From a virus, in the IMG/VR virus record IMGVR_UViG_3300021963_000038, positions 1 through 64,000 of that record: DNA of 64,000 nucleotides, one strand, 5' to 3'. The notes beneath the pieces were generated by a model. That model was not told the DNA's origin. It saw nothing but the letters and a program-made list of their open reading frames with translations, and ran no database searches. How positions within the stretch are numbered: the first letter of the stretch is position 1; the number at the start of each line of letters is the position of its first letter. This document shows, piece after piece, positions 1 through 64,000 of the stretch. The translations under genes and the position numbers were made by a program.

Positions 1-117
1 ATATACGGTGGTATAGGAACAATCACCTCAAACCTAGATGGTTTAGCTAATCCATCTTTTGCTTTAATGTTTGATAAAAATAGTTGTGGTGAAAAAGGCA
101 TTAGAATTTATTCCTAG
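1..117 (+). CDS. C-terminal end of an upstream gene (unknown)
   Basis: The first reading frame is open from the left edge to a TAG stop and encodes 38 residues ending in GEKGIRIYS. The composition (Gly, Asn, Ser, Phe) is protein-like, and the frame runs tail to tail with the leftward gene that follows, overlapping its last 17 bases. That is a normal arrangement for convergent phage genes. Too little is present to assign a family. It could also be a chance open frame, because only 117 bases are visible. Confidence 0.5.
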   Translation: MYGGIGTITSNLDGLANPSFALMFDKNSCGEKGIRIYS

Positions 118-679
118 AATCGTTGTATACTTTATTTGCTGTTGAACCTTTGAAATCTTGAAATGGCAATAGTGCAGCGATATCCCATTCATCTGCGGTA
201 ATTTCAAGAAATCTACTATCAACGTGTTTAAAAAGATATCTTTTCACACAAGGTTTTGCTTTAAAAGCTCTACCCACATTTTTTAATTTTGCCCAACTTA
301 ATCTCAATTTTGTTGTTTCATCATATTTCGAATTATTGGCAAAATCACTTAGGGCATCCAAAAGTTCGATGCGTTGCCTTGGGCTTATGTAATGCAAATT
401 TAACCCTAAAAAACCATCATGGTATCGTTCTATCGGTATAACCAATGGGAACCTGTCGTAATATGGCAACTCATCTTTCAATTTTGGGTCGTAGTAATAG
501 AAATACATACGACCGATTATAGTATTCGATTTAAGTCGTTCCTTGTCGTTTAGGACCGATTGGCGAGTTGGTTTCAAGTCTTGTATCTTAGACCTTAGCC
601 AATCTCTTGCGGCAGTAGTTCTGGGTTTATAACCCGATGCCGCAAGTTGTTCTTTTATTCGTTCTATTAAATATGCCAT
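101..679 (-). CDS. Conserved T4-like phage protein next to gp4 (gp2/gp3 position)
   Basis: A 192-residue protein. Residues about 57-100 hold the most distinctive part, with MYFYYYDPKLKDELPYYDRF followed shortly by DGFLGLNLHYISP. I recall this block as widespread in T4-like phages of aquatic bacteria, usually without an assigned function. In T4 the leftward neighbours of gene 4 are genes 2 (DNA end protector) and 3 (tail completion), so by position a virion-completion role is possible. That is inference from order only. The N-terminus is basic (RIKEQ, KPRTTAARDWLRSK), which could suit DNA contact. A late-type box lies four bases before the ATG. Confidence 0.6.
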   Translation of the reverse strand: MAYLIERIKEQLAASGYKPRTTAARDWLRSKIQDLKPTRQSVLNDKERLKSNTIIGRMYFYYYDPKLKDELPYYDRFPLVIPIERYHDGFLGLNLHYISPRQRIELLDALSDFANNSKYDETTKLRLSWAKLKNVGRAFKAKPCVKRYLFKHVDSRFLEITADEWDIAALLPFQDFKGSTANKVYNDSRNKF

Positions 680-682
680 TCT

Positions 683-690
683 TTATTTAT
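683..690 (-). promoter_or_regulatory. T4-type late promoter box (minus strand)
   Basis: On the minus strand the sequence reads ATAAATAA ending four bases before the ATG at 679. It matches the TATAAATA late box read by gp55-type sigma factors. The short spacing implies a nearly leaderless transcript. Confidence 0.5.
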
Positions 691-763
691 GTCAATAAAT
701 TAAACCTCATTATTACCTTAGAAACTTGAGGATTTCTTATAAGTATCGGTGTCCGCTTTGAAA

Positions 764-1210
764 TTAGATACCTAGCTCCTTCTCAGTCATCACCATGAAT
801 TTCCAACCATGTTCCTGACAGAAGATATCCGCAGCTTTCCATTTTTCTTGATTCACCACATAAGTCGCAGCCTCACGAATATATCGTTTGGTTTTCTTCT
901 TTTGAACGGGCATTTTAGTTTGTTCTAACGGTTTCACTTCAATAATATAAGTCATTACGGAACCGTCTTTTTGTTTGATTTTGGCAATAAAGTCTGGAAA
1001 ATAACGATGTATTCTGTTATCCAGAGGTGATTTATATGGTATAGGCAGTTCTTCAGATGCCCACCAAATAACGCTGGTGTGTTCATCCAGCCATTTCATA
1101 ACACGCAATTCCCATGTAGACCGATAGATGATGTTGTTGGCATCACCATTGTATTTCTTTGGATTTTTGGGTTGGAACCGACCCTTATAGGTTTTCTTAC
1201 CGAATGTCAT
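764..1210 (-). CDS. 4: Head completion protein gp4
   Basis: A 148-residue homologue of T4 gp4 (150 residues), which finishes DNA-filled heads before tail joining. The order of conserved elements matches T4: basic N-terminus (GKKTYKGRFQPKNPKKYNGD), YRSTWELRVMKWLD, an SEELPIPY strand, RRYFPDF-like (HRYFPDFIAKI) and IIEVKP. The D...EVK pattern (YFPDF, then IIEVKP) is the arrangement of a PD-(D/E)XK nuclease-like fold, in line with a proposed DNA-trimming role for this family. It is divergent from the baseplate operon that starts 33 bases away, as gene 4 lies near 53 and 5 in T4. No clear late box was found on the minus strand upstream. Confidence 0.88.
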   Translation of the reverse strand: MTFGKKTYKGRFQPKNPKKYNGDANNIIYRSTWELRVMKWLDEHTSVIWWASEELPIPYKSPLDNRIHRYFPDFIAKIKQKDGSVMTYIIEVKPLEQTKMPVQKKKTKRYIREAATYVVNQEKWKAADIFCQEHGWKFMVMTEKELGI

Positions 1211-1217
1211 ATAAATA
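1210..1217 (+). promoter_or_regulatory. T4-type late promoter box
   Basis: A perfect TATAAATA lies 26 bases before the ATG at 1244, with a TAGGA ribosome site between. It sits in the divergent gap between gp4 and gp48 and probably starts the baseplate operon. Confidence 0.75.
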
Positions 1218-1243
1218 TCTAGTAAACTCTTTTAGGAATTTCA

Positions 1244-2476
1244 ATGGGACTTTTTAACCTTTTAGGTGGTGGTATCAGTTTTGGCACCGATGCTAGAACT
1301 GGCACTAGTGCTTTGGCTGATTCAAAATACAAAACTGGATTATTCAGATATCCAATTGATTTAGGTGCGGCCGACAAAGGTCATTATATACTTATAAACA
1401 TTAATGAACAAATTAATACATCGTTTCCAGGTACTAAAGTTGAGTCAGCTTTACCGTCCGTGTTGGCCAATAAACAATTAGTATCTAGTCAATTTGGTGG
1501 TTACGATACGGCCGCAGGATTAGCTAATGCATCAAAACTTGCACAGGCGGCAACCGATGCGTTACTTTCAACTTCTGTTGGACAAGTTGTCAAATCTGCT
1601 GTAAATTTTGTTGGTTCAATTGCACCAGAAGGAGTTAAAGATGTTACTGGTGCTGGTTTAGATGCAATTAAAGCGATTGCTTCTAACATAGATGAAAATA
1701 TTGGTGTACGAACAATTAGAAGAATCACAGATACGGTTGCTCTTTATATGCCAAGCACTTTAAATTTTTCATACAATCAGGGATATTCTCAGGTATCACC
1801 AGGTGGTAGTGCGGCACAAACTGGTCTTTCGATGTTAAATTCTGCTACTGAAACATATAGAAATAGTGGCAATAAAGCTGATGCGGCCGCAATCACAAAA
1901 AATCTATCTCCATTTTTGTTTAATTACTTAGCACAACAAGTTCCTGGTGGTGTTGGCCAAATTATGTTTACCGCTGGTAGTGGTGGTAAAGTTCAAAATC
2001 CGATGTTGGAAATTTTATATTCTTCACCAGAATTTAGAACATTTAGATTTGACTTTTTGATGTTTGCAAGGTCTGAAGTTGAAGCATTGGAAGTTCAAAA
2101 GATTATTGATTTACTCAGATTTCACCAAGCACCAGAATTGGTTAAAAATAGTGGTGGTTACTTTTTATATCCACCATCTGAATTTGATATTGCATTTTAC
2201 TATAATGGTTTGGTTAATCCAAACATACCAAAAATTTCAACTTGCGTTTTAACTAGTATTGAAACTGACTATGCACCAGGAGGTTTTGCTACTTATGAAG
2301 TTGAAGGTGAATCACTACCTCGAATGGGTAGAACAGGTATGCCTGTTGGTATCAGATTGAGTTTGTCATTTAAAGAAACAGAATACCTTGTTAAAGGTAG
2401 TCCTCTATTGCCTAATATTCGTGCTGGAACTAATACAACGCCTTTCCAAGGTGTTCCTTCTGGCGTAAAAATGTAA
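1244..2476 (+). CDS. 48: Baseplate tail tube cap gp48
   Basis: A 410-residue protein of the T4 gp48 type (364 residues in T4), which caps the baseplate hub and starts tail tube polymerisation. The N-terminal block FRYPIDLGAADKGHYILINI is typical of gp48 in T4-like phages of aquatic bacteria. The central part is rich in Ala, Gly and Ser. The C-terminal half (TFRFDFLMFARSEVEALEVQ, then LTSIETDYAPGGFATYEVEG) has the tube-like fold seen in gp48, gp54 and gp19. It is the first gene of the rightward baseplate cluster and is followed 11 bases later by gp53. In T4, gene 48 lies in a separate hub cluster, so hub and wedge genes are merged here. Confidence 0.8.
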   Translation: MGLFNLLGGGISFGTDARTGTSALADSKYKTGLFRYPIDLGAADKGHYILININEQINTSFPGTKVESALPSVLANKQLVSSQFGGYDTAAGLANASKLAQAATDALLSTSVGQVVKSAVNFVGSIAPEGVKDVTGAGLDAIKAIASNIDENIGVRTIRRITDTVALYMPSTLNFSYNQGYSQVSPGGSAAQTGLSMLNSATETYRNSGNKADAAAITKNLSPFLFNYLAQQVPGGVGQIMFTAGSGGKVQNPMLEILYSSPEFRTFRFDFLMFARSEVEALEVQKIIDLLRFHQAPELVKNSGGYFLYPPSEFDIAFYYNGLVNPNIPKISTCVLTSIETDYAPGGFATYEVEGESLPRMGRTGMPVGIRLSLSFKETEYLVKGSPLLPNIRAGTNTTPFQGVPSGVKM

Positions 2477-2487
2477 TAGGAAAAATA

Positions 2488-3132
2488 ATGGCAAAATATT
2501 TTAGTAAATTTCCTAAAACTTATTATAGTTTAGAAAATACTCCTTATAGTTTAGATATTGTTACAAACATCATATCTAGATTTTCTATTGAACAATCGTT
2601 TAAAGATAATACATCAATTTATGAAAAATATAATGTGCAAGAAAATGATACACCAGAAATTATAGCATCAAAAATGTATGATTCACCAGAACGTCATTGG
2701 ATTGTTTTGATGATGAATGATATTGTTGATGCACAATATGATTGGCCTTTAGAATATAGAACATTAACAGCATTTATCAATGACAAATATACGGCAAATG
2801 CAAATACTTCTGCTGGTCAAACTGGATTAATGTGGTCACAACAGAACACTCATTCATATTATTCTGTTGAAAAACGAACATCAATAAGAACGGGTGATTA
2901 TTCCGAAAGTAAAGTTCGTGTTGATGCCAACACATATGCAAATGTTGTTACAACATCAACCAATAAAACACTTAGTGATGGTAACGAAATAAAAATTGAT
3001 ACATCTAAAGAAACAAAATCATATTATGATTATGAAATTGATGAGAATGAAAAGAAAAGACAAATTAAAATTTTGAAACCAGAATTTGCTTATTCACTTG
3101 AACAAGAATTAAAGAATGTTTTTAGCCAATGA
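2488..3132 (+). CDS. 53: Baseplate wedge subunit gp53
   Basis: A 214-residue protein, close to T4 gp53 (196). It carries the family pattern: an N-terminal tyrosine-rich stretch (FSKFPKTYYSL), then a LysM-like segment around residues 45-75 (YEKYNVQENDTPEIIASKMY) and the conserved SPERHWIVLMMNDIVDAQYDWP. gp53 joins wedges around the hub during baseplate assembly. The stop codon overlaps the start of the gp27-like gene by four bases (ATGAG), suggesting coupled translation. A TAGGA ribosome site precedes the ATG. Confidence 0.9.
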   Translation: MAKYFSKFPKTYYSLENTPYSLDIVTNIISRFSIEQSFKDNTSIYEKYNVQENDTPEIIASKMYDSPERHWIVLMMNDIVDAQYDWPLEYRTLTAFINDKYTANANTSAGQTGLMWSQQNTHSYYSVEKRTSIRTGDYSESKVRVDANTYANVVTTSTNKTLSDGNEIKIDTSKETKSYYDYEIDENEKKRQIKILKPEFAYSLEQELKNVFSQ

Positions 3133-4457
3133 GTCTTAATTTATCTCAATCAACTCAATTTAAGATAAAGGACTTAACACTTATCACAAAATTGGGTAGT
3201 GTTAACATTACAGGCATTTATCAAGAAATAAACATATATGACAGTATGTTTATGCCTTGTGTTCGTGGTGATATTTTAATTCAAGATGCGATTGGTTTAT
3301 CGAACAAACTTCTATTTGATGGTAGTGAATATCTTTCAATGGAAATTTTAAAGGGTGAAGAATCTGGACCAACCACATTCAAAAAAACTTTTAGAATTTA
3401 TAAACAAAGTGAAAGAGAAAACGTAAATCAAAACTCTGAGCTTTATATTTTATATTTTGCCTCAGATGAATTGATATATTCAGAACAACAGAAACTTACT
3501 CAACCATTTACTGGTACATATAGTGATATTGTGAGTGTTGTTTTAAAAAAATATCTTGATGTTTCAAGTAATAAAATAAAACAAATAGAACAAACCAAAG
3601 GTGTGCATGAAGTAATTATTCCTGGTTTAACACCTTTTGACACAATGGATTGGTTAACAAAAAAAGCTATCAATTCAGAATCTTTGCCTAATTTTTTATT
3701 TTTTGAAAACAAGTATGGTTACAATTTCGTTTCATTATCTACATTGATTCAAACTCCACCAATAATGAATGTTAATTTTGAACCAAAAAATCTTGCTGAT
3801 TCTGGTGGACAAGAATTTTATGGTGCTCGTGAAGCTAAAGTGGTTAGTTCTACTGACTTAATTGAAAATATTAAAAATGGTGTTTATGCTGGTAAATTTA
3901 TCGGTATTGACCCACTAACAAGAAAAGTTAGTATCAACAGAATCGATTTTCAACAAACATATGGCAAAACAGAAGCTCACTTGAACAAATATCCAAATTT
4001 TACGGGTGCTGTTAATAGACAAGGTAAAGATTCTGCACAGATGTTTGATTCTAAAGTTTCATTGTATGCATTTCAATCTTTTCGTGGCGCAACACCTTGG
4101 GTAAAAACAAATGACCCAAAAACTGGAACAATCATTGATGATACTCACGCATATGTGTTTCAGAGAGCTCCTATATTTGCAAATTTGTTGCAGTCAACAA
4201 TACACTTAAATCTTCCAGGTAATTTTGGTTTAACTTCTGGTACTATAATTAATTTAAGTATGCCAGTTAAATCAACCAAACCGGATGCAGGTGAAGCTTT
4301 GGATGAAACTTTAAGTGGTAAATATATAGTTACTGCAACAAGACAAATGATTAAAGGTGATATGCATGAAACTATTATTGAAGTAGCAACAGATTCTACG
4401 AATAGACCTTTCTTTAAAAAATTAACGGGTGAGTTGTTAACAGCAACATTAATGTGA
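3129..4457 (+). CDS. 27: Baseplate hub subunit, gp27-like
   Basis: A 442-residue protein (T4 gp27 has 391). The N-terminal region with INIYDSMFMPCVRGDILIQD, then LTPFDTMDWLTKKA and the C-terminal ISGKYIVTATRQMIKGDMHE-like part (SGKYIVTATRQMIKGDMHET) match the hub proteins that form the gp27 trimer ring below the tail tube. It lies directly before the gp5 OB-fold gene, which its trimer is expected to bind. The final strands (KYIVTATRQMI) resemble the domain common to gp27 and gpD-type hub proteins. Assignment rests on motif recall and position. Confidence 0.8.
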   Translation: MSLNLSQSTQFKIKDLTLITKLGSVNITGIYQEINIYDSMFMPCVRGDILIQDAIGLSNKLLFDGSEYLSMEILKGEESGPTTFKKTFRIYKQSERENVNQNSELYILYFASDELIYSEQQKLTQPFTGTYSDIVSVVLKKYLDVSSNKIKQIEQTKGVHEVIIPGLTPFDTMDWLTKKAINSESLPNFLFFENKYGYNFVSLSTLIQTPPIMNVNFEPKNLADSGGQEFYGAREAKVVSSTDLIENIKNGVYAGKFIGIDPLTRKVSINRIDFQQTYGKTEAHLNKYPNFTGAVNRQGKDSAQMFDSKVSLYAFQSFRGATPWVKTNDPKTGTIIDDTHAYVFQRAPIFANLLQSTIHLNLPGNFGLTSGTIINLSMPVKSTKPDAGEALDETLSGKYIVTATRQMIKGDMHETIIEVATDSTNRPFFKKLTGELLTATLM

Positions 4458-4753
4458 TGAATACTAATTTTGCAGGTAAAAATGGATTTATATGGTGGGT
4501 TGGTGTTGTAGAAAATCGTGTTGACCCAATGGCTGTTGGTCGATGCCAAGTTCGTATATTTGGGTGGCATAATGAGAATCCTACCATATTACCTACAGCA
4601 AATTTACCTTGGGCTCAAGCCTTAATACCACTTAACAATTCAAAGAATTTCTCTGCACCAAGAGTTGGTGATTGGGTTCTTGGATTTTTTATGGATGGTG
4701 AGCAAGCTCAAATTCCCGTTATGATGGGTGTTTTACCAGGACTAAAACCATGA
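4457..4753 (+). CDS. 5: gp5 N-terminal OB-fold domain as a separate protein
   Basis: A 98-residue protein matching only the first domain of T4 gp5. Conserved elements are FIWWVGVVENRVDPMAVGRC, RIFGWH, LPWAQALIP and RVGDWVLGFFMDGEQAQIPV. In T4 this OB-fold docks gp5 to gp27. Here the frame stops right after the domain, where T4 continues into lysozyme. I chose the ATG at 4457, which shares bases with the gp27 stop; a GTG one codon earlier is also possible. The matching C-terminal needle is encoded by a separate gene 917 bases downstream. Confidence 0.85.
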   Translation: MNTNFAGKNGFIWWVGVVENRVDPMAVGRCQVRIFGWHNENPTILPTANLPWAQALIPLNNSKNFSAPRVGDWVLGFFMDGEQAQIPVMMGVLPGLKP

Positions 4754-4765
4754 GGAATAATTTAA

Positions 4766-5668
4766 ATGCCAGTTGAGACCTTTCCAGTAAATCGTGGAGG
4801 TGTAATTGTTGTTAATGGATTAGCAAAAGAAAATTCACCACCACAATGTGTTCGCACAGGTGATGCACCACAATCTGGAACTCCATCAAATACTCCAGGT
4901 ACTTGTTATGGTAGAGTTGAGGGTACAATCATCGATGCAACAAATAAAAAAAGAGCCCACGTTTGCGATTTCATTTCTGAAATGCAGAAGAATATTGCTT
5001 TGAAAAAATATACTAAAGCCATTGGTAGATTCATAAGAGAAGCCATTCAAAAAATAATGAAACTTTTGGGTTTAAGTGATAGAACAGGCAAATTTTCATA
5101 TATCATAAACAAACTGAAAGCATTTGCGGCTGAATTGAGAAGAATCAATAAAGAAATTATACAACCAATTATTGATTTTGAAAAATATGTTTTGGCTTAT
5201 ATCACAAAACTTCGTGCTCTTATACAATGGATTTTAAGTTTGCCTGCTGCTTTGTTGAAACTACTTGCTGATTGTTTAGCTAGATTATTAAAGTTGATTA
5301 AAAGTATTTTTAGTGATATAATATCAGAAGCAACAAAAGATTTAGGTGGTAAAGGTGAAAATGGATTTTCAGACTTGATTGCGGCTGCAAAAGATGCGGC
5401 TAAGGCGACTGGAGAAACGATAAGTAAGGTGACAGAGGCGGCTCTTTTAGCAGTTCAAATTCCAGTTGCGGCAACAGCTGGTATTTTAGTTCCTGTCAAT
5501 CAAGCCGAATTAGATGCAGCTAATAATACAATACAAAAATATACTTCTGAAAATCCTACTGCATCCGATTTAACAAATGCTGGACAAAATAAATTGGCAC
5601 AGTTTGGATTTCCAGATAAAACTGATTTGAATGAAAAACTTTTAACTATAACAAAACCGGCTTTATAA
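4766..5668 (+). CDS. Unknown helical protein between the two halves of gp5
   Basis: A 300-residue protein not assigned to a family. Residues 1-70 contain three cysteines (PPQCVRTGDAP, GTCYGRVEG, HVCDF) and could form a small metal- or disulfide-stabilised domain. Residues about 75-190 are strongly helical, with long amphipathic to hydrophobic segments (YVLAYITKLRALIQWIL, SLPAALLKLLADCLARLLKL). The C-terminal part is Ala/Thr-rich. It occupies the place of the lysozyme domain in T4 gp5 but shows no glycosidase motif. Its position between OB-fold and needle genes suggests a hub component, possibly one that acts on or passes the membrane during infection; this is inference. Confidence 0.75.
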   Translation: MPVETFPVNRGGVIVVNGLAKENSPPQCVRTGDAPQSGTPSNTPGTCYGRVEGTIIDATNKKRAHVCDFISEMQKNIALKKYTKAIGRFIREAIQKIMKLLGLSDRTGKFSYIINKLKAFAAELRRINKEIIQPIIDFEKYVLAYITKLRALIQWILSLPAALLKLLADCLARLLKLIKSIFSDIISEATKDLGGKGENGFSDLIAAAKDAAKATGETISKVTEAALLAVQIPVAATAGILVPVNQAELDAANNTIQKYTSENPTASDLTNAGQNKLAQFGFPDKTDLNEKLLTITKPAL

Positions 5669-5669
5669 T

Positions 5670-6527
5670 ATGGCAACATTACCAGAATTAGGAAACGTAC
5701 CTGGAATTCCAAGTGATACGGGTTGGACAGAACCAGAATCAGCTGCGAACACATCATATCAACCTTTGTATCCTTATAATGATGCAAAGCAAACGGAAAG
5801 TGGTCATCTATTTGAAATGGATGACACACCCACCCGTGAACGAATTCGTTTGCAACACGGTAAAAGTTTAACCTTTATTGAAATGCACCCCAATGGTGAC
5901 CAAGTACATAAAGTATTTGGTGATGATTATGAGATTACAATTAAAAATAAAAATGTTTTAATTCAAGGTCGTTGTAGTGTGACCGTTATAGGTGATTGCA
6001 ATATGGAAGTTCGTGGTGATTATAATCTAGATGTTAAAGGTGATTATAATCTACAAGTTGCTGGTAGAATGAACACTCGAGCTAAAGGTGACATAAGTTT
6101 TTCTGGTGATGAAGATATTTCAATTACTGCAAATGAAAATTTTGGTGGTGCAATTAGAATGGCTGCTGCCGACCATTTGTATTTGGATTCACACCTTTAT
6201 GTTAAAGGTTCAATGACTTCTGATGGTATCGTTACTTGTGATAGTCTTACTGCCGGTAACGAATTAGGTGGTGGTGTTTTTGCCGGTAGTTTTGGTTTCG
6301 TTTCAATATCAGGAGGTTTATCTTTGGGTGTACCTGTAGCTGTTCCTGGTTCTGTTTATGCTGTAGGTTCGGGAACATTTGGTATATCTGTTTTTGCACC
6401 TTATATTTCTTCGTTGTATAGTTCAACGATTATTGGCGGCGCAATTTGGCAGTCTGATGTACTCAACTATGTTAAACGTCTGATACACAGACCATCAGGT
6501 ACTGGTGAAGCTAAAGTTTCAACTTAA
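5670..6527 (+). CDS. 5: gp5 C-terminal needle (triple beta-helix) as a separate protein
   Basis: A 285-residue protein. Residues about 45-100 hold HLFEMDDTPTRERIRLQHGK, the entry to the needle in gp5/VgrG-type spikes. Repeats of the form VxGDYNLDVKGDYNLQVxG follow (VIGDCNMEVRGDYNLDVKGD, then YNLQVAGRMN), which form the three-stranded beta-helix that pierces the outer membrane. No lysozyme residues are present. The C-terminal 90 residues are Gly/Ser/Val-rich and could be further helix or a tip. The start codon is two bases after the previous stop, so translation is coupled. Confidence 0.85.
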   Translation: MATLPELGNVPGIPSDTGWTEPESAANTSYQPLYPYNDAKQTESGHLFEMDDTPTRERIRLQHGKSLTFIEMHPNGDQVHKVFGDDYEITIKNKNVLIQGRCSVTVIGDCNMEVRGDYNLDVKGDYNLQVAGRMNTRAKGDISFSGDEDISITANENFGGAIRMAAADHLYLDSHLYVKGSMTSDGIVTCDSLTAGNELGGGVFAGSFGFVSISGGLSLGVPVAVPGSVYAVGSGTFGISVFAPYISSLYSSTIIGGAIWQSDVLNYVKRLIHRPSGTGEAKVST

Positions 6528-6549
6528 TTTATTATGAAAAGGAAATAAA

Positions 6550-7356
6550 ATGGCAAGTGTATATGGAAGATTAGGATTCGATTTTGATGCTAACAATGTT
6601 GGCATGATGGCACTATCAAACAATGCAATAGAACATTTAAATACAGCTCCAAATTTTTTACCACACGAATGGCAAGTAACTGACCTTGCAAATAGTGATA
6701 CTGATGGATACTATAAAAATCCAACTGCAAACCTTTGTATATCATTGTATGAAAATGCAAATTCTATTTTTAAAACAACAATGAATATTGGTTTTCCTTT
6801 TGGTACTGCTAATACAAAACAAATCTTAGCTAATACTGCCAATAACTTTATGATATCTGTAAATGGATTTAAATCTCACACAGATAATCTTTCTGTAACC
6901 GCTGTTGAAGATGGTGGTGTGGACGCCAATCAATTTCCATACAGACAAAGTGCCATGGGTTTTGGTAAGTTTTTAATTTATTTGACCTTTCAGACCGATG
7001 GAGTTTCAAACGCTTCGGCTGCACTAGGTAGTTTTACCAGTTTGTTTGTGAACGACCAACTAGAATCAAATAATACCATTCTTTATAATGATTTCATTAC
7101 TTTGAATAATTCAATAACATCTGGTAATTCCAGTTTGTCTGGTGATGCGGTAAATTTAATCATTTCACATATTGAAACCGCAAATAATTTAATTAGTGTT
7201 AGAAAGAACCATGATGTTCAGTTTTTCCGTAACAGTAATGAAGTTATTAAAGACTTCGGAGTTGTGTCGGAATTCTCAAATATGGGAGAAGTTGACTACA
7301 ATATGGCCAATAATTATATTGGTTCCGACAAATTACTTTCCAGAATTAACCCATAA
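6550..7356 (+). CDS. Unknown structural protein before gp25
   Basis: A 268-residue protein that I do not recognise. It has no signal peptide or membrane segment and is rich in Asn, Ser and Phe, like virion proteins. It lies between the needle gene and gp25 in the baseplate operon and ends eight bases before gp25, so a baseplate or spike-associated role is likely by context. A strong ribosome site (AAAAGGAA) precedes the ATG. The same 16-base leader occurs before the coiled-coil gene at 34315. The gp25 late box overlaps its last codons. Confidence 0.7.
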   Translation: MASVYGRLGFDFDANNVGMMALSNNAIEHLNTAPNFLPHEWQVTDLANSDTDGYYKNPTANLCISLYENANSIFKTTMNIGFPFGTANTKQILANTANNFMISVNGFKSHTDNLSVTAVEDGGVDANQFPYRQSAMGFGKFLIYLTFQTDGVSNASAALGSFTSLFVNDQLESNNTILYNDFITLNNSITSGNSSLSGDAVNLIISHIETANNLISVRKNHDVQFFRNSNEVIKDFGVVSEFSNMGEVDYNMANNYIGSDKLLSRINP

Positions 7357-7360
7357 ATAG
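7352..7360 (+). promoter_or_regulatory. T4-type late promoter box
   Basis: CATAAATAG ends three bases before the gp25 ATG and overlaps the stop of the previous gene. The spacing would give a leaderless gp25 transcript. Confidence 0.55.
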
Positions 7361-7363
7361 AAT

Positions 7364-7768
7364 ATGGCAACCGTAACCACAGATATCGTTAGAGATTTTA
7401 AAGACCTGGATTTGAATTTTACCATTCATCCAGTTCGGAAAGACATTAATAGAGTCATCGGACCGATGGCTGTTGTCAATTCCATCAAAAATCTAATACT
7501 CACAAACTACTATGAGAGACCATTTCAACCAGATATCGGTTCAAATGTTCGTAGATTATTGTTTGAAAATCTTGATAATATTACGGCAACCACTTTAAAA
7601 AATGAAATAGAGCGGACTATTGTGAACTATGAGCCTAGAGCGGCTGTTAAAGATATAAATGTGACCGCCGATTTCGACAATAATGGGTTTAAAGTTTACT
7701 TGGAATTTTTCATTGTAAACCAGACACAACCCATTATAATTAATTTCCTTCTTGAACGGATTCGATAA
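7364..7768 (+). CDS. 25: Baseplate wedge subunit gp25
   Basis: A 134-residue homologue of T4 gp25 (132), a universally conserved sheath-nucleating wedge protein of contractile injection systems. Family features are DLDLNFTIHPVRKDINRVIG near the N-terminus, the conserved NYYERPFQPDIGSNVRRLLF segment (about residues 49-69) and the EIERTIVNYEPRAAVKDINV strand. The ERPF...G pattern is the signature of gp25-like proteins. No Shine-Dalgarno site is evident before the ATG. The next gene, gp6, starts immediately after the stop, and the two proteins interact in the wedge. Confidence 0.95.
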   Translation: MATVTTDIVRDFKDLDLNFTIHPVRKDINRVIGPMAVVNSIKNLILTNYYERPFQPDIGSNVRRLLFENLDNITATTLKNEIERTIVNYEPRAAVKDINVTADFDNNGFKVYLEFFIVNQTQPIIINFLLERIR

Positions 7769-9823
7769 ATGGCAAACGCACGTTTACAAATTTCTGACCT
7801 TGATTTTGACACAATCAAGAATAATTTAAAATCGTACCTACAACAACAATCTGAATTTACAGATTATGATTTTGAAGGTTCTAGTTTAAATATTCTGTTG
7901 GATATTCTGGCTTATAACACTCATTATAATGCTTACTACTTAAACATGGTTGCCAATGAGGCATTCATGGATACCGCTTTATTGCGTGATTCGGTTGTTT
8001 CTCATGCTAAGACTTTAAATTATGTTCCGTTTTCTTATTCTGCACCTAAAGCAATTATCAACATGACGGTAACGTCTTTAAACGATACACCAGGAACTTT
8101 AACACTTCCTAAAGGCTTTAGTTTTAGTTCAAATTTAATTGATAACATTTCATATAATTTTGTTACTCTTAAAGACACAACTGTAACTAAATCAAACACA
8201 TCATATTATTTTGAAAATTTAGAAATCTATGAAGGTAGATTGGTTGATTACGTTTATACATTTAATAGAAATTCAAATCCAAAATCAATTTTTACTTTAC
8301 CTGATTCTAATATTGACACAAATACATTGTATGTAACTGTAGCTGATGTGAGTGGAAATTCAGCAACACAAGTTTATAATAAAGTTACAGAAATTTTAGA
8401 TGTTGATTCCACATCATTAGTTTATTTTTTACAAGAATCTAAAAAAGGTAACTATGAAATATATTTTGGTGACGGTGTAATTGGCAAAGCTCTTACCGAT
8501 GGTTCTACTGTTACTGTTAGTTATCTTGTAACATCAGGTATACCAGCCAATTCTGTTGATGGATTTATTGCTGATTCTTCAGTTGGTGGATTTACCGATG
8601 TTACAATCGATGTTGTAGCAGCCGCCAGTGGTGGTGCGATTCGTGAATCTGTTGATTCAATCAAATATTCTGCGGCCGCACAATATGCTAATCAAAATAG
8701 ATTGGTGACACTTAAAGATTATGAAACATATATTCAATCGAAATATACCAGTATAGATTCATTATCTGTTTGGGGTGGTGAAGATGAACCCACACCTGTA
8801 TATGGTAAAGTTTTTATTGCACTAAAACCAAAAACAAATTTTTATATTTCAGAGTTAGAGAAAGCTCGTATTATTTCTGAAATTGTTGACCCAAAATCTA
8901 TCGTAACTGTTCAAGCAGAAATTCGTGACCCCGAATATTTGTATTTGTCTGTTGAATCTTCTGTGCAATATGACCCAAGAAAAACTGTTTTAACAGAAGA
9001 TGCAATTAAAACAAATATTAGAAATGCAATCATATCTTATCGTAATACATTCTTAAATAAATTTGGTGCAAGTTTTATTTTATCAAAACTTCAAGAGAGC
9101 ATTGATTCAACTGATATTAATTCTATATTAGGTTCAGAATCAACTGTTCGTGTTCAACGCCGTTTTGAACCTTTATTAAATCAATCGGCAAGTTATAACA
9201 TTTATTTTAATGTACCTTTACATCGTGGTACGATTACAAATAAATTAACATCGACCGAATTTAATGTATATGATAATACTGGTACATTAAGAACTGCACA
9301 GTTCGATGAATCACCACAGTCATATACAGGTATTTCTGAAATACAAGTTGTTGACCCAGGTTCTGGATATACAACTGCACCAACAGTTACAATTAATGGT
9401 GATGGTTCTAATGCAACAGCAGAAGCAACTATTGTAAATGGCCGTATTCAAAAAATTACAGTTACAAATCGTGGTATCGAATATACTAGAGCAACTGTAA
9501 CCATCTCCGGTGGTAATGGATTTGGTGCGGCCGCACTTGCTGTTGTTGATGCAAAAATTGGTACTTTAAGAACCATTTATTATGATTCATTGGCACAAAG
9601 ACAAATTATTAATGCTAATGCAGGTACAATTTACTATGATGATGGCCTTGTGGTTGTTAACGATATAAGATTTTTAGCTGTTAGTTCAACAGATAATTTG
9701 ATTCGCATGACAATTGAGGCTGAAAAAGGTATTATTCAATCAAAGAGAAATACTATTATCACAATTGATTCAACAGACCCAACAGCAATCGTTACCACAT
9801 TAACAAAAAATAATAAACAATAA
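7769..9823 (+). CDS. 6: Baseplate wedge subunit gp6
   Basis: A 684-residue homologue of T4 gp6 (660), the dimeric wedge protein that forms the inner baseplate ring. The N-terminus (DLDFDTIKNNLKSYLQQQ, SLNILLDILAYNTHYNAYYL, NEAFMDTALLRDSVVSHAKT) is highly typical. The J-like core follows (YEIYFGDGVIGKALTDG, LVTLKDYETYIQSKY). Near residues 525-605 there is an inserted beta-repeat (VDPGSGYTTAPTVTINGDGS, then ISGGNGFGAAA) that also occurs in neighbouring baseplate proteins and is not part of T4 gp6. The last base of its stop codon is the first base of the next start. Confidence 0.94.
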   Translation: MANARLQISDLDFDTIKNNLKSYLQQQSEFTDYDFEGSSLNILLDILAYNTHYNAYYLNMVANEAFMDTALLRDSVVSHAKTLNYVPFSYSAPKAIINMTVTSLNDTPGTLTLPKGFSFSSNLIDNISYNFVTLKDTTVTKSNTSYYFENLEIYEGRLVDYVYTFNRNSNPKSIFTLPDSNIDTNTLYVTVADVSGNSATQVYNKVTEILDVDSTSLVYFLQESKKGNYEIYFGDGVIGKALTDGSTVTVSYLVTSGIPANSVDGFIADSSVGGFTDVTIDVVAAASGGAIRESVDSIKYSAAAQYANQNRLVTLKDYETYIQSKYTSIDSLSVWGGEDEPTPVYGKVFIALKPKTNFYISELEKARIISEIVDPKSIVTVQAEIRDPEYLYLSVESSVQYDPRKTVLTEDAIKTNIRNAIISYRNTFLNKFGASFILSKLQESIDSTDINSILGSESTVRVQRRFEPLLNQSASYNIYFNVPLHRGTITNKLTSTEFNVYDNTGTLRTAQFDESPQSYTGISEIQVVDPGSGYTTAPTVTINGDGSNATAEATIVNGRIQKITVTNRGIEYTRATVTISGGNGFGAAALAVVDAKIGTLRTIYYDSLAQRQIINANAGTIYYDDGLVVVNDIRFLAVSSTDNLIRMTIEAEKGIIQSKRNTIITIDSTDPTAIVTTLTKNNKQ

Positions 9824-12363
9824 TGTCTGAACAAAAAGTTTCATTACTGATTAATCGTCAGGTACCTGAATTTGTTCGGGACGATTACCCAACATTTGTG
9901 CATTTTTTGGAAGCTTATTATGAGTTTTTGGAAAATAAACAAACAGGCCAAAAAAATGACTTAATGAATAAGTCAAAAGACCTTCGATATCTTTCAGACG
10001 TTGATTACTCAATAGACCAATTTGAAGATAATTTTCTTAACACTTTTGCTGCTTTCTTACCTAAAGATGTTCAGGTAGATAAAGCCTTTTTAATTAAACA
10101 AATGTTGCCTTTGTATCTTGCAAAAGGTAACGAAAAATCTTTTAAACTTCTTTTTAAATTAATTTTTAATGAAGAAGTTGAAGTTATCAAACCAAAATCA
10201 AATGTTCTACGAACATCTGACGGTAAATGGTTAATTGAAAAAGCTTTTAGAATTTCTCAAGATGTGTATAGCACTTATACTGCAAATGGCAACACATCGT
10301 CTAGTGCTACTGCATCTGGTAATACTGTATTTAAAATGGCACAAATTGCAGCAAGTAATGAAATTGAAGTTTATGTGAACGATGTTAAACAAACTTCTGG
10401 TTACAATGTTCGCCGTGAATCAAAGAAAGTTATATTTAATACTGCACCTTCAGCCAATTCAACAATTAAAATATTATATAATGATTTTAATTATGCGTTA
10501 CTAGAAAATAGACAAATTATTGGTGCATCATCTGGTGCAACAGCTATCGTTGAGAGAGTTGCACAAAAAACAGTTAATGCCAAATCAGCATTTGAATTAT
10601 ATGTAAATGATAAAACACTTGTTGGCAATTTTGATAATGGTGAATATGCTACACTTAGTGTTATTGGTGACAACGATGAATTAATAAACATTCGTGTTTC
10701 TGGACTATCCACACTTGCCACAATTAATGTGATTGATGGTGGTGCAAGTTATAATGTTGGTGACCCTGTTATCATTACAGGTGGTGGTGAAACAGAAACA
10801 GCTGAAGCAATCGTTTCAGAAGTTTTTTCTGGATACATTAACCAAATTCGTGTTCTTGCTGGTGGTGCAGGTTTTAAAACAGGTTCAAATGTCAATCTTG
10901 TTGGTGCTACAGCAAATGCATCTCTTGTTCTTGCTATTGATGCGGTAGATGTTTCTGGTGCAAATAGTGCAAATACTTTTGTTGTCGATACAACAAGAAT
11001 TGCTAACTATGCTTCAATTAATATTAGTGATGCTAATTATGGGTTTCCTAACACTTCAATTTCAGAAAATGTTAATTCACGAATCATAGATGCTTTGGCA
11101 TTTTCAAATGTAACAAGTATTGGTCCAATTACTAATGTGGCAATTTTGTTTGCTAACGCAATTTTTGCATCTGTTCCAACACTTGATGCTGATTCTGCAC
11201 CTTTCATTAATGGTGCAACAGAAGAACAACACGTTCTTTATACTCGTTCTTTAGGACGAATTAATATCAATAACGGGGGTGATGGTTATAAAATTGGTGA
11301 CGAATTAATTTTCACAAATACGGGTAACATGAATTTTGGTTTTGGTGCTGCAGCGGCAATTACTAATGTATCTTCAACTGGTGCAATCACTAAAGTTGAA
11401 TTACAACCACCAAGAATTACGGGTACATCAAATGTTTATGGCAACACAAACGTAACTGTTACTGGAACAAACACATACTTTTTAGATGAGTTGCGTGTTG
11501 GTGATAGAATTATGATTAATAATGAATCACGATATATCAACACGATTACTTCAAACACATCACTTAATGTGAATGTCAATTTTAATTCTGCAACAACTGG
11601 TGGTGGAAAGAAAATTGGTTTGTACGGTTTGCTGCCTGTTGGTGGTGTGAATTATGAATCTACCAAGTTACCATTGATTACAGTTTCTTCTGTTAACGGT
11701 GCTAATGCCAATTTATCAGTCATTGCATTGATGGGTGATGGTGAAAATTTATTTGCAACGGCAGACCAGGATCCAGGTGCAATTTTAAAAATTAGGGTTG
11801 TAAATGCTGGTGCGGGATATCAAACACCTCCAACAATTAATTTGACACAAAAAGGTGATGGTACTGCAACCGCAAATTCATTGGTTGAACCAAGTTATGT
11901 TACTTTTCCTGGTCGTTGGACAACTTCAGACAGTATTCTTTCCGCATCAGAACGTGTAATTCAAGGTAGAGATTATTATGTTGATTATGCATATGTTTTA
12001 TCTTCAAAAGTTGAATTTTCAAAATTCAAAGAGTTGTTCAAAAATTTAATTCATCCAGCTGGTTTCAAACAATATGCTGATTTTAGAGTTGATGAAACAA
12101 TTCTGGCAAACAACATATCAACTCTCAGTTATTCAAGTAATGTCATTTCTGGATCCGTTAATGTTAACAGTAGCATATATGTAACTGGTACGAATACCTT
12201 ATTTAATGTTGCCAACACTAATAATGTTATTACGATTGGAACACAGATTGCGGTTAATTCTGAAATTCGAACAATCAGTAGTATTTTGAGTAATACCACA
12301 TTGAGAGTTTCTTCTGCGTTTACTCAGACCGCAAACAACCAAGAACTTATAATTATTGCATAA
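9823..12363 (+). CDS. Baseplate wedge protein in the gp7 position
   Basis: An 846-residue protein. The N-terminal 130 residues contain the family block NRQVPEFVRDDYPTFVHFLE, YYEFLENKQ and LLFKLIFNEEVEVIKP, which I recall as a conserved structural protein between gp6 and gp8 in T4-like phages of aquatic bacteria. T4 gp7 (1032 residues) occupies this place, so it is probably the functional gp7, though I see no direct T4 gp7 motif. The rest is built of beta-repeats: GxGY-type at residues about 301-365 and 662-690, and VTGTNTxF-type domains at about 538-595 and 775-846. The C-terminal FKNLIHPAGFKQYADF is another family feature. Confidence 0.7.
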   Translation: MSEQKVSLLINRQVPEFVRDDYPTFVHFLEAYYEFLENKQTGQKNDLMNKSKDLRYLSDVDYSIDQFEDNFLNTFAAFLPKDVQVDKAFLIKQMLPLYLAKGNEKSFKLLFKLIFNEEVEVIKPKSNVLRTSDGKWLIEKAFRISQDVYSTYTANGNTSSSATASGNTVFKMAQIAASNEIEVYVNDVKQTSGYNVRRESKKVIFNTAPSANSTIKILYNDFNYALLENRQIIGASSGATAIVERVAQKTVNAKSAFELYVNDKTLVGNFDNGEYATLSVIGDNDELINIRVSGLSTLATINVIDGGASYNVGDPVIITGGGETETAEAIVSEVFSGYINQIRVLAGGAGFKTGSNVNLVGATANASLVLAIDAVDVSGANSANTFVVDTTRIANYASINISDANYGFPNTSISENVNSRIIDALAFSNVTSIGPITNVAILFANAIFASVPTLDADSAPFINGATEEQHVLYTRSLGRININNGGDGYKIGDELIFTNTGNMNFGFGAAAAITNVSSTGAITKVELQPPRITGTSNVYGNTNVTVTGTNTYFLDELRVGDRIMINNESRYINTITSNTSLNVNVNFNSATTGGGKKIGLYGLLPVGGVNYESTKLPLITVSSVNGANANLSVIALMGDGENLFATADQDPGAILKIRVVNAGAGYQTPPTINLTQKGDGTATANSLVEPSYVTFPGRWTTSDSILSASERVIQGRDYYVDYAYVLSSKVEFSKFKELFKNLIHPAGFKQYADFRVDETILANNISTLSYSSNVISGSVNVNSSIYVTGTNTLFNVANTNNVITIGTQIAVNSEIRTISSILSNTTLRVSSAFTQTANNQELIIIA

Positions 12364-12366
12364 ATA
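12359..12366 (+). promoter_or_regulatory. T4-type late promoter box
   Basis: CATAAATA lies over the stop of the previous gene and ends ten bases before the gp8 ATG. There is no clear ribosome site in between. Confidence 0.5.
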
Positions 12367-12376
12367 AAGAATTACT

Positions 12377-13930
12377 ATGGCTACCTCATACACATCCAGA
12401 AAACTCTCGTTCAATAACGCAGAGCAATTTAAAGAATCTTTTGCCGAACCACAACCTACGGTTGGTTATTTGTTCATTGGCAATAATGTTCCCTATGCAA
12501 ACGAATTATCACCAAATTCAATTGTAGATTCTACATCCGATGAGAAAACGGTGTGGGATAATATGTTTGCGGCTAAAAAGATTACTGGTAATGATGTTGA
12601 ATTGGTTGTTCCACGAATCAATTGGTCTACCAATAAACGATATAAACAATTTGATGACAAAATCTCAACTAGTGATTTATTGACTGCCGATACTGGTTCT
12701 GGTGGTAATAGTCAACCAATGTATGTGTTGACAAGTCAAAGAAATGTATATAAGTGTTTATCAAATAATGCAAATGTCGTTTCCACAGTAGAACCTTCAG
12801 GTGACTACAATACTGCAAACGGTACAATTTTTACCGCAGATGGTTATGTTTGGAAGTATCTTTATAATGTTAAGGCTTCAAATAAGTTTTTAACATCCGC
12901 TTGGATACCAGCTCCAACTTCCACATCAAAATTAGATTATAATGTCAGTTCAACAAGTGTAGTTGAAGGTGAAATTACCACTATCATGGTTACAAATGGT
13001 GGTACAGGATATGCAAATCCAACAACTACTGCCACGGCATTTGGTACTGGAGTTACAACTCTAGCTTTAGGAAGTACCAATAATGTTGCAGCCAATATGT
13101 CTGTAAGTGGAACAGGTATTGCTGTCGGAACATTGGTTTCTACTGTTAATACAATATTGAATATCATTACAATTTCGTCTGCAACCACAGCAAATGGTGG
13201 TGGCACAGGTAATAACTATACATTTAGCACCAGAGTTTATATTCCAGGTGATGGTTCTGGTGCAGTAGCTACTGCAAACATCGTAAACAGTTCAATTTCT
13301 AAGGTTACGATTGATGTAACGGGCACTGGTTATTCATATGCTAATGCCATAATCTATGGTTCTGGTACTGGTGCAAACGCAAGGGTCGTTATACCACCAA
13401 AATCTGGCCATGGATTCAACCCAGCCAAAGAGTTGGATGGTTCAAATGTTATGGTTTCTGAGAGAATTGGTCAAGTTGATGCAACAGAAAATGGATTAAT
13501 TTCCACTTCAACTTCAATAAGACAGTATGGTTTACTGAGAGACCCGTATAAATATGGTGCAACCGCAGCTGTATCAACATCTAACGCAAATACTGTTATT
13601 TCTCAAACCGTTAATTTGACTTTGGTTGCTGGTTCTCCTTTTACTTTAAATGAATTTGTTTATCAAGGTGGTGCGGCAAATAACGCTTATTTTTATGGTT
13701 TTGTTAATTCACAATCATCAAATGAGGTTCGCCTAATTAAGGTAAGAGGTGATGTTTCGGTTGGTGGTACATTAATTGGTGCCACATCAGGTGTTACTAG
13801 AACGGTCGTTAAAAGATACGACCCCGAGTTCGAACCATATACGGGTGATATTGAGTATGTCGAAAATGTTACAAAGATTCAAAGAGCAGATGGTCAAGCC
13901 GAAAATATTAAATTTGTTATCAGATTTTAA
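12377..13930 (+). CDS. 8: Baseplate wedge subunit gp8
   Basis: A 517-residue protein that is a long version of T4 gp8 (334). Conserved parts are YLFIGNNVPYANE and the block around residues 116-165 (VYKCLSNNANVVSTVEPSGD, FTADGYVWKYLYNVKASNKF), the gp8 signature. The extra length comes from inserted beta-repeats: ITTIMVTNGGTGYANPTTTA at about 195 and TGTGYSYANAIIYGSGTGAN at about 315, plus a domain near 420-480 with LNEFVYQGGAANNAYFYGFV. gp8 links gp7 and gp10 in the wedge, in line with its neighbours. Confidence 0.88.
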   Translation: MATSYTSRKLSFNNAEQFKESFAEPQPTVGYLFIGNNVPYANELSPNSIVDSTSDEKTVWDNMFAAKKITGNDVELVVPRINWSTNKRYKQFDDKISTSDLLTADTGSGGNSQPMYVLTSQRNVYKCLSNNANVVSTVEPSGDYNTANGTIFTADGYVWKYLYNVKASNKFLTSAWIPAPTSTSKLDYNVSSTSVVEGEITTIMVTNGGTGYANPTTTATAFGTGVTTLALGSTNNVAANMSVSGTGIAVGTLVSTVNTILNIITISSATTANGGGTGNNYTFSTRVYIPGDGSGAVATANIVNSSISKVTIDVTGTGYSYANAIIYGSGTGANARVVIPPKSGHGFNPAKELDGSNVMVSERIGQVDATENGLISTSTSIRQYGLLRDPYKYGATAAVSTSNANTVISQTVNLTLVAGSPFTLNEFVYQGGAANNAYFYGFVNSQSSNEVRLIKVRGDVSVGGTLIGATSGVTRTVVKRYDPEFEPYTGDIEYVENVTKIQRADGQAENIKFVIRF

Positions 13931-13942
13931 GGAAATTATTTA

Positions 13943-16900
13943 ATGTCGTTAAATACTAATTTTAATGTCAATCCGTATTATGACGATTATGATGAAGATA
14001 AGAAATTTCTTCGTCTATTGTTCAAACCAGGTTATGCGGTTCAAGCTCGTGAATTGACACAAGCTCAAACACTTCTACAAAAACAAGTAGAGCGTTTTGG
14101 CCAACATATCTTTAAAAATGGCTCCGTTGTTTCGGGTGGTCAATTATTCATTCACGATACCACATATTTAAATGTAAGTACAGATTACGCCGGTACAGCT
14201 GTTAACATTAATAATTTTAATGGTAAAACAATCACCAATGTGGCAGGAACAAAAGTTGGTGAAGTGGTTGTTGTTTATGATACAAATACTGGCGTAACAC
14301 CAAATGAACCAAAAACAGTTTATGTAAAACAAATTTCAGGTGCACCATTTGCTGCTGGTGATACAATTACCACAGTTGAAAATAGTCCAGTTTTTGCCAA
14401 TGTCGCAACAGGTGGTGTTGGAACCGGACAAACATTTTCTGTAACTGATGGTGTTTATTTTTATGATGGATTTTTTCTTAAAAATAGTGAACAAACAATT
14501 GCAATTAGTAAATATAATACATCATCTAACGTAAGAGTTGGTTTTGAAATTACAGAATCTATTATTGAATCCACACAAGATACATCTTTGTTGGATCCAG
14601 CACAAGACGCTTCAAACTTCCAAGCTCCAGGTGCTGATAGATTTAAAATTGATTTAATTCTTTCTAGAAGAGCACTTGATTCTACTGATGACTCACAATT
14701 TATTGAATTGGCTCGAGTTGTAAATGGAACTTTATCTTATGCATTAATTTACCCACAGTATGCTGTTCTTGAAGATACTTTAGCCAGAAGAACATATGAT
14801 GAATCTGGTAACTATACTGTTCGACCATTTAAACTTGCATTAGAAACAAGTTCTGCTAATACAGCAAAAGCTAATGTTATTTTATCTCCAGGTAAAGCAT
14901 ATGTTTATGGTTATGAATATGAAACAATTTCACCAACAACAATTACATTTGATAAACCACGCACAACAGATTCAGTTTCAGATAAACGATTAACTGCTGA
15001 CTATGGTTACTATGTGTATTCAAATACACATTTTGGTTCTTTACCAATTAACAGTTTACAAACAGTAGATTTGCATTGTGTATCAAATAGTGTAATTAAT
15101 GTAACAACTTCTAGCACAATTACTAACACTAAGGTTGGTACAGCTCGTGTTAAATCTATTGCATTTGAAACATCTGCAAATACACAAAATTCTGCAACAT
15201 ATACCTATCGCACATATCTGTTTGATGTGAATGTTGGTTCAATCACTGGTGGTAATGTTGTTGTATTGGGAACAAATACTGGTTACGTTCAAATTGCAAA
15301 CAGTATAACTGGTTCACAAATATATTCTACAGCCAATAATGCATATACAGGTGCTAAATTTAGAATTCTGACCGGTCCTGGTGCTGGTGAAAAACCAAGA
15401 ACAATTACAAACTATAATGGTGCAACTCAGACAATTCAACTTTCTGAGCCTTTTGTTAACACACCAAATTCATTGTCTAATTGGTCTATTGATTTTGAAT
15501 TTAATGATGTTAAATCATTATCAGTAGTTAGTAGCACAACTCGTCTTGCTGCAGCTGATATTGATATTTCATCTAAAGACCCAGCTTCAACATATAACGA
15601 CACATTCATTTCAGATAGTAATCTTGAACCATTATTATTTAATCTTGGTCAAAATTATGTTGCACAAAATACAATTGCTAATTTTGATTATTCTTACAAG
15701 CGTTTGTATGAATCACAATCATTTTCATCTTCACAATCTCCAGCATTAACTGTTGGTACAGGTGAAACAATTTCAAGTGCAACAAGTTCTACCGCTAAAG
15801 CTGAGAATTATCAAATTGTTGTAACATCTTCTGGTACATCACCATATACTGTTGGTCAAATTATTCCTACCAATTTATTTACTGTTGATACAGGCACTCG
15901 TAAAATTACTGTTACTTCTGGTAACAACATGGTTGCAAATATTACTGCAACGATAGATGCAAGTAATCCTGGTTCAAAAGGAAAAACATATGTTGGTGCC
16001 AATTCAACAATTCAAACGTCTGGTGGCACCAGCATTTTTGCAAATAATGGAGTGATGCTCTATACTGCAAATGGCCAAGTTCATATTATGGCCAATACAG
16101 TTCTTAAAACTCCAGATTCCATTCAATCTTTATTTGTTCCTGATGTAATTGAATTGGTTTCTGTTTTAGATTTCAATGGAAATCAGATTACCACTTCTAA
16201 TGCATCTACTGCAACTAATGTTACAACACGTTACACATTAGATAGTGGTCAACGTGATTCGTTCTATGACCACTCATCTATTAGATTAAAAGCTGATGTA
16301 GCTGCACCTGTTGGTCCTTTAGTTGTTAAGTTTAATCGTTTTAGTTCATCTGGTGCAGGATTATTTACCGTAGATTCATATGTTGGATACAATTACGGAG
16401 CTATTCCTGTTTATACCTCTCAGGCAACAGGGCAAGTTTACCCACTAAGAGATTGCCTTGATTATAGACCAGTTAGGACAATACCGACAACATCAGTTAC
16501 AGCAAATACTGTCAGCTTCGATGTTGATTCAACCACGACTGGTCCTAAGATTCCAGAGAATGGTTCCGATGTGATTTTAGATTATCAATATTATCTACCA
16601 AGAACAGACAAGGTAATATTGAACAAAAATCGTACCTTTGAAGTTGTCCAAGGCAATCCTTCTTTGACGCCAATTGTGCCTCTTGATAAAGAAGGTGCAA
16701 TGACAATGTATATTCTCCGTGAACCGGCTTATGTTGCCAATACATCTGAAATTGAAGTTCAATACATTGATAACAGACGTTATACAATGCGTGATATTGC
16801 CAACATTGATAAACGTATTGGTAATTTAGAGTATTACACTTCACTTTCTTTGCTTGAACAAAATGCATTGAATAAACAAGATTTGACCATTTTGGATTCT

Positions 16901-19885
16901 ACAAACTTACCACGATTTAAGAATGGTATTGTTGTGGATTCATTTGATGGTACATCTGTTGCTGATGTAACAAATGCTGATTACTCTGTTTCTGTTGACC
17001 CTAAAAAGAAAGAAATCAGACCAACATTTAATATTACATCACATCTATTGACATTCGATTCAGCTAATTCATCTAATTATTTACAAGCTGGTCCAATCGT
17101 GATGCCAACAGCAACACATACTGTTTTTGTTGACCAAAATAAATCTTCAAAAGTATACAACATTAATCCATTTAATATTGTAAATTACATTGGTAAAATT
17201 CAGTTGGATCCACCATCAGATGTTTGGATTGATACTGATAAACAACCAGATGTTCTTGTAAATCTTGAAGGCGATAAAGACGCATGGGCTTTAATTACTC
17301 AAAACGCTTTCAGTTACGAATGGGGTAATTGGGAAACTTATTGGTCTGGCACATCAACATCTTCATCTGTCAATGGACATACTGGCGGCCGCCAAGCTGT
17401 TATTCAAACCACTACAACAACTGTTACTAATAAAGATACTCGTGCTGGTGTATTAACTCAAGTTTTTCCATCATCAATTACCGAATCATTAGGTGACCGT
17501 GTTATCGATGTATCAATTATCCCATATATGCGTGAACGTGGTATATTATTTACTTGTTCTGATTTTAAACCAACCACAGAACTTTATGGATTCTTTGATA
17601 ACATTAGTGTAAACAAATACATTGCTCGAGCAAATAAATTTATATTAAGTTCTAATAACTTAGGATATATCACACAATCTGGTAATCCAGAAGCTGTAAA
17701 TGTTACTAATACTACAACAAGCACAGTTAATGCAACAGCATTTGTTGTTCGCACATCAAATAAAGAAGCATTTATAGTTAATTTAAGTCCTTCAACATTG
17801 TTGAATTCTGCAACTATGAATTTAGTTGGACAAACAAGTGGCACATCAATTAAAATTGATGGTTATGAACACTACTCTGGATTTGTAAGTTCTGCTACAT
17901 CTAATACGATTGTATTGAGTGTAGATGTAACAAGTGCAAATAATACTGGTGATTATACTGGAAAAACAGTTTATATTGTATCTGGAACCGGTGCTGGTCA
18001 GTCTGCAACTGTTTCTTCTTATACAGATGGTACAAGAACATTAACAATCACTGGAACATGGGCAACTACACCAACTTCTAACTCTGTTTATTCGATTGGT
18101 AATTTAACAACAACAGCTGCAGGTGATGTTGCTGGTGTATTCAATATACCAAATGGAATATTCCGTATTGGTGAGAAAAACTTCCGATTGATTGATACTT
18201 CAAGTGGTGATATTGGTTCATCTTCTACAAATGGAGATGCTACATTTTTTGCACAAGGTATTTTACAAAAAACAGAAAACACAATTATTTCTGCAACTGT
18301 TCCAACAACTCAACGGGTTTCCGTTAAAGATAGTCGTGTTGTAACAACAACAGCTATCTCTCAACGTCAAATTGGTTGGTATGACCCATTAGCACAAACA
18401 TTCTTAGTGTCACCATCAAATTACCCACAAGGTATTTTCTTGTCTAAGGCTCGTTTCTGTTTCAAGTCAAAAGATTCAACTGTACCTATTACTTTACAAG
18501 TTCGTTCTGTTGTAAATGGATATCCTTCAACATCTTTAGTTTATCCATATTCAACAGTTACATTGACACCAGATAAAGTTAAAACAACAACTTCACCTGA
18601 TTTGGATGACGCAACAAAGTATACAGAATTTGTATTTGATTCTCCATTGTTCTTACAACCTGGTGAACATTGTTTTGTGTTGTTATCTAACTCTAACAAA
18701 TATGAAACTTATGCGGCTGAGATTGGAAAATTAGATACTGTATCTGCAAGACAGATTTCAGAACAACCATATCAAGGTTCATTGTTCTTATCACAAAACG
18801 GTTCTACATGGACCGCTGAGCAAAACTCAGACTTGATGTTTAGATTGTTTAGATATACATTTAGTACCGGTACAACTGAAGCACAATTCAATGTGGATTA
18901 TCCTTCTGCTAACACAGCATATGATTTAATGCATTTAATTGCAAATGGAATATCTGTTGAAAACACTTCAATTTCATATCAATTCAATTCTGAAAAGGCT
19001 ACTGGTGGTAAAACTGGACTATTACCATTTACACCATTAACTGATTACCCAATGACTGATGGTTATGGACGCCGTGTATTAACAACAACTGCTAACACAA
19101 CATTAACAGTTAAAGCTACAATGGCTACCAGCAATCCAGATATTGCACCATTTATTGATACTTCTCGTATGAGTATGATTGCGGTTGAAAACATCATTAA
19201 TGATTTACCACTAAGTAATTCTGGTATTATAATTACAAATGGTGGCACAGGTTACTCTACTAATGCCAATGCTGTTGTAACAATCAGCGGTGGTGGTGGC
19301 TCAGGTGCTACGGCAGCTGCTGTTGTAACTAATAATGTTATTACATCAGTATATTTAACAGCTGCTGGTTCTGGTTACGAAACATCACCAACAATCACAA
19401 TTACTGATGCAAACACTACACCTGGTACAGGTGCAACAATCACTTACAATGGTGAAGATAAGAAATCTGGTGGTAATTCAAATGTTCGTTATATTACCCG
19501 CAAGGTTAATTTAGCTGATGGATTTGATTCTGGTGATTTGCGTGTTTATGTGACCGCATATAAACCAGCACTCTCTGATATTCGTGTTTATTACAAAATG
19601 CTTTCTATTTCTGATGCTGATGCATTTGAAGATAAAAATTATCAGTTAATGACACAATTGAATAACACTAATTTTGTGTCAAACAATTATAACGATTATC
19701 GTGAAATTTCATATGCTCCAGGTGTAAATGGTTCAGCAAACAATTCTGTATCATACACTTCTGGTTCAACTGCATTTAGTAACTTTAGAACATTCGCAAT
19801 TAAGATTGTGATGACTGGAACGTCTACTGTTGATGTACCAAAAGTTCGTGATTTCCGTGCAATTGCATTGCCTGCTGGAACATAA
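13943..19885 (+). CDS. Giant baseplate/fibre-anchor protein, DUF4815-type (gp10-like position)
   Basis: A 1980-residue virion protein, the largest gene in the window. Residues 1-60 carry the DUF4815 signature NVNPYYDDYDEDKKFLRLLF, PGYAVQARELTQAQTLLQKQ and VERFGQHIFKNGSVVSGG, known from T4-like cyanophage and pelagiphage structural proteins. Other blocks are LEYYTSLSLLEQNALNKQD (about 977) and YDPLAQTFLVSPSNYPQGIF (about 1480), the latter followed by a jellyroll-like module. Inserted beta-domains include GAKFRILTGPGAGEKPRTIT (about 470), a related GQSATVSSYTDGTRTLTI (about 1352) and GxGY repeats near 1765-1830. By position it corresponds to T4 gp9-gp12 and probably anchors the distal fibres encoded downstream. 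Confidence 0.75.
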   Translation: MSLNTNFNVNPYYDDYDEDKKFLRLLFKPGYAVQARELTQAQTLLQKQVERFGQHIFKNGSVVSGGQLFIHDTTYLNVSTDYAGTAVNINNFNGKTITNVAGTKVGEVVVVYDTNTGVTPNEPKTVYVKQISGAPFAAGDTITTVENSPVFANVATGGVGTGQTFSVTDGVYFYDGFFLKNSEQTIAISKYNTSSNVRVGFEITESIIESTQDTSLLDPAQDASNFQAPGADRFKIDLILSRRALDSTDDSQFIELARVVNGTLSYALIYPQYAVLEDTLARRTYDESGNYTVRPFKLALETSSANTAKANVILSPGKAYVYGYEYETISPTTITFDKPRTTDSVSDKRLTADYGYYVYSNTHFGSLPINSLQTVDLHCVSNSVINVTTSSTITNTKVGTARVKSIAFETSANTQNSATYTYRTYLFDVNVGSITGGNVVVLGTNTGYVQIANSITGSQIYSTANNAYTGAKFRILTGPGAGEKPRTITNYNGATQTIQLSEPFVNTPNSLSNWSIDFEFNDVKSLSVVSSTTRLAAADIDISSKDPASTYNDTFISDSNLEPLLFNLGQNYVAQNTIANFDYSYKRLYESQSFSSSQSPALTVGTGETISSATSSTAKAENYQIVVTSSGTSPYTVGQIIPTNLFTVDTGTRKITVTSGNNMVANITATIDASNPGSKGKTYVGANSTIQTSGGTSIFANNGVMLYTANGQVHIMANTVLKTPDSIQSLFVPDVIELVSVLDFNGNQITTSNASTATNVTTRYTLDSGQRDSFYDHSSIRLKADVAAPVGPLVVKFNRFSSSGAGLFTVDSYVGYNYGAIPVYTSQATGQVYPLRDCLDYRPVRTIPTTSVTANTVSFDVDSTTTGPKIPENGSDVILDYQYYLPRTDKVILNKNRTFEVVQGNPSLTPIVPLDKEGAMTMYILREPAYVANTSEIEVQYIDNRRYTMRDIANIDKRIGNLEYYTSLSLLEQNALNKQDLTILDSTNLPRFKNGIVVDSFDGTSVADVTNADYSVSVDPKKKEIRPTFNITSHLLTFDSANSSNYLQAGPIVMPTATHTVFVDQNKSSKVYNINPFNIVNYIGKIQLDPPSDVWIDTDKQPDVLVNLEGDKDAWALITQNAFSYEWGNWETYWSGTSTSSSVNGHTGGRQAVIQTTTTTVTNKDTRAGVLTQVFPSSITESLGDRVIDVSIIPYMRERGILFTCSDFKPTTELYGFFDNISVNKYIARANKFILSSNNLGYITQSGNPEAVNVTNTTTSTVNATAFVVRTSNKEAFIVNLSPSTLLNSATMNLVGQTSGTSIKIDGYEHYSGFVSSATSNTIVLSVDVTSANNTGDYTGKTVYIVSGTGAGQSATVSSYTDGTRTLTITGTWATTPTSNSVYSIGNLTTTAAGDVAGVFNIPNGIFRIGEKNFRLIDTSSGDIGSSSTNGDATFFAQGILQKTENTIISATVPTTQRVSVKDSRVVTTTAISQRQIGWYDPLAQTFLVSPSNYPQGIFLSKARFCFKSKDSTVPITLQVRSVVNGYPSTSLVYPYSTVTLTPDKVKTTTSPDLDDATKYTEFVFDSPLFLQPGEHCFVLLSNSNKYETYAAEIGKLDTVSARQISEQPYQGSLFLSQNGSTWTAEQNSDLMFRLFRYTFSTGTTEAQFNVDYPSANTAYDLMHLIANGISVENTSISYQFNSEKATGGKTGLLPFTPLTDYPMTDGYGRRVLTTTANTTLTVKATMATSNPDIAPFIDTSRMSMIAVENIINDLPLSNSGIIITNGGTGYSTNANAVVTISGGGGSGATAAAVVTNNVITSVYLTAAGSGYETSPTITITDANTTPGTGATITYNGEDKKSGGNSNVRYITRKVNLADGFDSGDLRVYVTAYKPALSDIRVYYKMLSISDADAFEDKNYQLMTQLNNTNFVSNNYNDYREISYAPGVNGSANNSVSYTSGSTAFSNFRTFAIKIVMTGTSTVDVPKVRDFRAIALPAGT

Positions 19886-19887
19886 TC

Positions 19888-20124
19888 ATGTATGCAAAAG
19901 TAAAAGAACATGATAATCTAGTTAGGGATATGAATTCTAAAGCTGTTCTAAATACAGATAAAGAAGGTTTGCAAGATTATCTTCGTAAGAGAGAGATTGC
20001 CAAAAAGCAAAAAGAAGAACAATCTGAAACTCAAAATCGATTGGCAAAAATAGAACAAGATATGTCAGAAATTAAAAATTTATTGCAAAACATAGCAAAC
20101 TCAAGGTTCAGAGATGGCAATTAA
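19888..20124 (+). CDS. Small coiled-coil virion protein
   Basis: A 78-residue protein with DNLVRDMNSKAVLNTDKEGL at the N-terminus and a Lys/Glu-rich helical C-terminus (REIAKKQKEEQSETQNRLAK followed by IEQDMSEIKNLLQNI) with heptad spacing of hydrophobics. Similar short proteins follow the DUF4815 protein in T4-like phages of aquatic bacteria; their function is unknown. The gene begins two bases after the giant gene ends and overlaps the next start by 11 bases, so it is co-translated with its neighbours. Confidence 0.75.
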   Translation: MYAKVKEHDNLVRDMNSKAVLNTDKEGLQDYLRKREIAKKQKEEQSETQNRLAKIEQDMSEIKNLLQNIANSRFRDGN

Positions 20125-20644
20125 TCAATTAACAACCGCTAATACGTTCCAACATTGGTTAACGGCCACTCAAGCTTTAATTTCAACTGCCAACACATTA
20201 ACTGATGGTAACGGTGCTGTATTTGTTGCCAATACAAAACTAGATGTTTCTGGTACTGGTTCTCAATTAAATGTCCGTAATAGTGCGGGCATTAATACTC
20301 TCTATGCAAATAACATTAATGTAAGTGGTAACATTTCAACTCTAAATGTTACTTCGAATGGATATTTTGGTGGTGACGTTCTTATCTCTGGAAACTTGAC
20401 TGTTTCTGGAAACATTACTTTAGATTCCATTGGTTTTGATGATATGATGGTCAACGGTTCTATAACCGTAGCCAACACACTATCTGTTACTGGAAATACA
20501 ACACTAAGTAATTCTACCACAAATTACGGCAATTTTGGAACCGCTAATGTTTCTTCTTTAGTGGGTAGTTCAAATACTGCAATATACACTAGAATCGAAA
20601 GTGCTGAGGCATCGGCTTTGGCCTTTTCTATTGCATTAGGTTAA
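20114..20644 (+). CDS. Tail fibre-like protein
   Basis: A 176-residue protein. The centre has repeats of the form VSGNISTLNVTSNGYFGGDV, ISGNLTVSGNITLDSIG and VANTLSVTGNTTLSNST, typical of beta-helical phage fibre shafts. The C-terminal end, ASALAFSIALG, is matched by the last residues of the fibre ending at 37598 (AIAFAIALG), so the two probably share a terminal element. It is probably a short fibre or fibre-associated protein. It opens the accessory fibre region. Confidence 0.7.
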   Translation: MAINQLTTANTFQHWLTATQALISTANTLTDGNGAVFVANTKLDVSGTGSQLNVRNSAGINTLYANNINVSGNISTLNVTSNGYFGGDVLISGNLTVSGNITLDSIGFDDMMVNGSITVANTLSVTGNTTLSNSTTNYGNFGTANVSSLVGSSNTAIYTRIESAEASALAFSIALG

Positions 20645-20653
20645 TATAAATAG
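20645..20653 (+). promoter_or_regulatory. T4-type late promoter box
   Basis: TATAAATAG is a full match to the T4 late consensus, 26 bases before the ATG at 20680. An AAGGA ribosome site lies between, so this is a conventional late promoter with a leader. Confidence 0.8.
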
Positions 20654-20679
20654 TGAATTAATACTAAGGAATTTATTCA

Positions 20680-21006
20680 ATGGCAAACAATTTTAAAAAT
20701 TATTTTTTGAAAAACGCTAGCACTACTGCAGCTAATGCGTATGTTGGCCCAACAGCAACACAGTCCACAATTATTGGTATGACGATTGGTAACACAACTT
20801 CATCACCAATTAGTTGTAATGTAACTGTTGTTTCTGGTGGTACAACATATTTCATGCTACAAAATGCGACTATCTCTAATGGTGGCGCATTAGTACCAAT
20901 TGGTGGTGACCAAAAACTTGTTATGGAAGCTGGAGATTATATGCAAGTACAAACATCTGCAACAAATTCTGCTGATGTGATTGTATCGGTTTTGGAGATT
21001 ACATAA
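20680..21006 (+). CDS. Small beta-rich fibre-region protein (YVVPAATS family, divergent member)
   Basis: A 108-residue, probably beta-sandwich protein. It shares a pattern with five other copies in this region: a polar start, AxAYVGPTATQSTIIGMTIGN near residue 20-40, a central YFMLQNATI strand, a GG turn, an LVMEAGDYMQVQ strand and a terminal EIT. It is the most divergent of the six. Function is unknown; its place among fibre genes suggests a small virion or fibre-cap component. Confidence 0.65.
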   Translation: MANNFKNYFLKNASTTAANAYVGPTATQSTIIGMTIGNTTSSPISCNVTVVSGGTTYFMLQNATISNGGALVPIGGDQKLVMEAGDYMQVQTSATNSADVIVSVLEIT

Positions 21007-21007
21007 T

Positions 21008-21709
21008 ATGTCATACCTTGGCAACCAGCCTGGTGTAGGTTCTTTTATTGTTTCAACCGAAAGGTTCAACGGTACGGGTTCTTGCACACAATTTTCGTTA
21101 ACACAAACAGGCATTCAAGACCCAAATGCGATTGAGGTTCTTGTTAATAGTATTCAACAGGATCCAATAAATTCATATTCTGTTGCCAATGGTGTAATCA
21201 CATTTACTGAGGCACCTTCTTCTGGCGCAAATAACATTATTGTTACATATCGTGCAACAACGATAATTACATATAACAATTTACTGAATTCACAAATACC
21301 AGATGGTACAATTACTGCATCTAAGTTAGCTTCTGGTGTTTTACCTTCTGCTGCAGCTAATTCAGCGGCAACTTATGCTAACAGTTCTTTTGCAGTAGCC
21401 AACTCAGCGGCAAGTTATGCCAATGCGGCTTTCGGTCAAGCAAACAACGTCATCGGTGCCGCATCGTATGCAAACTCTGCTTTTGCAGCTGCTAATACTG
21501 GTGGTTCTGCTGCAGTTTATGCTAACGGTGCTTTTGCTCAAGCAAACACCGATGTTACTAATATAAACATTACTACTGGTACATACGGCAATTCAGCCTA
21601 TTATCCAATCATTACTGTTTCTGCAAATGGTAGAATTAATACAGTAACAACACAAGTGGTAACGGGTGTGGATGCTCATCCGTTTTTCTTTACAGCAATG
21701 GGGTCATAA
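21008..21709 (+). CDS. Tail fibre protein with N-terminal attachment domain and Ala-Asn-Ser repeats
   Basis: A 233-residue protein. The start is the ATG just after the previous stop (MSYLGNQPGVGSF), preferred over an upstream alternative codon at 20981 inside the previous gene. Residues 1-100 form a beta-rich attachment-type domain (RFNGTGSCTQFSLTQTG, VLVNSIQQDPINSYSVANGV) seen at the start of many phage fibres. DGTITASKLASGVLP links it to YANSSFAVANSAASYANAAF-type repeats. The C-terminal part (TTGTYGNSAYYPIITVSANG) is shared with the fibre ending at 37598. It is probably trimeric. Confidence 0.75.
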   Translation: MSYLGNQPGVGSFIVSTERFNGTGSCTQFSLTQTGIQDPNAIEVLVNSIQQDPINSYSVANGVITFTEAPSSGANNIIVTYRATTIITYNNLLNSQIPDGTITASKLASGVLPSAAANSAATYANSSFAVANSAASYANAAFGQANNVIGAASYANSAFAAANTGGSAAVYANGAFAQANTDVTNINITTGTYGNSAYYPIITVSANGRINTVTTQVVTGVDAHPFFFTAMGS

Positions 21710-22056
21710 TGCCAACAGCATATAAAATTTTAGGTCAAACATTACCAACTGCAAACACACTAAGTAATGTGTATGTGGTTCCTGCAGCAACATCTGCAAT
21801 CATTAGCACAATTACTATTTGTAATCAAAGTTCAGCTAATGCTAACGTAGATATTATGATTAGACCAATCAATGAAACATTAGCAAACAAACATTATATG
21901 ATAAAAGGTGTTACGATTCCTAGAGCAGACACAATGATTTTGTCACCAGGTGTTACATTAAATGCATCGGTCATTGTTGCAGTAAATAATGCTGTTGTTT
22001 CAGGTGAAACTGCTGCTAACGTATCGTTCAACGTATTTGGAGTAGAGTTAACATAA
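21709..22056 (+). CDS. YVVPAATS-family small beta-rich protein
   Basis: A 115-residue member of the six-copy family. It carries the family start TAYKILGQTLPTANTLSNVY, then VVPAATSAIISTITICNQSS, HYMIKGVTIPRADTMILSPG and a terminal VSFNVFGVELT. The start overlaps the stop of the previous fibre gene (TAATG), and the stop overlaps the next family member in the same way. Function is unknown. The same domain is fused to a fibre in the protein at 27762-28697, so these proteins probably sit on or with fibres. Confidence 0.7.
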   Translation: MPTAYKILGQTLPTANTLSNVYVVPAATSAIISTITICNQSSANANVDIMIRPINETLANKHYMIKGVTIPRADTMILSPGVTLNASVIVAVNNAVVSGETAANVSFNVFGVELT

Positions 22057-22397
22057 TGCCTAATACCTATAAAATTCTTGGTCAAGTAAACCCATCCGCA
22101 AATACACAAAGTAATGTGTATGTGGTTCCTGCTGCAACTTCGTCAGTAATTAATTCAGTTCAGATTGCAAATCAATCAGCATCAAATGCTTCATATAGTT
22201 TGATTGTGATGCCATCTGCTAACTTTGCAAGTCCAGCTTCTAATGGAATGTATTTTATTATTCGTGGTAGCACGATACCAGCATCAGACGCTGCGACACT
22301 TACTTTGAGTTTATCATTACCTGCTGGTGCAGTATTAGCCGCAAACACAAACTCAGCGAGTATCTCTTTTCAAGCGTTCGGTGTTGAAATCACCTAA
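22056..22397 (+). CDS. YVVPAATS-family small beta-rich protein
   Basis: A 113-residue paralogue of the preceding gene (NTYKILGQVNPSANTQSNVY, VVPAATSSVINSVQIANQSA, FIIRGSTIPASDAATLTLSL, terminal FGVEIT). It is closer to the copies at 26423 and 28697 than to its direct neighbour (shared NPxANTQxNVYVVPAA and SNASYSL). It is translationally coupled to the previous gene by a TAATG overlap and stands directly before the first glycine-rich adhesin gene, an order repeated at 26423/26761 and 28697/29046. Confidence 0.7.
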   Translation: MPNTYKILGQVNPSANTQSNVYVVPAATSSVINSVQIANQSASNASYSLIVMPSANFASPASNGMYFIIRGSTIPASDAATLTLSLSLPAGAVLAANTNSASISFQAFGVEIT

Positions 22398-22413
22398 GTT
22401 TATCTGAGGTGAT

Positions 22414-23349
22414 ATGTCGATACTATTTCTAAAAACTTCTCCAACTGGTTCTTTTGTAAGACCTAGTGGATACGCATTTCCAACCGGAATCACTAATGCT
22501 GGAGATAATGATAATGGCCCAACATCTGTTGATTATCTTGTAATCGCTGGCGCTGGTGGTGCCGGCAGCGGTGTATATAATGCTGGTGGTGGCGGCGGTG
22601 GAGGTGCAGGTGGATTTTTAACTGGTACATCATTTGCAATTGCAAGAGGCACTTCTTATTCTATTACAGTAGGTGCAGGTGGCGCAGGTGGTCCTAATGT
22701 GGGAAGTTTATCTGGTTCTCCAGCTCCTGGAACACATGGTGCTAACGGATTTAATAGTGTATTTTCTTCATTGACTGCAATTGCTGGTGGTGGAGGTGGT
22801 TCAGGAAATCCTTCAGGACCAACAGCAACACCTGCAACACCGGGTGGTTATAACGGTGGTTCAGGTGGCGGCGGTGCAGTGGGTGGTTCTGGTGGACTTG
22901 GAACACCAGGTCAAGGAACTGATGGTGGTGCAGGACAAACACTTGGTGCTGGTGGTGGAGGTTCTGGTGGTGCAGGTGCTAGTAGAGGTGGAAATCCTGG
23001 TGGTAAAGGTGGCGCAGGATCAGGTACTGCATCGCCATACTCAGGTAGTCCAGTAACATATTCAACTGGTGGAAATGGCGGAGAAAACGTAGCAAGACCT
23101 CCAGGTGGTTCTGACGGTGGTGCAGGCCCAGCTAATACTGGCACTGGTGGTGACGCTGGCGGTCAAGGTGGTGGCCAAACAGGTTCAGGTGGTAACGGTG
23201 GCTCAGGTATTGTAATCATTCGTTATTCTGGTGCTCAAGCAGCTGCTGGTGGTAATTATTCTAATCCAGCTCCTGGTGCAACATCAATACATACTTTTAC
23301 TGGTGATGGAACTTTCCGTTCCAACTTAACGAATTATCTTATCAATTAA
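22414..23349 (+). CDS. Glycine-rich adhesin-like protein 1 of 7
   Basis: A 311-residue protein. Residues 1-45 (SFVRPSGYAFPTGI) are a conserved head. Then comes VDYLVIAGAGGAG, a long Gly-rich region with GGGGGGGAGGFLTGTSFAIA, and a conserved end SGIVIIRYSGAQAAAGGNYS followed by SIHTFTGDGTF. The alternating poly-Gly blocks and short variable loops resemble the polyglycine-helix receptor-binding tips of T2/S16-type gp38 adhesins. By that analogy it would bind the host surface. Variable loops between the Gly blocks differ among the seven copies. A GAGGTGAT ribosome site precedes the ATG. Confidence 0.72.
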   Translation: MSILFLKTSPTGSFVRPSGYAFPTGITNAGDNDNGPTSVDYLVIAGAGGAGSGVYNAGGGGGGGAGGFLTGTSFAIARGTSYSITVGAGGAGGPNVGSLSGSPAPGTHGANGFNSVFSSLTAIAGGGGGSGNPSGPTATPATPGGYNGGSGGGGAVGGSGGLGTPGQGTDGGAGQTLGAGGGGSGGAGASRGGNPGGKGGAGSGTASPYSGSPVTYSTGGNGGENVARPPGGSDGGAGPANTGTGGDAGGQGGGQTGSGGNGGSGIVIIRYSGAQAAAGGNYSNPAPGATSIHTFTGDGTFRSNLTNYLIN

Positions 23350-23351
23350 AA

Positions 23352-24275
23352 ATGTCAGCAATTAAATTTATAAAAGCAAATAAAGTTGGCAAATTAATTA
23401 GGCCGAGTGGATATAATTTTCCAACCGGTTTAGGTGGTTTTCCTGCTGATTTAACAATTGATTATCTTGTAGTTGCAGGTGGTGGTGGTGGCGGTGAAAA
23501 TTTGGGTGGCGGTGCTGGTGCTGGTGGTTTTTTAACTGCATCTGGTGCCACGATGACAACAGGAACATCTAGAACTGTTACAGTAGGTGGTGGTGGTTCA
23601 GGTGGTGGATATCCTGGTACACCTGCTGCTAATGGATCAAATTCAATATTCGGTCCAGCTATAGTTGCTATTGGTGGTGGCCGTGGTGGCGGTGGTTCTG
23701 TAACTCCATATGCAGACGGTGGTTCTGGTGGTGGCGCAAGACAACAAAATGGTTTTGGACTTGGAACTCCAGGTCAAGGAAATAATGGTGCTCAAATATC
23801 TCCACTTAATCCTGCTGTTGGTGGCGGAGGTGGCGGTGGGGCTGGCTCTGTTGGTAGTGGTGGAACACCAGGTCAAAATAGAGGAGGTGACGGTGGTTCT
23901 GGTTTAGCATCACCATTGAGTGGTACACCAGTAACATATGCTGGTGGCGGTGGCGGTGGCGGTTATCCTGTTACTGGCACACCAGCTGGTACGGGTGGAA
24001 ATTTTCAAGTATCATCTCCAGCAACTGCTCCAGGTGGTGGCGGTCCTGGTAATGGTGGTGGTGGTTCAACCAATACTGGCGGTGGTGCTGGAGGCGGCGG
24101 TGTTAATACTGGTGCTGCTGCTGGTGGTTCAGGAATTGTAATCATTCGCTATCTTGGAACTCAAGCAGCTGCAGGTGGAAATTATAGTTCAAGTGGTGGT
24201 TACTCTATACATACATTCAATGGTGATGGTACTTTTAGTGCTAACTCTGGCCCAACAACGTACATCGTAAATTAA
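23352..24275 (+). CDS. Glycine-rich adhesin-like protein 2 of 7
   Basis: A 307-residue paralogue. The head is GKLIRPSGYNFPTGLGGFPA, then IDYLVVAGGGGGGENLGGGA and GFLTASGATMTTGTSRTVTV. The end is SGIVIIRYLGTQAAAGGNYS and YSIHTFNGDGTFSAN. This copy has an unusual RTVTVGGGGSGGGYPGTPAA loop and IVAIGGGRGGGGSVTPYADG. The start is only two bases after the previous stop, so it is co-translated with copy 1. The strong GGN codon bias opens long false frames on the other strand; the paralogue alignment shows that this is the coding frame. Confidence 0.72.
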   Translation: MSAIKFIKANKVGKLIRPSGYNFPTGLGGFPADLTIDYLVVAGGGGGGENLGGGAGAGGFLTASGATMTTGTSRTVTVGGGGSGGGYPGTPAANGSNSIFGPAIVAIGGGRGGGGSVTPYADGGSGGGARQQNGFGLGTPGQGNNGAQISPLNPAVGGGGGGGAGSVGSGGTPGQNRGGDGGSGLASPLSGTPVTYAGGGGGGGYPVTGTPAGTGGNFQVSSPATAPGGGGPGNGGGGSTNTGGGAGGGGVNTGAAAGGSGIVIIRYLGTQAAAGGNYSSSGGYSIHTFNGDGTFSANSGPTTYIVN

Positions 24276-24283
24276 AGAACAAA

Positions 24284-25192
24284 ATGGGAATTGAATTTTT
24301 AAAAGCTTCTAAGAATTTTGCTCTTGTGAGACCAAGTGGATACACGTTTCCAACAGGACTAACTAGTGGTGGTAATTTATTGGTTGATTATCTTGTTGTC
24401 GCTGGTGGAGGTGGTGGTGGAAGAGATTTAGCTGCTGGAGCAAATCAAGCTGCCGGTGGTGGCGGTGCAGGTGGTTTCTTAACTGGTGCAGGGTTTTCTG
24501 TAACACAAGGAACATCTTATTCTATTACAGTAGGTGCTGGAGGTCCAGGTGGTGCTGCAAGCAGTAGCGGTAGTAATGGATCAAATTCAGTTTTTTCATC
24601 ATTAACAGCTGTTGGTGGTGGCGGCGGTCGTAATAACGGTGTAGGATTTTCTGGTGGTTCAGGTGGTGGAGGTTCAGCGTCAACTAATGCTGGTGGGCCA
24701 GGAACTCCAGGTCAAGGTAATGCTGGTGGTACTGCTGGTGGATTTCGCTCGGGTGGCGGCGGAGGTTCTGGTGCAGTAGGTCAAGACGGTCCTGCGGGGA
24801 CTCCATATCAAGGTGGCGCTGGTGGTAATGGTACTGCATCACCATATTCAGGTTCACCAGTAACATATGCTGGCGGCGGTGGTGGTGGGGGATACAATAC
24901 TCCTGTGCAAGCTCCTGGTGGATCGGGCGGTGGAGGTGCAGGTAGTGCTCAAACTGGAAATGCAGGTTCAGCTCCAAATAATACTGGAAGTGGAGGTGGT
25001 GGTTGTGGTAGTGATGCTTCTGGCGTTACTGGTTCTTCTGGTTCAGGTGGTTCAGGTGTTGTAATCATTCGTTATCTTGGTGCTCAAGCAGCTGCTGGTG
25101 GAAATTATTCATCATCAGGTGGATACTCTATACATAGATTCACCGGTGATTCAGCCTTTAGTGCTAACACAACGGGTTACATCATAGATTAA
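24284..25192 (+). CDS. Glycine-rich adhesin-like protein 3 of 7
   Basis: A 302-residue paralogue (NFALVRPSGYTFPTGLTSGG, VDYLVVAGGGGGGRDLAAGA, GFLTGAGFSVTQGTSYSITV, end SGVVIIRYLGAQAAAGGNYS). It ends with RFTGDSAFSANTTGYIID. The YSITVGAGG block is shared with copy 1, and the end is nearly the same as in copy 2, so the copies look mosaic. A single cysteine (GGGGCGSDAS) lies in the last Gly region. It closes the first run of three adhesin genes; two unrelated genes follow. Confidence 0.72.
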   Translation: MGIEFLKASKNFALVRPSGYTFPTGLTSGGNLLVDYLVVAGGGGGGRDLAAGANQAAGGGGAGGFLTGAGFSVTQGTSYSITVGAGGPGGAASSSGSNGSNSVFSSLTAVGGGGGRNNGVGFSGGSGGGGSASTNAGGPGTPGQGNAGGTAGGFRSGGGGGSGAVGQDGPAGTPYQGGAGGNGTASPYSGSPVTYAGGGGGGGYNTPVQAPGGSGGGGAGSAQTGNAGSAPNNTGSGGGGCGSDASGVTGSSGSGGSGVVIIRYLGAQAAAGGNYSSSGGYSIHRFTGDSAFSANTTGYIID

Positions 25193-25225
25193 TAGGTAAA
25201 AAAAATAATATCACAATAAGAATAG

Positions 25226-25233
25226 CATAAATA
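25226..25233 (+). promoter_or_regulatory. T4-type late promoter box
   Basis: CATAAATA lies 36 bases before the ATG at 25270, in the 77-base gap after adhesin 3. A strong GGAGG ribosome site (25257-25261) follows. Confidence 0.65.
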
Positions 25234-25269
25234 TAAGTATCATTTTATACTATTTTGGAGGTTAAAAAA

Positions 25270-25665
25270 ATGGCACATTTCGCAAAAATTAATAAAGCTA
25301 CAAACGAAGTTCTTCATGTATCCGTTGTTGATAACTGGAACTGCGTTGATGGCACAGGCAAAGAAGTAGAAGCAATAGGCATCACATACCTTGAAGGTGT
25401 TCATGGTGTGCATGATGATGTTTATTGGAAACAAACAAGTTACAACAATAACATTCGTAAAAATTATGCCGGTATTGGTATGACATACGATGCGGGTCGT
25501 GATGCTTTCATTGCACCTAAACCATATCCATCATGGGTATTAGTTGAAGAAACTTGCCAATGGAAAGCACCCGTTGATATGCCAGCTGATGCTGGCACAG
25601 GAAATCCACCTAAGATGTATCGTTGGGATGAAGCAACATTAAGTCATGTTGAAATGACAATTTAA
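25270..25665 (+). CDS. Conserved aquatic-phage protein (MAHFAKI family)
   Basis: A 131-residue protein. The start is the ATG eight bases after a GGAGG ribosome site; a TTG five codons upstream overlaps that site and is unlikely. The sequence MAHFAKINKATNEVLHVSVV, then WKQTSYNNNIRKNYAGIGMT and PYPSWVLVEETCQWKAPVDM, matches a short family common in T4-like phages of aquatic bacteria, of unknown function and often beside fibre genes. It may be a structural or fibre-associated protein. It forms a two-gene unit with the next gene. Confidence 0.75.
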   Translation: MAHFAKINKATNEVLHVSVVDNWNCVDGTGKEVEAIGITYLEGVHGVHDDVYWKQTSYNNNIRKNYAGIGMTYDAGRDAFIAPKPYPSWVLVEETCQWKAPVDMPADAGTGNPPKMYRWDEATLSHVEMTI

Positions 25666-25681
25666 TTATTAGGAGTATAAA

Positions 25682-26089
25682 ATGGATTTAAATAACGCAA
25701 GTGATGTGATGAAAAACTTTTCAGCTGAGAATGGAATGCCGGTAGGAATTGATACTGCAATTAAGGCTTTAAGACCTGGTTGCACTTTTGAAATTGCAAT
25801 GTCTGGTGGTGTTGTTACTTATCATAAGTGGTATCACCCTGATGGTTTATCAGCACCAACAAAAGCTGAGATTGATGAAGAAATTGTTTTCCAAGAAAAA
25901 TTGGCAAAACATTATCAGTATGCATACGATAGGTGCCGTCATTACCCTGATGGGTTTGAACAACTTGATATGTTGTGGCACGCTATCAATGAAGGTGTTG
26001 AATTGAAAAATTCAGAGTGGTTTAATACGATTAAAGAAGTTAAAGAAAAGTTTCCTAAATCTGAAGGCCCAGCACCAACAAAAGATTAA
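25682..26089 (+). CDS. Putative tail-assembly-chaperone-like protein
   Basis: A 135-residue protein. The C-terminal half (KHYQYAYDRCRHYPDGFEQL, DMLWHAINEGVE, FNTIKEVKEKFPKSEGPAP) follows the Y-x-R-x-x-x-YP ... Q-LD-xLW ... I-x-x-VK-x-x-(F/Y)PK pattern of short proteins encoded beside tail fibre genes in many phages, some annotated as tail or fibre assembly chaperones. The N-terminal half is variable (IDTAIKALRPGCTFEIAMSG). The function is inferred from the pattern and place. A TTAGGAG ribosome site precedes the ATG. Confidence 0.6.
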   Translation: MDLNNASDVMKNFSAENGMPVGIDTAIKALRPGCTFEIAMSGGVVTYHKWYHPDGLSAPTKAEIDEEIVFQEKLAKHYQYAYDRCRHYPDGFEQLDMLWHAINEGVELKNSEWFNTIKEVKEKFPKSEGPAPTKD

Positions 26090-26101
26090 TTAGAAAAATA
26101 G

Positions 26102-26110
26102 AATAAATAG
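26102..26110 (+). promoter_or_regulatory. T4-type late promoter box
   Basis: AATAAATAG ends six bases before the ATG at 26117, with no ribosome site in between. It would give a nearly leaderless transcript. Confidence 0.5.
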
Positions 26111-26116
26111 ACCACT

Positions 26117-26416
26117 ATGGCACTCAATAAAGTAAACGCAGATTCAATCGCAGACGGCACAGTTGTTGCTGCTGACATTGCAGACAATACAATTACCTTA
26201 GCAAAGTTGCAAAGTGGTCTGTTGCCTACTGCAATCGCAAATTCAGCAGCTGCATATGCTAACTCAGGATTTGCAGTTGCCAATTCATCAGCATCTTATG
26301 CTAACTCAGGTTTTGCAGTAGCTAACTCAGCGGCAAGTTATGCTAACTCAGGATTTTCAACCGCTAACACGGCAACAACTTCAATACCAAACATTTTCAT
26401 GTTATCAGGAATGTAA
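26117..26416 (+). CDS. Short Ala-Asn-Ser repeat fibre protein
   Basis: A 99-residue protein. It opens with NADSIADGTVVAADIADNTI and TLAKLQSGLLP, the linker type also seen in the fibre at 21008. Three YANSGFAVANSAAS-type 14-residue repeats follow and then a short end (IPNIFMLSGM). It lacks the N-terminal attachment domain of the longer fibres. It may be a reduced fibre shaft or a spacer protein. It begins a second block whose order (repeat fibre, YVVPAATS protein, Gly-rich adhesin) repeats that of the first. Confidence 0.65.
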   Translation: MALNKVNADSIADGTVVAADIADNTITLAKLQSGLLPTAIANSAAAYANSGFAVANSSASYANSGFAVANSAASYANSGFSTANTATTSIPNIFMLSGM

Positions 26417-26422
26417 AAACAT

Positions 26423-26761
26423 ATGGCACAAACATATAAACGATTAGGCGCAATCAACCCATCTGCAAATACGCAGACAAATGTGTATGTTGTGCCAGCA
26501 GCAACTTCAACAGTATTTTCATCAATTACAATTTGTAATCAAACAGCATCTAATGCTTCTTACAGTTTAGCTTTGATGAACAATTCAGAATTTAATGCTT
26601 CAGCACCAGCAGCAACATTTATTGTTCGTGGTGCAACTGTACCTGCCGCAGACACAATTGTTCTTACATTAGGTCTGACCGCTAATGCAGGTATGGTGCT
26701 TGCAGCAAATGCAAGTTCAGCATCAATTTCAATCGCAGCTTTTGGTTCAGAGATTACATAA
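26423..26761 (+). CDS. YVVPAATS-family small beta-rich protein
   Basis: A 112-residue paralogue (QTYKRLGAINPSANTQTNVY, VVPAATSTVFSSITICNQTA, FIVRGATVPAADTIVLTLGL, end SIAAFGSEIT). It overlaps the next start by TAATG, so it is translationally coupled to glycine-rich adhesin 4. The repeated pairing of this family with adhesin genes suggests the two products act together, for example as a connector or cap for the adhesin; this is inference from gene order. Confidence 0.7.
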   Translation: MAQTYKRLGAINPSANTQTNVYVVPAATSTVFSSITICNQTASNASYSLALMNNSEFNASAPAATFIVRGATVPAADTIVLTLGLTANAGMVLAANASSASISIAAFGSEIT

Positions 26762-27741
26762 TGGCAGTTCGTTCAGCAAATTTATTAACTTTTACATCAG
26801 TCAATAAAAAAGGTGTTAGACCAGATGGTTATGCTTTTCCAGTTGGACTAACACAAACTGTTGCTGGCCAAGCTGCAGGACCAACTTCAGTAGATTATCT
26901 TGTAGTCGCTGGTGGTGGCGGTGGAGGTAGTCGATATGCTGGCGGCGGCGGTGCCGGTGGATTTTTAACTGGAACAGGATTTTCTATAACAACGGGAACA
27001 CCATACACCGTAACTGTTGGTGGTGGTGGACCAGGTAATGCTTATGTTAGTCCAGGTCAAGGTGGCGATGGAGGTAATTCAATATTTGGTCCATCTATAA
27101 CAGCCACTGGTGGCGGTGGTGGCGGCGGTGAAACTCCACCTTCAAGTGTGGGCACTGGTCGTGCTGGGGGTTCTGGTGGCGGTGCTAACTCGGGCGCAGG
27201 CGGATCAGGAACTCCAGGTCAAGGAAATAATGGCGGTTCAGCTTCATCTCCAGGTTTAGGATCTAATGCAACAGGCGGTGGTGGTGGCGGTGCCGGTGGA
27301 GCTGGTAGTTCTGGAGGAGCATATAGTTCTGGATATCCAGCAACGGGCACTGGCGGCCTTGGTACTGCATCACCTTATTCTGGTTCACCAGTAACATATG
27401 CTGGTGGCGGTGGTGCAGGAAATGGAACTGGTGGTGGTGTTTGTCTTGGTGGTCCAGGAACTCCAGGGGTAAGTGGTGGTAACGGATCCGGCGGTAGCGC
27501 AACTGGTGTTGCAGGAACTACTAACACGGGTGGTGGAGGTGGCGGTGGAAATTTTGATGGTAGTATAGGAAAAACTGGCGGTGCCGGCGGTTCTGGTATT
27601 GTAATCATTCGTTATACTGGTAGTCAAGGTGCTGCTGGTGGAAACTATTCATCATCTGGTGGTTATTCAATACATACATTCACTGGTAGTGGATCATTTA
27701 CATCCAATACATTCATAGCTGCCACTTATAACATCAATTAA
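26761..27741 (+). CDS. Glycine-rich adhesin-like protein 4 of 7
   Basis: A 326-residue paralogue, the longest of the set. Key blocks are KGVRPDGYAFPVGLTQTVAG, VDYLVVAGGGGGGSRYAGGG, GFLTGTGFSITTGTPYTVTV, and the end SGIVIIRYTGSQGAAGGNYS. Eighty bases here (26956-27035) are identical to adhesin 5 (29223-29302), although flanking parts differ, which points to recent recombination. A single cysteine lies in GGGVCLGGPGTPG. The product probably forms a polyglycine-helix tip of a fibre, by analogy with gp38 adhesins. Confidence 0.72.
   Translation: MAVRSANLLTFTSVNKKGVRPDGYAFPVGLTQTVAGQAAGPTSVDYLVVAGGGGGGSRYAGGGGAGGFLTGTGFSITTGTPYTVTVGGGGPGNAYVSPGQGGDGGNSIFGPSITATGGGGGGGETPPSSVGTGRAGGSGGGANSGAGGSGTPGQGNNGGSASSPGLGSNATGGGGGGAGGAGSSGGAYSSGYPATGTGGLGTASPYSGSPVTYAGGGGAGNGTGGGVCLGGPGTPGVSGGNGSGGSATGVAGTTNTGGGGGGGNFDGSIGKTGGAGGSGIVIIRYTGSQGAAGGNYSSSGGYSIHTFTGSGSFTSNTFIAATYNIN
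26956..27035 (+). repeat. 80-bp identical block shared with 29223-29302
   Basis: The block runs from GGTGGATTTTTAACTGG to GGTGGACCAGG and is base-for-base the same in adhesins 4 and 5. Synonymous positions are unchanged, unlike the surrounding sequence, which suggests a recent exchange rather than protein-level conservation. Confidence 0.8.
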
Positions 27742-27746
27742 AACAG

Positions 27747-27755
27747 AATAAATAA
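27747..27755 (+). promoter_or_regulatory. T4-type late promoter box
   Basis: AATAAATAA ends six bases before the ATG at 27762. There is no ribosome site in the gap, another near-leaderless arrangement. Confidence 0.5.
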
Positions 27756-27761
27756 TCAATT

Positions 27762-28697
27762 ATGTCATATATTGGAAATCAGGTAACATCAATACCGTTT
27801 ATCACAGATATCTTTTCTGGTACTGGCGCTCAAACGGCATTTACTCCACTAACAAGAGCTCCTGCTGGTACTGCATCAATTGCTGTTTTCATTGCTGGTG
27901 TATATCAACCGCCTTCTGCATACACATTAAATGGTGTTACTCTTACATTCAGTTCAGCACCAACAGCTGGCACAGGTAACATTGTTGTTCTACATCTAGG
28001 TAATGGTTCTGCTGTTCAAGTTCCATCGGACGGTTCAGTTACATTACTCAAACTATCTAACGATACTTACTCATATATCAATTCTGCATTTACTGCGGCT
28101 AATACTGGTGGCTCAGCAGCATCATATGCTAACTCAGGATTTGCGGTTGCTAACTCAGCGGCAAGTTATGCCAATGCAGCTTTTATCTCTGCAAATTTAA
28201 GTAATGGTATTGATACTACACAAAATACAAATATTACGAATGTTGGTACATATGCCAACTCAGCATTTGCTAAGGCAAACAATGCCACATCAAACGGTTC
28301 TTTTGCCGTAACAGGTTCAGGCTTAGCAGTTTCATTAACTGGTTCAGTAATAACTGGTTACAAAATTTTAGGTCAAATTGTAACAACGGCAAATTCAATT
28401 GCCAACGTATATGTTGTACCAGCTGCAACATCAGCTTCAATCGGTACAATCACAGTTTGTAATGGCACAGCAAACGATGTTCTATTAGATTTGATATCAA
28501 GACCATCTACTGAAGCTTTAGCTGCAAAACATTATATTGTTAAAGGCATCACACTGCCAGCTGCGGATACACTCATCATAGATAGTGGTGTATCATTAAA
28601 TACTGGTGCTATTTTAGCTGCCAACACAACTGGTGGCAATGCAGCCGCTTCTGCTGCAGGCATATCAGTTCACGCATATGGAGTTGAAATCGTATAA
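27762..28697 (+). CDS. Fusion fibre: attachment domain, Ala-Asn-Ser repeats and YVVPAATS domain
   Basis: A 311-residue protein in three parts. Residues 1-100 form a beta-rich attachment-type domain (YIGNQVTSIPFITDIFSGTG, VFIAGVYQPPSAYTLNGVTL) related to the start of the fibre at 21008. Residues about 104-190 hold YANSGFAVANSAASYANAAF-type repeats and TQNTNITNVGTYANSAFAKA. Residues about 200-311 are a full YVVPAATS domain (GYKILGQIVTTANSIANVYV, end ISVHAYGVEIV). In the first block the same parts are encoded by separate genes (21008 and 21709), so this copy shows that the two proteins belong together. It is coupled to the next gene by a TAATG overlap. Confidence 0.75.
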   Translation: MSYIGNQVTSIPFITDIFSGTGAQTAFTPLTRAPAGTASIAVFIAGVYQPPSAYTLNGVTLTFSSAPTAGTGNIVVLHLGNGSAVQVPSDGSVTLLKLSNDTYSYINSAFTAANTGGSAASYANSGFAVANSAASYANAAFISANLSNGIDTTQNTNITNVGTYANSAFAKANNATSNGSFAVTGSGLAVSLTGSVITGYKILGQIVTTANSIANVYVVPAATSASIGTITVCNGTANDVLLDLISRPSTEALAAKHYIVKGITLPAADTLIIDSGVSLNTGAILAANTTGGNAAASAAGISVHAYGVEIV

Positions 28698-29035
28698 TGG
28701 CAAACGCATATAAAATTTTAGGTCAATTAAATCCAACAGCTAATACACAAGGTAATGTGTATGTTGTGCCGGCAGCTTCAGCTGGAATTATTGAAACTAT
28801 TACAATCGCAAATCAATCAACAACTAATGCATCTTACAGTTTAATTGTGATGCCAGCTGCCAACTTTGCTTCACCAGCCGCAAACACATATTTCGTTGTT
28901 CGTGGTGGTTTAGCTCCTGCAAGTGATACTGCAATCATCGACCTTAACCTCAATTTGCCTGCTGGCACAGTCTTTGCTGCCAATGCAAGCACATCTTCTA
29001 TTTCCATATCGGCATTTGGCGTAGAAGTTTCTTAA
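28697..29035 (+). CDS. YVVPAATS-family small beta-rich protein
   Basis: A 112-residue paralogue (NAYKILGQLNPTANTQGNVY, VVPAASAGIIETITIANQST, FVVRGGLAPASDTAIIDLNL, end ISISAFGVEVS). It is close to the copy at 22056 (shared SLIVMPAANFASPA). It sits directly before adhesin 5, repeating the order of the other two blocks. Function is unknown. Confidence 0.7.
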   Translation: MANAYKILGQLNPTANTQGNVYVVPAASAGIIETITIANQSTTNASYSLIVMPAANFASPAANTYFVVRGGLAPASDTAIIDLNLNLPAGTVFAANASTSSISISAFGVEVS

Positions 29036-29045
29036 AGGCATTAAA

Positions 29046-29957
29046 ATGGGCGTAAGATATTTTAATGCCAAACAAACAAATGGTAGACTACTCAGACCGC
29101 AGGGATATGCATTTCCTGTGGGATTAACTATACTTGTTGCGGCAGGTCCAACTTCAGTAGATTATCTTGTAGTCGCTGGAGGTGGTGGGGGAGGTAACGG
29201 TAATGGTGGTGGAGGCGGCGCTGGTGGATTTTTAACTGGAACAGGATTTTCTATAACAACGGGAACACCATACACCGTAACTGTTGGTGGTGGTGGACCA
29301 GGATCAGCGTCGACCTCCCAAAAAGCTTCGAATGGATCAAATTCTATATTTTCTAGTATAACTTCTGTTGGTGGCGGAGGTGGCGGATCAAATCAAAATA
29401 GAGCAGGATTAAATGGTGGTTCAGGCGGCGGCGCCGGTTCTGCTTCCGATAGTGTAAGTGCGAGTGGTGGTTCTGCTACTCCAAGTCAAGGAAATAATGG
29501 CGGTACAAACGGAACAGGTGCCGCTGCAGGTGGTGGTGGTGGAGCTGGCGGTTCTGGTGGAAACGCATCAGGAACCACTACTGGTAACGGTGGTTCAGGA
29601 ACAGCATCACCATATTCTGGTACACCAGTAACATATGCTGGTGGTGGTGGAGGTGGTGCTAGGAGTGATTTAAGTCAAACACCAGGTACAGGCGGTTCAG
29701 GTGTTGGAGGTGCCGGTGGTTATCCATCAGGAGGTAGTAATGGTTCACCAAATTCTGGTGGTGGAGCTGGAGGATCAGGTTTTGGTGCAAACTCTGGAGG
29801 AACTGGTGGTTCTGGTATTGTAATCATTCGATATGCAGGTGCTCAAACTGCAGCTGGTGGAAACTATTCTTATCCATCTCCTTTTGCATATTCTATACAT
29901 ACATTCACTGGTGATGGTACATTCACAAGTAATACTTTATTATACGCTGTCAACTAA
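29046..29957 (+). CDS. Glycine-rich adhesin-like protein 5 of 7
   Basis: A 303-residue paralogue (GRLLRPQGYAFPVGLTILVA, VDYLVVAGGGGGGNGNGGGG, GFLTGTGFSITTGTPYTVTV, end SGIVIIRYAGAQTAAGGNYS, then YPSPFAYSIHTFTGDGTFTS). The front half is identical over 80 bases to adhesin 4. The end is identical over 78 bases to adhesin 6 (29829-29906 and 30816-30893). The gene is therefore a mosaic of its two neighbours. The middle loops (SASTSQKASNGSN, RSDLSQTPGTGGSG) are its own. It opens the second run of three adhesin genes. Confidence 0.72.
   Translation: MGVRYFNAKQTNGRLLRPQGYAFPVGLTILVAAGPTSVDYLVVAGGGGGGNGNGGGGGAGGFLTGTGFSITTGTPYTVTVGGGGPGSASTSQKASNGSNSIFSSITSVGGGGGGSNQNRAGLNGGSGGGAGSASDSVSASGGSATPSQGNNGGTNGTGAAAGGGGGAGGSGGNASGTTTGNGGSGTASPYSGTPVTYAGGGGGGARSDLSQTPGTGGSGVGGAGGYPSGGSNGSPNSGGGAGGSGFGANSGGTGGSGIVIIRYAGAQTAAGGNYSYPSPFAYSIHTFTGDGTFTSNTLLYAVN
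29223..29302 (+). repeat. 80-bp identical block shared with 26956-27035
   Basis: Partner copy of the block in adhesin 4. The two lie about 2.2 kb apart in the same orientation, so recombination between them would delete or duplicate the genes in between. Confidence 0.8.
29829..29906 (+). repeat. 78-bp identical block shared with 30816-30893
   Basis: The block covers the conserved C-terminal end (RYAGAQTAAGGNYS to SIHTF) of adhesin 5 and is base-for-base the same in adhesin 6. Bases just outside differ, for example GTAATCATT versus GTAATTCTT upstream. Confidence 0.8.
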
Positions 29958-29966
29958 AAAATAATT

Positions 29967-30941
29967 ATGGGTATAAAATATATCAACAAACCTGCGACTG
30001 GTTCTTATTTTTTAAGGCCGCAGGGATATTCATTCCCAACAGGATTAAATATAGCAGGAACACTATCTCTTGATTATCTTGTCGTTGGTGGTGGAGGTGG
30101 CGGTGGAAGTAGTGGAAGTGCAAATGGTGGTGGAGGTGGTGCAGGTGGTTTTAGAACAGGTTCAGGTTTTGTTGTGTTGGGTGGAACATCATATGCTGTT
30201 ACAGTAGGTGCCGGTGGTCCAGCAACATCAACTCCATCTTTTGTCAGAGGCAGTCAAGGGTCAAACACTACTTTCTCTACAATATCTTCTGCTGGTGGTG
30301 GCGGTGGTGGTTCATATGGTCCCACACTTGCAAATGGCCTTGATGGTGGTAGTGGGGGTGGTGCAGGCCAATCAAATGGAAATGCATACACAGGTGGTTC
30401 AGGTAATATTCCATCGACAAGTCCAAGTCAAGGAAATGCTGGTGGTAGTATGCCAGGTAATCCATCTCCTGGAAGAGGTGGTGCCGGCGGCGGTGGCGCA
30501 GGTGCTGGCGGTAATCCTCCAACTGGTTCTCCATTGCAACCTACTGGTGGTGCTGGTGGTGCTGGTAGTGCGTCACCTTTATCAGGTTCACCAGTAAATT
30601 ATGCTGGCGGTGGTTCTGGTGGCAGTCATAGTACAGGTGGAAGTGCCACTCCTGGAGGTCTTGGTGGTGGCGGCGCAGGAAGTTTTTCAAGTACAGTTGC
30701 TGGTGCTGGAACTCCTAACACCGGCGGTGGTGGCGGTGGTGCATCAGATGGAAATTCAGGGTCTTTCGTTGCATCATGGAATGGTGCAGGTGGTGGTTCT
30801 GGTATTGTAATTCTTCGATATGCAGGTGCTCAAACTGCAGCTGGTGGAAACTATTCTTATCCATCTCCTTTTGCATATTCTATACATACATTCCTTGGTG
30901 ATGGCACGTTTAGAGCAAACGGAACATATAGTGTTAATTAA
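29967..30941 (+). CDS. Glycine-rich adhesin-like protein 6 of 7
   Basis: A 324-residue paralogue (GSYFLRPQGYSFPTGLNIAG, LDYLVVGGGGGGGSSGSANG, GFRTGSGFVVLGGTSYAVTV, end SGIVILRYAGAQTAAGGNYS). The loop NIPSTSPSQGNAGG is close to adhesin 7 (NTPSTSPSQGSNGG), while the end matches adhesin 5. This copy has FRTG in place of FLTG, as does adhesin 7. It is nine bases after the previous stop and nine bases before the next gene, so it is co-expressed with both. By analogy with gp38-type adhesins it probably contacts the host surface. Confidence 0.72.
   Translation: MGIKYINKPATGSYFLRPQGYSFPTGLNIAGTLSLDYLVVGGGGGGGSSGSANGGGGGAGGFRTGSGFVVLGGTSYAVTVGAGGPATSTPSFVRGSQGSNTTFSTISSAGGGGGGSYGPTLANGLDGGSGGGAGQSNGNAYTGGSGNIPSTSPSQGNAGGSMPGNPSPGRGGAGGGGAGAGGNPPTGSPLQPTGGAGGAGSASPLSGSPVNYAGGGSGGSHSTGGSATPGGLGGGGAGSFSSTVAGAGTPNTGGGGGGASDGNSGSFVASWNGAGGGSGIVILRYAGAQTAAGGNYSYPSPFAYSIHTFLGDGTFRANGTYSVN
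30816..30893 (+). repeat. 78-bp identical block shared with 29829-29906
   Basis: Partner copy of the block at the 3' end of adhesin 5. It is in the same orientation, about 0.99 kb away, which is close to one adhesin gene length. Confidence 0.8.
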
Positions 30942-30950
30942 GAGATAATT

Positions 30951-31904
30951 ATGGGCGCTTCATACACAGCAGGTAAAACAACAATAGGTGCGTTTCTTAG
31001 ACCGCAAGGATATGCATTTCCTGTGGGATTAACAACTGGTGTTCCTTTATCACTTTCAGTAGACTATCTTGTTGTAGCTGGTGGCGGAGGTGGAGGTAGA
31101 CAGCGTGGCGGTGGCGGCGGAGCAGGCGGTTTTAGAACAGGCACAGGATTTTCTATAACACAAGGAACGCCATACGCTGTAACTGTTGGTGGTGGTGGTC
31201 CAGGTTCAACAGTTACAACAGCGAGAGGCACAAACGGCAATGATTCCGTTTTTTCTACCATCACATCTACTGGTGGTGGCGGTGGCGGGTCATCAATTTC
31301 AACTGCATCTTCTGCTATTTTAAGTGGCGCAAGTGGCGGGTCTGGTGGGGGCAGTGCGGCTGATTCAGCGGCAGGAACAACATCCGGTTCTGGAGGCGCA
31401 GGAAATACTCCATCTACAAGCCCAAGCCAAGGTAGCAATGGAGGCGTTTGCAACCCCGCACCCGCCTATGGTGGAGGTGGAGGTGGCGGCGCAGGTGCTG
31501 TTGGAGGAAATGGCAGCGGCAGTCATCCAAGCTCGGTTGCTGGTACTGGTGGTAATGGTGTTGCATCACCATATTCTGGTTCACCAGTAACATATGCTGG
31601 TGGAGGCGGCGGCGGTCAACAAAACAATGGCCCATTTGCTGGAGGCACTGGAGGCGGAGGCGCTGGTACTGGTGGTGTAGGCGCTGGAGGAAATGCAACT
31701 CCAAATACAGGTGGTGGCGGTGGCGGTGATGGTAATGCTGGTGTTAATGGTGGTGCCGGCGGCTCAGGTATCGTAATCATTCGTTATACAGGTTCTCAAG
31801 CTGCTGGTGGTGGTAATTACTCCTCGTCTGGTGGATATTCTATACATACCTTTCTTGGTGATGGCACTTTTAGTGCTAATAACACAGGTTACTTTGTCAA
31901 CTAA
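30951..31904 (+). CDS. Glycine-rich adhesin-like protein 7 of 7
   Basis: A 317-residue paralogue (IGAFLRPQGYAFPVGLTTGV, VDYLVVAGGGGGGRQRGGGG, GFRTGTGFSITQGTPYAVTV, end SGIVIIRYTGSQAAGGGNYS, then YSIHTFLGDGTFSANNTGYF). It has a single cysteine in GGVCNPAPAYGGG. It is the last gene before a strong terminator, so the adhesin block ends here as a transcription unit. The codon use is richer in GGC than in most neighbours, giving a local rise in G+C. Confidence 0.72.
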   Translation: MGASYTAGKTTIGAFLRPQGYAFPVGLTTGVPLSLSVDYLVVAGGGGGGRQRGGGGGAGGFRTGTGFSITQGTPYAVTVGGGGPGSTVTTARGTNGNDSVFSTITSTGGGGGGSSISTASSAILSGASGGSGGGSAADSAAGTTSGSGGAGNTPSTSPSQGSNGGVCNPAPAYGGGGGGGAGAVGGNGSGSHPSSVAGTGGNGVASPYSGSPVTYAGGGGGGQQNNGPFAGGTGGGGAGTGGVGAGGNATPNTGGGGGGDGNAGVNGGAGGSGIVIIRYTGSQAAGGGNYSSSGGYSIHTFLGDGTFSANNTGYFVN

Positions 31905-31924
31905 ACAATAATATATTCTAAAGA

Positions 31925-31948
31925 AACCCCACTAATGTGGGGTTTTTT
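31925..31948 (+). terminator. Intrinsic terminator after the adhesin block
   Basis: An 8-bp perfect stem (AACCCCAC / GTGGGGTT) with a TAAT loop is followed by a T run. It lies 21 bases after the last adhesin stop. Confidence 0.92.
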
Positions 31949-31973
31949 ATTGGTAACATAGTAATCAATTGGA

Positions 31974-31982
31974 CTAAATATA
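31974..31982 (+). promoter_or_regulatory. T4-type late promoter box
   Basis: CTAAATATA lies just after the terminator and 21 bases before the GTG start at 32004. A TAAGGAGA ribosome site stands between them. It probably restarts transcription for the second fibre block. Confidence 0.6.
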
Positions 31983-32003
31983 CCGTAAATTTAAGGAGAT
32001 AAC

Positions 32004-32336
32004 GTGGCAGCATTCACAGAATTGTTAATTGAACAAGGTGCAACATTTTCAACCACAGTTAATGTAGAAGATACCGCTGGTGCTGCTATAAACTTATATG
32101 GTTATTCAGCATCTTCTCAAATGCGTAAATCTTATTACGCTACATCAAACACAATAATTACTTCAACCATTACAGGCAATGCTAATGGTGAAATTACTCT
32201 TTCTATGACAGCAGCTAATACTGCTAATTTGACACCTGGCCGGCAAGTTTTTGATTTGCTTATCACCTCACCATCTTCTGTAAAAACAAGAGTTGTTGAA
32301 GGAATTATTGTAATATCGCCAGGAGTTACGCAATAA
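32004..32336 (+). CDS. Small beta-rich structural protein
   Basis: A 110-residue protein starting with GTG, placed seven to eight bases after a clear TAAGGAGA ribosome site. It has TELLIEQGATFSTTVNVEDT, INLYGYSASSQMRKSYYATS, and a terminal VVEGIIVISPGVT. The pattern (IEQGATF...V.D..G..I.L.GY...) is that of short structural proteins found beside fibre genes in T4-like phages of aquatic bacteria and recalls upper-baseplate/fibre-adaptor beta-sandwich domains. The exact role is unknown. The stop overlaps the next start (TAATG). Confidence 0.7.
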   Translation: MAAFTELLIEQGATFSTTVNVEDTAGAAINLYGYSASSQMRKSYYATSNTIITSTITGNANGEITLSMTAANTANLTPGRQVFDLLITSPSSVKTRVVEGIIVISPGVTQ

Positions 32337-32584
32337 TGGCAGTCAATGCTAGAATAAATTCAAGTGGTACTATTGGCCAAGTAAAGTTAACTCAGCAAAC
32401 TCGGTCAACGATTGCTGCACAGAATTTTGCACCTAAACCAAACGTATCATTAACTGAGTTGAATGATATTAATGTTTCTGGTGTTCAAGATAAACAAGTC
32501 CTTCAATTTGATTCTGCAACAGGTAAGTTTGTAGCCAATACAGTTACCGCCACAGTAGTTTCAGTTAATGGTGGTAGTTTCTAA
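32336..32584 (+). CDS. Small conserved structural protein
   Basis: An 82-residue protein (SSGTIGQVKLTQQTRSTIAA, then LTELNDINVSGVQDKQVLQF and DSATGKFVANT). The phrase LxDVxxxGxxDGxxLxYDxxTxKWV is a widespread phage fibre motif; here LTELNDINVSGVQDKQVLQF fits it. It is probably a fibre-network or connector protein. It is coupled to the preceding gene and followed by an intergenic late box. Confidence 0.7.
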   Translation: MAVNARINSSGTIGQVKLTQQTRSTIAAQNFAPKPNVSLTELNDINVSGVQDKQVLQFDSATGKFVANTVTATVVSVNGGSF

Positions 32585-32595
32585 TTGCCCTAAAA

Positions 32596-32604
32596 CATAA
32601 ATAG
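32596..32604 (+). promoter_or_regulatory. T4-type late promoter box
   Basis: CATAAATAG lies 45 bases before the ATG at 32650, with an AAAAGGA ribosome site near 32635. It heads the large repeat-fibre genes. Confidence 0.7.
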
Positions 32605-32649
32605 ACTATAAAACGGATAGAAGCCTTACAATTAAAAGGATATTATTAA

Positions 32650-34293
32650 ATGGCAAATACAGTAATTCAACTAAAGTGGTCTGACGTAACATCAGCACCA
32701 ACTAGCTTAAATGTCGGTGAGGCGGCATATTCAAATACCTCACATAAGTTATACATCGGTGATACTGCTGGTAATGTATTAACTATTGGTGGTAAGTATT
32801 TTACAGACCAACAAGGTCTAATATTTACAAAAACCAACGTAGCATTTGATACTGCCAATAGTGCGGCTTCATATGCTAACGCAGCCTTTACTGCGGCTAA
32901 TACTGGTGGTGCAGGTGCTGCATATGCAAATGCGGCTTTTGCAACTGCTAACTCAGCTGCATCTTATGGTAATTCTGGTTTTGCAGTTGCCAATAGTGCA
33001 GCTTCTTATGCCAACTCATCATTTATTTTAGCTAATGGTCATTCAGGAATTATTAATTCTGCTGCATCATATGCTAACTCTGGTTTTTCTGCTGCCAATA
33101 GTGCATCAACTTATGCAAATGCGGCTTTCTTACAGGCGAATACACCAAGTTATGTATCTAACTCAGCTGCATCATATGCTAACTCAGGATTTGCGGTAGC
33201 CAATTCTGGTTCATCTTATGCAAATAGTGCTTTCACTCGTGCTAATAATAGTATCAATGCAAACACAGGCGGTACAATTACTGCCGATTTGGTTATTACT
33301 GGTAACTTAACTGTTCAAGGTAATACAACATATGTTAATACTCAAACAATCACCACACAAGATTCGTTAATTCGTCTTGCTAATAACAATACTGTTGGTG
33401 ATACAGTTGATATTGGTATTTACGGTGCATATAATCCAGGTAGTGGTGTAAAATATACTGGTCTTGTTAGACAAGCTGGTGCGAATTATTTCTTATTCCA
33501 AAATATTACTACTGACCCAACAGCAAACGTATTAGCTCCTGGGTCATTAACTGCTGCTAACACAGGCACATTGACTGCCAATTTAACTTCATATGCCGTT
33601 TCTATTAATGGTGTTGATGTTGAAACAAATGAAAATAGAATTTTCACACAAGCAAATTCTGCATATGCAACAGCCAATAGTGCAGCCAATTATGCTAATT
33701 CCGCTTTCTTGGCTGCCAACACACCAAGTTATGTAGCAAACTCAGCTGCAAGTTATGCAAATAGTGGATTCGCAGTTGCAAATAGTTCTGCAAGTTATGC
33801 TAACTCTGCATTTGGTTTAGGCAACTCTGCATTTGCAGTTGCTAATAGTGCCGCTAGTTACGCAAATAGTGGATTTGCTGTTGCTAATAGTTCTGCTTCA
33901 TATGCTAATTCTGGATTTGCAGTTGCTAACTCGGCCGCATCTTATGCTAACTCTGGATTTGCTAAAGCAAATACGGACTTCACCAACATCAGTATTAGTG
34001 CTGCTGATTATGGTTCAGCTTCAGCAGTTGCCGCATTTAAAGTTGAAGCAAATGGTCGTATCAGTTCTGCTAACTCAACTACAATTGCAATCGCAGCTTC
34101 ACAAATTACTTCTGGTACATTAGGTGTTGCACGAGGCGGTACTGGTGCTGGTACATTTACAAACAATGGTGTTTTATTGGGTCAAGGTACTAGTGCGTTT
34201 AGTACAGCATCATCTTCAACTGAAGGTCATGTATTGACTATCAATGCTTCTGGTGTTCCGACATTCTCACATTTACAAGGTGGAACATTTTAA
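32650..34293 (+). CDS. Long tail fibre protein with Ala-Asn-Ser repeats
   Basis: A 547-residue protein. Residues 1-60 (VIQLKWSDVTSAPTSLNVGE, YSNTSHKLYIGDTAGNVLTI) are a head shared in outline with the fibre at 34800 (both begin MANTVIQLK). Two long runs of the 14-residue repeat (NSAASYANSGFAVA type) flank a beta domain at about 195-300 (ITGNLTVQGNTTYVNTQTIT, then DSLIRLANNNTVGDTVDIGI). The end has VARGGTGAGTFTNNGVLLGQ, a common phage fibre motif, and SHLQGGTF. The repeats probably form a trimeric shaft. The overall order resembles the fibre at 35742. Confidence 0.8.
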   Translation: MANTVIQLKWSDVTSAPTSLNVGEAAYSNTSHKLYIGDTAGNVLTIGGKYFTDQQGLIFTKTNVAFDTANSAASYANAAFTAANTGGAGAAYANAAFATANSAASYGNSGFAVANSAASYANSSFILANGHSGIINSAASYANSGFSAANSASTYANAAFLQANTPSYVSNSAASYANSGFAVANSGSSYANSAFTRANNSINANTGGTITADLVITGNLTVQGNTTYVNTQTITTQDSLIRLANNNTVGDTVDIGIYGAYNPGSGVKYTGLVRQAGANYFLFQNITTDPTANVLAPGSLTAANTGTLTANLTSYAVSINGVDVETNENRIFTQANSAYATANSAANYANSAFLAANTPSYVANSAASYANSGFAVANSSASYANSAFGLGNSAFAVANSAASYANSGFAVANSSASYANSGFAVANSAASYANSGFAKANTDFTNISISAADYGSASAVAAFKVEANGRISSANSTTIAIAASQITSGTLGVARGGTGAGTFTNNGVLLGQGTSAFSTASSSTEGHVLTINASGVPTFSHLQGGTF

Positions 34294-34314
34294 TTATTAT
34301 GAAAAGGAATCGTT

Positions 34315-34800
34315 ATGAGTGTAGAATTTTCAAATGTATATCAAGAGGTTCTGCTTGAAAACTTAGATGTAATACTCAAGCAGAATTTTCTATTTCAAGC
34401 AAAATTAAAAATGTTTGAAAGAGAAATTGGTTTTCGTGCAGAGATGCAGGCAAAAATTGATGAGCTTACAGTAAAACACCAAGAGGCTTTGGAACAAATT
34501 GGCCAAACACAACATTATAAGGTACAAGCGGAAAGTAATGATGCAATAGTTCAAGAGAAATCTAGAATTCAATCTGCTTTAAATGATACCATGCGAGAGC
34601 TTGGTGTAACAAAAAATTCATTGGAATCAAAAGAAAAAGAAGTAGAAGAAATGAAATCTCGTATTTCGGAACTAGAAAAATTAATTCCACCCGCACCTAA
34701 AGTTGTCAAAAAAGTTACTGTAAAGACTGAAGAAAAGCCTGTTGAAATTTCTGCTACTGAAACCGATAAAATAAAGGTTGAGGTTGGCGGTACATTTTAA
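34315..34800 (+). CDS. Coiled-coil protein between fibre genes
   Basis: A 161-residue, strongly helical protein. Residues about 25-125 have a coiled-coil pattern with many Lys/Glu/Gln (FEREIGFRAEMQAKIDELTV, LGVTKNSLESKEKEVEEMKS). A proline/valine-rich basic linker follows (PPAPKVVKKVTVKTEEKP), then a short end KVEVGGTF that resembles the GGTF end of the previous fibre. The position suggests a fibre-associated rod or assembly chaperone; function is unknown. The stop overlaps the next start (TAATG). Its leader shares 16 identical bases with that of the gene at 6550. Confidence 0.7.
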   Translation: MSVEFSNVYQEVLLENLDVILKQNFLFQAKLKMFEREIGFRAEMQAKIDELTVKHQEALEQIGQTQHYKVQAESNDAIVQEKSRIQSALNDTMRELGVTKNSLESKEKEVEEMKSRISELEKLIPPAPKVVKKVTVKTEEKPVEISATETDKIKVEVGGTF

Positions 34801-35732
34801 TGGCAAACACAGTAATACAACTTAAACATTCAACCTTAACAGGTAATGTTCCGCCATCGCTTGCTAATGGTGAAATTTCCATTAACAGTCGTGATGGAAA
34901 GTTTTTCTATTCCACTCCCGCCGGTGCAATCATCACTCATTATCCTTATTTGGGACCAGCAGGTCTCAATAAGGAAGTTCAATTTAATGATTCGGGAACT
35001 CTTGGTAGCAGTTCAGGTTTAACTTTTGATAAAGCAACCGGATTACTATCTTCCACTTTATTAAAATCAACACAATCTTCTGGTGATGAAGGTGGACAAA
35101 TTGATTTAGCTTTAGCTGCAACAAACCAATCACTAAGTGGTGCAGTTGCTATTGATATATTTCAAAATAAATTAAGAATTTTTGAAACTACTGGCACCAA
35201 TCGTGGTGTCTATATTGATATAGCGAATGGTGCGTCTGCTGGAGTAGGAACAAACTTATTAGCACCAAATTCATCTACTGATGGTTGGGCAAGAGGTCAA
35301 GCTAACGCATCTTTTGCAACTGCTAATAGTGCAGCTAGTTATGCCAATTCAGCTTTTGCACAAGCAAACTCAGCGTCAGGTGCTGCAGCTGCATCTTCAT
35401 ACGCAAATTCCGCATTTGCAAAAGCCAATACCGCTCAATCAACCGCATCTAGTGCCGCTAGTGCGGCCGCAGCTGCTCAATCTACTGCGGATGCAGCGTA
35501 TAACACCAATGATTTTGCTTCAATATATACGCCAAATAATTCTGTTACTGTTACGGCATCTGCTAGAAATGATACGTTCACAATCGTTGGTGAATCTGGT
35601 GTTGCAGTTTGGGGTAATTCTGGGACTAAAACAATCGCAATAGCTGGTACTCCAGGTGCTCAAGGATTGACTGTTGATTATGGGTTTGTTGCGGATCCTT
35701 TATATTATGCCATTGATTACGGAACACTATAA
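34800..35732 (+). CDS. Tail fibre protein with short Ala-Asn-Ser repeats
   Basis: A 310-residue protein. The head (VIQLKHSTLTGNVPPSLANG, EISINSRDGKFFYSTPAGAI) is the type found at the base of many phage fibres (V..K.S...G..P..L..GE..IN..DGK.FY). EVQFNDSGTLGSSSGLTFDK follows, a well-known fibre motif. Residues about 170-225 hold YANSAFAQANSASGAAAASS repeats that grade into Ala/Ser/Gln repeats. The end is TVDYGFVADPLYYAIDYGTL. It is probably an adaptor or shaft fibre. Confidence 0.8.
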   Translation: MANTVIQLKHSTLTGNVPPSLANGEISINSRDGKFFYSTPAGAIITHYPYLGPAGLNKEVQFNDSGTLGSSSGLTFDKATGLLSSTLLKSTQSSGDEGGQIDLALAATNQSLSGAVAIDIFQNKLRIFETTGTNRGVYIDIANGASAGVGTNLLAPNSSTDGWARGQANASFATANSAASYANSAFAQANSASGAAAASSYANSAFAKANTAQSTASSAASAAAAAQSTADAAYNTNDFASIYTPNNSVTVTASARNDTFTIVGESGVAVWGNSGTKTIAIAGTPGAQGLTVDYGFVADPLYYAIDYGTL

Positions 35733-35735
35733 ATA
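35728..35735 (+). promoter_or_regulatory. T4-type late promoter box
   Basis: TATAAATA, a full consensus match, overlaps the stop of the preceding gene and ends six bases before the ATG at 35742. No ribosome site lies in between. Confidence 0.65.
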
Positions 35736-35741
35736 ACTATT

Positions 35742-37598
35742 ATGTCAACACAAGTTCAATTTAGACGGGGCAATACATCACAGACTAGCACATTCACTGG
35801 TGCTACGGCTGAGATTACTGTTGATACCGATAAGAAAACGATAGTTGTCCATGACGGAACAACTGTTGGTGGTTTTGCTTTAGCTAGAGAAAATTCAAGT
35901 AATACTGCTGGCTCATATGCCAACTCCGCATATGCAACTGCCAACTCTGCCGCTAGTTATGCTAATGCAGCTTTCGCTGTTGCTAATTCAGATACTTCAG
36001 CCGCAAATACTGGTGCTGCCTATGCCAATTCGGCATTTGCTGTATCAAATAGTGCCGCTAGTTATGCAAATAGTGGATTTGCCGTTGCTAACTCATCAGC
36101 AAGTTATGCCAATTCAGGATTCATAACTGCTAATAGTGCTGGTGTATATGCTAATAGTGCGTTTGCTGCGGCTAATGCAGCTACTGCTACCGATGCAACA
36201 CAAAATACTAATATTACAAATGCTGGTACATATGCTAATGCTGGTTTTGCAGTAGCCAATTCAGCATCATCATATGCAAATGCGGCCTTTTTGCAGGCAA
36301 ACACACCAAGCTATACTGCTAATTCAGCTGCTAGTTATGCTAATTCAGCATTTGGTATTGCAAATAATGCCTTTACTTCAAGTAATGGTGCAATTGTTTG
36401 GTCTACTGCCAACTCTGCAGCAAGTTATGCCAATTCAGGATTCATAACTGCTAATTCAGCTGCTAGTTATGCTAATGCAGCTTTTGCTTCAGCAAATTTA
36501 ATTAATGGTGTTGACTTAACACAAAATACCAACATTTCTTCTGCTGCTTCATATGCTAACTCTGCTTTCTTACAAGCAAATACTCCTAGTAATGTATCAA
36601 ATTCAGCCGCAAGTTATGCTAACTCTGCGTTCACTAGAGCTAATAATAGTATCAACGCAAATACTGGTGGCACAATTTCTGGTGATTTAAGTATTACTGG
36701 TAATTTAACTGTAACAGGTTTAACAACTTATACAAATACTACAACTGTATTGATTGCTGATAATATTATCACACTTAATGCAGCTATTAGTCAATCAGGT
36801 CAACCAGCAGTAAATGCTGGTATTGAAATTGACCGTGGCGCACAACCAAATTCTTCATTCTTATGGATTGAAACTTCAGGCAAATGGGCGGCAAACAATG
36901 GTAACAATACAATATTCATTGCAGCTGATTCAGCAGAATCATATGCTAATGCAGCTTTTGCTTCAGCAAATTTAATTAATGGTGTTGACTTAACACAAAA
37001 TACCAATATTACAAATGCAGGCACTTATGCTAACGCAGCTTTCTTACAAGCAAACACTCCATCATATGTTGCAAATAGTGCCGCTAGTTACGCCAATTCT
37101 GGATTTGCGGTAGCGAATAGTGGCAGTTCATATGCTAACTCGGCTTTCTTAGTTGCTAATAATGGTGTTGGTATTGATGTTACACAGAATACCAATATTA
37201 CAAACGCAGGCACTTATGCTAATTCGGGATTTGCTGTTGCTAATTCTGCTGCCATTTATGCTAATTCTGCTTTCTTATCAGCAAATACTCCTAGTAATGT
37301 AGCAAACTCTGCGGCTTTGTATGCTAACTCCGCTTTCGCAGCAGCAAACAATTCATCGTCTGCCGGTTCTTACGGTAACTCTGCATTTGCTGTTGCTAAT
37401 TCATCAGCATCTTATGCAAATAGTGCTTTTGCAAAAGCTAATACAGATTTTACAAATATTTCAATAACGGATGGCACATATGGTAATTCAACATATTATC
37501 CTGTTATTACTGTTTCTGCAAATGGTAGAGTTAATGTTGTAACAACTCAAGTAGTAACTGACCCAAGTGCTATCGCATTTGCCATTGCTTTAGGATAA
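35742..37598 (+). CDS. Longest Ala-Asn-Ser repeat tail fibre
   Basis: A 618-residue protein. The head (TQVQFRRGNTSQTSTFTGAT, EITVDTDKKTIVVHDGTTVG) is the widespread phage fibre N-terminal motif. Most of the rest is the 14-residue repeat with variants such as FLQANTPSYVANSAASYANS and TQNTNITNAGTYANSGFAVA. A central beta domain at about 305-380 (SGDLSITGNLTVTGLTTYTN, LIADNIITLNAAISQSGQPA) matches the equivalent domain in the fibre at 32650. The end TDGTYGNSTYYPVITVSANG matches the fibre at 21008, and the last residues (AIAFAIALG) match the protein at 20114. It ends four bases before gp13. Confidence 0.8.
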   Translation: MSTQVQFRRGNTSQTSTFTGATAEITVDTDKKTIVVHDGTTVGGFALARENSSNTAGSYANSAYATANSAASYANAAFAVANSDTSAANTGAAYANSAFAVSNSAASYANSGFAVANSSASYANSGFITANSAGVYANSAFAAANAATATDATQNTNITNAGTYANAGFAVANSASSYANAAFLQANTPSYTANSAASYANSAFGIANNAFTSSNGAIVWSTANSAASYANSGFITANSAASYANAAFASANLINGVDLTQNTNISSAASYANSAFLQANTPSNVSNSAASYANSAFTRANNSINANTGGTISGDLSITGNLTVTGLTTYTNTTTVLIADNIITLNAAISQSGQPAVNAGIEIDRGAQPNSSFLWIETSGKWAANNGNNTIFIAADSAESYANAAFASANLINGVDLTQNTNITNAGTYANAAFLQANTPSYVANSAASYANSGFAVANSGSSYANSAFLVANNGVGIDVTQNTNITNAGTYANSGFAVANSAAIYANSAFLSANTPSNVANSAALYANSAFAAANNSSSAGSYGNSAFAVANSSASYANSAFAKANTDFTNISITDGTYGNSTYYPVITVSANGRVNVVTTQVVTDPSAIAFAIALG

Positions 37599-37601
37599 AA
37601 T

Positions 37602-38558
37602 ATGTCAAAACCAGCAACAAGAGCACAATTTAAAACTTACTGTTTGAGAGAACTTGGTTTTCCTGTTATCGAAATAAATGTCGATGATGACCAAGTGGAA
37701 GACCGTATTGATGAAGCACTATCATTTTGGAATGACTATCATTTTGATGGTCAACAAAAAATGTATATGAAACATCAAATTACGGCAGAAGATATTAACC
37801 GCCGTTGGATTTATTGTCCTGATGCCGTATCTTTTGTAACTGGTATATTTCCATTTGACCAATCAAACGCATCTATCAATATGTTTGATTTGCGTTATCA
37901 ATTGCGTTTGCATGACCTTTATGACTTCACATCGGTATCGTATGTGTCATATGAAATTACCATGCAACACATTCGTACATTAAATTTATTGTTCTCTGGT
38001 ACACCACAATTTAGATTTAATCGCCATCAAAATAAAGTATTTCTTGATATTGATTGGACAAGAGATGTTCTTATTGGTCAATATGTAATTGTTGAATGTT
38101 ATCGAAAACTTGTACCAGATACAGTAACAATATCTGGCAAAATTACATATACGGCCAATTCAAATACCATTACAGGTTATGGTACAACATTTGACCAAGA
38201 ACTCATGGAAAATGATTTCATTACTTTAAATGGTGTTGACACAATTCAAATTTCTACAATCAACTCACCAACATCAATTACTGTTCGTGGTCCATTTGCA
38301 AATAGTGCGGCAAATACAACTGCAACAATTGCTGGTAACTCTGATGTTTGGAATGATAGATATCTAAAAAAATATGGTACTGCATTAATTAAAAGACAAT
38401 GGGGAGCTAATCTCAAAAAGTTTGCTGGTATACAAATGCCAGGTGGTGTAACTTTAAATGGTCAACAAATATATGATGAAGCCATTGCTGAGATTAAGGA
38501 ACTAGAAGAAGAAATGTATGTGGTTAATGCCTTGCCAACTGAGATAATGATGGGTTGA
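37602..38558 (+). CDS. 13: Neck protein gp13
   Basis: A 318-residue homologue of T4 gp13 (309), which with gp14 forms the neck that closes the filled head and accepts the tail. Conserved parts are FKTYCLRELGFPVIEINVDD, DDQVEDRIDEALSFWNDYHF near the N-terminus and the C-terminal DRYLKKYGTALIKRQWGANL, KKFAGIQMPGGVTLNGQQIY. Between residues about 180 and 240 lies a beta insert (ISGKITYTANSNTITGYGTT, FDQELMENDFITLNG) of the same type as in the gp7-position protein. Confidence 0.93.
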   Translation: MSKPATRAQFKTYCLRELGFPVIEINVDDDQVEDRIDEALSFWNDYHFDGQQKMYMKHQITAEDINRRWIYCPDAVSFVTGIFPFDQSNASINMFDLRYQLRLHDLYDFTSVSYVSYEITMQHIRTLNLLFSGTPQFRFNRHQNKVFLDIDWTRDVLIGQYVIVECYRKLVPDTVTISGKITYTANSNTITGYGTTFDQELMENDFITLNGVDTIQISTINSPTSITVRGPFANSAANTTATIAGNSDVWNDRYLKKYGTALIKRQWGANLKKFAGIQMPGGVTLNGQQIYDEAIAEIKELEEEMYVVNALPTEIMMG

Positions 38559-38564
38559 TAATGA

Positions 38565-39455
38565 ATGGCAACGAACTTTTACTTTAATCCTTTTCCGATA
38601 AATCAAATTACCAGCGAGCAATTGCTGGTGGAAGACCTCGTCATCGAGGCTATGGGTATTTACGGCATGGATGTTTATTATATGCCAAGGTCATCTGGTG
38701 ATGAAGTAGATTTGCTTTATGGTGAAGATACACTGAAACAATATACATCAGCATACCCACTTGAAATGTATCTTGAAGATGTTACTGGTATGGAAGGTGA
38801 AGGCGATTTTATGTCCAAATTTGGACTTGAGATTCGTGATGAAGTAACTCTGTTAGTTTCTCGCCGTAGATTTTTATATACTGTAAATCAAAGTCGACCA
38901 AATGAAGGTGATTTGGTTTACATTCCAATGTTACAGAATTTCTTTGAGATTACTTTTGTTGAACACGAAAATAATCAAGCAATGTATTACACATTAGGCC
39001 GTGGTCGTGGCGGTAATGTTTATGTGTATGCATTGAAAATGAAACAATGGGTATTCTCTAATGAACTTGTTCTTACAGGTAACGCAGAGATTGATGGTCA
39101 AATTAGAGATGCATACCCAAGAACAAAACTTTCTTTGGCTGCTGGTGGTTCAGGAACATTTGTACCTGACGAAATAGTTTATCAAGGTGCGAATGTTGCA
39201 ACAGCAACAGCTACTGCAACTGTTCATAATTATGTTTCAGGTTCTCAACTATTCATATATCGCACCACAGGAACATTTGCCTCATCTACTCAGGTTAAAG
39301 GCAATACAAGTGGTGCAGTATGGAATGTTAGTGCCACTTCCGACACATCTACAATGGATAATGCATTTGAAGATGTTATTGATAATAATCGTATTGAAAC
39401 TGAAGCCGATGCTGTTATTGACTTCACAGAACATAACCCATTTGGTGAAGCATAA
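38565..39455 (+). CDS. 14: Neck protein gp14
   Basis: A 296-residue homologue of T4 gp14 (256). The start (MATNFYFNPFPINQITSEQL, LVEDLVIEAMGIYGMDVYYM) and the block GLEIRDEVTLLVSRRRFLYT are diagnostic. Residues about 190-260 hold a beta insert (GSGTFVPDEIVYQGANVATA, then VKGNTSGAVWNVS) that explains the extra length and also occurs, in outline, in gp8 and gp15. The end (ADAVIDFTEHNPFGEA) is typical. The gp15 start overlaps its stop (TAATG). Confidence 0.93.
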   Translation: MATNFYFNPFPINQITSEQLLVEDLVIEAMGIYGMDVYYMPRSSGDEVDLLYGEDTLKQYTSAYPLEMYLEDVTGMEGEGDFMSKFGLEIRDEVTLLVSRRRFLYTVNQSRPNEGDLVYIPMLQNFFEITFVEHENNQAMYYTLGRGRGGNVYVYALKMKQWVFSNELVLTGNAEIDGQIRDAYPRTKLSLAAGGSGTFVPDEIVYQGANVATATATATVHNYVSGSQLFIYRTTGTFASSTQVKGNTSGAVWNVSATSDTSTMDNAFEDVIDNNRIETEADAVIDFTEHNPFGEA

Positions 39456-40459
39456 TGTTAGGTAATGCACATTTCTATAATCGTACCATTCGCAAAATTG
39501 TTGTTGCGTTTGGTTCTATGTTTAATGATATTCTTTTGACTCGTTATTCAAAAGACGGACTTACTGCACATGAAATAACCAAAGTGCCATTAAACTATGG
39601 ACCAAAAGAAAAATATTTGGTGCGTATTAATTCTGACCCAACATTAACAAAATCAATAGCCACAACCGTACCTCGTATGAGTTTTAACTTAGACGGTATG
39701 GCATACGACACAACCAGAAAACAACAAACAACATTACAGAATTTTGGGTTTAGTTCAGGAACATTTAAAACTCAATATGTTCCTATTCCATACAATTTTG
39801 ATTTTAGTTTGTCAATCTATGTTCGCAACACAGAAGATGGTACACAAATCTTAGAACAGATATTGCCATTCTTCACACCAGATTTTACGGTCACCATGGA
39901 TTTTATTGCTGACATGGACCAAGTTTACGATATGCCTGTGCTTCTGAATTCAGTAACACCTGAAATTGATTATGAGGGTGAATTGATGAACACAAGATTG
40001 ATTATTTGGAATCTTTCATTTACCGCAAAAGCATACATTTGGCCGCCAGTTAAAACACCTTCTGCGGGCAAATTAATTACACAAGCTAATGTCAACATAT
40101 ATACCGATTCAACGAATCTTGATTCACAGAAAGTTTATGTTAACTTCAATACTGGAACTGGTGTATATACAACAGGTGAAAATATAACTGTTGAAACTCG
40201 TGGAGTTACAGGTAAAGTTTTATACTTTAGTAACACATCAACTGGTGTTCTTGTCTTAACAGATTTGAATAAGAAGATTCAAGCTAACGATAAAATAACT
40301 GGTGTTTATTCAAACTCAACATTTACTGTTACCCGTATTGATACTTCTCCAACAAAAGCTGTTGCAATCGTTGTAACGCCTAATCCGCCTACTGCCAACG
40401 GAAATGGTCCGTATGGTTTTGAAGAAACATTTACAGATTGGCCACAAACTTTAATATGA
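39455..40459 (+). CDS. 15: Tail sheath stabiliser gp15 (tail terminator)
   Basis: A 334-residue homologue of T4 gp15 (272), the hexameric ring that ends the tail and joins it to the neck. Diagnostic parts are FYNRTIRKIVVAFGSMFNDI, KVPLNYGPKEKYLVRINSDP, TVPRMSFNLDGMAYD and the WNLSFTAKAYIWPPVK strand. The C-terminal 100 residues contain an added beta domain (NTGTGVYTTGENITVETRGV, TGKVLYFSNTSTGVLVL) not found in T4. The ATGA overlap with gp16 couples their translation. Confidence 0.92.
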   Translation: MLGNAHFYNRTIRKIVVAFGSMFNDILLTRYSKDGLTAHEITKVPLNYGPKEKYLVRINSDPTLTKSIATTVPRMSFNLDGMAYDTTRKQQTTLQNFGFSSGTFKTQYVPIPYNFDFSLSIYVRNTEDGTQILEQILPFFTPDFTVTMDFIADMDQVYDMPVLLNSVTPEIDYEGELMNTRLIIWNLSFTAKAYIWPPVKTPSAGKLITQANVNIYTDSTNLDSQKVYVNFNTGTGVYTTGENITVETRGVTGKVLYFSNTSTGVLVLTDLNKKIQANDKITGVYSNSTFTVTRIDTSPTKAVAIVVTPNPPTANGNGPYGFEETFTDWPQTLI

Positions 40460-40872
40460 GCAAGACAGATAAAAAATTATCAGAAATATTTGATGTTGAC
40501 CCAATTTCAAATGAAGTTGAGGTGGTAACACATACAGAAATTGTACCAATTCAATCTGAAGATGTAGTTGAAACAGATACCGATTATGCTCGTAAAAATA
40601 TCAGAAACTTAATTGATAAAGGTAATGTTGCAGTAGACAATCTGTTACAAGTTTCAAAAGAATCGGAACATCCAAGAGCATATGAAGTTGTTGCTGGTCT
40701 TATGAAAACAATGGCTGACTTAAATAAAGATTTGCTTGAACTACAAAAACGCAAAAAAGATTTGCAACCGCAACTAGATAGTGTATCTAATCGTGGAAGT
40801 ATTACAGTAGAGAAAGCAGTATTTGTTGGTTCAACGGCAGAATTACTTAAACAAATTAGAGATAATAAATAG
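40456..40872 (+). CDS. 16: Small terminase subunit gp16
   Basis: A 138-residue protein (T4 gp16 has 164). I chose the ATG that overlaps the gp15 stop; a TTG six codons upstream is less likely. The acidic N-terminus is followed by two helices (DTDYARKNIRNLIDKGNVAV, DNLLQVSKESEHPRAYEVVA) and a coiled-coil-like KTMADLNKDLLELQKRKKDL, matching the central oligomerisation region of gp16. gp16 forms a ring that recognises DNA and stimulates the gp17 motor. The end (VFVGSTAELLKQIRDNK) is a conserved family element likely to contact gp17. Confidence 0.9.
   Translation: MSKTDKKLSEIFDVDPISNEVEVVTHTEIVPIQSEDVVETDTDYARKNIRNLIDKGNVAVDNLLQVSKESEHPRAYEVVAGLMKTMADLNKDLLELQKRKKDLQPQLDSVSNRGSITVEKAVFVGSTAELLKQIRDNK
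40864..40871 (+). promoter_or_regulatory. T4-type late promoter box
   Basis: AATAAATA overlaps the gp16 stop and ends seven bases before the ATG of the Dps-like gene. It would allow dps and gp17 to be transcribed separately from gp13-gp16. Confidence 0.5.
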
Positions 40873-40878
40873 GTTACT

Positions 40879-41316
40879 ATGGAAACATTAATTCAACAAC
40901 TAAAAGTAATTTTAGGTACAAACTTTGCGTTGTATCTAAAGAGTCATAACTATCATTGGAATATTGAAGGTTCAAATTTTCCACAATATCATTTATTTCT
41001 TGATGGTTTTTATAATGATGTTTGGGCTCAAACAGATGATATCGCTGAACATATTCGCCGTTTAGATGTTTATGCACCTGGTTCTATGCAAAGATTTTTA
41101 GAATTGTCAGATATTGAAGAAGCAGTTGATTCTATTCCATCTGCAATTATTATGATGCAACATTTAAAAGAAGATAATGACCGTTTTATTGTTCACATTC
41201 GTGCAGGTATTGTTGCAGCTAATCAAGCAGATGAACCAGCTATTTCTAATTTTTTACAAGACCTTCTTGGTGCTCATCAGAAAAAAGCGTGGATGTTGCG
41301 TAGTATTATAAAATAA
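40879..41316 (+). CDS. Dps-like ferritin (DNA-protection protein)
   Basis: A 145-residue protein with the Dps/ferritin signature. SHNYHWNIEGSNFPQYHLFL is followed by DGFYNDVWAQTDDIAEHIRR. The expected inter-subunit ferroxidase ligands are present: His26, His38, Asp42, Asp53 and Glu57, in Dps spacing. The C-terminal helix (FLQDLLGAHQKKAWMLRSI) also fits the family. Dps forms 12-subunit cages that oxidise and store iron and may bind DNA. There is no long basic N-terminal tail, so DNA binding is uncertain. The gene sits between the two terminase genes with its own late box, so it is expressed late, with packaging. That position has no T4 counterpart. Confidence 0.85.
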   Translation: METLIQQLKVILGTNFALYLKSHNYHWNIEGSNFPQYHLFLDGFYNDVWAQTDDIAEHIRRLDVYAPGSMQRFLELSDIEEAVDSIPSAIIMMQHLKEDNDRFIVHIRAGIVAANQADEPAISNFLQDLLGAHQKKAWMLRSIIK

Positions 41317-41322
41317 TATAAG

Positions 41323-43005
41323 ATGAATAATCATGGGTATTTGGGAAATAGTTCATTAAAAAGAACTGAGGTTCAACTTTCATACACAGAAGAACAAGTT
41401 TTAGAACTTGCCAAATGTGCGGAAGACCCTACCTATTTCATTGATAACTACTGTTACATAGTAACACTAGACCACGGTTTACAACCTTTTAAATTATACG
41501 ATTGCCAAAAAGAAAAGATAAAAGTTATACATGATAATCGAAAAGTTATTATTATGGAAGGCCGTCAACAAGGTAAAACTTCCACATCTGCCGCCTACAT
41601 TCTTTGGTACACATTATTTCAAGATTCAAAAACTGTCGCAATTCTTGCCAATAAGGCAACTACAGCTCGTGAAATTATTTCACGATATCAATTGATGTAT
41701 GAAAATCTTCCTTTGTGGATGCAACAAGGTATTAAAACTTGGAACAAAGGTGATGTGGAATTAGAAAACGGTTCAATCGTTTTTACTGCTGCAACAACTG
41801 GTGCAGGTATTCGTGGTAAATCTGTAAACTTATTGTATATTGATGAAGCCGCAATTATTCCTAATACGATTGCAGAAGCGTTTTTTACTGCTGTCTATCC
41901 TGTTATTTCTGCTGGTCAAACAACTAAGATTCTTATCACATCCACTCCACTAGGTTACAATCACTTTTGGAAGTTTTGGAATGATGCAATGAATAAAAAC
42001 AATGACTTTGTGCCATTGTTTATTCCATACAACAGAATTCCAGGTCGTGATGAGAAGTGGGCACTAGAACAGAAACGCCAACTTGGTGAGTTGAAATACA
42101 ACCAAGAGGTTCTGTGTAAGTTCCTTGGTTCATCTTTGACTTTGATTGATGCTGCAACGATTGAGTATATGTCAACATTACCGACTGTATACTCTAAAGA
42201 TGGTTTAGATTTGTATGAGTATCCAGTCAAAGCCGAAAGAGATGATGAAGAAGTTTTGGTCAAGAAACCACACACTTATGTTATCGTTGCAGATACGGCT
42301 CAAGGTGTTGGCGGAGACTATTCAGCTTTTGTAATTATTGATATCGCAGAAGTACCCTATAAGTTAGTGGGTAAATACAGAGATAATAAGATTGCACCTA
42401 TGCTATATCCTTCGGTTATACATAAGGTAGCGAAAGATTTTAACAATGCATATGTTTTACTTGAGGTTAACACAAGTGAACAGGTTGCATATATTTTACA
42501 ATCAGAATTGGAATATGAAAATATTCTATATGTCACCAAAACTGGTAAAGGTCAGAAAGTAACTGGTGGTTTTGGTGGTGCGGGTAGAACAAGTTTTGGC
42601 GTTGTTACTGACAAAAGAGTAAAACGCATTGGTTGTTTTACGTTTAAATCATTAATTGAAGAAAAGAAATTACTGATTCCTGATGCCGATGTGATATCGG
42701 AACTATCGACTTTTATTGAATATCGTGGTTCATATCAAGCGGATGATGGTTATCACGATGATTTGGTGATGCCTTTAGTCTTGTTTAGTTGGTTGACAAC
42801 TAATCCTTACTTCAAAGACTTAAACGATGTTAATATTCGTGAGGCAATGTATCAAGAGAGAATTAAACAAATAGAAGAAGATGTTATACCCTTTGGTTTT
42901 TTGAGTGATGGCCAAGATATGGAATATGAGGTGGATAGCGGAGATGCTTGGACAAAAGAAGATTCCAAGCCTTTACCACCAGGTTACTTATCTTCAAGTT
43001 TGTAA
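41323..43005 (+). CDS. 17: Large terminase subunit gp17
   Basis: A 560-residue homologue of T4 gp17 (610), the ATP-driven packaging motor and headful nuclease. The ATPase domain has the Walker A-like GRQQGKTS at residues 80-87 and Walker B LLYIDEAA near 171-177 (Asp174, Glu175). A coupling motif follows (TKILITSTPLG). The nuclease domain starts with VIVADTAQGVGGDYSAF (Asp324), and DDGYHDDLVM near 474-483 supplies further acidic ligands. It lies six bases after the Dps-like gene. The C-terminus (PLPPGYLSSSL) is a typical ending. Confidence 0.95.
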   Translation: MNNHGYLGNSSLKRTEVQLSYTEEQVLELAKCAEDPTYFIDNYCYIVTLDHGLQPFKLYDCQKEKIKVIHDNRKVIIMEGRQQGKTSTSAAYILWYTLFQDSKTVAILANKATTAREIISRYQLMYENLPLWMQQGIKTWNKGDVELENGSIVFTAATTGAGIRGKSVNLLYIDEAAIIPNTIAEAFFTAVYPVISAGQTTKILITSTPLGYNHFWKFWNDAMNKNNDFVPLFIPYNRIPGRDEKWALEQKRQLGELKYNQEVLCKFLGSSLTLIDAATIEYMSTLPTVYSKDGLDLYEYPVKAERDDEEVLVKKPHTYVIVADTAQGVGGDYSAFVIIDIAEVPYKLVGKYRDNKIAPMLYPSVIHKVAKDFNNAYVLLEVNTSEQVAYILQSELEYENILYVTKTGKGQKVTGGFGGAGRTSFGVVTDKRVKRIGCFTFKSLIEEKKLLIPDADVISELSTFIEYRGSYQADDGYHDDLVMPLVLFSWLTTNPYFKDLNDVNIREAMYQERIKQIEEDVIPFGFLSDGQDMEYEVDSGDAWTKEDSKPLPPGYLSSSL

Positions 43006-43009
43006 AAAA

Positions 43010-43017
43010 CTAAATAG
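43010..43017 (+). promoter_or_regulatory. T4-type late promoter box
   Basis: CTAAATAG lies 39 bases before the gp18 ATG, with an AAGGAG ribosome site in the leader. The gene is highly expressed in T4, in line with its own promoter. Confidence 0.65.
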
Positions 43018-43056
43018 TGTATAAAGAAAAATTGACCCATAACTAAGGAGAAATCC

Positions 43057-44961
43057 ATGGCATTTCAGCTATCACCTGGGGTAAATGTATCAGAAATTGA
43101 CCTGACTACAATCGTACCCTCAGTCGCTACTTCAATTGGCGGCATCGCTGGAAATTTTAACTGGGGTCCAGTTAGTGAAGTTGTTACCGTATCAGACGAG
43201 GTTCGCCTTGCCTCTGCATTTGGTAAACCTGACAATACAAATTATGAATACTGGTTCTCAGCAGCAAATTTCTTAGCTTATTCAAATAACCTAAAAGTTG
43301 TTCGTGCCGCAAACACGACTTCCACTCTTAACGCTACAGCCAATGGCTCTGGTGTTTTGATTAAAAACTCTGACGATTATATTGCTAATCGTGAAACTGC
43401 ATCTAATACTACTTACGGACCTTTTGGTGCTCGTTGTGCTGGTGCTTTAGGTAACAGTTTGCGTATTTCAATTTGCCCATCAGCACAAGCATATTCTGCC
43501 AACTTAACTGTTACAGATACTCTAAGATGTAATGCTGTTACAAGTGGTGACACCACAATCAATGTTAATGGTAATGCTAATGCTGCCGCTAACATTTTTG
43601 CTGGAGATTTAATCTCTGTTGATGGTGGAACAACATATATTCGTGTTGCCTCTGTTAACGCAACTGCAATTATTACTGCAACTGCACCAGGTACTGTCAA
43701 TGTTGGTACAGCAATTCTCCGTAGATGGCAATATGCTGACCAGTTTGGTGTTGCACCAGGCACATCATCATATACTTCTGGTTTAGGTGGTTCTGGTGAT
43801 GAAATGCACGTTATTGTTGTTGACGAAGATGGTCAATTCTCAAATGGTGTTGCTAATACAGTTCTTGAAAAATATGCGTTTGTATCTAAAGCATCTGATG
43901 CACAGAACAATGATGGTTCTTCAAACTACTATAAGACAATTATCAATAACCAATCAAGATATGTTTGGTGGTTAACACATCAACCAGGTGGTTCTAATTG
44001 GGGAACAACTGCTGTTTCTAAAACATTTACCAACATTAATACACCATTTTCTGCATCAATGAGTGCGGGTGCTGATGGTACAATTGGTAACTCAGAAATT
44101 ATTACTGCATACGGATTCTTTGCAAATGCCGATGTTGTGGATGTTTCATTGTTAATTTCTGGTCCAGGTAATGCAACTGTTGCAGCTGACTTAATTTCTA
44201 AAGTAGAAAGTCGTAAAGATACTGTTCTGTTTTTATCACCAACAAAATCTTCTGTTGTAAACAATGCTGGTTCTGAAGCAACATCTATTCTTTCATTCCG
44301 TTCAGGATTGACAAGTTCTTCATATGCATTTATGGATTCTGGTTACAAATATCAATACGACCGCTATAACGATGTGTACCGTTGGGTACCGTTGAATGGT
44401 GATATTGCTGGTATTTGTGCTCGTACAGACCAAGAACGTGACCCATGGTTCTCTCCAGGTGGTTTAAATCGTGGTATCGTTAAGAATTCAATTAAACTAG
44501 CATACAACCCAACTAAAGCAGAACGTGATAACTTGTATGTACAAGGTGTTAATCCTGTTGTTACATTTGCTGGTGAAGGTACAATTCTATTTGGTGACAA
44601 AACATTGTTAAGCAAACCATCTGTGTTTGACCGTGTCAATGTTCGCCGTCTATTCATTGTACTTGAAAAGACGATTGCTCGTGCTGCTCGTAGTTCATTG
44701 TTTGAATTTAACGACCAGTTTACTCGTGCTCAATTCGTTAACTTAGTTGAACCATTCTTGCGTGATGTTCAAGGTCGCCGTGGTCTAACTGATTACCGTG
44801 TTGTTTGCGATGAGTCTAACAACACAGCCAATGTAATTGATGCTAACCAATTTGTTGGTGACATTTACATTAAACCAGCCCGTTCAGTCAACTTCATTCA
44901 ACTTAACTTTGTGGCAGTTCGCACAGGCGTTACATTTGAAGAAATTGTTGGTCGGTTCTAA
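43057..44961 (+). CDS. 18: Tail sheath protein gp18
   Basis: A 634-residue homologue of T4 gp18 (659). Diagnostic parts are LSPGVNVSEIDLTTIVPSVA, TSIGGIAGNFNWGPVSEVVT at the N-terminus and the conserved C-terminal sheath fold: DRVNVRRLFIVLEKTIARAA, FEFNDQFTRAQFVNLVEPFL and KPARSVNFIQLNFVAVRTGV. A beta segment at about 155-215 (GDTTINVNGNANAAANIFAG) lies in the surface-exposed region that varies among phages. gp18 forms the contractile sheath around gp19. The strong ribosome site (AAGGAG) suits a major virion protein. Confidence 0.96.
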   Translation: MAFQLSPGVNVSEIDLTTIVPSVATSIGGIAGNFNWGPVSEVVTVSDEVRLASAFGKPDNTNYEYWFSAANFLAYSNNLKVVRAANTTSTLNATANGSGVLIKNSDDYIANRETASNTTYGPFGARCAGALGNSLRISICPSAQAYSANLTVTDTLRCNAVTSGDTTINVNGNANAAANIFAGDLISVDGGTTYIRVASVNATAIITATAPGTVNVGTAILRRWQYADQFGVAPGTSSYTSGLGGSGDEMHVIVVDEDGQFSNGVANTVLEKYAFVSKASDAQNNDGSSNYYKTIINNQSRYVWWLTHQPGGSNWGTTAVSKTFTNINTPFSASMSAGADGTIGNSEIITAYGFFANADVVDVSLLISGPGNATVAADLISKVESRKDTVLFLSPTKSSVVNNAGSEATSILSFRSGLTSSSYAFMDSGYKYQYDRYNDVYRWVPLNGDIAGICARTDQERDPWFSPGGLNRGIVKNSIKLAYNPTKAERDNLYVQGVNPVVTFAGEGTILFGDKTLLSKPSVFDRVNVRRLFIVLEKTIARAARSSLFEFNDQFTRAQFVNLVEPFLRDVQGRRGLTDYRVVCDESNNTANVIDANQFVGDIYIKPARSVNFIQLNFVAVRTGVTFEEIVGRF

Positions 44962-44968
44962 TAAATAG
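44960..44968 (+). promoter_or_regulatory. T4-type late promoter box
   Basis: AATAAATAG begins in the gp18 stop region, 17 bases before the gp19 ATG, and is followed by an AGGAGA ribosome site. Confidence 0.6.
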
Positions 44969-44985
44969 AGAGATAGGAGAAAAAA

Positions 44986-45531
44986 ATGGCATTTAATGTA
45001 AACGAATTCCGCTCTCAGATGGTAGGAGACGGTGCTCGCCCAAATTTATTTGAGGTGAGTATGCCGTTTCCTGGCTTTTCACAGCCTGGAGATGCACAGA
45101 GAAAATTAACTTTCATGTGTAAAACGGCTCAACTACCCGGTTCAACCATTGGTGTTGTACCTGTTCAATACTTTGGCCGTGAATTAAAATTTGCGGGTAA
45201 TAGAACATTCACAGATTGGACAATTACAGTTATCAATGATGAAGATTTTGTGATTCGCAATGCTTTCGAGCGTTGGATGAATGGCATCAATAGTCATAGT
45301 CTTAATATTCGTAACCCATTAGCATCAGCACCAGGTGGTTACACCGTTGATGCAGATGTAACTCAATTTGGCAAACAAGGTGATACACTAAAGAAATATC
45401 GTTTTCTTGGTTTATTTCCTCAAGATATTGCACCAATTGATGTTGATTGGGGTTCTAACGATACTATTGAAGAATTCACCATCACGCTTTCCTACCAATG
45501 GTGGGAAGCAACAGCAGACCAAGTGGCTTGA
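44986..45531 (+). CDS. 19: Tail tube protein gp19
   Basis: A 181-residue homologue of T4 gp19 (163). It has NEFRSQMVGDGARPNLFEVS at the N-terminus, CKTAQLPGSTIGVVPVQYFG, RTFTDWTITVINDEDFVIRN and ERWMNGINSH, the hallmark of gp19-type tubes, and ends with the IEEFTITLSYQWWE strand. It polymerises on gp48/gp54 inside the sheath. It is followed directly by an intrinsic terminator, which separates the tail genes from the portal and prohead genes. Confidence 0.96.
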   Translation: MAFNVNEFRSQMVGDGARPNLFEVSMPFPGFSQPGDAQRKLTFMCKTAQLPGSTIGVVPVQYFGRELKFAGNRTFTDWTITVINDEDFVIRNAFERWMNGINSHSLNIRNPLASAPGGYTVDADVTQFGKQGDTLKKYRFLGLFPQDIAPIDVDWGSNDTIEEFTITLSYQWWEATADQVA

Positions 45532-45533
45532 TG

Positions 45534-45563
45534 AAAGGGGGGTCCTACGACCTCCCTTTTTAC
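45534..45563 (+). terminator. Intrinsic terminator after gp19
   Basis: An 11-bp stem with one G-T wobble (AAAGGGGGGTC / GACCTCCCTTT) has a CTAC loop and a T run. It begins two bases after the gp19 stop and lies before gp20, for which no late box was seen nearby. Confidence 0.9.
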
Positions 45564-45583
45564 TTTTTTAGGATGAATTTTTA

Positions 45584-47218
45584 ATGGCAATAAAACTATT
45601 CGGTTTCACACTCGGTAAAAAGGACATTGTTCAGGTTGAAAAACCTGAGCAAGCTTCTTTTGCGCTTCCGACAGAAGCAATCGATGATGGTGCAGTCACC
45701 ATCACTCAAAATGCTCATTACGGTACCTATGTTGACTTAGATGGTGCTGTTCGTAATGAGATTGAACTTATTACCCGTTATCGTGAAATGTCAAATCACC
45801 CTGAGTGTGATATGGCAATTGATGAAATTGTTAATGAAGCAATTAGTCATACAGAAAAAGGTGAAGTTTTAAAAATTGTTTTAGACAATTTAAAACAACC
45901 TGAAACAATTAAGAAAAAAATTATTGAAGAATTCAACAACATTCAAAAGATGTTGAACTTCAGTAATCTTGCCGATGATTTATTCAAGCGTTGGTACATT
46001 GATGGTCGTATCTATTATCATGTCATCGTCAATGAAAAAGACCCAAAACAAGGCATTCAAGAATTACGATATATTGACCCACGCAAGATTCGTAAAGTGC
46101 GTGAGGTTCAAAAAGAACGTGACCCAAAAACTGGTGCCAACATTATTAAATCGTTGGCTGAATACTATGTTTACAATGACCGTGGTACAACGACACAAAC
46201 ATTTAGTGCAAACGTAACACAAGGTTTGCGTATTGCACCTGAAGCAATCATTAATGTAAACTCAGGTTTGATGGATGCAAAGAATGTGTTCGTCATTTCT
46301 TATCTACACAAAGCAATTAAGGCACTTAATCAATTACGAATGATTGAAGATGCGGTAGTTATCTATCGTATATCAAGAGCACCTGAACGCCGCATATTCT
46401 ATATTGATGTTGGTAATTTACCAAAAGGTAAAGCTGAACAATATATCCGTTCTATTATGATTCAGTATCGTAACAAATTAGTTTATGATGCAAGCACTGG
46501 CGAGATTAGAGATGAGCGTAAACATATGTCTATGCTTGAAGATTTCTGGTTACCACGGCGTGAAGGTGGTAAAGGTACAGAGATTACTACACTACCAGGC
46601 GGACAAAACCTTGGTGAAATGGAAGATGTGAAATACTTCCAAAAGAAATTATTAAATGCATTAAATGTACCTGTATCTCGTTTAGAACCAAATGATGGTG
46701 GAGTTATGGGTCTTGGTCGCACAACTGAAGTTACCCGTGATGAAGTTAAGTTTGCTAAGTTTGTTAACAGACTTCGTAATAAGTTTTCACAGATTTTTGA
46801 CCATGCATTGAGAATTCAACTTGTACTAAAAGGTGTTTGTACCAGTGAAGAATGGGAAGAATTCAGAGAAGAAATCTATTATGATTTCATCAAAGATAAT
46901 AACTTTACCGAAATGCGTGATGCAGAATTGCTCCGTGAAAGAGTAAATACAGCAACAATGTTAGACCCATTCATTGGTCGTTATTATTCAGCAGCATGGG
47001 TTCGTAAGAATGTGTTGCAAATGACTGATGAAGAAATTGAACAAATGGAAAAAGAAATTGAAGAAGAAGGTCCAGTTGTACAACCAGGTGATGAACAAGC
47101 ACAACAAGGGCAAGTTCCACCAGAAGATAATACCATGGAAAGAACACCTTCTGAATCTGCAACACCAGAATTAGATGCAGAGGTAGAGAAGTCTGCACTT
47201 AATATAAATAGGAAATAA
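45584..47218 (+). CDS. 20: Portal protein gp20
   Basis: A 544-residue homologue of T4 gp20 (524), the dodecameric portal vertex. Diagnostic parts are YREMSNHPECDMAIDEIVNE, LRYIDPRKIRKVREVQKERD, VIYRISRAPERRIFYIDVGN, LEDFWLPRREGGKGTEITTL and LNVPVSRLEPN. The acidic C-terminal tail (about 480-530, EEIEQMEKEIEEEGPVVQPG) is variable in the family. It starts 21 bases after the terminator, preceded by an AGGATG ribosome site, so it may depend on readthrough or on an unrecognised promoter. Its last codons carry the late box for gp67. Confidence 0.96.
   Translation: MAIKLFGFTLGKKDIVQVEKPEQASFALPTEAIDDGAVTITQNAHYGTYVDLDGAVRNEIELITRYREMSNHPECDMAIDEIVNEAISHTEKGEVLKIVLDNLKQPETIKKKIIEEFNNIQKMLNFSNLADDLFKRWYIDGRIYYHVIVNEKDPKQGIQELRYIDPRKIRKVREVQKERDPKTGANIIKSLAEYYVYNDRGTTTQTFSANVTQGLRIAPEAIINVNSGLMDAKNVFVISYLHKAIKALNQLRMIEDAVVIYRISRAPERRIFYIDVGNLPKGKAEQYIRSIMIQYRNKLVYDASTGEIRDERKHMSMLEDFWLPRREGGKGTEITTLPGGQNLGEMEDVKYFQKKLLNALNVPVSRLEPNDGGVMGLGRTTEVTRDEVKFAKFVNRLRNKFSQIFDHALRIQLVLKGVCTSEEWEEFREEIYYDFIKDNNFTEMRDAELLRERVNTATMLDPFIGRYYSAAWVRKNVLQMTDEEIEQMEKEIEEEGPVVQPGDEQAQQGQVPPEDNTMERTPSESATPELDAEVEKSALNINRK
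47203..47210 (+). promoter_or_regulatory. T4-type late promoter box
   Basis: TATAAATA, a full consensus match inside the last codons of gp20, ends seven bases before the gp67 ATG. Confidence 0.65.
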
Positions 47219-47400
47219 TGGAGAACAATATGACAAGTTTTATTGACCAGATTGCAACAGGCGATGCGCTTGGTGCAAAAAACACCATGTCTGATATGTT
47301 ATCAGCCAAGGCTTTTGAAGCATTAGATGCTCGTAAACAAGAATTAGCTGCATCACTATTTGGTGGTGAGAAAAAAGAAGAAGAAACTTCAGAACAATAA
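47218..47400 (+). CDS. 67: Prohead core protein gp67-like
   Basis: A 60-residue acidic protein in the position of T4 gp67 (80 residues) between portal and gp68/gp21. The pattern FIDQIATGDALGAKNTMSDM followed by KAFEALDARKQELAASLFGG fits the gp67 type, whose conserved core ends in a DxRKxxIAxSLF-like segment. gp67 is a minor component of the scaffolding core and affects head shape. The Glu/Lys-rich end is typical of core proteins cleaved by gp21. The start and stop both overlap neighbours (TAATG). Confidence 0.75.
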   Translation: MENNMTSFIDQIATGDALGAKNTMSDMLSAKAFEALDARKQELAASLFGGEKKEEETSEQ

Positions 47401-48506
47401 TGAAATCTCTACAAGACTTTAAGACTCTTTTAGAAGAAGAAAAATCAGACTATTCTAAGTTTGATGTTTTGGTTCGTGCTGGTCTTGCCAATAAGGCACA
47501 GATGCAACGTATTCACAAAATCTTAGATAAGATGGGTGAAGAAAAACCAACATTCAACAATGCAGATAGAATGATTATTCAAAATTTGTTTAACAAGATG
47601 GTAGATGTTATTACCAATAACAAACAGATTTATCAAAAGACTCGACAAGTTGTTAGAGAAAATATTGAAGAAGAAATTGAAGAACCAATTATTCTTCAAG
47701 AAGATAAAGACCCACCATTAGTGTTGGTTATAAAGCGTAAAGCAATTCGTATGTATCCAGATGGTACAAGAATTGCTTTATATTATAATGAACGATTACA
47801 AAAATATTTTTCCGTACCTTACCAATATGGTTCAGGTATGGATGCACCAATACAATCTGAAGAAGTTGAACAGATTGATGAACTATCTTCAAATTTATTA
47901 GACCGTTACAAAGAAAAAGCAAAAAAATCTTCTGATAGTTTAGCTTCTCAAGGTAAATATAAACAAGCTAATGATAGAACATTAAATGTTATGAAAGCAA
48001 CGGGTAAGCAGATTGAAAAAACTACTGCTAATATCCGTAAACATTTAAACAAAGAAGAAGTTGAATTAGAAGAAGCTTCTAACGATCCTTGGAAAGATAA
48101 ACATTTTGGTCCAACTAAAATAATCAAACAAAAATATCATGTTAAGACTGATACTAAGTCATATAATGTTAAAGCAGATAATGAAGACCATGCACACAAA
48201 CTGGTAACTAATCATGCTCCTGGTTCTAAGATTGTTTCTATTGAGCATAAAGGTCGCATAATGGAAGAAACAATAGATGAAGCGGTAATGGACACACTAC
48301 ATAAGATAGTAGATAATAAATCGGCACAGTCTGTTAAGTTTGCATCTGGTCATACTCGTAAGGTAGACCACTTTACTGCATCTGCAATCACTCAAGTGCA
48401 TAAAGCATTGAATGATGAGAACAAGAAAAAATTTGCTGATATGGTTCATAAATCACCAGAACATTTTATGAAAGCATCTGATTTTGCTTTCAAACGTGCA
48501 AAATGA
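47400..48506 (+). CDS. Probable prohead core protein between gp67 and gp68
   Basis: A 368-residue, very charged protein. Residues about 15-90 hold the conserved block SKFDVLVRAGLANKAQMQRI, HKILDKMGEEKPTFNNADRM and IIQNLFNKMVDVITNNKQIY, which I recall from T4-like phages of aquatic bacteria. A segment at about 105-150 (PPLVLVIKRKAIRMYPDGTR) is beta-like. The C-terminal region (YHVKTDTKSYNVKADNEDHA, FASGHTRKVDHFTASAITQV) resembles small modules in other prohead proteins. T4 has no counterpart of this length here. The place inside the core operon supports a scaffold role. Confidence 0.7.
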   Translation: MKSLQDFKTLLEEEKSDYSKFDVLVRAGLANKAQMQRIHKILDKMGEEKPTFNNADRMIIQNLFNKMVDVITNNKQIYQKTRQVVRENIEEEIEEPIILQEDKDPPLVLVIKRKAIRMYPDGTRIALYYNERLQKYFSVPYQYGSGMDAPIQSEEVEQIDELSSNLLDRYKEKAKKSSDSLASQGKYKQANDRTLNVMKATGKQIEKTTANIRKHLNKEEVELEEASNDPWKDKHFGPTKIIKQKYHVKTDTKSYNVKADNEDHAHKLVTNHAPGSKIVSIEHKGRIMEETIDEAVMDTLHKIVDNKSAQSVKFASGHTRKVDHFTASAITQVHKALNDENKKKFADMVHKSPEHFMKASDFAFKRAK

Positions 48507-48937
48507 AATTTGTAGAACTTATTGCAGAGAATAAACTAACAGAAGCCAAAGCATTTATATTTGAGCGTCTTGAGCAAATGATTGCTGCAAGATTAGAGGC
48601 AGAAAAAGTTGCCATAGTAAATGATACATATGAATGGGTTGAAGAAGAATTAGATGAAGCAAATGTGATGAGAATGGGTAGAATCACTAAGATTCGCCGT
48701 AGAATTAGAAGAAATGCAAAAGGTAGAATAGTTGTTCAAAAGAATGTACGAAAGTCTGCCATTAAAGGATATAAGTTGGCTGGTAACCGAGTTGTTCGTA
48801 TACCAACCATACAGAGATTACAGAAATCTAGAAAACTTAAGCGGTACTGGAAAACAAAAGGAAAAGCAAAGTTGCGTAGAACATTAATGAAGCGCAGCAT
48901 TTCTTTGAAGCGCCGCAAATCAATGGGAATAAGATAA
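48503..48937 (+). CDS. 68: Prohead core protein gp68-like
   Basis: A 144-residue protein, close in length to T4 gp68 (141). The N-terminal third is acidic and helical (FIFERLEQMIAARLEAEKVA). The rest is strongly basic (RITKIRRRIRRNAKGRIVVQ, KSAIKGYKLAGNRVVRIPTI, LRRTLMKRSISLKRRKSMGI), matching the basic tail of gp68-type core proteins. gp68 helps form the prohead core and may neutralise DNA or acidic scaffold. The four-base ATGA overlap couples it to the previous gene. Confidence 0.75.
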   Translation: MKFVELIAENKLTEAKAFIFERLEQMIAARLEAEKVAIVNDTYEWVEEELDEANVMRMGRITKIRRRIRRNAKGRIVVQKNVRKSAIKGYKLAGNRVVRIPTIQRLQKSRKLKRYWKTKGKAKLRRTLMKRSISLKRRKSMGIR

Positions 48938-48938
48938 C

Positions 48939-49301
48939 ATGGCATACGAAATTATAAACACTACAAGAGGCAGCTCGATTGTTCGAGTTGTGGATGCTAG
49001 CACAGCCAATCTTGCACTCACTCAATTCAGAGGTAATCCAACAACTGAAACAGTTAGTGGCCTTACTATTCGTAAATTGAATTGGTCAACTAATGGTAGT
49101 ATTGAAGTAACTCGTGATGGTGCTCAATTATTTAAATTATCAGGTTCAGGTGAGATGCGCCTTGATGATTACGGTGGCGCAGTTGCTAATACAGCATCGG
49201 GCAATCTTTCAGTCCAAATTTTTACTGGTGGATGTATTGTTATGGAAGTTTCAAAAACAGCTACATATAATGTAGACCCATATACAGGACAATCCGTATG
49301 A
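48939..49301 (+). CDS. Unknown small beta-rich protein before gp21
   Basis: A 120-residue protein (MAYEIINTTRGSSIVRVVDA, ALTQFRGNPTTETVSGLTIR, KLNWSTNGSIEVTRDGAQLF, LSGSGEMRLDDYGGAVANTA). It looks like a single beta-sandwich domain. Similar proteins occur in the head gene cluster of T4-like phages of aquatic bacteria, as far as I recall, with no known function. It could be a head decoration or neck-associated protein. It is coupled to gp21 by an ATGA overlap and follows gp68 after one base. Confidence 0.7.
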   Translation: MAYEIINTTRGSSIVRVVDASTANLALTQFRGNPTTETVSGLTIRKLNWSTNGSIEVTRDGAQLFKLSGSGEMRLDDYGGAVANTASGNLSVQIFTGGCIVMEVSKTATYNVDPYTGQSV

Positions 49302-49948
49302 AACTAATTAGAGAAAACATTGAAGAAGTAAAATTCTTAACTGAAGCCACAGAAAATGGCAAAAAGAACTTGTATATTACAGGTCCTTTTCTCGTATATG
49401 ATAAGCCAAATAAAAATAATCGTATGTACACCAAAGACATTCTAAGTAATGAAGTTAAAAGGTACAACGAAGAATATGTAAAAACTAACCGTGCGCTTGG
49501 AGAACTTGGACATCCAGACACACCATCTATTAACCTTGAAAGAGTTTCACATAAGATTGTCGAATTAACAGACAACGGGGAAGCGTTCATTGGTAAGGCG
49601 TTGATTCTTGATACACCATATGGTCAAATTGTTAAAAACTTTATGGATTCTGGTGTAAACCTTGGAGTATCTTCTCGTGGTATGGGTTCATTACAACCAA
49701 CCAAAGAAGGTTACAACATTGTTCAAGATGATTTTCGTTTAGCTACAGCTGCTGATATCGTTGCGGATCCATCTGCACCAGGAGCTTTCGTTAACGGTAT
49801 CATGGAGAATAAAGAATGGTTGTTTGTCGAAGGTCGTTTTGTTGAAGTTGATATAGATAACGCAAAAAGACAAATTAGACAAGCATCACGAAAAGATATT
49901 GAACAGGTTGCCCTCAACTTGTTTGAAAATTTCATCAGAAAACTTTAA
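49298..49948 (+). CDS. 21: Prohead core protease gp21
   Basis: A 216-residue homologue of T4 gp21 (212), the serine protease that cleaves scaffold and capsid proteins during head maturation. The family features are LYITGPFLVYDKPNKNNRMY, ALGELGHPDTPSINLERVSH (catalytic His72 in GHP) and NLGVSSRGMGSLQP (catalytic Ser at 125 or 126 in the SSRG motif). It then continues with DFRLATAADIVADPSAPGAF. These are the features of herpes/T4-type prohead proteases. Its likely substrates, gp22, gp67, gp68 and gp23, are encoded around it. Confidence 0.94.
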   Translation: MKLIRENIEEVKFLTEATENGKKNLYITGPFLVYDKPNKNNRMYTKDILSNEVKRYNEEYVKTNRALGELGHPDTPSINLERVSHKIVELTDNGEAFIGKALILDTPYGQIVKNFMDSGVNLGVSSRGMGSLQPTKEGYNIVQDDFRLATAADIVADPSAPGAFVNGIMENKEWLFVEGRFVEVDIDNAKRQIRQASRKDIEQVALNLFENFIRKL

Positions 49949-49951
49949 TTT

Positions 49952-49959
49952 TATAAATA
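49952..49959 (+). promoter_or_regulatory. T4-type late promoter box
   Basis: TATAAATA, a full consensus match, lies 22 bases before the gp22 ATG, with an AAGGAGAT ribosome site between. It probably drives gp22-gp23. Confidence 0.8.
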
Positions 49960-49981
49960 AGAAATCATAAGGAGATTCCTA

Positions 49982-51049
49982 ATGGCATCAAACAAACTAT
50001 TTGAGGCAGCCGCAGACATTCTTGCAGGAAGCAAGAAATCAGCATCAGCTATGCCTCCAGAAAAACTTCCAGGTCAAGTCGTTGACGCTGGTGGTCCAAC
50101 ACCACAGAATTATAAGAATGATGATAATTCTGCGAAAATTAATCCATCAGATGGTGCACCAGGTAATGCTCAAGCACCAACAACAAAGCCTTCAGACGCT
50201 TCTCCTGACAAGCAAGAAATGCTTGGCAAGGGCAAGACGACTATGAAAGAAGAAGAAATTGTTGAAATGCACGATGATGCAGCAGAAGATAAAGCAATGA
50301 TGAAGAAAATGAAAATGAAAGAAAAAATGAAAGAGGACATTGATGCTCTCTTTGCAGATGATTCTACCATTTCAGAAGAATTTAAAGGCAAAGTTGCCAC
50401 AATTTTTGAAGCTCGTGTTTCTGACCGAGTTGCACAAATTGAAGAAGAAACAGAAACACGTTACGCTGGTATGCTCGAAGAAGCTGTTGAATCAATTAAA
50501 AATGATTTGACAGAAAAAGTTGATGACTACCTATCGTATGTTGTTGAACAATGGATGGATGACAACCAAATTGCTATTGAATCTGGTTTGCGTTCTGAAA
50601 TTACAGAAGAATTTATTTCAGGTTTGCGTAACCTGTTTGCAGAACATTACATTGATGTTCCTGCTGAAAAAGTCGACCTTGTTGGTGAGTTAGCTGGTAA
50701 AGTTGAAGAACTTGAAGCTTCTCTCAATGAAGAAATCGAGCGTGGTATTCAAACTAAAAAAGCTTTAGTAGAAGCCCGCAAAAATGAAATCACTCATGTT
50801 GTTTGCGAAGGTCTCACAGCAACTCAAGTTGAAAAAATCAAATCACTCGCAGAGAGTGTTGAATTCTCCACAGAGGACGAATACAAAGAAAAACTTGAAA
50901 CAATTCGTGAGAACTATTTCCCATCTGGTACCAAGCGTGCTGATGAAAAACAGTTACATGAGGAATTAGGCGATGCAGAAGATAAAAAGGTGTCATCTGA
51001 CCCATTTGTCAATGCAGTCGCAAACGCAATTTCTAAAACAAAACTCTAA
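49982..51049 (+). CDS. 22: Prohead scaffold protein gp22
   Basis: A 355-residue acidic, helical protein in the gp22 position (T4 gp22 has 269). The N-terminal 90 residues are Ala/Pro/Gly-rich (ILAGSKKSASAMPPEKLPGQ). The remainder is highly charged and helical (IEEETETRYAGMLEEAVESI, VDDYLSYVVEQWMDDNQIAI, LRSEITEEFISGLRNLFAEH), the conserved core of gp22-type scaffolds. Many sites of the type hydrophobic-x-Glu are available for gp21. It is expected to be degraded to peptides during maturation. A strong ribosome site suits high expression. Confidence 0.92.
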   Translation: MASNKLFEAAADILAGSKKSASAMPPEKLPGQVVDAGGPTPQNYKNDDNSAKINPSDGAPGNAQAPTTKPSDASPDKQEMLGKGKTTMKEEEIVEMHDDAAEDKAMMKKMKMKEKMKEDIDALFADDSTISEEFKGKVATIFEARVSDRVAQIEEETETRYAGMLEEAVESIKNDLTEKVDDYLSYVVEQWMDDNQIAIESGLRSEITEEFISGLRNLFAEHYIDVPAEKVDLVGELAGKVEELEASLNEEIERGIQTKKALVEARKNEITHVVCEGLTATQVEKIKSLAESVEFSTEDEYKEKLETIRENYFPSGTKRADEKQLHEELGDAEDKKVSSDPFVNAVANAISKTKL

Positions 51050-51066
51050 AAATTAGGAGATAGTAT

Positions 51067-52413
51067 ATGTATTTGTCCGAACAACTACAAAAGAAATGGG
51101 AAGGCGTTCTGGATCATCCAGATATGCCAGCTATTAAAGACCCATACCGTAAGGCTGTTACAGCCGTTATTCTTGAAAACCAAGCTGTTGAGATGGGTAA
51201 AGCCGCTCAATACCTTAACGAAGCCGGTTCACCAACAAACTTTGCTGGTACAGGCGGTTATGGTGGTAGTGCAGCTGCTGCAGGTCCAGTTGCCGGTTTT
51301 GACCCAATCTTAATCAGTTTGGTTCGCCGTTCACTACCTAACTTGATTGCATATGACATTGCTGGCGTTCAGCCAATGACAGGACCTACAGGTCTTATCT
51401 TTGCAATGCGTACACGTTATTCATCACAAGGCGGTACAGAAGCTTTCTACAACGAAGCAAACACTGGTTTCGCAGGCGCAAACGGTGGTGGCGCACAAGT
51501 TGCATTGTCAGTTCCAACTGATACTGCTGCTAACAACACATTTGCTGGTAACGCTGCTGCAATCGCTGCAATGACAACTGGTTCTGCTGAAGCTTTGGGT
51601 GATGGCGCTTCTGGCAACACATTCCAAGAAATGGCATTCTCTATTGAGAAAGTTACTGTTACTGCAAAGACTCGTGCTTTGAAGGCAGAATACTCAATGG
51701 AACTTGCACAAGACTTGAAAGCAGTTCACGGTCTAGATGCAGAAACAGAATTAGCAAACATTCTCTCAACAGAGATTCTTGCTGAAATCAACCGTGAAGT
51801 TATCCGTACAATCTACGGCGTTGCTAAACTAGGTTGCCAAGCAGGTACAACTACTCGTGGTACTTTCGACCTTGACACAGACTCTAACGGTCGTTGGATG
51901 GTTGAAAAGATTAAAGGTCTTGCGTTCCAAATTGAACGTGAAGCTAATACCATCGCTAAGACAACCCGTCGTGGTAAAGGTAATATCATCATCGTTTCTT
52001 CAGATGTTGCATCTGCATTTGCGATGGCTGGTATCCTTGATTACAACTCAGCATTACAAGGTCAAGTTAACTTAACAGTTGACGACACTGGTAACACATT
52101 TGCTGGTACAATGTTCGGTCGTATCAAAGTTTATATCGACCCATATGCACAAACATCTTCAACCAACGAATTCGCTGTTGTTGGTTACAAAGGTACTAAT
52201 GCATATGACGCAGGTATTTTCTACTGCCCATATGTACCATTACAAATGGTTCGTGCCGTTGACACAGGTACCTTCCAGCCAAAGATTGGTTTCAAGACTC
52301 GTTATGGTCTAGTTGCCAACCCATTCGCTGAAGGCACTACACAAGGTCTTGGCGCATTGAATGTACAAGCAAACAACTACTATCGTAGCTTCCGTATTGC
52401 TAACATCATGTAA
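51067..52413 (+). CDS. 23: Major capsid protein gp23
   Basis: A 448-residue homologue of T4 gp23 (521) with an HK97-type fold. Diagnostic parts are FDPILISLVRRSLPNLIAYD, GVQPMTGPTGLIFAMRTRYS, KARALKAEYSMELAQD-like KTRALKAEYSMELAQDLKAV, and the C-terminal YVPLQMVRAVDTGTFQPKIG, FKTRYGLVANPFAEG. A likely gp21 cleavage site is LNE at residues 50-52 before AGSPTN, matching the hydrophobic-x-Glu rule. Codon use is biased towards C-ending codons more than in neighbours, in line with high expression. No gp24-like vertex paralogue follows. Confidence 0.97.
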   Translation: MYLSEQLQKKWEGVLDHPDMPAIKDPYRKAVTAVILENQAVEMGKAAQYLNEAGSPTNFAGTGGYGGSAAAAGPVAGFDPILISLVRRSLPNLIAYDIAGVQPMTGPTGLIFAMRTRYSSQGGTEAFYNEANTGFAGANGGGAQVALSVPTDTAANNTFAGNAAAIAAMTTGSAEALGDGASGNTFQEMAFSIEKVTVTAKTRALKAEYSMELAQDLKAVHGLDAETELANILSTEILAEINREVIRTIYGVAKLGCQAGTTTRGTFDLDTDSNGRWMVEKIKGLAFQIEREANTIAKTTRRGKGNIIIVSSDVASAFAMAGILDYNSALQGQVNLTVDDTGNTFAGTMFGRIKVYIDPYAQTSSTNEFAVVGYKGTNAYDAGIFYCPYVPLQMVRAVDTGTFQPKIGFKTRYGLVANPFAEGTTQGLGALNVQANNYYRSFRIANIM

Positions 52414-52438
52414 TTGAAACTCCGTTAAGAGAGTTATT

Positions 52439-52468
52439 AAAAGACCACCTTCGGGTGGTCTTTTTTTT
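52439..52468 (+). terminator. Intrinsic terminator after the major capsid gene
   Basis: An 11-bp perfect stem (AAAAGACCACC / GGTGGTCTTTT) with a TTCG tetraloop is followed by a run of T. It is a very strong terminator. Confidence 0.96.
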
Positions 52469-52471
52469 CGC

Positions 52472-52479
52472 CTAAATAA
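52472..52479 (+). promoter_or_regulatory. T4-type late promoter box
   Basis: CTAAATAA lies just after the capsid terminator and ends six bases before the ATG at 52486, with no ribosome site between. It marks the last late-type unit in the rightward block. Confidence 0.55.
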
Positions 52480-52485
52480 TCCATT

Positions 52486-53031
52486 ATGAGCGCACTCAAT
52501 AGAAACCCTAAAAATCCAAATTACTTACATCCTAATAAGTTTCAATTAAACTTTTCTAGGTTGCCAAACATACAGTATTTTTGTCAGACTGTAACTGTTC
52601 CTGGTATTTCTTTATCTGAGATTCCACAAAATACTCCTTTTGTAGACTTGTATAAACCAGGTGAAAAAGCAATTTACGATTTGTTGAATGTTACTTTTTT
52701 GGTTGATGAAGCTTTAAAGTCTTGGTTAGAAGTACACGATTGGATTCGTGGTATGACTTTTCCTACTGACTTTAAAGAATACCAGAATTTAGGTTTACTA
52801 AGTAAAACTGCCGGCATAAGACAATCTGTGGGATTGGCACCACAATATTCTGATGCAACACTTACCATTTTATCATCGGCAAATAATCCAACATTTACAT
52901 TTAAATTTTATGATGTATTCCCAACATCATTATCTACCTTTGTCATGTCCACTACTGATAGTCCAGACACGGCAATTACAGCTGATGCAACTTTCAGATA
53001 TTCCTATTTTGATGTTGACAAAGTAAATTAA
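52486..53031 (+). CDS. Tail-tube-like virion protein
   Basis: A 181-residue protein, the same length as gp19 here. It contains NPNYLHPNKFQLNFSRLPNI, FCQTVTVPGISLSEIPQNTP, WLEVHDWIRGMTFPTDFKEY and ends with FRYSYFDVDKVN. The layout (N-terminal strand, CQxVxVPG loop, W..HDW helix, C-terminal F.Y...D strand) follows the tube fold of gp19, gp48 and gp54. I recall this family downstream of gp23 in T4-like phages of aquatic bacteria. It may replace gp54 (tube initiator), which was not otherwise found. That is inference. Confidence 0.7.
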   Translation: MSALNRNPKNPNYLHPNKFQLNFSRLPNIQYFCQTVTVPGISLSEIPQNTPFVDLYKPGEKAIYDLLNVTFLVDEALKSWLEVHDWIRGMTFPTDFKEYQNLGLLSKTAGIRQSVGLAPQYSDATLTILSSANNPTFTFKFYDVFPTSLSTFVMSTTDSPDTAITADATFRYSYFDVDKVN

Positions 53032-53043
53032 TTCTGTTATACT
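53015..53043 (+). promoter_or_regulatory. Sigma70-type promoter of uvsY-uvsW
   Basis: TTGACA (53015-53020), a 17-base spacer, then TATACT (53038-53043), with TG one base upstream forming an extended -10. The -35 lies in the 3' end of the previous gene. A ribosome site AAGGAGG follows before the ATG at 53063. Confidence 0.85.
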
Positions 53044-53062
53044 CCGTTAAGGAGGATTTGGC

Positions 53063-53497
53063 ATGACTAAACTTGATGAATTATTGAATATGTGGGCAAC
53101 CGATTCTGTTATTGATAGAACAGAACCAGGCAAAGCACTAATTAACATACCACAACTACACAGTAAGTATTTGAATATACTTTCACGGCATCGCTTGCTC
53201 GCAAAAGAAGCCGACTTTAAATATAGTAGGATGAAAAAGATTAAATGGGAATATTATACAGGTAAACTGGATGATGACCAACTTAAACACCACGGTTGGG
53301 AACCATTTCCATTTGTATTGAAATCCGAGATTAATACATACTTTGACAGTGATGAAGATTTGAACAGACTAACTGCACAAAAAATGATGCATGAAGAAAT
53401 TGTTGAAGTCTGTCAAAGCATACTCAAAGAATTGAACTCACGCACATTCCAATTGCGTGATTTTATAGCATGGGAAAGATTCATTCAAGGTGTTTGA
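53063..53497 (+). CDS. uvsY: Recombination mediator UvsY
   Basis: A 144-residue homologue of T4 UvsY (137), which loads UvsX recombinase on gp32-covered single-stranded DNA. The pattern LDELLNMWATDSVIDRTEPG, SKYLNILSRHRLLAKEADFK, KIKWEYYTGKLDDDQLKHHG and the C-terminal ILKELNSRTFQLRDFIAWER match the family, including the YY-G segment. The protein is helical and charged. It overlaps uvsW by eight bases, as the two genes are neighbours in T4. It is driven by a strong sigma70-type promoter, so it belongs to the early or middle class. Confidence 0.92.
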   Translation: MTKLDELLNMWATDSVIDRTEPGKALINIPQLHSKYLNILSRHRLLAKEADFKYSRMKKIKWEYYTGKLDDDQLKHHGWEPFPFVLKSEINTYFDSDEDLNRLTAQKMMHEEIVEVCQSILKELNSRTFQLRDFIAWERFIQGV

Positions 53498-54953
53498 TAT
53501 AAGACTAGAGAAAGTTAATGAGGCATACATTCGTGTTACTTGCGAAAGAAATATATCTCAAGAACTTTCAGATTACTTCACATTTTATGTACCAGGTTAT
53601 CAATTCACACCTGCATATAAATCACGATATTGGGATGGTAAGATAAGGTTATTAGACCTAAGAACCATGCTAATATATCGTGGTCTAATTGCATACATTG
53701 AAAAGTTTTGTGAAGAAAGAAAATACACTCTTGACATTGATATAGAACTTAGAACAACTAAGATTTTCTCACTAGTTGAAGCTAAAGAATTTGTAGAGTC
53801 ATTAAATCTACCACATGAAATCAGAGAGTATCAATTAAATTCTTTTGTTCATTCTATACGAAACAAAAGGTTGATGTTGTTATCTCCAACGGCATCAGGT
53901 AAATCTCTCATATTATATTGTATCATTCGTTATTTGCAAATAGAGAATAAAAAAGGTTTGTTAATTGTTCCAACCACTTCTTTGGTTGAACAAATGTACA
54001 AAGACTTTGCAGATTATGGTTATGATTCAGAACAATATTGCCATCGACAATATTCTGGTAAAGAAAAAGTAACAAATAAATTTCTTACAATTACCACTTG
54101 GCAATCAATTTATAAAAACCCACCAGAATACTTCGAACAATTTGATTTTGTTGTCGGTGATGAGGCACATCAATTTAAAGCCAAATCACTTGCAACAATT
54201 ATGTCTGGTTGCACTAATGCAGGATATCGCATTGGGTGTACAGGTACACTTGATGGTACACAAACACATCGTTTGGTTTTAGAAGGTTTGTTTGGTCCTG
54301 TTTATCAAGCAACGACAACCAAAGAATTGATGGACAATAAACATCTTGCAGAGTTTAAAATTAAGTGTCTGATATTAAAGTATCCTGATACCGTATGTAA
54401 ACAATCTAGAGATTGGGACTACAATACGGAAGTGGATTACATCGTACTAAATAAAGCAAGAAATGAGTTTATTAAAAATCTTGTTTTATCACTTGAAGGT
54501 AATACTCTGATACTGTTTCAATTTGTAGAAAAACACGGTAAAGATTTACATTCATTGATAAAAGAACATACAAAAAATCGTCATGTGTTTTTTGTATACG
54601 GAGGAACTGATGTTGAGGTTCGTGAATCGATTCGTGCGATTACTGAAAAAGAAAGTGATGCTATCATTGTTGCTTCATATGGTACTTTCTCTACTGGCGT
54701 TAATATTCGCAATCTCCACAATATTGTATTTGCCTCACCTAGCAAGTCAAGAATACGCAATCTTCAATCAATAGGTAGAGGACTCAGAATTGGTGATAAC
54801 AAACAAGAAGCAACATTATTTGATATCGCAGATGATTTTAGAATAGGCAAACATACCAATTACACCTTGAAACATTTTGTTGAACGTGTTAAAATATACG
54901 ATGAAGAAAAGTTCAGTTACAAGTTTTATAACATAGACCTCAAAAATGGATAA
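53490..54953 (+). CDS. uvsW: ATP-dependent helicase UvsW
   Basis: A 487-residue homologue of T4 UvsW (503), a superfamily 2 helicase that unwinds R-loops and branched DNA, helping switch from origin- to recombination-driven replication. The N-terminal domain (FTFYVPGYQFTPAYKSRYWD, GKIRLLDLRTMLIYRGLIAY) is the UvsW-specific substrate-recognition fold. Motif I is SPTASGKS at 132-139 and motif II is the DEAH box at 224-227. Motif VI is LQSIGRGLRIGD. The start is GTG inside the end of uvsY. It overlaps the next gene by eight bases. Confidence 0.95.
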   Translation: MFDIRLEKVNEAYIRVTCERNISQELSDYFTFYVPGYQFTPAYKSRYWDGKIRLLDLRTMLIYRGLIAYIEKFCEERKYTLDIDIELRTTKIFSLVEAKEFVESLNLPHEIREYQLNSFVHSIRNKRLMLLSPTASGKSLILYCIIRYLQIENKKGLLIVPTTSLVEQMYKDFADYGYDSEQYCHRQYSGKEKVTNKFLTITTWQSIYKNPPEYFEQFDFVVGDEAHQFKAKSLATIMSGCTNAGYRIGCTGTLDGTQTHRLVLEGLFGPVYQATTTKELMDNKHLAEFKIKCLILKYPDTVCKQSRDWDYNTEVDYIVLNKARNEFIKNLVLSLEGNTLILFQFVEKHGKDLHSLIKEHTKNRHVFFVYGGTDVEVRESIRAITEKESDAIIVASYGTFSTGVNIRNLHNIVFASPSKSRIRNLQSIGRGLRIGDNKQEATLFDIADDFRIGKHTNYTLKHFVERVKIYDEEKFSYKFYNIDLKNG

Positions 54954-55374
54954 CGTAAACGTAAAAATTATAAGATTACAATCGGGTGAGGACATAATTG
55001 GAAATTACAATGAAGATGAAGAATCAGGCATTGTTCATGTCAACAGGCCTATGAGTTTGTTTTTTAAACGACTGCCTACAGGTAAATCTGTTATGATGAT
55101 GGGACCTTGGTTACCAGTTGAATTGATACAAAGTAACTCCGCCTGTTTGTATGTACAAGATATCTTAACTGTTATTTCACCGAAACAAGCATTAGTTAAT
55201 TATTATAATGATGCTGCCAATCAGGCAGAACTCCTGTTGAGTGACCAAGATGAAGAAATTGAGCAATCACTTCAGAGGTCTATGAATGGTGAGGAGGAGG
55301 AAGAAGATGAAGATGATGATGGTTTTGATATATCGGAGATAATGGCAACATCTAAAGGTAGAACTATACATTGA
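54946..55374 (+). CDS. LSm-like (Sm-fold) protein with acidic tail
   Basis: A 142-residue protein. Residues 1-70 (VNVKIIRLQSGEDIIGNYNE, then IVHVNRPMSLFFKRLP) fit the small Sm-like beta-barrel (VxIIRLxSGExIIG...V.V..P). Sm-like proteins of phage origin are known from marine metagenomic structures. After a helical stretch there is an acidic run (GEEEEEDEDDDGFD) that could modulate RNA binding or contact RNA polymerase. Sm-type rings bind RNA, as Hfq does, so a role in phage or host RNA control is possible; the exact role is unknown. It is coupled to uvsW. Confidence 0.75.
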   Translation: MDNVNVKIIRLQSGEDIIGNYNEDEESGIVHVNRPMSLFFKRLPTGKSVMMMGPWLPVELIQSNSACLYVQDILTVISPKQALVNYYNDAANQAELLLSDQDEEIEQSLQRSMNGEEEEEDEDDDGFDISEIMATSKGRTIH

Positions 55375-55388
55375 AACGGAACACCGCT

Positions 55389-55417
55389 ATGATAACACTG
55401 TCAAGTTTTACTGTCAA
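55389..55417 (-). promoter_or_regulatory. Possible antisense sigma70-type promoter
   Basis: On the minus strand TTGACA (55417-55412), a 17-base spacer and TATCAT (55394-55389) form a near-consensus promoter pointing left into the LSm-like and uvsW genes. A second TTGACA occurs at 55404-55399 because the region holds two ACTGTCAAG direct repeats. An operator function is an alternative. Confidence 0.4.
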
Positions 55418-55448
55418 GCGTTATCTAAGGTAAATATAAAAATATACC

Positions 55449-55477
55449 TTGCTTATTTGAGGTGACTATGATAGAAT
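55449..55477 (+). promoter_or_regulatory. Possible sigma70-type promoter of gp55
   Basis: TTGCTT (55449-55454), a 17-base spacer and TAGAAT (55472-55477) precede the gp55 ATG by nine bases. The transcript would be nearly leaderless and no strong ribosome site is seen. Confidence 0.4.
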
Positions 55478-55486
55478 GGAAATATT

Positions 55487-56041
55487 ATGACAAAAAAACA
55501 TTATGTAAACAATGCTGACTTTCTTACAGCACTTATAGACTATCGTGCTAGATGCGATATTGCCAAGACGGAAGGTAAGGAAGACCCTAGAATACCAGAC
55601 TATATTGGTGAATGCTTTCTAAAGATTGCAGAACACCTATCAAGGAAGCCAAACTTCATCTCATATTCTTTCCGAGATGAAATGATTGCTGACGGCATAG
55701 AAAACTGTCTGATGTATTTCCGAAACTTTGACCCAGCAAAGTCAAAGAACCCATTCGCATACTTCACCCAAATTATTTACTTTGCCTTTCTCCGTAGGAT
55801 TATGAAAGAGAAAAAACAATTGTATGTTAAGTACAAGGCAACACAACAATTCGGTATTTTAGATGAAGGTGAAATGTATGAAGATACAGACGGCAATATG
55901 AAACAGTTTGAACTGTATGATAACATTGCTGAGTTTATTGAAACCTTTGAAGAAAACCGAGAAAAGAAAAAGAAGATTAAGGTAAAAGGACTAGAAAAGT
56001 TTATTGAACCATCTGATTTAGAAATACCCAAAGAACTATGA
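55487..56041 (+). CDS. 55: Late sigma factor gp55
   Basis: A 184-residue homologue of T4 gp55 (185), the sigma factor that directs host RNA polymerase to TATAAATA late promoters. It has ADFLTALIDYRARCDIAKTE, IPDYIGECFLKIAEHLSRKP, NFISYSFRDEMIADGIENCL and FDPAKSKNPFAYFTQIIYFA, FLRRIMKEKKQLYVKYK, the sigma region 2-like core. The C-terminal end (EPSDLEIPKEL) is less conserved and basic before it (KKKKIKVKG). The late boxes across this window are its expected targets. The ATGA overlap couples it to gp47. Confidence 0.95.
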   Translation: MTKKHYVNNADFLTALIDYRARCDIAKTEGKEDPRIPDYIGECFLKIAEHLSRKPNFISYSFRDEMIADGIENCLMYFRNFDPAKSKNPFAYFTQIIYFAFLRRIMKEKKQLYVKYKATQQFGILDEGEMYEDTDGNMKQFELYDNIAEFIETFEENREKKKKIKVKGLEKFIEPSDLEIPKEL

Positions 56042-57105
56042 AATTGATTATTTTAGGTGACACTCATTTTGGTATGAGAGGTGATTCTTTAGAGTTTCAC
56101 AATTATTACAAACGATTCTATCAAGAAGTATTGTTCCCATATGTTGTAAAGAATAACATCACAACTATCTTTCAGATGGGTGATTTGTTTGACCGCAGAA
56201 AGTTTATTAATTTTAATACACTATATCTCTCAAGACAATATTTCTTCAATACAATAAAAGAACTTGGTATTCAATTTCATACCATACTTGGTAACCACGA
56301 CATTTATTATAAGAATGTTCTTGAGGTTAATTCATCACAGATGTTACTTAAAGATTATGATAACATTATTGTTTATGATGAACCGAACAAAGTGGTGTTT
56401 GATGGTGTTGATGTTGATGTGATACCTTGGATTTGTGCCGACAATGAAATGGAGATTAAAAAGTTTATTGAAAACTCCACTTCACAAATTTGTTTTGGGC
56501 ACTTTGAAATTGCTGGGTTCGAAATGGACAAAGGCAATGTATGCCATGAAGGGCTTGACAAAAGCATATTAAAGAGATATGATATAGTGTTGAGTGGCCA
56601 CTTTCACCATAAATCTTCTGATGGCCAAATTACCTATGTTGGTACGCCAGGTGAAATGACATGGACTGACTACAATGACCCAAGAGGTTTTCATGTGTTT
56701 GATACCGAAACTAGAGAGATGGAGTTTATACAGAATCCATATCGTATGTTTCATAAAATATCATATGATGACACCGTATCTGACTTTGAATTTTGGAAAT
56801 CGTTTGATTACAATGCACTGAAAGAAACATATGTAAAGGTGATTGTTGTTAACAAACAAAACCCATATCTATTTGATAATGTGATTGATAACTTGTATAA
56901 GGCAGGTGTGTCAGATATATCAATCGTTGAAGATTTTACCGACAACTCGGTTGAAAACGATGATGAATTGGTCAATCAGGCAGAAGATACAATGACAATT
57001 CTTGGAAAGTATATTGATAATTTAACACTCAATGTTGATAATGATAAACTGAAAGCTTTGATGAGAGAAGTCTATGTCGAAGCATTGACAACTGAAACTG
57101 AATGA
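56038..57105 (+). CDS. 47: Recombination endonuclease subunit gp47 (SbcD/Mre11-like)
   Basis: A 355-residue homologue of T4 gp47 (339). The metallophosphoesterase motifs are all present: GDTHFG (Asp8, His10), MGDLFDRR (Asp49), GNHD (85-88) and GHFHHK (187-192). With gp46 it forms a nuclease complex that resects double-strand ends for recombination-dependent replication and breaks host DNA. The order 55-47-46 follows T4. It overlaps gp46 by four bases (ATGA), consistent with complex formation. Confidence 0.96.
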   Translation: MKLIILGDTHFGMRGDSLEFHNYYKRFYQEVLFPYVVKNNITTIFQMGDLFDRRKFINFNTLYLSRQYFFNTIKELGIQFHTILGNHDIYYKNVLEVNSSQMLLKDYDNIIVYDEPNKVVFDGVDVDVIPWICADNEMEIKKFIENSTSQICFGHFEIAGFEMDKGNVCHEGLDKSILKRYDIVLSGHFHHKSSDGQITYVGTPGEMTWTDYNDPRGFHVFDTETREMEFIQNPYRMFHKISYDDTVSDFEFWKSFDYNALKETYVKVIVVNKQNPYLFDNVIDNLYKAGVSDISIVEDFTDNSVENDDELVNQAEDTMTILGKYIDNLTLNVDNDKLKALMREVYVEALTTETE

Positions 57106-58814
57106 TATTATTTCGTAAGATTAAATGGAAAAACTTTCTTTCAACAGGTAACTACTTTACTGAAATTGAGTTTGATACATCACCCAATACATTAGTTGTA
57201 GGTGAGAATGGTGCAGGCAAATCAACTATGTTGGATGCTCTGTGTTTTGTTTTGTTCAGTAAACCATTCCGTTCTGTAAATAAACCTCAACTACTCAACT
57301 CAATCAATGGCAAAGATTGTGTGGTTGAGGTCGAGTTTAATGTTGGTAATAAAGCCTATCGAATCATTCGTGGTATTAAACCAAACATATTTGAAATCTA
57401 TTGTGATGGTGAACTAGTCAATCAAGATGCTGCTGTGCGTGATTACCAGGAGTATTTGGAAAAGTTTGTTTTAAAATTAAACTATAAATCATTTACTCAA
57501 ATTGTTATTTTAGGTAGTGCATCGTTCACTCCGTTCATGCAGTTATCTGCCGCTGATAGACGGTCTATCATTGAAGAATTATTGGACATTCAGATATTCT
57601 CTGCAATGAATAATATCATCAAAGAAAAAATGTCTGTCAATAAAGAAACAATGGCAACCAGAAAACATGAGATTGAACTCACTCAGCAAAAACATGATAT
57701 GCATAAAAAACATATCGAAGAACTGAAACAAAACAACGATGATAAAGTTAGAGAATATGAGAAAGAGATTGCCAACAATCAAGTTATCATAGAAGAACTT
57801 ACTGCAAATAGTGATTTATTTCTTACAAGAGTTGGTGAGTATACCAAAGAAGTTTCTGATAAACTTGATACAGAGGCAAGACTTAAAACTATTACCAAAC
57901 TTGAATCACAAATAGAAAGCAATCTGTCGAAGTACCGAAAAGATATTAACTTCTTCCAAGATAATGATAATTGTCCTACTTGTAGACAAACTATTCAATT
58001 AGATTTTAAAGAGAAAGAAGTTGCGGCACTACACACCAAAAAAACTGAGTGTGAACACGGCTTGAAAAAGTTGGAAAGTAAACTGATACAGGAACAAACT
58101 AAACTGAATCTCATCAATGAGAAACAGAAACAAATTCAACAATTACAAATTAAGATTGCTACCAATAATACTTCTATTACTGAAACACAGAAGTACATTA
58201 AGAAATTGGAAAAGCAAATTAAAGAGTTAACGGAGAATAAATCATCAACAGAGAAAGAATCGAAACAGCTAAAAGAATTAGAGGATTGTCTGTTGAAACT
58301 ACAAGTAGAGTTAAAGCAATTAATAGAAGAAAAAACATATTACGAAGTTGCCTCTGGTTTGTTGAAAGATACAGGTATCAAGACCAAGATTATTAAACAA
58401 TATTTACCAATCATCAATAAGTTGGTGAACAAATACTTGGCATCATTTGACTTTTTTGTTAACTTTAACCTAGATGAATCATTCAAAGAAACAATTAAAT
58501 CTAGGCACCGTGATGAGTTTACATATGCCAGTTTTTCTGAAGGTGAGAAACAGAAGATTGATTTGGCACTTTTATTTAGTTGGCGTGCCGTTGCCAAATT
58601 GAAGAACTCTGCCAACACCAATCTGTTAATACTTGATGAGGTGTTTGATTCTAGTTTAGATGCCAACGGCACAGAATATTTGATGACTATACTTCAGATG
58701 CTTGAAGGCACTAATGTGTTTGTAATATCTCACAAAGGAGATATTCTACAAGATAAGTTCCGTAATGTCATTAAGTTTGAAAAGGTAAAAAACTTTAGTA
58801 GGATTATGAAATGA
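57102..58814 (+). CDS. 46: Recombination endonuclease subunit gp46 (SbcC/Rad50-like)
   Basis: A 570-residue homologue of T4 gp46 (560). It has Walker A GENGAGKS at 34-41, two long coiled-coil arms, the zinc hook CPTC at 291-294 between them, the ABC signature FSEGEKQKIDLALLF near 477 and Walker B NLLILDEVFDSSLD near 506. The hook can dimerise two complexes through zinc. It is the ATPase partner of gp47. The stop overlaps the methyltransferase start (ATGA), so all three are one unit. Confidence 0.96.
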   Translation: MILFRKIKWKNFLSTGNYFTEIEFDTSPNTLVVGENGAGKSTMLDALCFVLFSKPFRSVNKPQLLNSINGKDCVVEVEFNVGNKAYRIIRGIKPNIFEIYCDGELVNQDAAVRDYQEYLEKFVLKLNYKSFTQIVILGSASFTPFMQLSAADRRSIIEELLDIQIFSAMNNIIKEKMSVNKETMATRKHEIELTQQKHDMHKKHIEELKQNNDDKVREYEKEIANNQVIIEELTANSDLFLTRVGEYTKEVSDKLDTEARLKTITKLESQIESNLSKYRKDINFFQDNDNCPTCRQTIQLDFKEKEVAALHTKKTECEHGLKKLESKLIQEQTKLNLINEKQKQIQQLQIKIATNNTSITETQKYIKKLEKQIKELTENKSSTEKESKQLKELEDCLLKLQVELKQLIEEKTYYEVASGLLKDTGIKTKIIKQYLPIINKLVNKYLASFDFFVNFNLDESFKETIKSRHRDEFTYASFSEGEKQKIDLALLFSWRAVAKLKNSANTNLLILDEVFDSSLDANGTEYLMTILQMLEGTNVFVISHKGDILQDKFRNVIKFEKVKNFSRIMK

Positions 58815-59578
58815 ACTTTCAAGAATATCTATCACACTACAAACAGGTAATCGATAAAGAAGTCGAGGGATGGTTTTATCCCAAAGATATCATTATCACA
58901 TACGGCATACTGAAAGAGTTACAAAGACCTAAAGGTGATGTGTGTGAGATTGGTGTCGCATATGGTAAAAGTGCCATTATGATTTCACAATTCAAAGATG
59001 ATAGCAATTTTTATTTGTATGATATCTTTAGTGAAGAAGCCAGACTTGTTGCTGAAAATAACATATCAAAGTTTGGTAACAATTTGAATTTGAATTGGCG
59101 GTTACAAGATACAACACAATTAAAATATGATGATGTTGTTTTTAAAGATGATTTGAGATTTCTCCACATCGATGGTTGCCATGAACATTCTGCCGTATTG
59201 AGTGATTTAATATTGTTCAGTAGTAAGATGAGAGATGATGGTGTTATTGCGATTGATGATTTTCAAGACCAAGAATATCCAGGTGTTAATAGTGCAGCAT
59301 TTCAATTTTCATTGTCGAATGGTAATTATAAAAATTGGAGAGTATTTGCCATAGGTGACAACAAAGCATATATGTGCCAAAAGAAATACGCTGAACTATA
59401 CCAAAAATCTTTAGTTGACTATATTGTTAAGGCAAAAGAAAGATATAATGTGCCGTTTGAAATGCACTTGGGTTTGCGTGAAGTGTTAGACATGAATGTT
59501 CTTATGTGTGATTCTAGAACTTCATGGGATCCAAATGTCATTAAAGAATCTTTATTTGATAAACCAATTATAGGGTGA
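58811..59578 (+). CDS. SAM-dependent methyltransferase-like protein
   Basis: A 255-residue protein of the class I methyltransferase type. Motif I is VCEIGVAYGKS at residues 44-54, an acidic residue ends strand 2 (FYLYDIF), LHIDGCHEHSAV at 118-129 lies at strand 4, and VIAIDDF at 145-151 at strand 5. The HIDGxH...DL pattern is that of the Methyltransf_24 group, which often modifies sugars or small molecules. No DNA-methylase NPPY motif is seen. The substrate is unknown; DNA, RNA, glycan and protein are all possible. The ATGA overlap with gp46 ties its expression to recombination genes. Confidence 0.75.
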   Translation: MNFQEYLSHYKQVIDKEVEGWFYPKDIIITYGILKELQRPKGDVCEIGVAYGKSAIMISQFKDDSNFYLYDIFSEEARLVAENNISKFGNNLNLNWRLQDTTQLKYDDVVFKDDLRFLHIDGCHEHSAVLSDLILFSSKMRDDGVIAIDDFQDQEYPGVNSAAFQFSLSNGNYKNWRVFAIGDNKAYMCQKKYAELYQKSLVDYIVKAKERYNVPFEMHLGLREVLDMNVLMCDSRTSWDPNVIKESLFDKPIIG

Positions 59579-59581
59579 TTT

Positions 59582-59773
59582 ATGGGTGATTTTAAAAAAT
59601 TACATGAGTTTACCGATGGTCGAAATCGAACTGGTCAGGTATTCTATACAGGCAAAGATAACTACATGGTCTTGCTTTTTGAAGCGGACTTAGATTATAA
59701 TGAGATGAGAATCTTCACTAATGAAGAAGAATCTAAAAAATGTGCAATGAATTGGGTACCAATATATGAGTGA
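59582..59773 (+). CDS. Small unknown protein
   Basis: A 63-residue protein (HEFTDGRNRTGQVFYTGKDN, YMVLLFEADLDYNEMRIFTN, then EEESKKCAMNWVPIYE). The pattern YxVxLFExDxDxxExRxFxxxExAxxxAxxWV looks like a small conserved phage protein family with an alpha/beta fold and no known role. It overlaps the deformylase gene by eight bases, so it is probably real and co-translated. Confidence 0.65.
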   Translation: MGDFKKLHEFTDGRNRTGQVFYTGKDNYMVLLFEADLDYNEMRIFTNEEESKKCAMNWVPIYE

Positions 59774-60356
59774 AATTTTAACCATCAATACAGAAGCGGG
59801 TCTATTCAAAGAAGAAACGATTGAACCGTTGCCGTTATATAATGAACATCACCCGATGTTACAACAACCTATTCCAGAATATGACTTGAGAACTCTACCT
59901 AATCCTGTTATGACTAAATTAGTCAAACGATTAAAGATGACGATGAAGATGTATAGTGGTTTGGGACTATCAGCAAATCAATGTGGTGTATTCGAAAGAG
60001 TATTTGTGATTGGCAATGAAGATATGATTATTCCGTGTATTAATCCCAAAGTAATCAGAGTATCTGAAAAGACAGACAAAAACAACGAAGGGTGTTTATC
60101 GTTTCCTGGTTTGTTTTTGAAAATTGAAAGACCCATATCTGTTGATGTGGAATTTCATAATGAAAACGGCAAGTTGGTTAATACAACATTTGAAGGTCTT
60201 ACTGCAAGATGTTTTCTGCATGAATTAGACCACATGAATGGTATTCGTATGATTGAACACACAAAGCCATTAGCACTACAAATGGCAAGACAAAAACAAC
60301 AGAAGTTAATTAAAAAAGTGAAAAGAACTCAGAAAAATAATGGCATACTCATTTGA
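59766..60356 (+). CDS. def: Peptide deformylase
   Basis: A 196-residue peptide deformylase, the enzyme that removes the formyl group from new proteins. All three motifs are present: GLSANQ at 67-72 (motif 1, GxGxAAxQ type), EGCLS at 108-112 with the metal ligand Cys110, and HELDHMNG at 152-159 with ligands His152 and His156 and catalytic Glu153. Phage deformylases are known in T4-like phages of aquatic bacteria and usually lack the C-terminal extension; here a basic tail (KQQKLIKKVKRTQKNN) is present. It may support rapid processing of phage proteins. It overlaps the next gene by 17 bases. Confidence 0.93.
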   Translation: MSEILTINTEAGLFKEETIEPLPLYNEHHPMLQQPIPEYDLRTLPNPVMTKLVKRLKMTMKMYSGLGLSANQCGVFERVFVIGNEDMIIPCINPKVIRVSEKTDKNNEGCLSFPGLFLKIERPISVDVEFHNENGKLVNTTFEGLTARCFLHELDHMNGIRMIEHTKPLALQMARQKQQKLIKKVKRTQKNNGILI

Positions 60357-61677
60357 CCCAAAAGATGATGTAGAAGAACAATGGCGTAAATGGCAAGAAG
60401 CCAATCCGCCAGATTCTTTTATGGATATTAATGAAGATGAGTTGCGTGAGCAAACCATCAAAGACCTTACCTATGTGTCGGCTATGGATGTCCGTGAATA
60501 TACACTATATCAGAAATGGTGTGAAATCAAAGACAAGTATCCCACATTTGTGAACAATACATTATTCGGTGAAGAAGTACAATTGGTTGACCCAAAACAA
60601 CAAGTGTTGGTAGATGAAGTTAAGAATAACATTTGGTTGCCTGAAAGTCCTGATGACTATTTGAATCTTGAACCTGTATTGATTTACACCGATGATTCTG
60701 GTTCTGTATCACGCAAAGGTGTTGATGGTACAGTTGTTGAAGATAAAATTAAACGTAGTGATTTACCTGAAAGATGGAACACGGCACGAAACTTTATCTC
60801 GACAATGAAGAACAATAGTAACATTGGTCGCAATCTTAACTTTCTTGTTGCAGACAATAAGACAGGTAAGTATCTTGGTGTTATTTGTATATCATCAGAC
60901 TTTCTTGATTTAACACCAAGAGATAATGCGATTGGTTGGCCTCGTGAGTTAAAGACACAAGGTGGTATGATTAATCATACTGCAATTGGTTCTACAATTG
61001 TTCCGTTTCAACCACTTGGTTACAACTATGTTGGTGGTAAGTTACTTGCATTGCTTTGCCTATCAGATGAAGTGCAAAGATTGTGGAAGAAACAGTATGG
61101 TGATACCTTGATTGGTGTAACAACAACATCATTGTATGGTAAAACTAAAGCAGGTGGTCTATCACAATATGATAACCTTGACCATTGGAATCCTATGGGC
61201 TTCTCCTCTGGTTCTGTATCGTTTGAACCAAATAGAGATACACGTTATAAAATTCGTGAATGGTTGAAAGCAAATCATACCCGTAAATATTTCGAATGGT
61301 ATGTTGCAAAGAAAGCAAGTGGTCAACCACATAAACGTGACCATAAGAATCGTTCTTTAAATTTCACTTACTCTAAGATGAGTATACCAAAAGAATTGAT
61401 TAAGGCAGAACATCATCGTGGCATTTATTTCAGTCCACTATACAACAACTCGTTTGAGTTCTTGCGTGGTGATATCAAAGAAACAGAATTGGTTAAATCG
61501 TTTGATACCAGTTATGAATCTTTGACAAAGATATGGAAAGAAAAACACGCTAAAGGTCGTATCGGTTTTCTAAAGAAGAAAGACAAGGTATCAACCGAAA
61601 CTTTGTTCTATGATGATTTGATATATCTTACATGGGAAGAAACAAAGGCAAAGTATCTTGGCCAAGTCGGCAGATAA
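60340..61677 (+). CDS. DUF4338-like protein (DruA-like fold)
   Basis: A 445-residue protein. The core at residues about 160-270 (RNLNFLVADNKTGKYLGVIC, LTPRDNAIGWP, NYVGGKLLALLCLSDEVQRL, LIGVTTTSLYGKTKAG) resembles DUF4338, known from the DruA protein of Druantia anti-phage systems and from some transposase-like proteins. The match is by pattern recall, not alignment. The C-terminal half is basic (KASGQPHKRDHKNRSL, WKEKHAKGRIGFLKKK), suggesting nucleic acid binding. It is the last gene of the recombination block. Function in the phage is unknown; DNA processing is possible. Confidence 0.55.
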   Translation: MAYSFDPKDDVEEQWRKWQEANPPDSFMDINEDELREQTIKDLTYVSAMDVREYTLYQKWCEIKDKYPTFVNNTLFGEEVQLVDPKQQVLVDEVKNNIWLPESPDDYLNLEPVLIYTDDSGSVSRKGVDGTVVEDKIKRSDLPERWNTARNFISTMKNNSNIGRNLNFLVADNKTGKYLGVICISSDFLDLTPRDNAIGWPRELKTQGGMINHTAIGSTIVPFQPLGYNYVGGKLLALLCLSDEVQRLWKKQYGDTLIGVTTTSLYGKTKAGGLSQYDNLDHWNPMGFSSGSVSFEPNRDTRYKIREWLKANHTRKYFEWYVAKKASGQPHKRDHKNRSLNFTYSKMSIPKELIKAEHHRGIYFSPLYNNSFEFLRGDIKETELVKSFDTSYESLTKIWKEKHAKGRIGFLKKKDKVSTETLFYDDLIYLTWEETKAKYLGQVGR

Positions 61678-61689
61678 TAAAAATAGTGC

Positions 61690-61718
61690 TTGCTTTTGTG
61701 AAAAAAGTCCTATATAAT
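61690..61718 (+). promoter_or_regulatory. Sigma70-type promoter of the noncoding RNA
   Basis: TTGCTT (61690-61695), a 17-base spacer and a perfect TATAAT (61713-61718). The predicted start is near 61725, with no gene within the next 150 bases up to a terminator. Confidence 0.8.
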
Positions 61719-61724
61719 TATAAC

Positions 61725-61876
61725 ATAGTAAAAAATATGCGGTGGGTTGGATAACAAATTGAGGTACCCCCTTAATCAACTTTGTGAAACTCAAAGACAC
61801 CGCTCCATCTTTCATTAAATCTCCAGTTCAATGAAACCTAAAACCCCTATTGCCCAAAGGTGATAGGGGTTTTTTC
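61725..61876 (+). ncRNA. Candidate structured small RNA (about 150 nt)
   Basis: The segment lies between a strong promoter and a strong terminator and has no convincing reading frame. By eye it folds into a 6-bp closing stem P1 (GCGGTG 61739-61744 with CACCGC 61798-61803). Inside P1 are a TTGAGG/CCTTAA hairpin (61759-61764 with 61770-61775, one wobble, loop TACCC) and a CTTTG/CAAAG hairpin (61780-61784 with 61792-61796, 7-nt loop). A third hairpin, TTTCAT/ATGAAA (61810-61815 with 61831-61836), has a 15-nt loop containing AAATCTCC, which is exactly complementary to the ribosome site of the next gene. It matches no RNA family I know. Confidence 0.65.
61841..61876 (+). terminator. Intrinsic terminator of the noncoding RNA
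   Basis: AAACCCCTAT (61841-61850) pairs with ATAGGGGTTT (61863-61872), extended inwards by TGCC/GGTG with two wobbles and closed by a CAAA loop, then a T run. It is strong. Confidence 0.93.
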
Positions 61877-61903
61877 ATTATTGCCACACAGAATTGGATT
61901 TTG

Positions 61904-61912
61904 TGTTATAAT
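61904..61912 (+). promoter_or_regulatory. Extended -10 promoter of the small gene
   Basis: TGT followed by a perfect TATAAT forms an extended -10 element 23 bases before the ATG at 61936. No -35 at ideal spacing is seen (TTGCCA is 20 bases upstream). Confidence 0.6.
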
Positions 61913-61935
61913 GACAACTTCAATAGGAGATTTTC

Positions 61936-62124
61936 ATGTGTAATGACAATGACTATTCGCATACCCTACTAGAACAGGAAGAAGAACATTTTTATTCCTG
62001 TGTTGCCGATGTTGTGGATGCCTTCAAAATTCATGGTACCGAAAACATCATGCGGGAAGTAAGTAAAAATACTTACATAAATCAAGAGCTTAGAGTGTTG
62101 TTTTCTGGCAACAAGACGGCTTGA
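61936..62124 (+). CDS. Small acidic protein of unknown function
   Basis: A 62-residue protein (SHTLLEQEEEHFYSCVADVV, DAFKIHGTENIMREVSKNTY, INQELRVLFSGNKTA) that is probably fully helical. A TAGGAG ribosome site lies at good distance from the ATG and an extended -10 promoter is upstream, so it is likely expressed early. The ribosome site region GGAGATTT (61926-61933) is complementary to a loop of the upstream noncoding RNA. Not recognised; small early phage proteins of this size often act on host targets, but nothing here shows that. Confidence 0.65.
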   Translation: MCNDNDYSHTLLEQEEEHFYSCVADVVDAFKIHGTENIMREVSKNTYINQELRVLFSGNKTA

Positions 62125-62149
62125 CATTTCAGACTACCTGTGTTACAAT
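62121..62149 (+). promoter_or_regulatory. Sigma70-type promoter of the HExxH/VWA gene
   Basis: TTGACA (62121-62126), a 17-base spacer and TACAAT (62144-62149), 29 bases before the ATG at 62179. The -35 overlaps the stop of the previous gene. Confidence 0.88.
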
Positions 62150-62178
62150 GGTCGTATTAAAAGTTAAATAGGTAAACT

Positions 62179-64000
62179 ATGCAAGATTATAGTGTCGAAT
62201 CAAAATCACAATTAGCGAAGTTGCTCGCTACTGAAAACCTGACTATTCAACACCAAAAAATCAGAACCGCAAAATTCGATACAGCGAATCGTGTTCTGTA
62301 TTGTCCAATTTGGGATAATATGACTGGTGATTTGTATGACCTTTTGTTAGGTCACGAAGTTGGTCATGCTTTATATACACCTAAAGATGGATGGCATGAT
62401 GCTGTTTGTGATAAAGGTGAAAATTACAAACGATTCCTTAATGTGATTGAAGATGCTCGCATTGAGAAAAAAGTCAAACGCAAATATCCAGGTATTCGTA
62501 AATCATTTATTAATGGTTATGCTAACCTTTTAGAACGTGATTTTTTCGGCATCAAAAATAAAAATGTAAATGATTTGGCATTTATCGACCGCTTGAACCT
62601 TTATACAAAAGGCGGTACAATGTTGGGTATTGCCTTTGATGAAAAAGAAAAAACATTGCTTGCTAAAGTTGAAGCAGTTGAAACATGGACTGATGTTTTA
62701 AATGTTTGTTCTGAAATTTTTGATTACTCAAAAGATGAACAATCGAAAAAACAAATCTTTTCACCATATGATGATTTTGAAGATTACGAAGATAATTATG
62801 GTGATGATGAAGAAATTGATGATGATTATGATGTTGAAGATTCTGATGAAGAATCAGATGATGAAAAACAAAATGTAAATTCGTCTGATGGTGATGCTGA
62901 AGAAACCGATGAAGAATTGGATGAAAAACAAAATGTCTTAAATCGTGAAAAGAATTCTAAAGCATTGGGTGAAGAAAGTGAAAAATTCGAACCCGATTGT
63001 GTTACTGATGAAGCATTTAGGCAGAATGAAGATAAATTACTTTCAGAAAAATGCCGTGATTTCCGTTACATGAATGTGCCTAAGTTGGTGAATCCCAAAT
63101 CTGTGTATACAGGTTACAAACGTGTTCACGAATTAATGGAAAAACATTTCAAAGAATACAATCCAGTAACTTATACGGATGGTACAGTTGATAAATTGGT
63201 GAAAGAATTCAAATCTCAAAATGAAAGATACATTTCATTATTGGCAAAAGAATTCGAAATGAAGAAGGCTGCAAAATCTTACTCTAAGGCCAAAATCTCC
63301 GATACTGGTGATATTGATATCAATAAACTTTACAAGTATCAAGTTGAAGATAATATCTTCCGTAAAATGACGGTTCTACCAAAAGGTAAATCTCACGGTT
63401 TGGTTTTGTTACTTGATAAATCTGGTTCGATGCGTGATAACATGAGTGGTTCTATCGAACAGATTTTGGTTCTAACCGCATTTTGCCGTAAAGTAAATAT
63501 TCCTTTTACTGTTTACGCTTTTAGTGATTATGACCATGCTCGCCGTATGGATGTAAGTGATGATGTTTTTGATAAAGAAAAAAATGTTGCGGCTTTCAGT
63601 AGAAATTCTGGTGAGATGGAACTAGGAGATGTTTATTTGCGTGAGTATTTGAATTCTACAATGAAAACTTCCGAGTATAATCGTTGTGTTAAGAATATGA
63701 TTTTGCTTGCCAATGCATACAATGTTTCATATAATACTCGCACACATTTTTCAATTCCACCATCAGAAGGTCTTGGTATGACTCCTCTGATTCAATCAAT
63801 CTTTGCAATTCAACCTGCAATCAGTAAATTCAAAGTGAAAAATAATCTTGACATTGTGAATTTAATTGTTGTGCATGATGGTGATGCCGATAGTTGTGGT
63901 TATCATTTGTATTATGATACTCAAAAAGAAAAAATGTCATGGAGTGGTTGGTCCCATGAGCGTGAAAATGTTTTCATTGCTGATAACAGTATTAAGTTTC
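62179..64000 (+). CDS. HExxH metallopeptidase-like plus VWA-domain protein (partial, 3' end outside)
   Basis: The frame is open from the ATG to the right edge (607 codons), so the C-terminus is missing. Residues 59-63 are HEVGH inside LLLGHEVGHALYTP, a zinc-peptidase-type HExxH motif, and NVIEDARIEKK at 88-98 could give a third ligand. An acidic region follows at about 195-260 (EDYEDNYGDDEEIDDDYDVE). A VWA domain starts near residue 405 with VLLLDKSGSMRDNM (MIDAS Asp413, Ser415, Ser417). The layout recalls CobT-like proteins, which work with MoxR/CobS-type AAA ATPases; a cobS-like gene is known in T4-like cyanophages. The upstream promoter indicates early expression. Confidence 0.82.
   Translation, partial: MQDYSVESKSQLAKLLATENLTIQHQKIRTAKFDTANRVLYCPIWDNMTGDLYDLLLGHEVGHALYTPKDGWHDAVCDKGENYKRFLNVIEDARIEKKVKRKYPGIRKSFINGYANLLERDFFGIKNKNVNDLAFIDRLNLYTKGGTMLGIAFDEKEKTLLAKVEAVETWTDVLNVCSEIFDYSKDEQSKKQIFSPYDDFEDYEDNYGDDEEIDDDYDVEDSDEESDDEKQNVNSSDGDAEETDEELDEKQNVLNREKNSKALGEESEKFEPDCVTDEAFRQNEDKLLSEKCRDFRYMNVPKLVNPKSVYTGYKRVHELMEKHFKEYNPVTYTDGTVDKLVKEFKSQNERYISLLAKEFEMKKAAKSYSKAKISDTGDIDINKLYKYQVEDNIFRKMTVLPKGKSHGLVLLLDKSGSMRDNMSGSIEQILVLTAFCRKVNIPFTVYAFSDYDHARRMDVSDDVFDKEKNVAAFSRNSGEMELGDVYLREYLNSTMKTSEYNRCVKNMILLANAYNVSYNTRTHFSIPPSEGLGMTPLIQSIFAIQPAISKFKVKNNLDIVNLIVVHDGDADSCGYHLYYDTQKEKMSWSGWSHERENVFIADNSIKF

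What the first reader, a model, noticed from the sequence alone, without database searches (positions are those of the whole stretch)
22414..31904. Array of seven paralogous glycine-rich adhesin-like genes
Seven genes of 302-326 codons (22414, 23352, 24284, 26761, 29046, 29967, 30951) share a conserved head (RPxGYxFPxGL, VDYLVVAGGGGGG) and end (SGIVIIRY, GGNYS, SIHTF) but have different loops between poly-Gly blocks. T2/S16-type phages carry one gp38 adhesin with polyglycine helices and variable loops. Seven in one genome suggests a repertoire for several receptors or a mixed fibre tip. Seen: the repeats and order. Known: the gp38 analogy. Inferred: the repertoire role.
Basis: partly seen in the sequence, partly recalled or inferred. 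Interest (0 to 1): 0.82.

Follow-up and report, generated by a model that had tools for sequence, protein, structure and literature searches.

The report
Seven swappable phage adhesins on docking heads
A metagenomic T4-like phage carries seven related glycine-rich tail-fibre adhesins in its host-recognition gene cluster; each keeps its own short docking head while the receptor-facing body changes fast and at least once has moved between heads, which would let the phage swap or combine receptors without rebuilding its tail.

Summary
In detail: seven complete genes, all Pfam Gly_rich_2, exactly seven in the 135.9-kb phage record. The S16 gp38 comparison holds only as "works like". The modelled copy (pLDDT 88.7) resembles the cyanophage Pam3 fibre tip and the ALK/LTK TNF-like plus glycine-rich fold; S16 gp38 is not among the hits, and its Trp-tipped attachment helices are absent. 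The array lies between VrlC and the neck genes, the known host-recognition cluster of cyano/pelagimyophages.
New from comparison with related contigs: in every one of 43 such genes, what lies just upstream is either a small jelly-roll gene (26) or another adhesin (17). Genes at matching positions in different phages share the 15-20-aa head (87-94% DNA in close pairs) but not the body (58-68%). One body (94% DNA identity) sits on two different heads, with the break at the RPxGYxFPxGL joint. Neighbouring window copies share short conversion tracts. There is no reverse transcriptase or invertase.
Best reading: co-expressed adhesins with fixed docking heads and exchangeable receptor-binding bodies, like Ackermannviridae tailspikes but on another fold. 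Display on the virion and receptor binding are inferred. New variant of a known kind.

The parts
13943..19885 (+). VrlC homologue, 1980 aa; upstream border of the host-recognition cluster
   Evidence: tblastn to Mosig 'putative VrlC protein' (41%); phrog_358
20645..20652 (+). T4-type late promoter motif TATAAATA, 28 nt before the 20680 gene
   Evidence: total count equals chance, but 4 of 6 hits lie 7-28 nt before a gene start
20680..21006 (+). diverged copy of the jelly-roll (KILGQ-type) small protein
   Evidence: profile hit 2.8e-34
21709..22056 (+). KILGQ-type jelly-roll protein
   Evidence: profile hit 8e-47; phrog_1276
22056..22397 (+). KILGQ-type jelly-roll protein directly upstream of adhesin g1; candidate adaptor
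22414..23349 (+). adhesin g1, head class H1 (MSILFLKTSPTGSFV)
   Evidence: PF21722 62 bits
23352..24275 (+). adhesin g2, head class H2 (MSAIKFIKANKVGKLI)
   Evidence: PF21722 54.6 bits
24284..25192 (+). adhesin g3, head class H3 (MGIEFLKASKNFALV)
   Evidence: PF21722 92.7 bits
25270..25665 (+). small protein (HFAK...), candidate fibre chaperone; one copy in genome
   Evidence: phrog_7759; directly follows a Gly-rich fibre gene in phages HTVC025P and Bellamy and adhesin runs in relatives
25682..26089 (+). small protein (MDLNN...), partner of the previous gene, function unknown
   Evidence: phrog_9114/1787; follows HFAK in most relatives
26423..26761 (+). KRLG-type jelly-roll protein, stop overlaps the g4 start
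26761..27741 (+). adhesin g4, head class H4 (MAVRSANLLTFTSVNKKGV)
   Evidence: PF21722 68.3 bits
27762..28697 (+). tail-fibre protein with YANS repeats and a C-terminal KILGQ-type domain
   Evidence: phrog_18673 tail fibre; profile hit 8.6e-41
28697..29035 (+). KILGQ-type jelly-roll protein upstream of g5; modelled
   Evidence: AlphaFold pLDDT 84
29046..29957 (+). adhesin g5 (MGVRYFNAKQTNGRLL); modelled
   Evidence: PF21722 94.9 bits; AlphaFold pLDDT 88.7, pTM 0.85
29967..30941 (+). adhesin g6 (MGIKYINKPATGSYFL)
   Evidence: PF21722 90.1 bits
30951..31904 (+). adhesin g7 (MGASYTAGKTTIGAFL)
   Evidence: PF21722 65.8 bits
37602..39455 (+). two neck genes, downstream border of the host-recognition cluster
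   Evidence: phrog_211 and phrog_460 connector families

Best explanation
The seven genes encode tail-fibre tip adhesins made together in late infection. Each has three modules: a class-specific head of about 15-20 residues that docks to its own site, most likely the small jelly-roll protein encoded just upstream or a neighbouring adhesin; an RPxGYxFPxGL joint; and a TNF-like plus glycine-rich body whose scaffold is conserved but whose loops between glycine blocks vary and should touch the receptor. Heads stay at fixed genomic positions, while bodies diverge quickly and are at times exchanged between heads by homologous recombination in the conserved joint and C-terminal tail. The phage can thus change or combine receptors without changing how adhesins attach. 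Shown here: gene structure, family, predicted fold of one copy, gene order rule, head/body uncoupling, one body transfer, short conversion tracts. Inferred: docking partner, presence of several adhesins on one virion, receptor binding.
For: Family: 7 of 7 PF21722. Fold: g5 model, best PDB hits Pam3 fibre 7ypx (E 2.1e-3, prob 1.00), Bxb1 tail tip, ALK/LTK. Position: between VrlC and neck genes, the host-recognition cluster of pelagi/cyanomyophages (PMC7029224). Gene order: 43 headed adhesins, 26 preceded by the jelly-roll gene, 17 by another adhesin, none by anything else. Head/body: same head class in different phages has head identity 0.66 but body identity 0.59, about equal to different classes (0.58) and to shuffled labels (788 of 2000 shuffles reach it); DNA of window vs L206 87-89% in head and joint, 62-65% in body. 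The jelly-roll protein covaries with the head (Mantel r 0.36, p 2e-4) but not with the body (r 0.08, p 0.2). Transfer: L188_644 (H3 head) and L206_13816 (H1 head) share body 94% and tail 98% in DNA, head 78%. Conversion: 26-codon identical runs g4/g5 and g5/g6, none in 500 codon shuffles each. Function in related folds: mutations in a Pam3-like glycine-rich domain bear on recognition of Klebsiella LPS (PMC12671077).
Against: No virion proteomics, receptor or host is known. Only one adhesin was modelled, as a monomer, and the head is disordered in it, so docking has no structural support. Foldseek scores are modest (E above 0.001, TM 0.35-0.42). Body identity sits near a compositional floor, so fast divergence in place could explain much of the head/body uncoupling; only one full body transfer was seen. 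Jelly-roll/head covariation could partly reflect linkage of adjacent DNA. All relatives with this arrangement are metagenomic contigs.
Confidence: 0.66

Rival explanations
1. A reservoir: only one or two copies reach the virion; the others are silent or weakly used donors that refresh the working copy by gene conversion.
For: Conversion tracts between neighbouring copies and a body moved between heads.
Against: All seven are intact with starts, tight spacing of 2-9 nt within runs and no decay; each keeps a position-specific head across phages, which silent donors would not need.
Confidence: 0.14
2. Branched or stacked fibre parts: some copies are structural (spacer or cap) and only the terminal one binds the receptor.
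For: Runs of adhesins follow one another directly (17 of 43); related proteins hold several glycine-rich domains in one chain.
Against: All seven vary in the loops between glycine blocks; a pure spacer should be conserved.
Confidence: 0.12
3. True T2/S16 gp38 adhesins expanded to seven copies.
For: Glycine-rich motifs separated by hypervariable segments; tail-fibre context in a T4-like phage.
Against: No Trp in any copy and no N-terminal helices in the model; no 6F45 hit; nearest solved fold is another fibre type.
Confidence: 0.03
4. Capsid or baseplate decoration proteins, or proteins displayed on the infected host, not receptor-binding.
For: The jelly-roll neighbours weakly resemble cement and turret proteins.
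Against: Location in the host-recognition cluster next to fibre genes; fibre-tip fold; rapid body turnover.
Confidence: 0.05

Closest known systems
Pam3 gp24 tail fibre (PDB 7ypx/7yfw, PMC9608196)
   Same: TNF-like plus glycine-rich domain with conserved glycine blocks and variable distal loops; a small gene next to it in some relatives
   Different: Pam3 has one copy with a long helical docking domain; here seven copies with a 15-20-aa head and a strand-like motif after the domain instead of before it
Ackermannviridae branched tailspike complex TSP1-4 (PMC11414711)
   Same: several paralogous receptor-binding proteins, distinct conserved N-terminal docking regions, exchangeable receptor-binding parts, recombination in conserved 5' parts
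   Different: different fold and docking domains (XD/gp10-like), large tailspikes, mostly up to four copies; here small glycine-rich adhesins
Salmonella phage S16 / PP01 / T2 gp38 (PDB 6F45, PMC6851490, PMC12892980)
   Same: glycine-rich motifs with hypervariable loops that bind the receptor
   Different: Trp-tipped helical attachment domain and beta-helix absent here; one gp38 caps each gp37 fibre in those phages
Haloarchaeal hafunavirus glycine-rich adhesin (PMC8651126)
   Same: a glycine-rich fibre gene followed by a small gene is linked to host range
   Different: one adhesin gene per virus there
Host-recognition cluster of pelagimyophages and cyanomyophages (PMC7029224)
   Same: same position between VrlC and neck genes; hypervariable, with fibre genes
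   Different: the passages read describe no adhesin array with heads and bodies

Membership tests
Pfam PF21722 Gly_rich_2 | score above the curated cut-off over the domain | tested here: met
   54.6-94.9 bits against 24.3, seven of seven
Pfam PF21722 Gly_rich_2 | canonical order, with the HTF strand before the glycine-rich core | tested here: inconclusive
   the motif lies at the C-terminus here and before the core in some relatives; permuted in silico it gains only 1.1 bits over a shuffled control for g5
S16/T2 gp38 adhesin | N-terminal helices with conserved Trp that dock to gp37 | tested here: not met
   no Trp in any of the seven; no helix in residues 1-36 of the g5 model, residues 1-17 disordered
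S16/T2 gp38 adhesin | beta-helix plus polyglycine sandwich fold | tested here: not met
   6F45 not among 31 PDB hits at E<=10; one copy modelled
S16/T2 gp38 adhesin | polyglycine type II helices in a lattice | not testable with these tools
Pam3 gp24-type fibre tip (TNF-like plus glycine-rich) | overall fold | tested here: met
   7ypx_A best hit, prob 1.00, E 2.1e-3, TM 0.35-0.42; 7yfw third; ALK/LTK next. Profile search E 0.06. Met, at modest scores
Pam3 gp24-type fibre tip (TNF-like plus glycine-rich) | N-terminal alpha-helical baseplate-docking domain | tested here: not met
   only a 15-20-aa head before the joint
Pam3 gp24-type fibre tip (TNF-like plus glycine-rich) | cognate chaperone gene next to it | tested here: inconclusive
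   25270-25665 relatives follow Gly-rich fibre genes in Bellamy and HTVC025P but not in S-TIM4 or Greip
Ackermannviridae branched tailspikes | XD/gp10-like docking domains and tailspike bodies | tested here: not met
   no such family among Pfam and PHROG matches of the adhesins
Diversity-generating retroelement | reverse transcriptase in the genome | tested here: not met
   no RVT_1 in the 135.9-kb record
Invertible fibre (phase-variation) system | serine recombinase plus inverted cassettes | tested here: not met
   no PF00239; all copies on one strand with their own starts

The most novel reading that the evidence does not exclude
A single virion displays up to seven different adhesins at once, each class plugged by its own short head into a cognate jelly-roll adaptor, while the receptor-binding bodies are shuffled among heads as cassettes within and between phages: a modular, multivalent receptor-recognition system in T4-like aquatic phages.
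Probability: 0.35. Interest if true: 0.8.

Novelty: new variant of a known kind. Interest (0 to 1): 0.6.

Why it matters
How phages of abundant aquatic bacteria change or widen host range is largely unknown. A locus in which attachment heads are fixed and receptor-binding bodies are exchangeable gives a concrete, testable route, and suggests a sequence handle (head class, joint, body) for annotating many unlabelled glycine-rich phage proteins and for linking phages to receptors.

Tried and rejected
The first PDB sequence searches gave nothing useful (none; E 0.28); a broader alignment gave weak Pam3 hits, and its top hit (3o3x gp41-5) is taken as a glycine-linker artefact. In-silico permutation test of the C-terminal HTF motif against Pfam was inconclusive, so circular permutation is only suggested. 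Reverse transcriptase and serine recombinase: none. Non-glycine proteins with the same head: none in fetched loci. Scan of bacterial genomes with joined heads: no relative. Rfam: nothing in the region. Sigma-70 promoter and terminator scans near chance.

Full report
WHAT IS THERE. The seven genes are real, complete and at the stated coordinates. They lie on the plus strand in three runs: g1-g3 (22414-25192), g4 (26761-27741), g5-g7 (29046-31904). Within runs the gaps are 2-9 nt. They share 50-66% amino-acid identity; the invariant positions are the RPxGYxFPxG joint, the DYLV strand, many glycines, an SG[IV]V[IL]xRY strand and a GGNYS...SIHxF tail. Every copy passes the Pfam cut-off for Gly_rich_2 and matches phrog_2295, of unknown function. 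The whole 135.9-kb virus record has exactly seven. The terminase is 49% identical to methylophage Melnitz and 47% to Pelagibacter phage Mosig; Melnitz has three genes of this family and Mosig one. A separately catalogued contig, identical over 20,954 bp, carries the same seven.

POSITION. Upstream lies a VrlC homologue (41% to the Mosig protein) and downstream the two neck genes. This is the host-recognition cluster described for pelagimyophages and cyanomyophages (PMC7029224). A late-promoter motif TATAAATA lies 28 nt before gene 20680; the total number of such motifs equals chance, but four of six sit 7-28 nt before a gene start. Co-expression of the block is therefore likely but inferred.

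FOLD. AlphaFold of g5 with 46 aligned sequences gave pLDDT 88.7 and pTM 0.85; residues 1-17 are disordered and the C-terminal strands are placed with good confidence. The best solved matches are the Pam3 cyanophage fibre, the Bxb1 tail tip and the TNF-like plus glycine-rich region of ALK/LTK; S16 gp38 is not listed. Many predicted viral 'glycine-rich domain' proteins match strongly, including ones from pelagiphage HTVC025P and cyanophages. Scores against solved structures are modest, and only one copy was modelled. In the Pam3 paper the distal tip of the glycine-rich domain is the least conserved part and is the proposed receptor site (PMC9608196); in a Klebsiella phage with a Pam3-like fibre, mutations in this domain bear on LPS recognition (PMC12671077). 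So the function 'receptor-binding fibre tip' is well founded by analogy, and gp38 membership is not (no Trp, no helical attachment domain).

HEAD, JOINT, BODY. Among relatives fetched through their neck, VrlC and downstream genes, together with the window, there are 43 distinct adhesins with the RPxGY joint. Of these, 26 are directly preceded by a 110-aa protein family (KILGQ/KRLG type) and the other 17 by another adhesin; none by anything else. The small protein is predicted as a jelly-roll (pLDDT 84) with only weak matches to known structures. Heads fall into classes that recur in different phages, for example MSILFLKT, MSAIKFIK, MGIEFLKA, MSVRRLG, MGDTTKQFS.

Between phages, members of one head class share the head (mean 0.66) but their bodies are no more alike (0.59) than those of different classes (0.58); shuffled class labels reach the observed body value in 788 of 2000 trials. 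In DNA, window against L206 gives 87-89% in head and joint and 62-65% in body for g1, g2 and g3, while flanking DNA is 88-91% identical. The small protein's similarity follows the head (Mantel r 0.36, p 2e-4), not the body (r 0.08, p 0.2). Caution: body identity is near a floor set by glycine content, and adjacent DNA is co-inherited.

EXCHANGE. One body is found on two heads: L188_644 (head H3) and L206_13816 (head H1) are 94% identical in body DNA and 98% in tail, but 78% in head; L188 shares its H3 head at 94% with a different L206 gene whose body is 58% identical. The contigs are collinear before and after, so the event is a body replacement with borders in the joint and near the tail. Which of the two is derived is open. 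A chimeric assembly cannot be ruled out from contigs, but the two joints in L206 share only short identical stretches, shorter than usual assembly words. Inside the window, g4/g5 and g5/g6 share 26-codon identical runs although synonymous sites are otherwise near random; no codon shuffle of 500 reaches this. No reverse transcriptase and no serine recombinase was found, so ordinary homologous recombination is the likely agent.

HELPER GENES. Two small genes (25270, 25682) occur once in the genome and follow adhesin runs in many relatives. The first directly follows a glycine-rich fibre gene in HTVC025P and Bellamy but not in S-TIM4 or Greip. A chaperone role, as for Pam3 gp25, is plausible and untested.

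JUDGEMENT. The nearest working analogue is the Ackermannviridae tailspike complex: several paralogues with conserved N-terminal docking parts and exchangeable receptor-binding parts (PMC11414711). The present locus appears to follow the same strategy on a different fold, with short heads, a jelly-roll partner and up to seven copies. Limits: no host, no proteomics, one modelled copy, metagenomic relatives. In the papers searched I found no description of this head/body arrangement, but the library lacks most subscription journals.

Noticed in passing
22414-31904, C-termini: The GGxxxSSGGYxIHTFTGdGTF motif ends these proteins, whereas in other Gly_rich_2 proteins (L022, L016, L191) it precedes the glycine-rich core; possible circular permutation. 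Nearly all complete members end in [YF]-x-[IV]-N.
   Followed up: partly
32650-34293 and 35742-37598: Fibre-shaft-like proteins with 13 and 21 counted YANSAF/YANSGF repeats.
   Followed up: no
L193 (reverse strand, about 15929-16588 of the reversed locus) and L223:15356-16048: Inserted ORFs that look like homing-endonuclease-type genes within the fibre region of relatives (judged by eye only).
   Followed up: no
G000 about 88-98 kb, outside the window: Block of sugar-modifying and transferase-like genes, possibly surface-altering (judged by eye only).
   Followed up: no
L284 (record G076): Relative with eleven Gly_rich_2 domains, many in ORFs of 900-1111 aa, showing that expansion can also occur inside one chain.
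   Followed up: partly

What the first reader, a model, noticed from the sequence alone, without database searches (positions are those of the whole stretch)
40879..41316. Dps-type ferritin encoded between the terminase genes
All five ferroxidase ligands expected for Dps are present (His26, His38, Asp42, Asp53, Glu57). The gene has a late box and sits in the packaging operon. Dps protects DNA from iron-driven damage and stores iron. A late, packaging-linked Dps could protect phage DNA at packaging, manage iron freed from the host, or be packaged. A long DNA-binding tail is missing, so an iron role is more likely.
Basis: partly seen in the sequence, partly recalled or inferred. Interest (0 to 1): 0.66.

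Follow-up and report, generated by a model that had tools for sequence, protein, structure and literature searches.

The report
Phage mini-ferritin inside the terminase operon
A virus of bacteria carries a small iron-storing cage protein (Dps) between the two genes of its DNA-packaging motor; the protein is an ordinary Dps without a DNA-binding tail, but it keeps this place in hundreds of related environmental viruses, which hints that iron or peroxide control matters while new virus particles are filled.

Summary
Window 40879-41316 (+) encodes a 145-aa Dps (PF00210 2.6e-22; AlphaFold2 pLDDT 96; TM 0.94 to Pseudomonas aeruginosa Dps 8ff9), 6 nt after T4-type gp16 and 6 nt before gp17. All five canonical ferroxidase residues are present. 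It has no tails (helices span residues 2-144) and is acidic (pI 5.4), so an iron/peroxide role fits better than DNA coating.

Two corrections. (1) Across 159 distinct family members only four ligands (H26, H38, D53, E57) are invariant; residue 42 is acidic in 23 of 159 (otherwise G, N, A, K). In 8ff9 exactly these four bind the irons, so the centre should stay usable. (2) The position is clade-wide: in Dps-selected loci gp16 is directly upstream in 230 of 230 and gp17 downstream in 219 of 223 testable; of portal-selected contigs with both terminase genes, 22 of 23 carry dps between them. Named kin hold other cargo in that slot, so a packaging-linked function is inference.

Phage Dps is known, and two phage Dps proteins were seen by mass spectrometry of phage preparations (Privateer, SU10). 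I file this as a new member of a known kind; virion carriage is the open, testable idea.

The parts
40879..41316 (+). dps: tail-less Dps (mini-ferritin), 145 aa
40954..40956 (+). codon of His26, direct iron ligand (159/159 in the family)
   Evidence: ligand by alignment with 8ff9 H37 and PMC10002758 section 6
40990..40992 (+). codon of His38, direct iron ligand (159/159)
41002..41004 (+). codon of Asp42, fifth canonical residue (water-mediated in canonical Dps); acidic in only 23/159 relatives
41035..41037 (+). codon of Asp53, direct iron ligand (159/159)
41047..41049 (+). codon of Glu57, direct iron ligand (159/159)
40864..40871 (+). AATAAATA, late-promoter-like box, overlapping the end of gp16
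   Evidence: function inferred from T4 late promoters (recalled)
40456..40872 (+). gp16, small terminase (start ATG inferred; the mechanical ORF begins at TTG 40438)
41323..43005 (+). gp17, large terminase
37602..40459 (+). context: gp13-, gp14- and gp15-like neck and sheath-stabiliser genes
43057..47218 (+). context: gp18 sheath, gp19 tube, gp20 portal

Best explanation
The gene encodes a tail-less Dps mini-ferritin, made late in infection with the terminase and structural proteins. Most likely it assembles as a 12-mer in the host cytoplasm, binds Fe(II) at di-iron sites between paired subunits (H26 and H38 of one, D53 and E57 of the other), oxidises it with peroxide or oxygen, and stores ferric iron in its cavity. 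That removes both Fenton reactants from the cell while replicated phage DNA is being packaged, and protects DNA without binding it. Shown here: fold, ligands, lack of tails, acidity, operon-like spacing, clade-wide retention under purifying selection. Inferred: 12-mer, ferroxidase activity, late timing, benefit to the phage.
For: Fold: model pLDDT 96.1, pTM 0.91, helices 2-28, 34-61, 70-76, 89-116, 120-144, including the short BC helix of Dps (that trait is stated in PMC11150526, passages). Foldseek 8ff9 TM 0.94; VIA Z 23.4 to 20.8 for the 50 entries shown, nearly all Dps. Four direct ligands invariant in 159 of 159 distinct relatives; in 8ff9 just these four bind both irons (PMC10002758 section 6, read in full). 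W27, matching the conserved Trp near Fe1 in that paper, is 159 of 159. Net charge -11 to -4 in all 159, pI 5.4, helix A starts at residue 2: no DNA-binding tail. dN/dS median 0.16 over 1675 pairs. gp16-dps and dps-gp17 gaps are 6 nt each; AATAAATA upstream. The record also encodes both subunits of a class I ribonucleotide reductase. P. aeruginosa Dps protects its cells from H2O2 (PMC10002758, passages).
Against: Residue 42, acidic in canonical Dps and in 16 of 17 bacterial/plasmid sequences compared, is G, N, A or K in 136 of 159 relatives, so activity may be weakened or altered in most of the clade. The pore residue matching iron-binding D134 of 8ff9 is N124 here, 159 of 159 (my alignment). 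Expression, oligomer and activity are untested. The box overlaps gp16 coding sequence, so it may be chance.
Confidence: 0.6

Rival explanations
1. The Dps cage is a virion protein: it is enclosed in, or attached to, the head or neck during packaging and carried to the next host, bringing stored iron or early peroxide protection.
For: [quoted passage not shown] The Dps-domain protein of SU10 gave 6 peptides, 35.8% coverage (PMC4281155, passages). Viral predicted structures include Dps domains inside longer proteins named prohead protease (A0A6J7WPK9, A0A6J7XDU5, A0A6J7WIS1; names as given by UniProt). The gene lies in the head and packaging block.
Against: Privateer Dps is distant (27% to this one), and Dps of that phage group sits by nucleotide-metabolism genes. 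SU10's list also held polymerase and terminase peptides, so co-purification is possible. No packaging or prohead-targeting signal was looked for here.
Confidence: 0.2
2. The slot between gp16 and gp17 is merely a permissive place for cargo; dps arrived once, is kept for a general stress benefit, and its position says nothing about packaging. (About location only; compatible with the best explanation.)
For: Named kin hold different genes there: Melnitz F5/8 type C protein, Mosig 70-aa ORF, S-CREM1 five ORFs. One contig of the clade lacks dps with gp16 and gp17 15 nt apart (L204). Four of 223 testable loci have further inserts or an intein-like break after dps.
Against: dps stays in place although gp17 beside it exists in two forms, about 45% and 70-97% identical to the window's, and down to 44-48% Dps identity: gp16 directly upstream in 20 of 24 and gp17 directly downstream in 22 of 24 distant T4-like loci.
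Confidence: 0.45
3. Dps acts on DNA: a metal-dependent nicking activity that helps host DNA breakdown or terminase work.
For: The closest solved relative, P. aeruginosa Dps, cleaves plasmid DNA in vitro with divalent metals as a 12-mer (PMC10002758, passages; best PDB match).
Against: Strongly acidic, no tails; the cleaving site in P. aeruginosa Dps is not given in the passages read; physiological relevance unproven.
Confidence: 0.05

Closest known systems
Pseudomonas aeruginosa Dps PA0962 (PDB 8ff9-8ffd)
   Same: Same fold (TM 0.94), same four direct iron ligands and nearby Trp; 32% identity in the structural alignment
   Different: PaDps has a short N-terminal coil (M1-G8) and a Glu at position 42; the phage protein starts directly in helix A and lies in a phage terminase operon
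Tail-less dodecameric Dps of bacteria (B. anthracis Dlp-1 and Dlp-2, H. pylori NAP)
   Same: Length 142-146 aa and fold; ferroxidase residues seen in the Dlp-1 and Dlp-2 alignments
   Different: Bacterial genes, not phage; Glu at position 42 in Dlp-1 and Dlp-2
Dps of Grimontviridae and phiEco32-like podophages (7-11, SE131, GAP52, Privateer, SU10)
   Same: Phage-encoded Dps; ligands conserved in the four compared; two found by mass spectrometry
   Different: About 26-31% identity; next to nrdD or thyX, not terminase, in the four looked at
Dps of freshwater cyanophages S-SRM01 and S-EIV1
   Same: Aquatic phage Dps, Gly at position 42 as in most of this clade
   Different: 30-32% identity; not between terminase genes
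Gut phage DPS (Gratiaviridae and 36 other phage genomes)
   Same: Phage Dps proposed to aid the host against oxidative damage (PMC8008677, passages)
   Different: Different phage families; the passages read say nothing of terminase linkage
Nostoc Dps4 (His-type centre)
   Same: Lacks the acidic residue at the position matching 42 (Asn) and is described as an iron-oxidising Dps (PMC6675082, passages)
   Different: Also replaces the Asp matching D53 by His; the phage clade keeps that Asp in 159 of 159

Membership tests
Dps (mini-ferritin) | Sequence profile match to the ferritin/Dps family | tested here: met
   PF00210 79.7 bits against a cut-off of 24.5; 63 PDB sequences, the 60 shown nearly all Dps or Dps-scaffold constructs. 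NCBIfam Dps equivalogs match below their cut-offs
Dps (mini-ferritin) | Four-helix bundle with a short helix in the BC loop | tested here: met
   Model pLDDT 96.1, helix 70-76 between helices B and C; fold matches
Dps (mini-ferritin) | Inter-subunit ferroxidase ligands (2 His, Asp, Glu, plus acidic residue) | tested here: met
   All five in the window's protein; family-wide only the first four are invariant
Dps (mini-ferritin) | Assembly into a 12-mer | not testable with these tools
   Only a monomer was modelled; pore-region and helix-D residues are conserved
Dps (mini-ferritin) | Fe(II) oxidation and storage | not testable with these tools
   Needs purified protein
DNA-binding Dps (E. coli type) | Lys/Arg-rich N- or C-terminal tail or basic surface | tested here: not met
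   Helix A begins at residue 2, helix D ends at 144; net charge -11 to -4 in all 159. Surface charge was not mapped
DpsL / bacterioferritin-type centre | Iron ligands buried inside each subunit | tested here: inconclusive
   The inter-subunit Dps set is complete; DpsL's own ligand set (PMC11150526, passages) was not aligned in a test
Late T4-type gene | Late-promoter box just upstream | tested here: inconclusive
   AATAAATA 7 nt before ATG; motif class tied to gene starts, but it overlaps gp16's end and is kept in 34 of 45 upstreams
Virion protein | Present in purified particles | not testable with these tools
   Only precedents in other phages

The most novel reading that the evidence does not exclude
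A large clade of environmental T4-like phages has made a mini-ferritin part of its packaging module: the Dps cage is built with the terminase, goes into or onto the particle, and delivers iron or peroxide protection at the next infection. In most of the clade its iron centre is reduced to the four direct ligands.
Probability: 0.15. Interest if true: 0.75.

Novelty: new member of a known kind. Interest (0 to 1): 0.42.

Why it matters
Phage Dps genes are usually listed as stray stress genes. Here one is fixed at a single spot of the head and packaging operon in hundreds of environmental T4-like contigs, which makes a phage role for iron or peroxide control testable. If virion-borne, it would be a concrete case for iron carried by phage particles. 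The natural series D, E, N, G, A, K at residue 42, with four invariant ligands, is also a ready set for asking what the fifth residue of Dps does.

Tried and rejected
Recent host transfer: could not be shown. No bacterial Dps above 37% was found among 10 confirmed hits of the one scan of 84,980 species genomes (it uses short exact peptides, so distant hits are missed), and 39% was the best by listed rank in 403 plasmid records (a two-piece hit there shows 44% over 80%). GC of dps (0.317) is like gp16 (0.321): no foreign signature.

'Degenerate ferroxidase, hence no iron function': considered because residue 42 is lost in most relatives; rejected as a conclusion because the closest structure uses only the four invariant residues and Nostoc Dps4 has Asn there.

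Direction of change at residue 42: not settled. With all outgroups the tree puts Gly members deepest (drawn at the midpoint); with ten distant or long-branched rows left out (8 phage, Jiulongibacter, Agarilytica) it roots among Asp members, which needs fewer losses. At least 4 changes acidic/non-acidic on the second tree.

The first structure model, from 47 close homologues, was poor (pLDDT 65) and was dropped; the second, with divergent and bacterial rows, was used.

A repeat scan with A1 mostly returned contigs of the first scan. Paper searches with no useful hit; one search was read only as a listing. The 'Ferrojan' idea in Vi01-like phages was read in passages (PMC10892097): those authors saw no dependence on iron uptake in the one host tested. 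The Lake Baikal viral metatranscriptome lists a 'DNA-binding ferritin-like protein' assigned to Pithovirus (PMC9611531, one passage); I could not test whether it comes from this clade. In PMC8557907 a term search found no Dps mention, in PMC9004378 (Melnitz) none either.

Rows dropped before counts: the 658-aa dps-gp17 fused ORF (L331) and Dps fragments cut by contig ends were left out of the 159; six of 80 rows were unreadable at residue 42, five of them because the match was put in the wrong frame (reread: all Gly).

Full report
WHAT IS THERE. Window 40879-41316 (+) is an open frame of 145 aa starting at ATG. It follows a T4-type small terminase (gp16, ends 40872) and precedes the large terminase (gp17, starts 41323), with 6 nt between genes on each side. 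The block around it is a late T4 order: gp13-, gp14- and gp15-like genes, gp16, dps, gp17, gp18, gp19, gp20, then head protease, scaffold and major head protein. The record is a 135,900-base virus contig with this one copy.

IT IS A DPS. PF00210 2.6e-22, above its cut-off; PHROG 3636 1.3e-33; NCBIfam Dps equivalogs match below cut-off. Best PDB sequence match is P. aeruginosa Dps 8ff9 (1.7e-23; 1.3e-38 with the family profile). An AlphaFold2 model from 54 rows has pLDDT 96.1 and pTM 0.91 with helices 2-28, 34-61, 70-76, 89-116 and 120-144. Foldseek gives TM 0.94 to 8ff9; VIA-align gives Z 20.8 to 23.4 for the 50 entries shown, nearly all Dps.

NO DNA TAIL. Helix A begins at residue 2 and helix D ends at 144. 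All 159 distinct relatives are acidic, net charge -11 to -4; this protein has pI 5.4. Coating DNA in the E. coli manner is therefore unlikely.

THE IRON SITE. The five residues H26, H38, D42, D53 and E57 are present. I collected relatives by six scans of viral contigs, each keeping the best 80. The first five give 159 distinct full-length Dps proteins including the window's, the others 56 to 92% identical to it. H26, H38, D53, E57 and W27 are 159 of 159. Residue 42 is D 19, E 4, N 44, G 84, A 4, K 4. In 80 loci of the sixth, more distant scan, H26, W27, H38 and D53 are conserved in all 74 rows readable there and E57 in all 75 readable; residue 42 is G 39, E 13, N 6, D 5, Q 4, A 4, L 2, M 1, and five further rows, misread there, are also G. 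Of 17 bacterial or plasmid Dps compared, 16 have E and one M. Freshwater cyanophages S-SRM01 and S-EIV1 have G. In 8ff9 the two irons are held by H37, H49, D64 and E68 only (PMC10002758 section 6), which align with H26, H38, D53 and E57. The Nostoc Dps4 paper says the acidic residue at the position matching 42 acts through a water molecule, and that Dps4 has Asn there (PMC6675082, passages). So the four direct ligands are under strict constraint and the fifth is not. Whether Asp at 42 is ancestral is open: two trees with different outgroups disagree.

THE PLACE IS CLADE-WIDE. In loci of three Dps-selected scans, gp16 lies within 60 nt upstream in 230 of 230 testable loci and gp17 within 250 nt downstream in 219 of 223; the other four have an inserted ORF or an intein-like break, and one further locus has dps fused to gp17. 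To avoid choosing by Dps I also took 80 loci by the portal protein: 23 hold both gp16 and gp17, and 22 of these have dps between them; L204 does not, with a 15-nt gap. In 24 distant T4-like loci with Dps about 44-48% identical (five of these rows misregistered, so no value), gp16 is directly upstream in 20 and gp17 directly downstream in 22. dN/dS has a median of 0.16 in 1675 pairs. In 20 portal-selected loci the mean identity to the window is 69% for dps, 57% for gp16, 60% for gp17 and 79% for gp20: dps evolves like a resident gene, and it sits beside two very different gp17 forms.

BUT THE SLOT TAKES OTHER CARGO IN KIN. The nearest named large-terminase relatives are the Methylophilales phage Melnitz, Pelagibacter phage Mosig and cyanophages, at most 49%. 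Melnitz holds an F5/8 type C domain gene between gp16 and gp17, Mosig a 70-aa ORF, S-CREM1 five ORFs. Conserved order inside one clade is best read as a single old insertion that is kept; it does not by itself show a function in packaging.

LATE BOX. ATAAATA is scarcer in the window than in shuffles (15 against 27), yet 16 of 18 + strand sites in the record lie within 60 nt upstream of a + gene start, a zone of about 8%. That supports a real promoter-like class; dps has AATAAATA ending 7 nt before its ATG. It overlaps gp16's last codons and is kept in 34 of 45 distinct upstreams. Status: plausible, unproven. Late expression follows more safely from the gene's place.

WHAT IT PROBABLY DOES. Best reading (0.6): a late, soluble iron- and peroxide-clearing cage that guards DNA without binding it. 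The virion reading (0.2) has precedent: Privateer's Dps in CsCl-purified virions (PMC7881722, passages and section 23) and SU10's Dps-domain protein (PMC4281155, passages), with the caveat that SU10's list also held polymerase and terminase peptides. Predicted viral structures include Dps domains in longer proteins named prohead protease; I did not verify those names. A nuclease reading (0.05) rests on in vitro cleavage by P. aeruginosa Dps (PMC10002758, passages). The 'permissive slot' rival (0.45) concerns the location only and can be true together with the best reading.

NOVELTY. Phage Dps is in print: gut phages (PMC8008677, passages), podophages. I found no paper on Dps between terminase genes in searches, which cover only the open-licence library and were mostly read as listings. 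I file it as a new member of a known kind; the clade-wide placement is the new point.

Noticed in passing
L331:1294-3270: dps fused in frame to gp17 (658-aa ORF, gp17 lacking about its first 19 residues) in one contig; natural deletion or assembly artefact.
   Followed up: partly
L320:3005-3450 and L403:4430-5020: ORFs between dps and gp17 that read like GIY-YIG homing endonucleases (by eye, no HMM run).
   Followed up: no
L043:6430-7930: gp17 appears interrupted by an intein-like insertion at its Walker A motif (by eye).
   Followed up: no
L339:2580-3640: Long ORF inserted between dps and gp17 in one contig, lectin-like by eye.
   Followed up: no
window 41323-43005 and relatives: gp17 exists in two forms, about 45% and 70-97% identical to the window's, in otherwise syntenic contigs: replacement of the large terminase next to a retained dps.
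   Followed up: partly
window 60340-61677: Gene matching Druantia protein DruA (PF14236, 1.3e-19) in a phage genome.
   Followed up: no
window 59766-60356: Phage peptide deformylase (PF01327, 7.8e-35), an enzyme that usually uses iron (recalled).
   Followed up: no
window 52486-53031: Second tail-tube-like gene (phrog_45) after the major head protein, besides gp19 at 44986-45531.
   Followed up: no
window 35742-37598: 618-aa protein built of repeats of the type 'ANSAASYANSAF', upstream of gp13.
   Followed up: no
window record G000 98361-100508 (L236:16361-18508): 715-aa protein with a zeta-toxin/kinase P-loop domain (PF06414, 1.4e-13).
   Followed up: no
BFVD hits A0A6J7WPK9, A0A6J7XDU5, A0A6J7WIS1: Dps folds within longer proteins named prohead protease in uncultured Caudovirales; a possible direct link of Dps to head maturation.
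   Followed up: no
L240-L244: In other phages Dps lies next to nrdD or thyX, or near thyX, a recurring link to nucleotide metabolism.
   Followed up: partly
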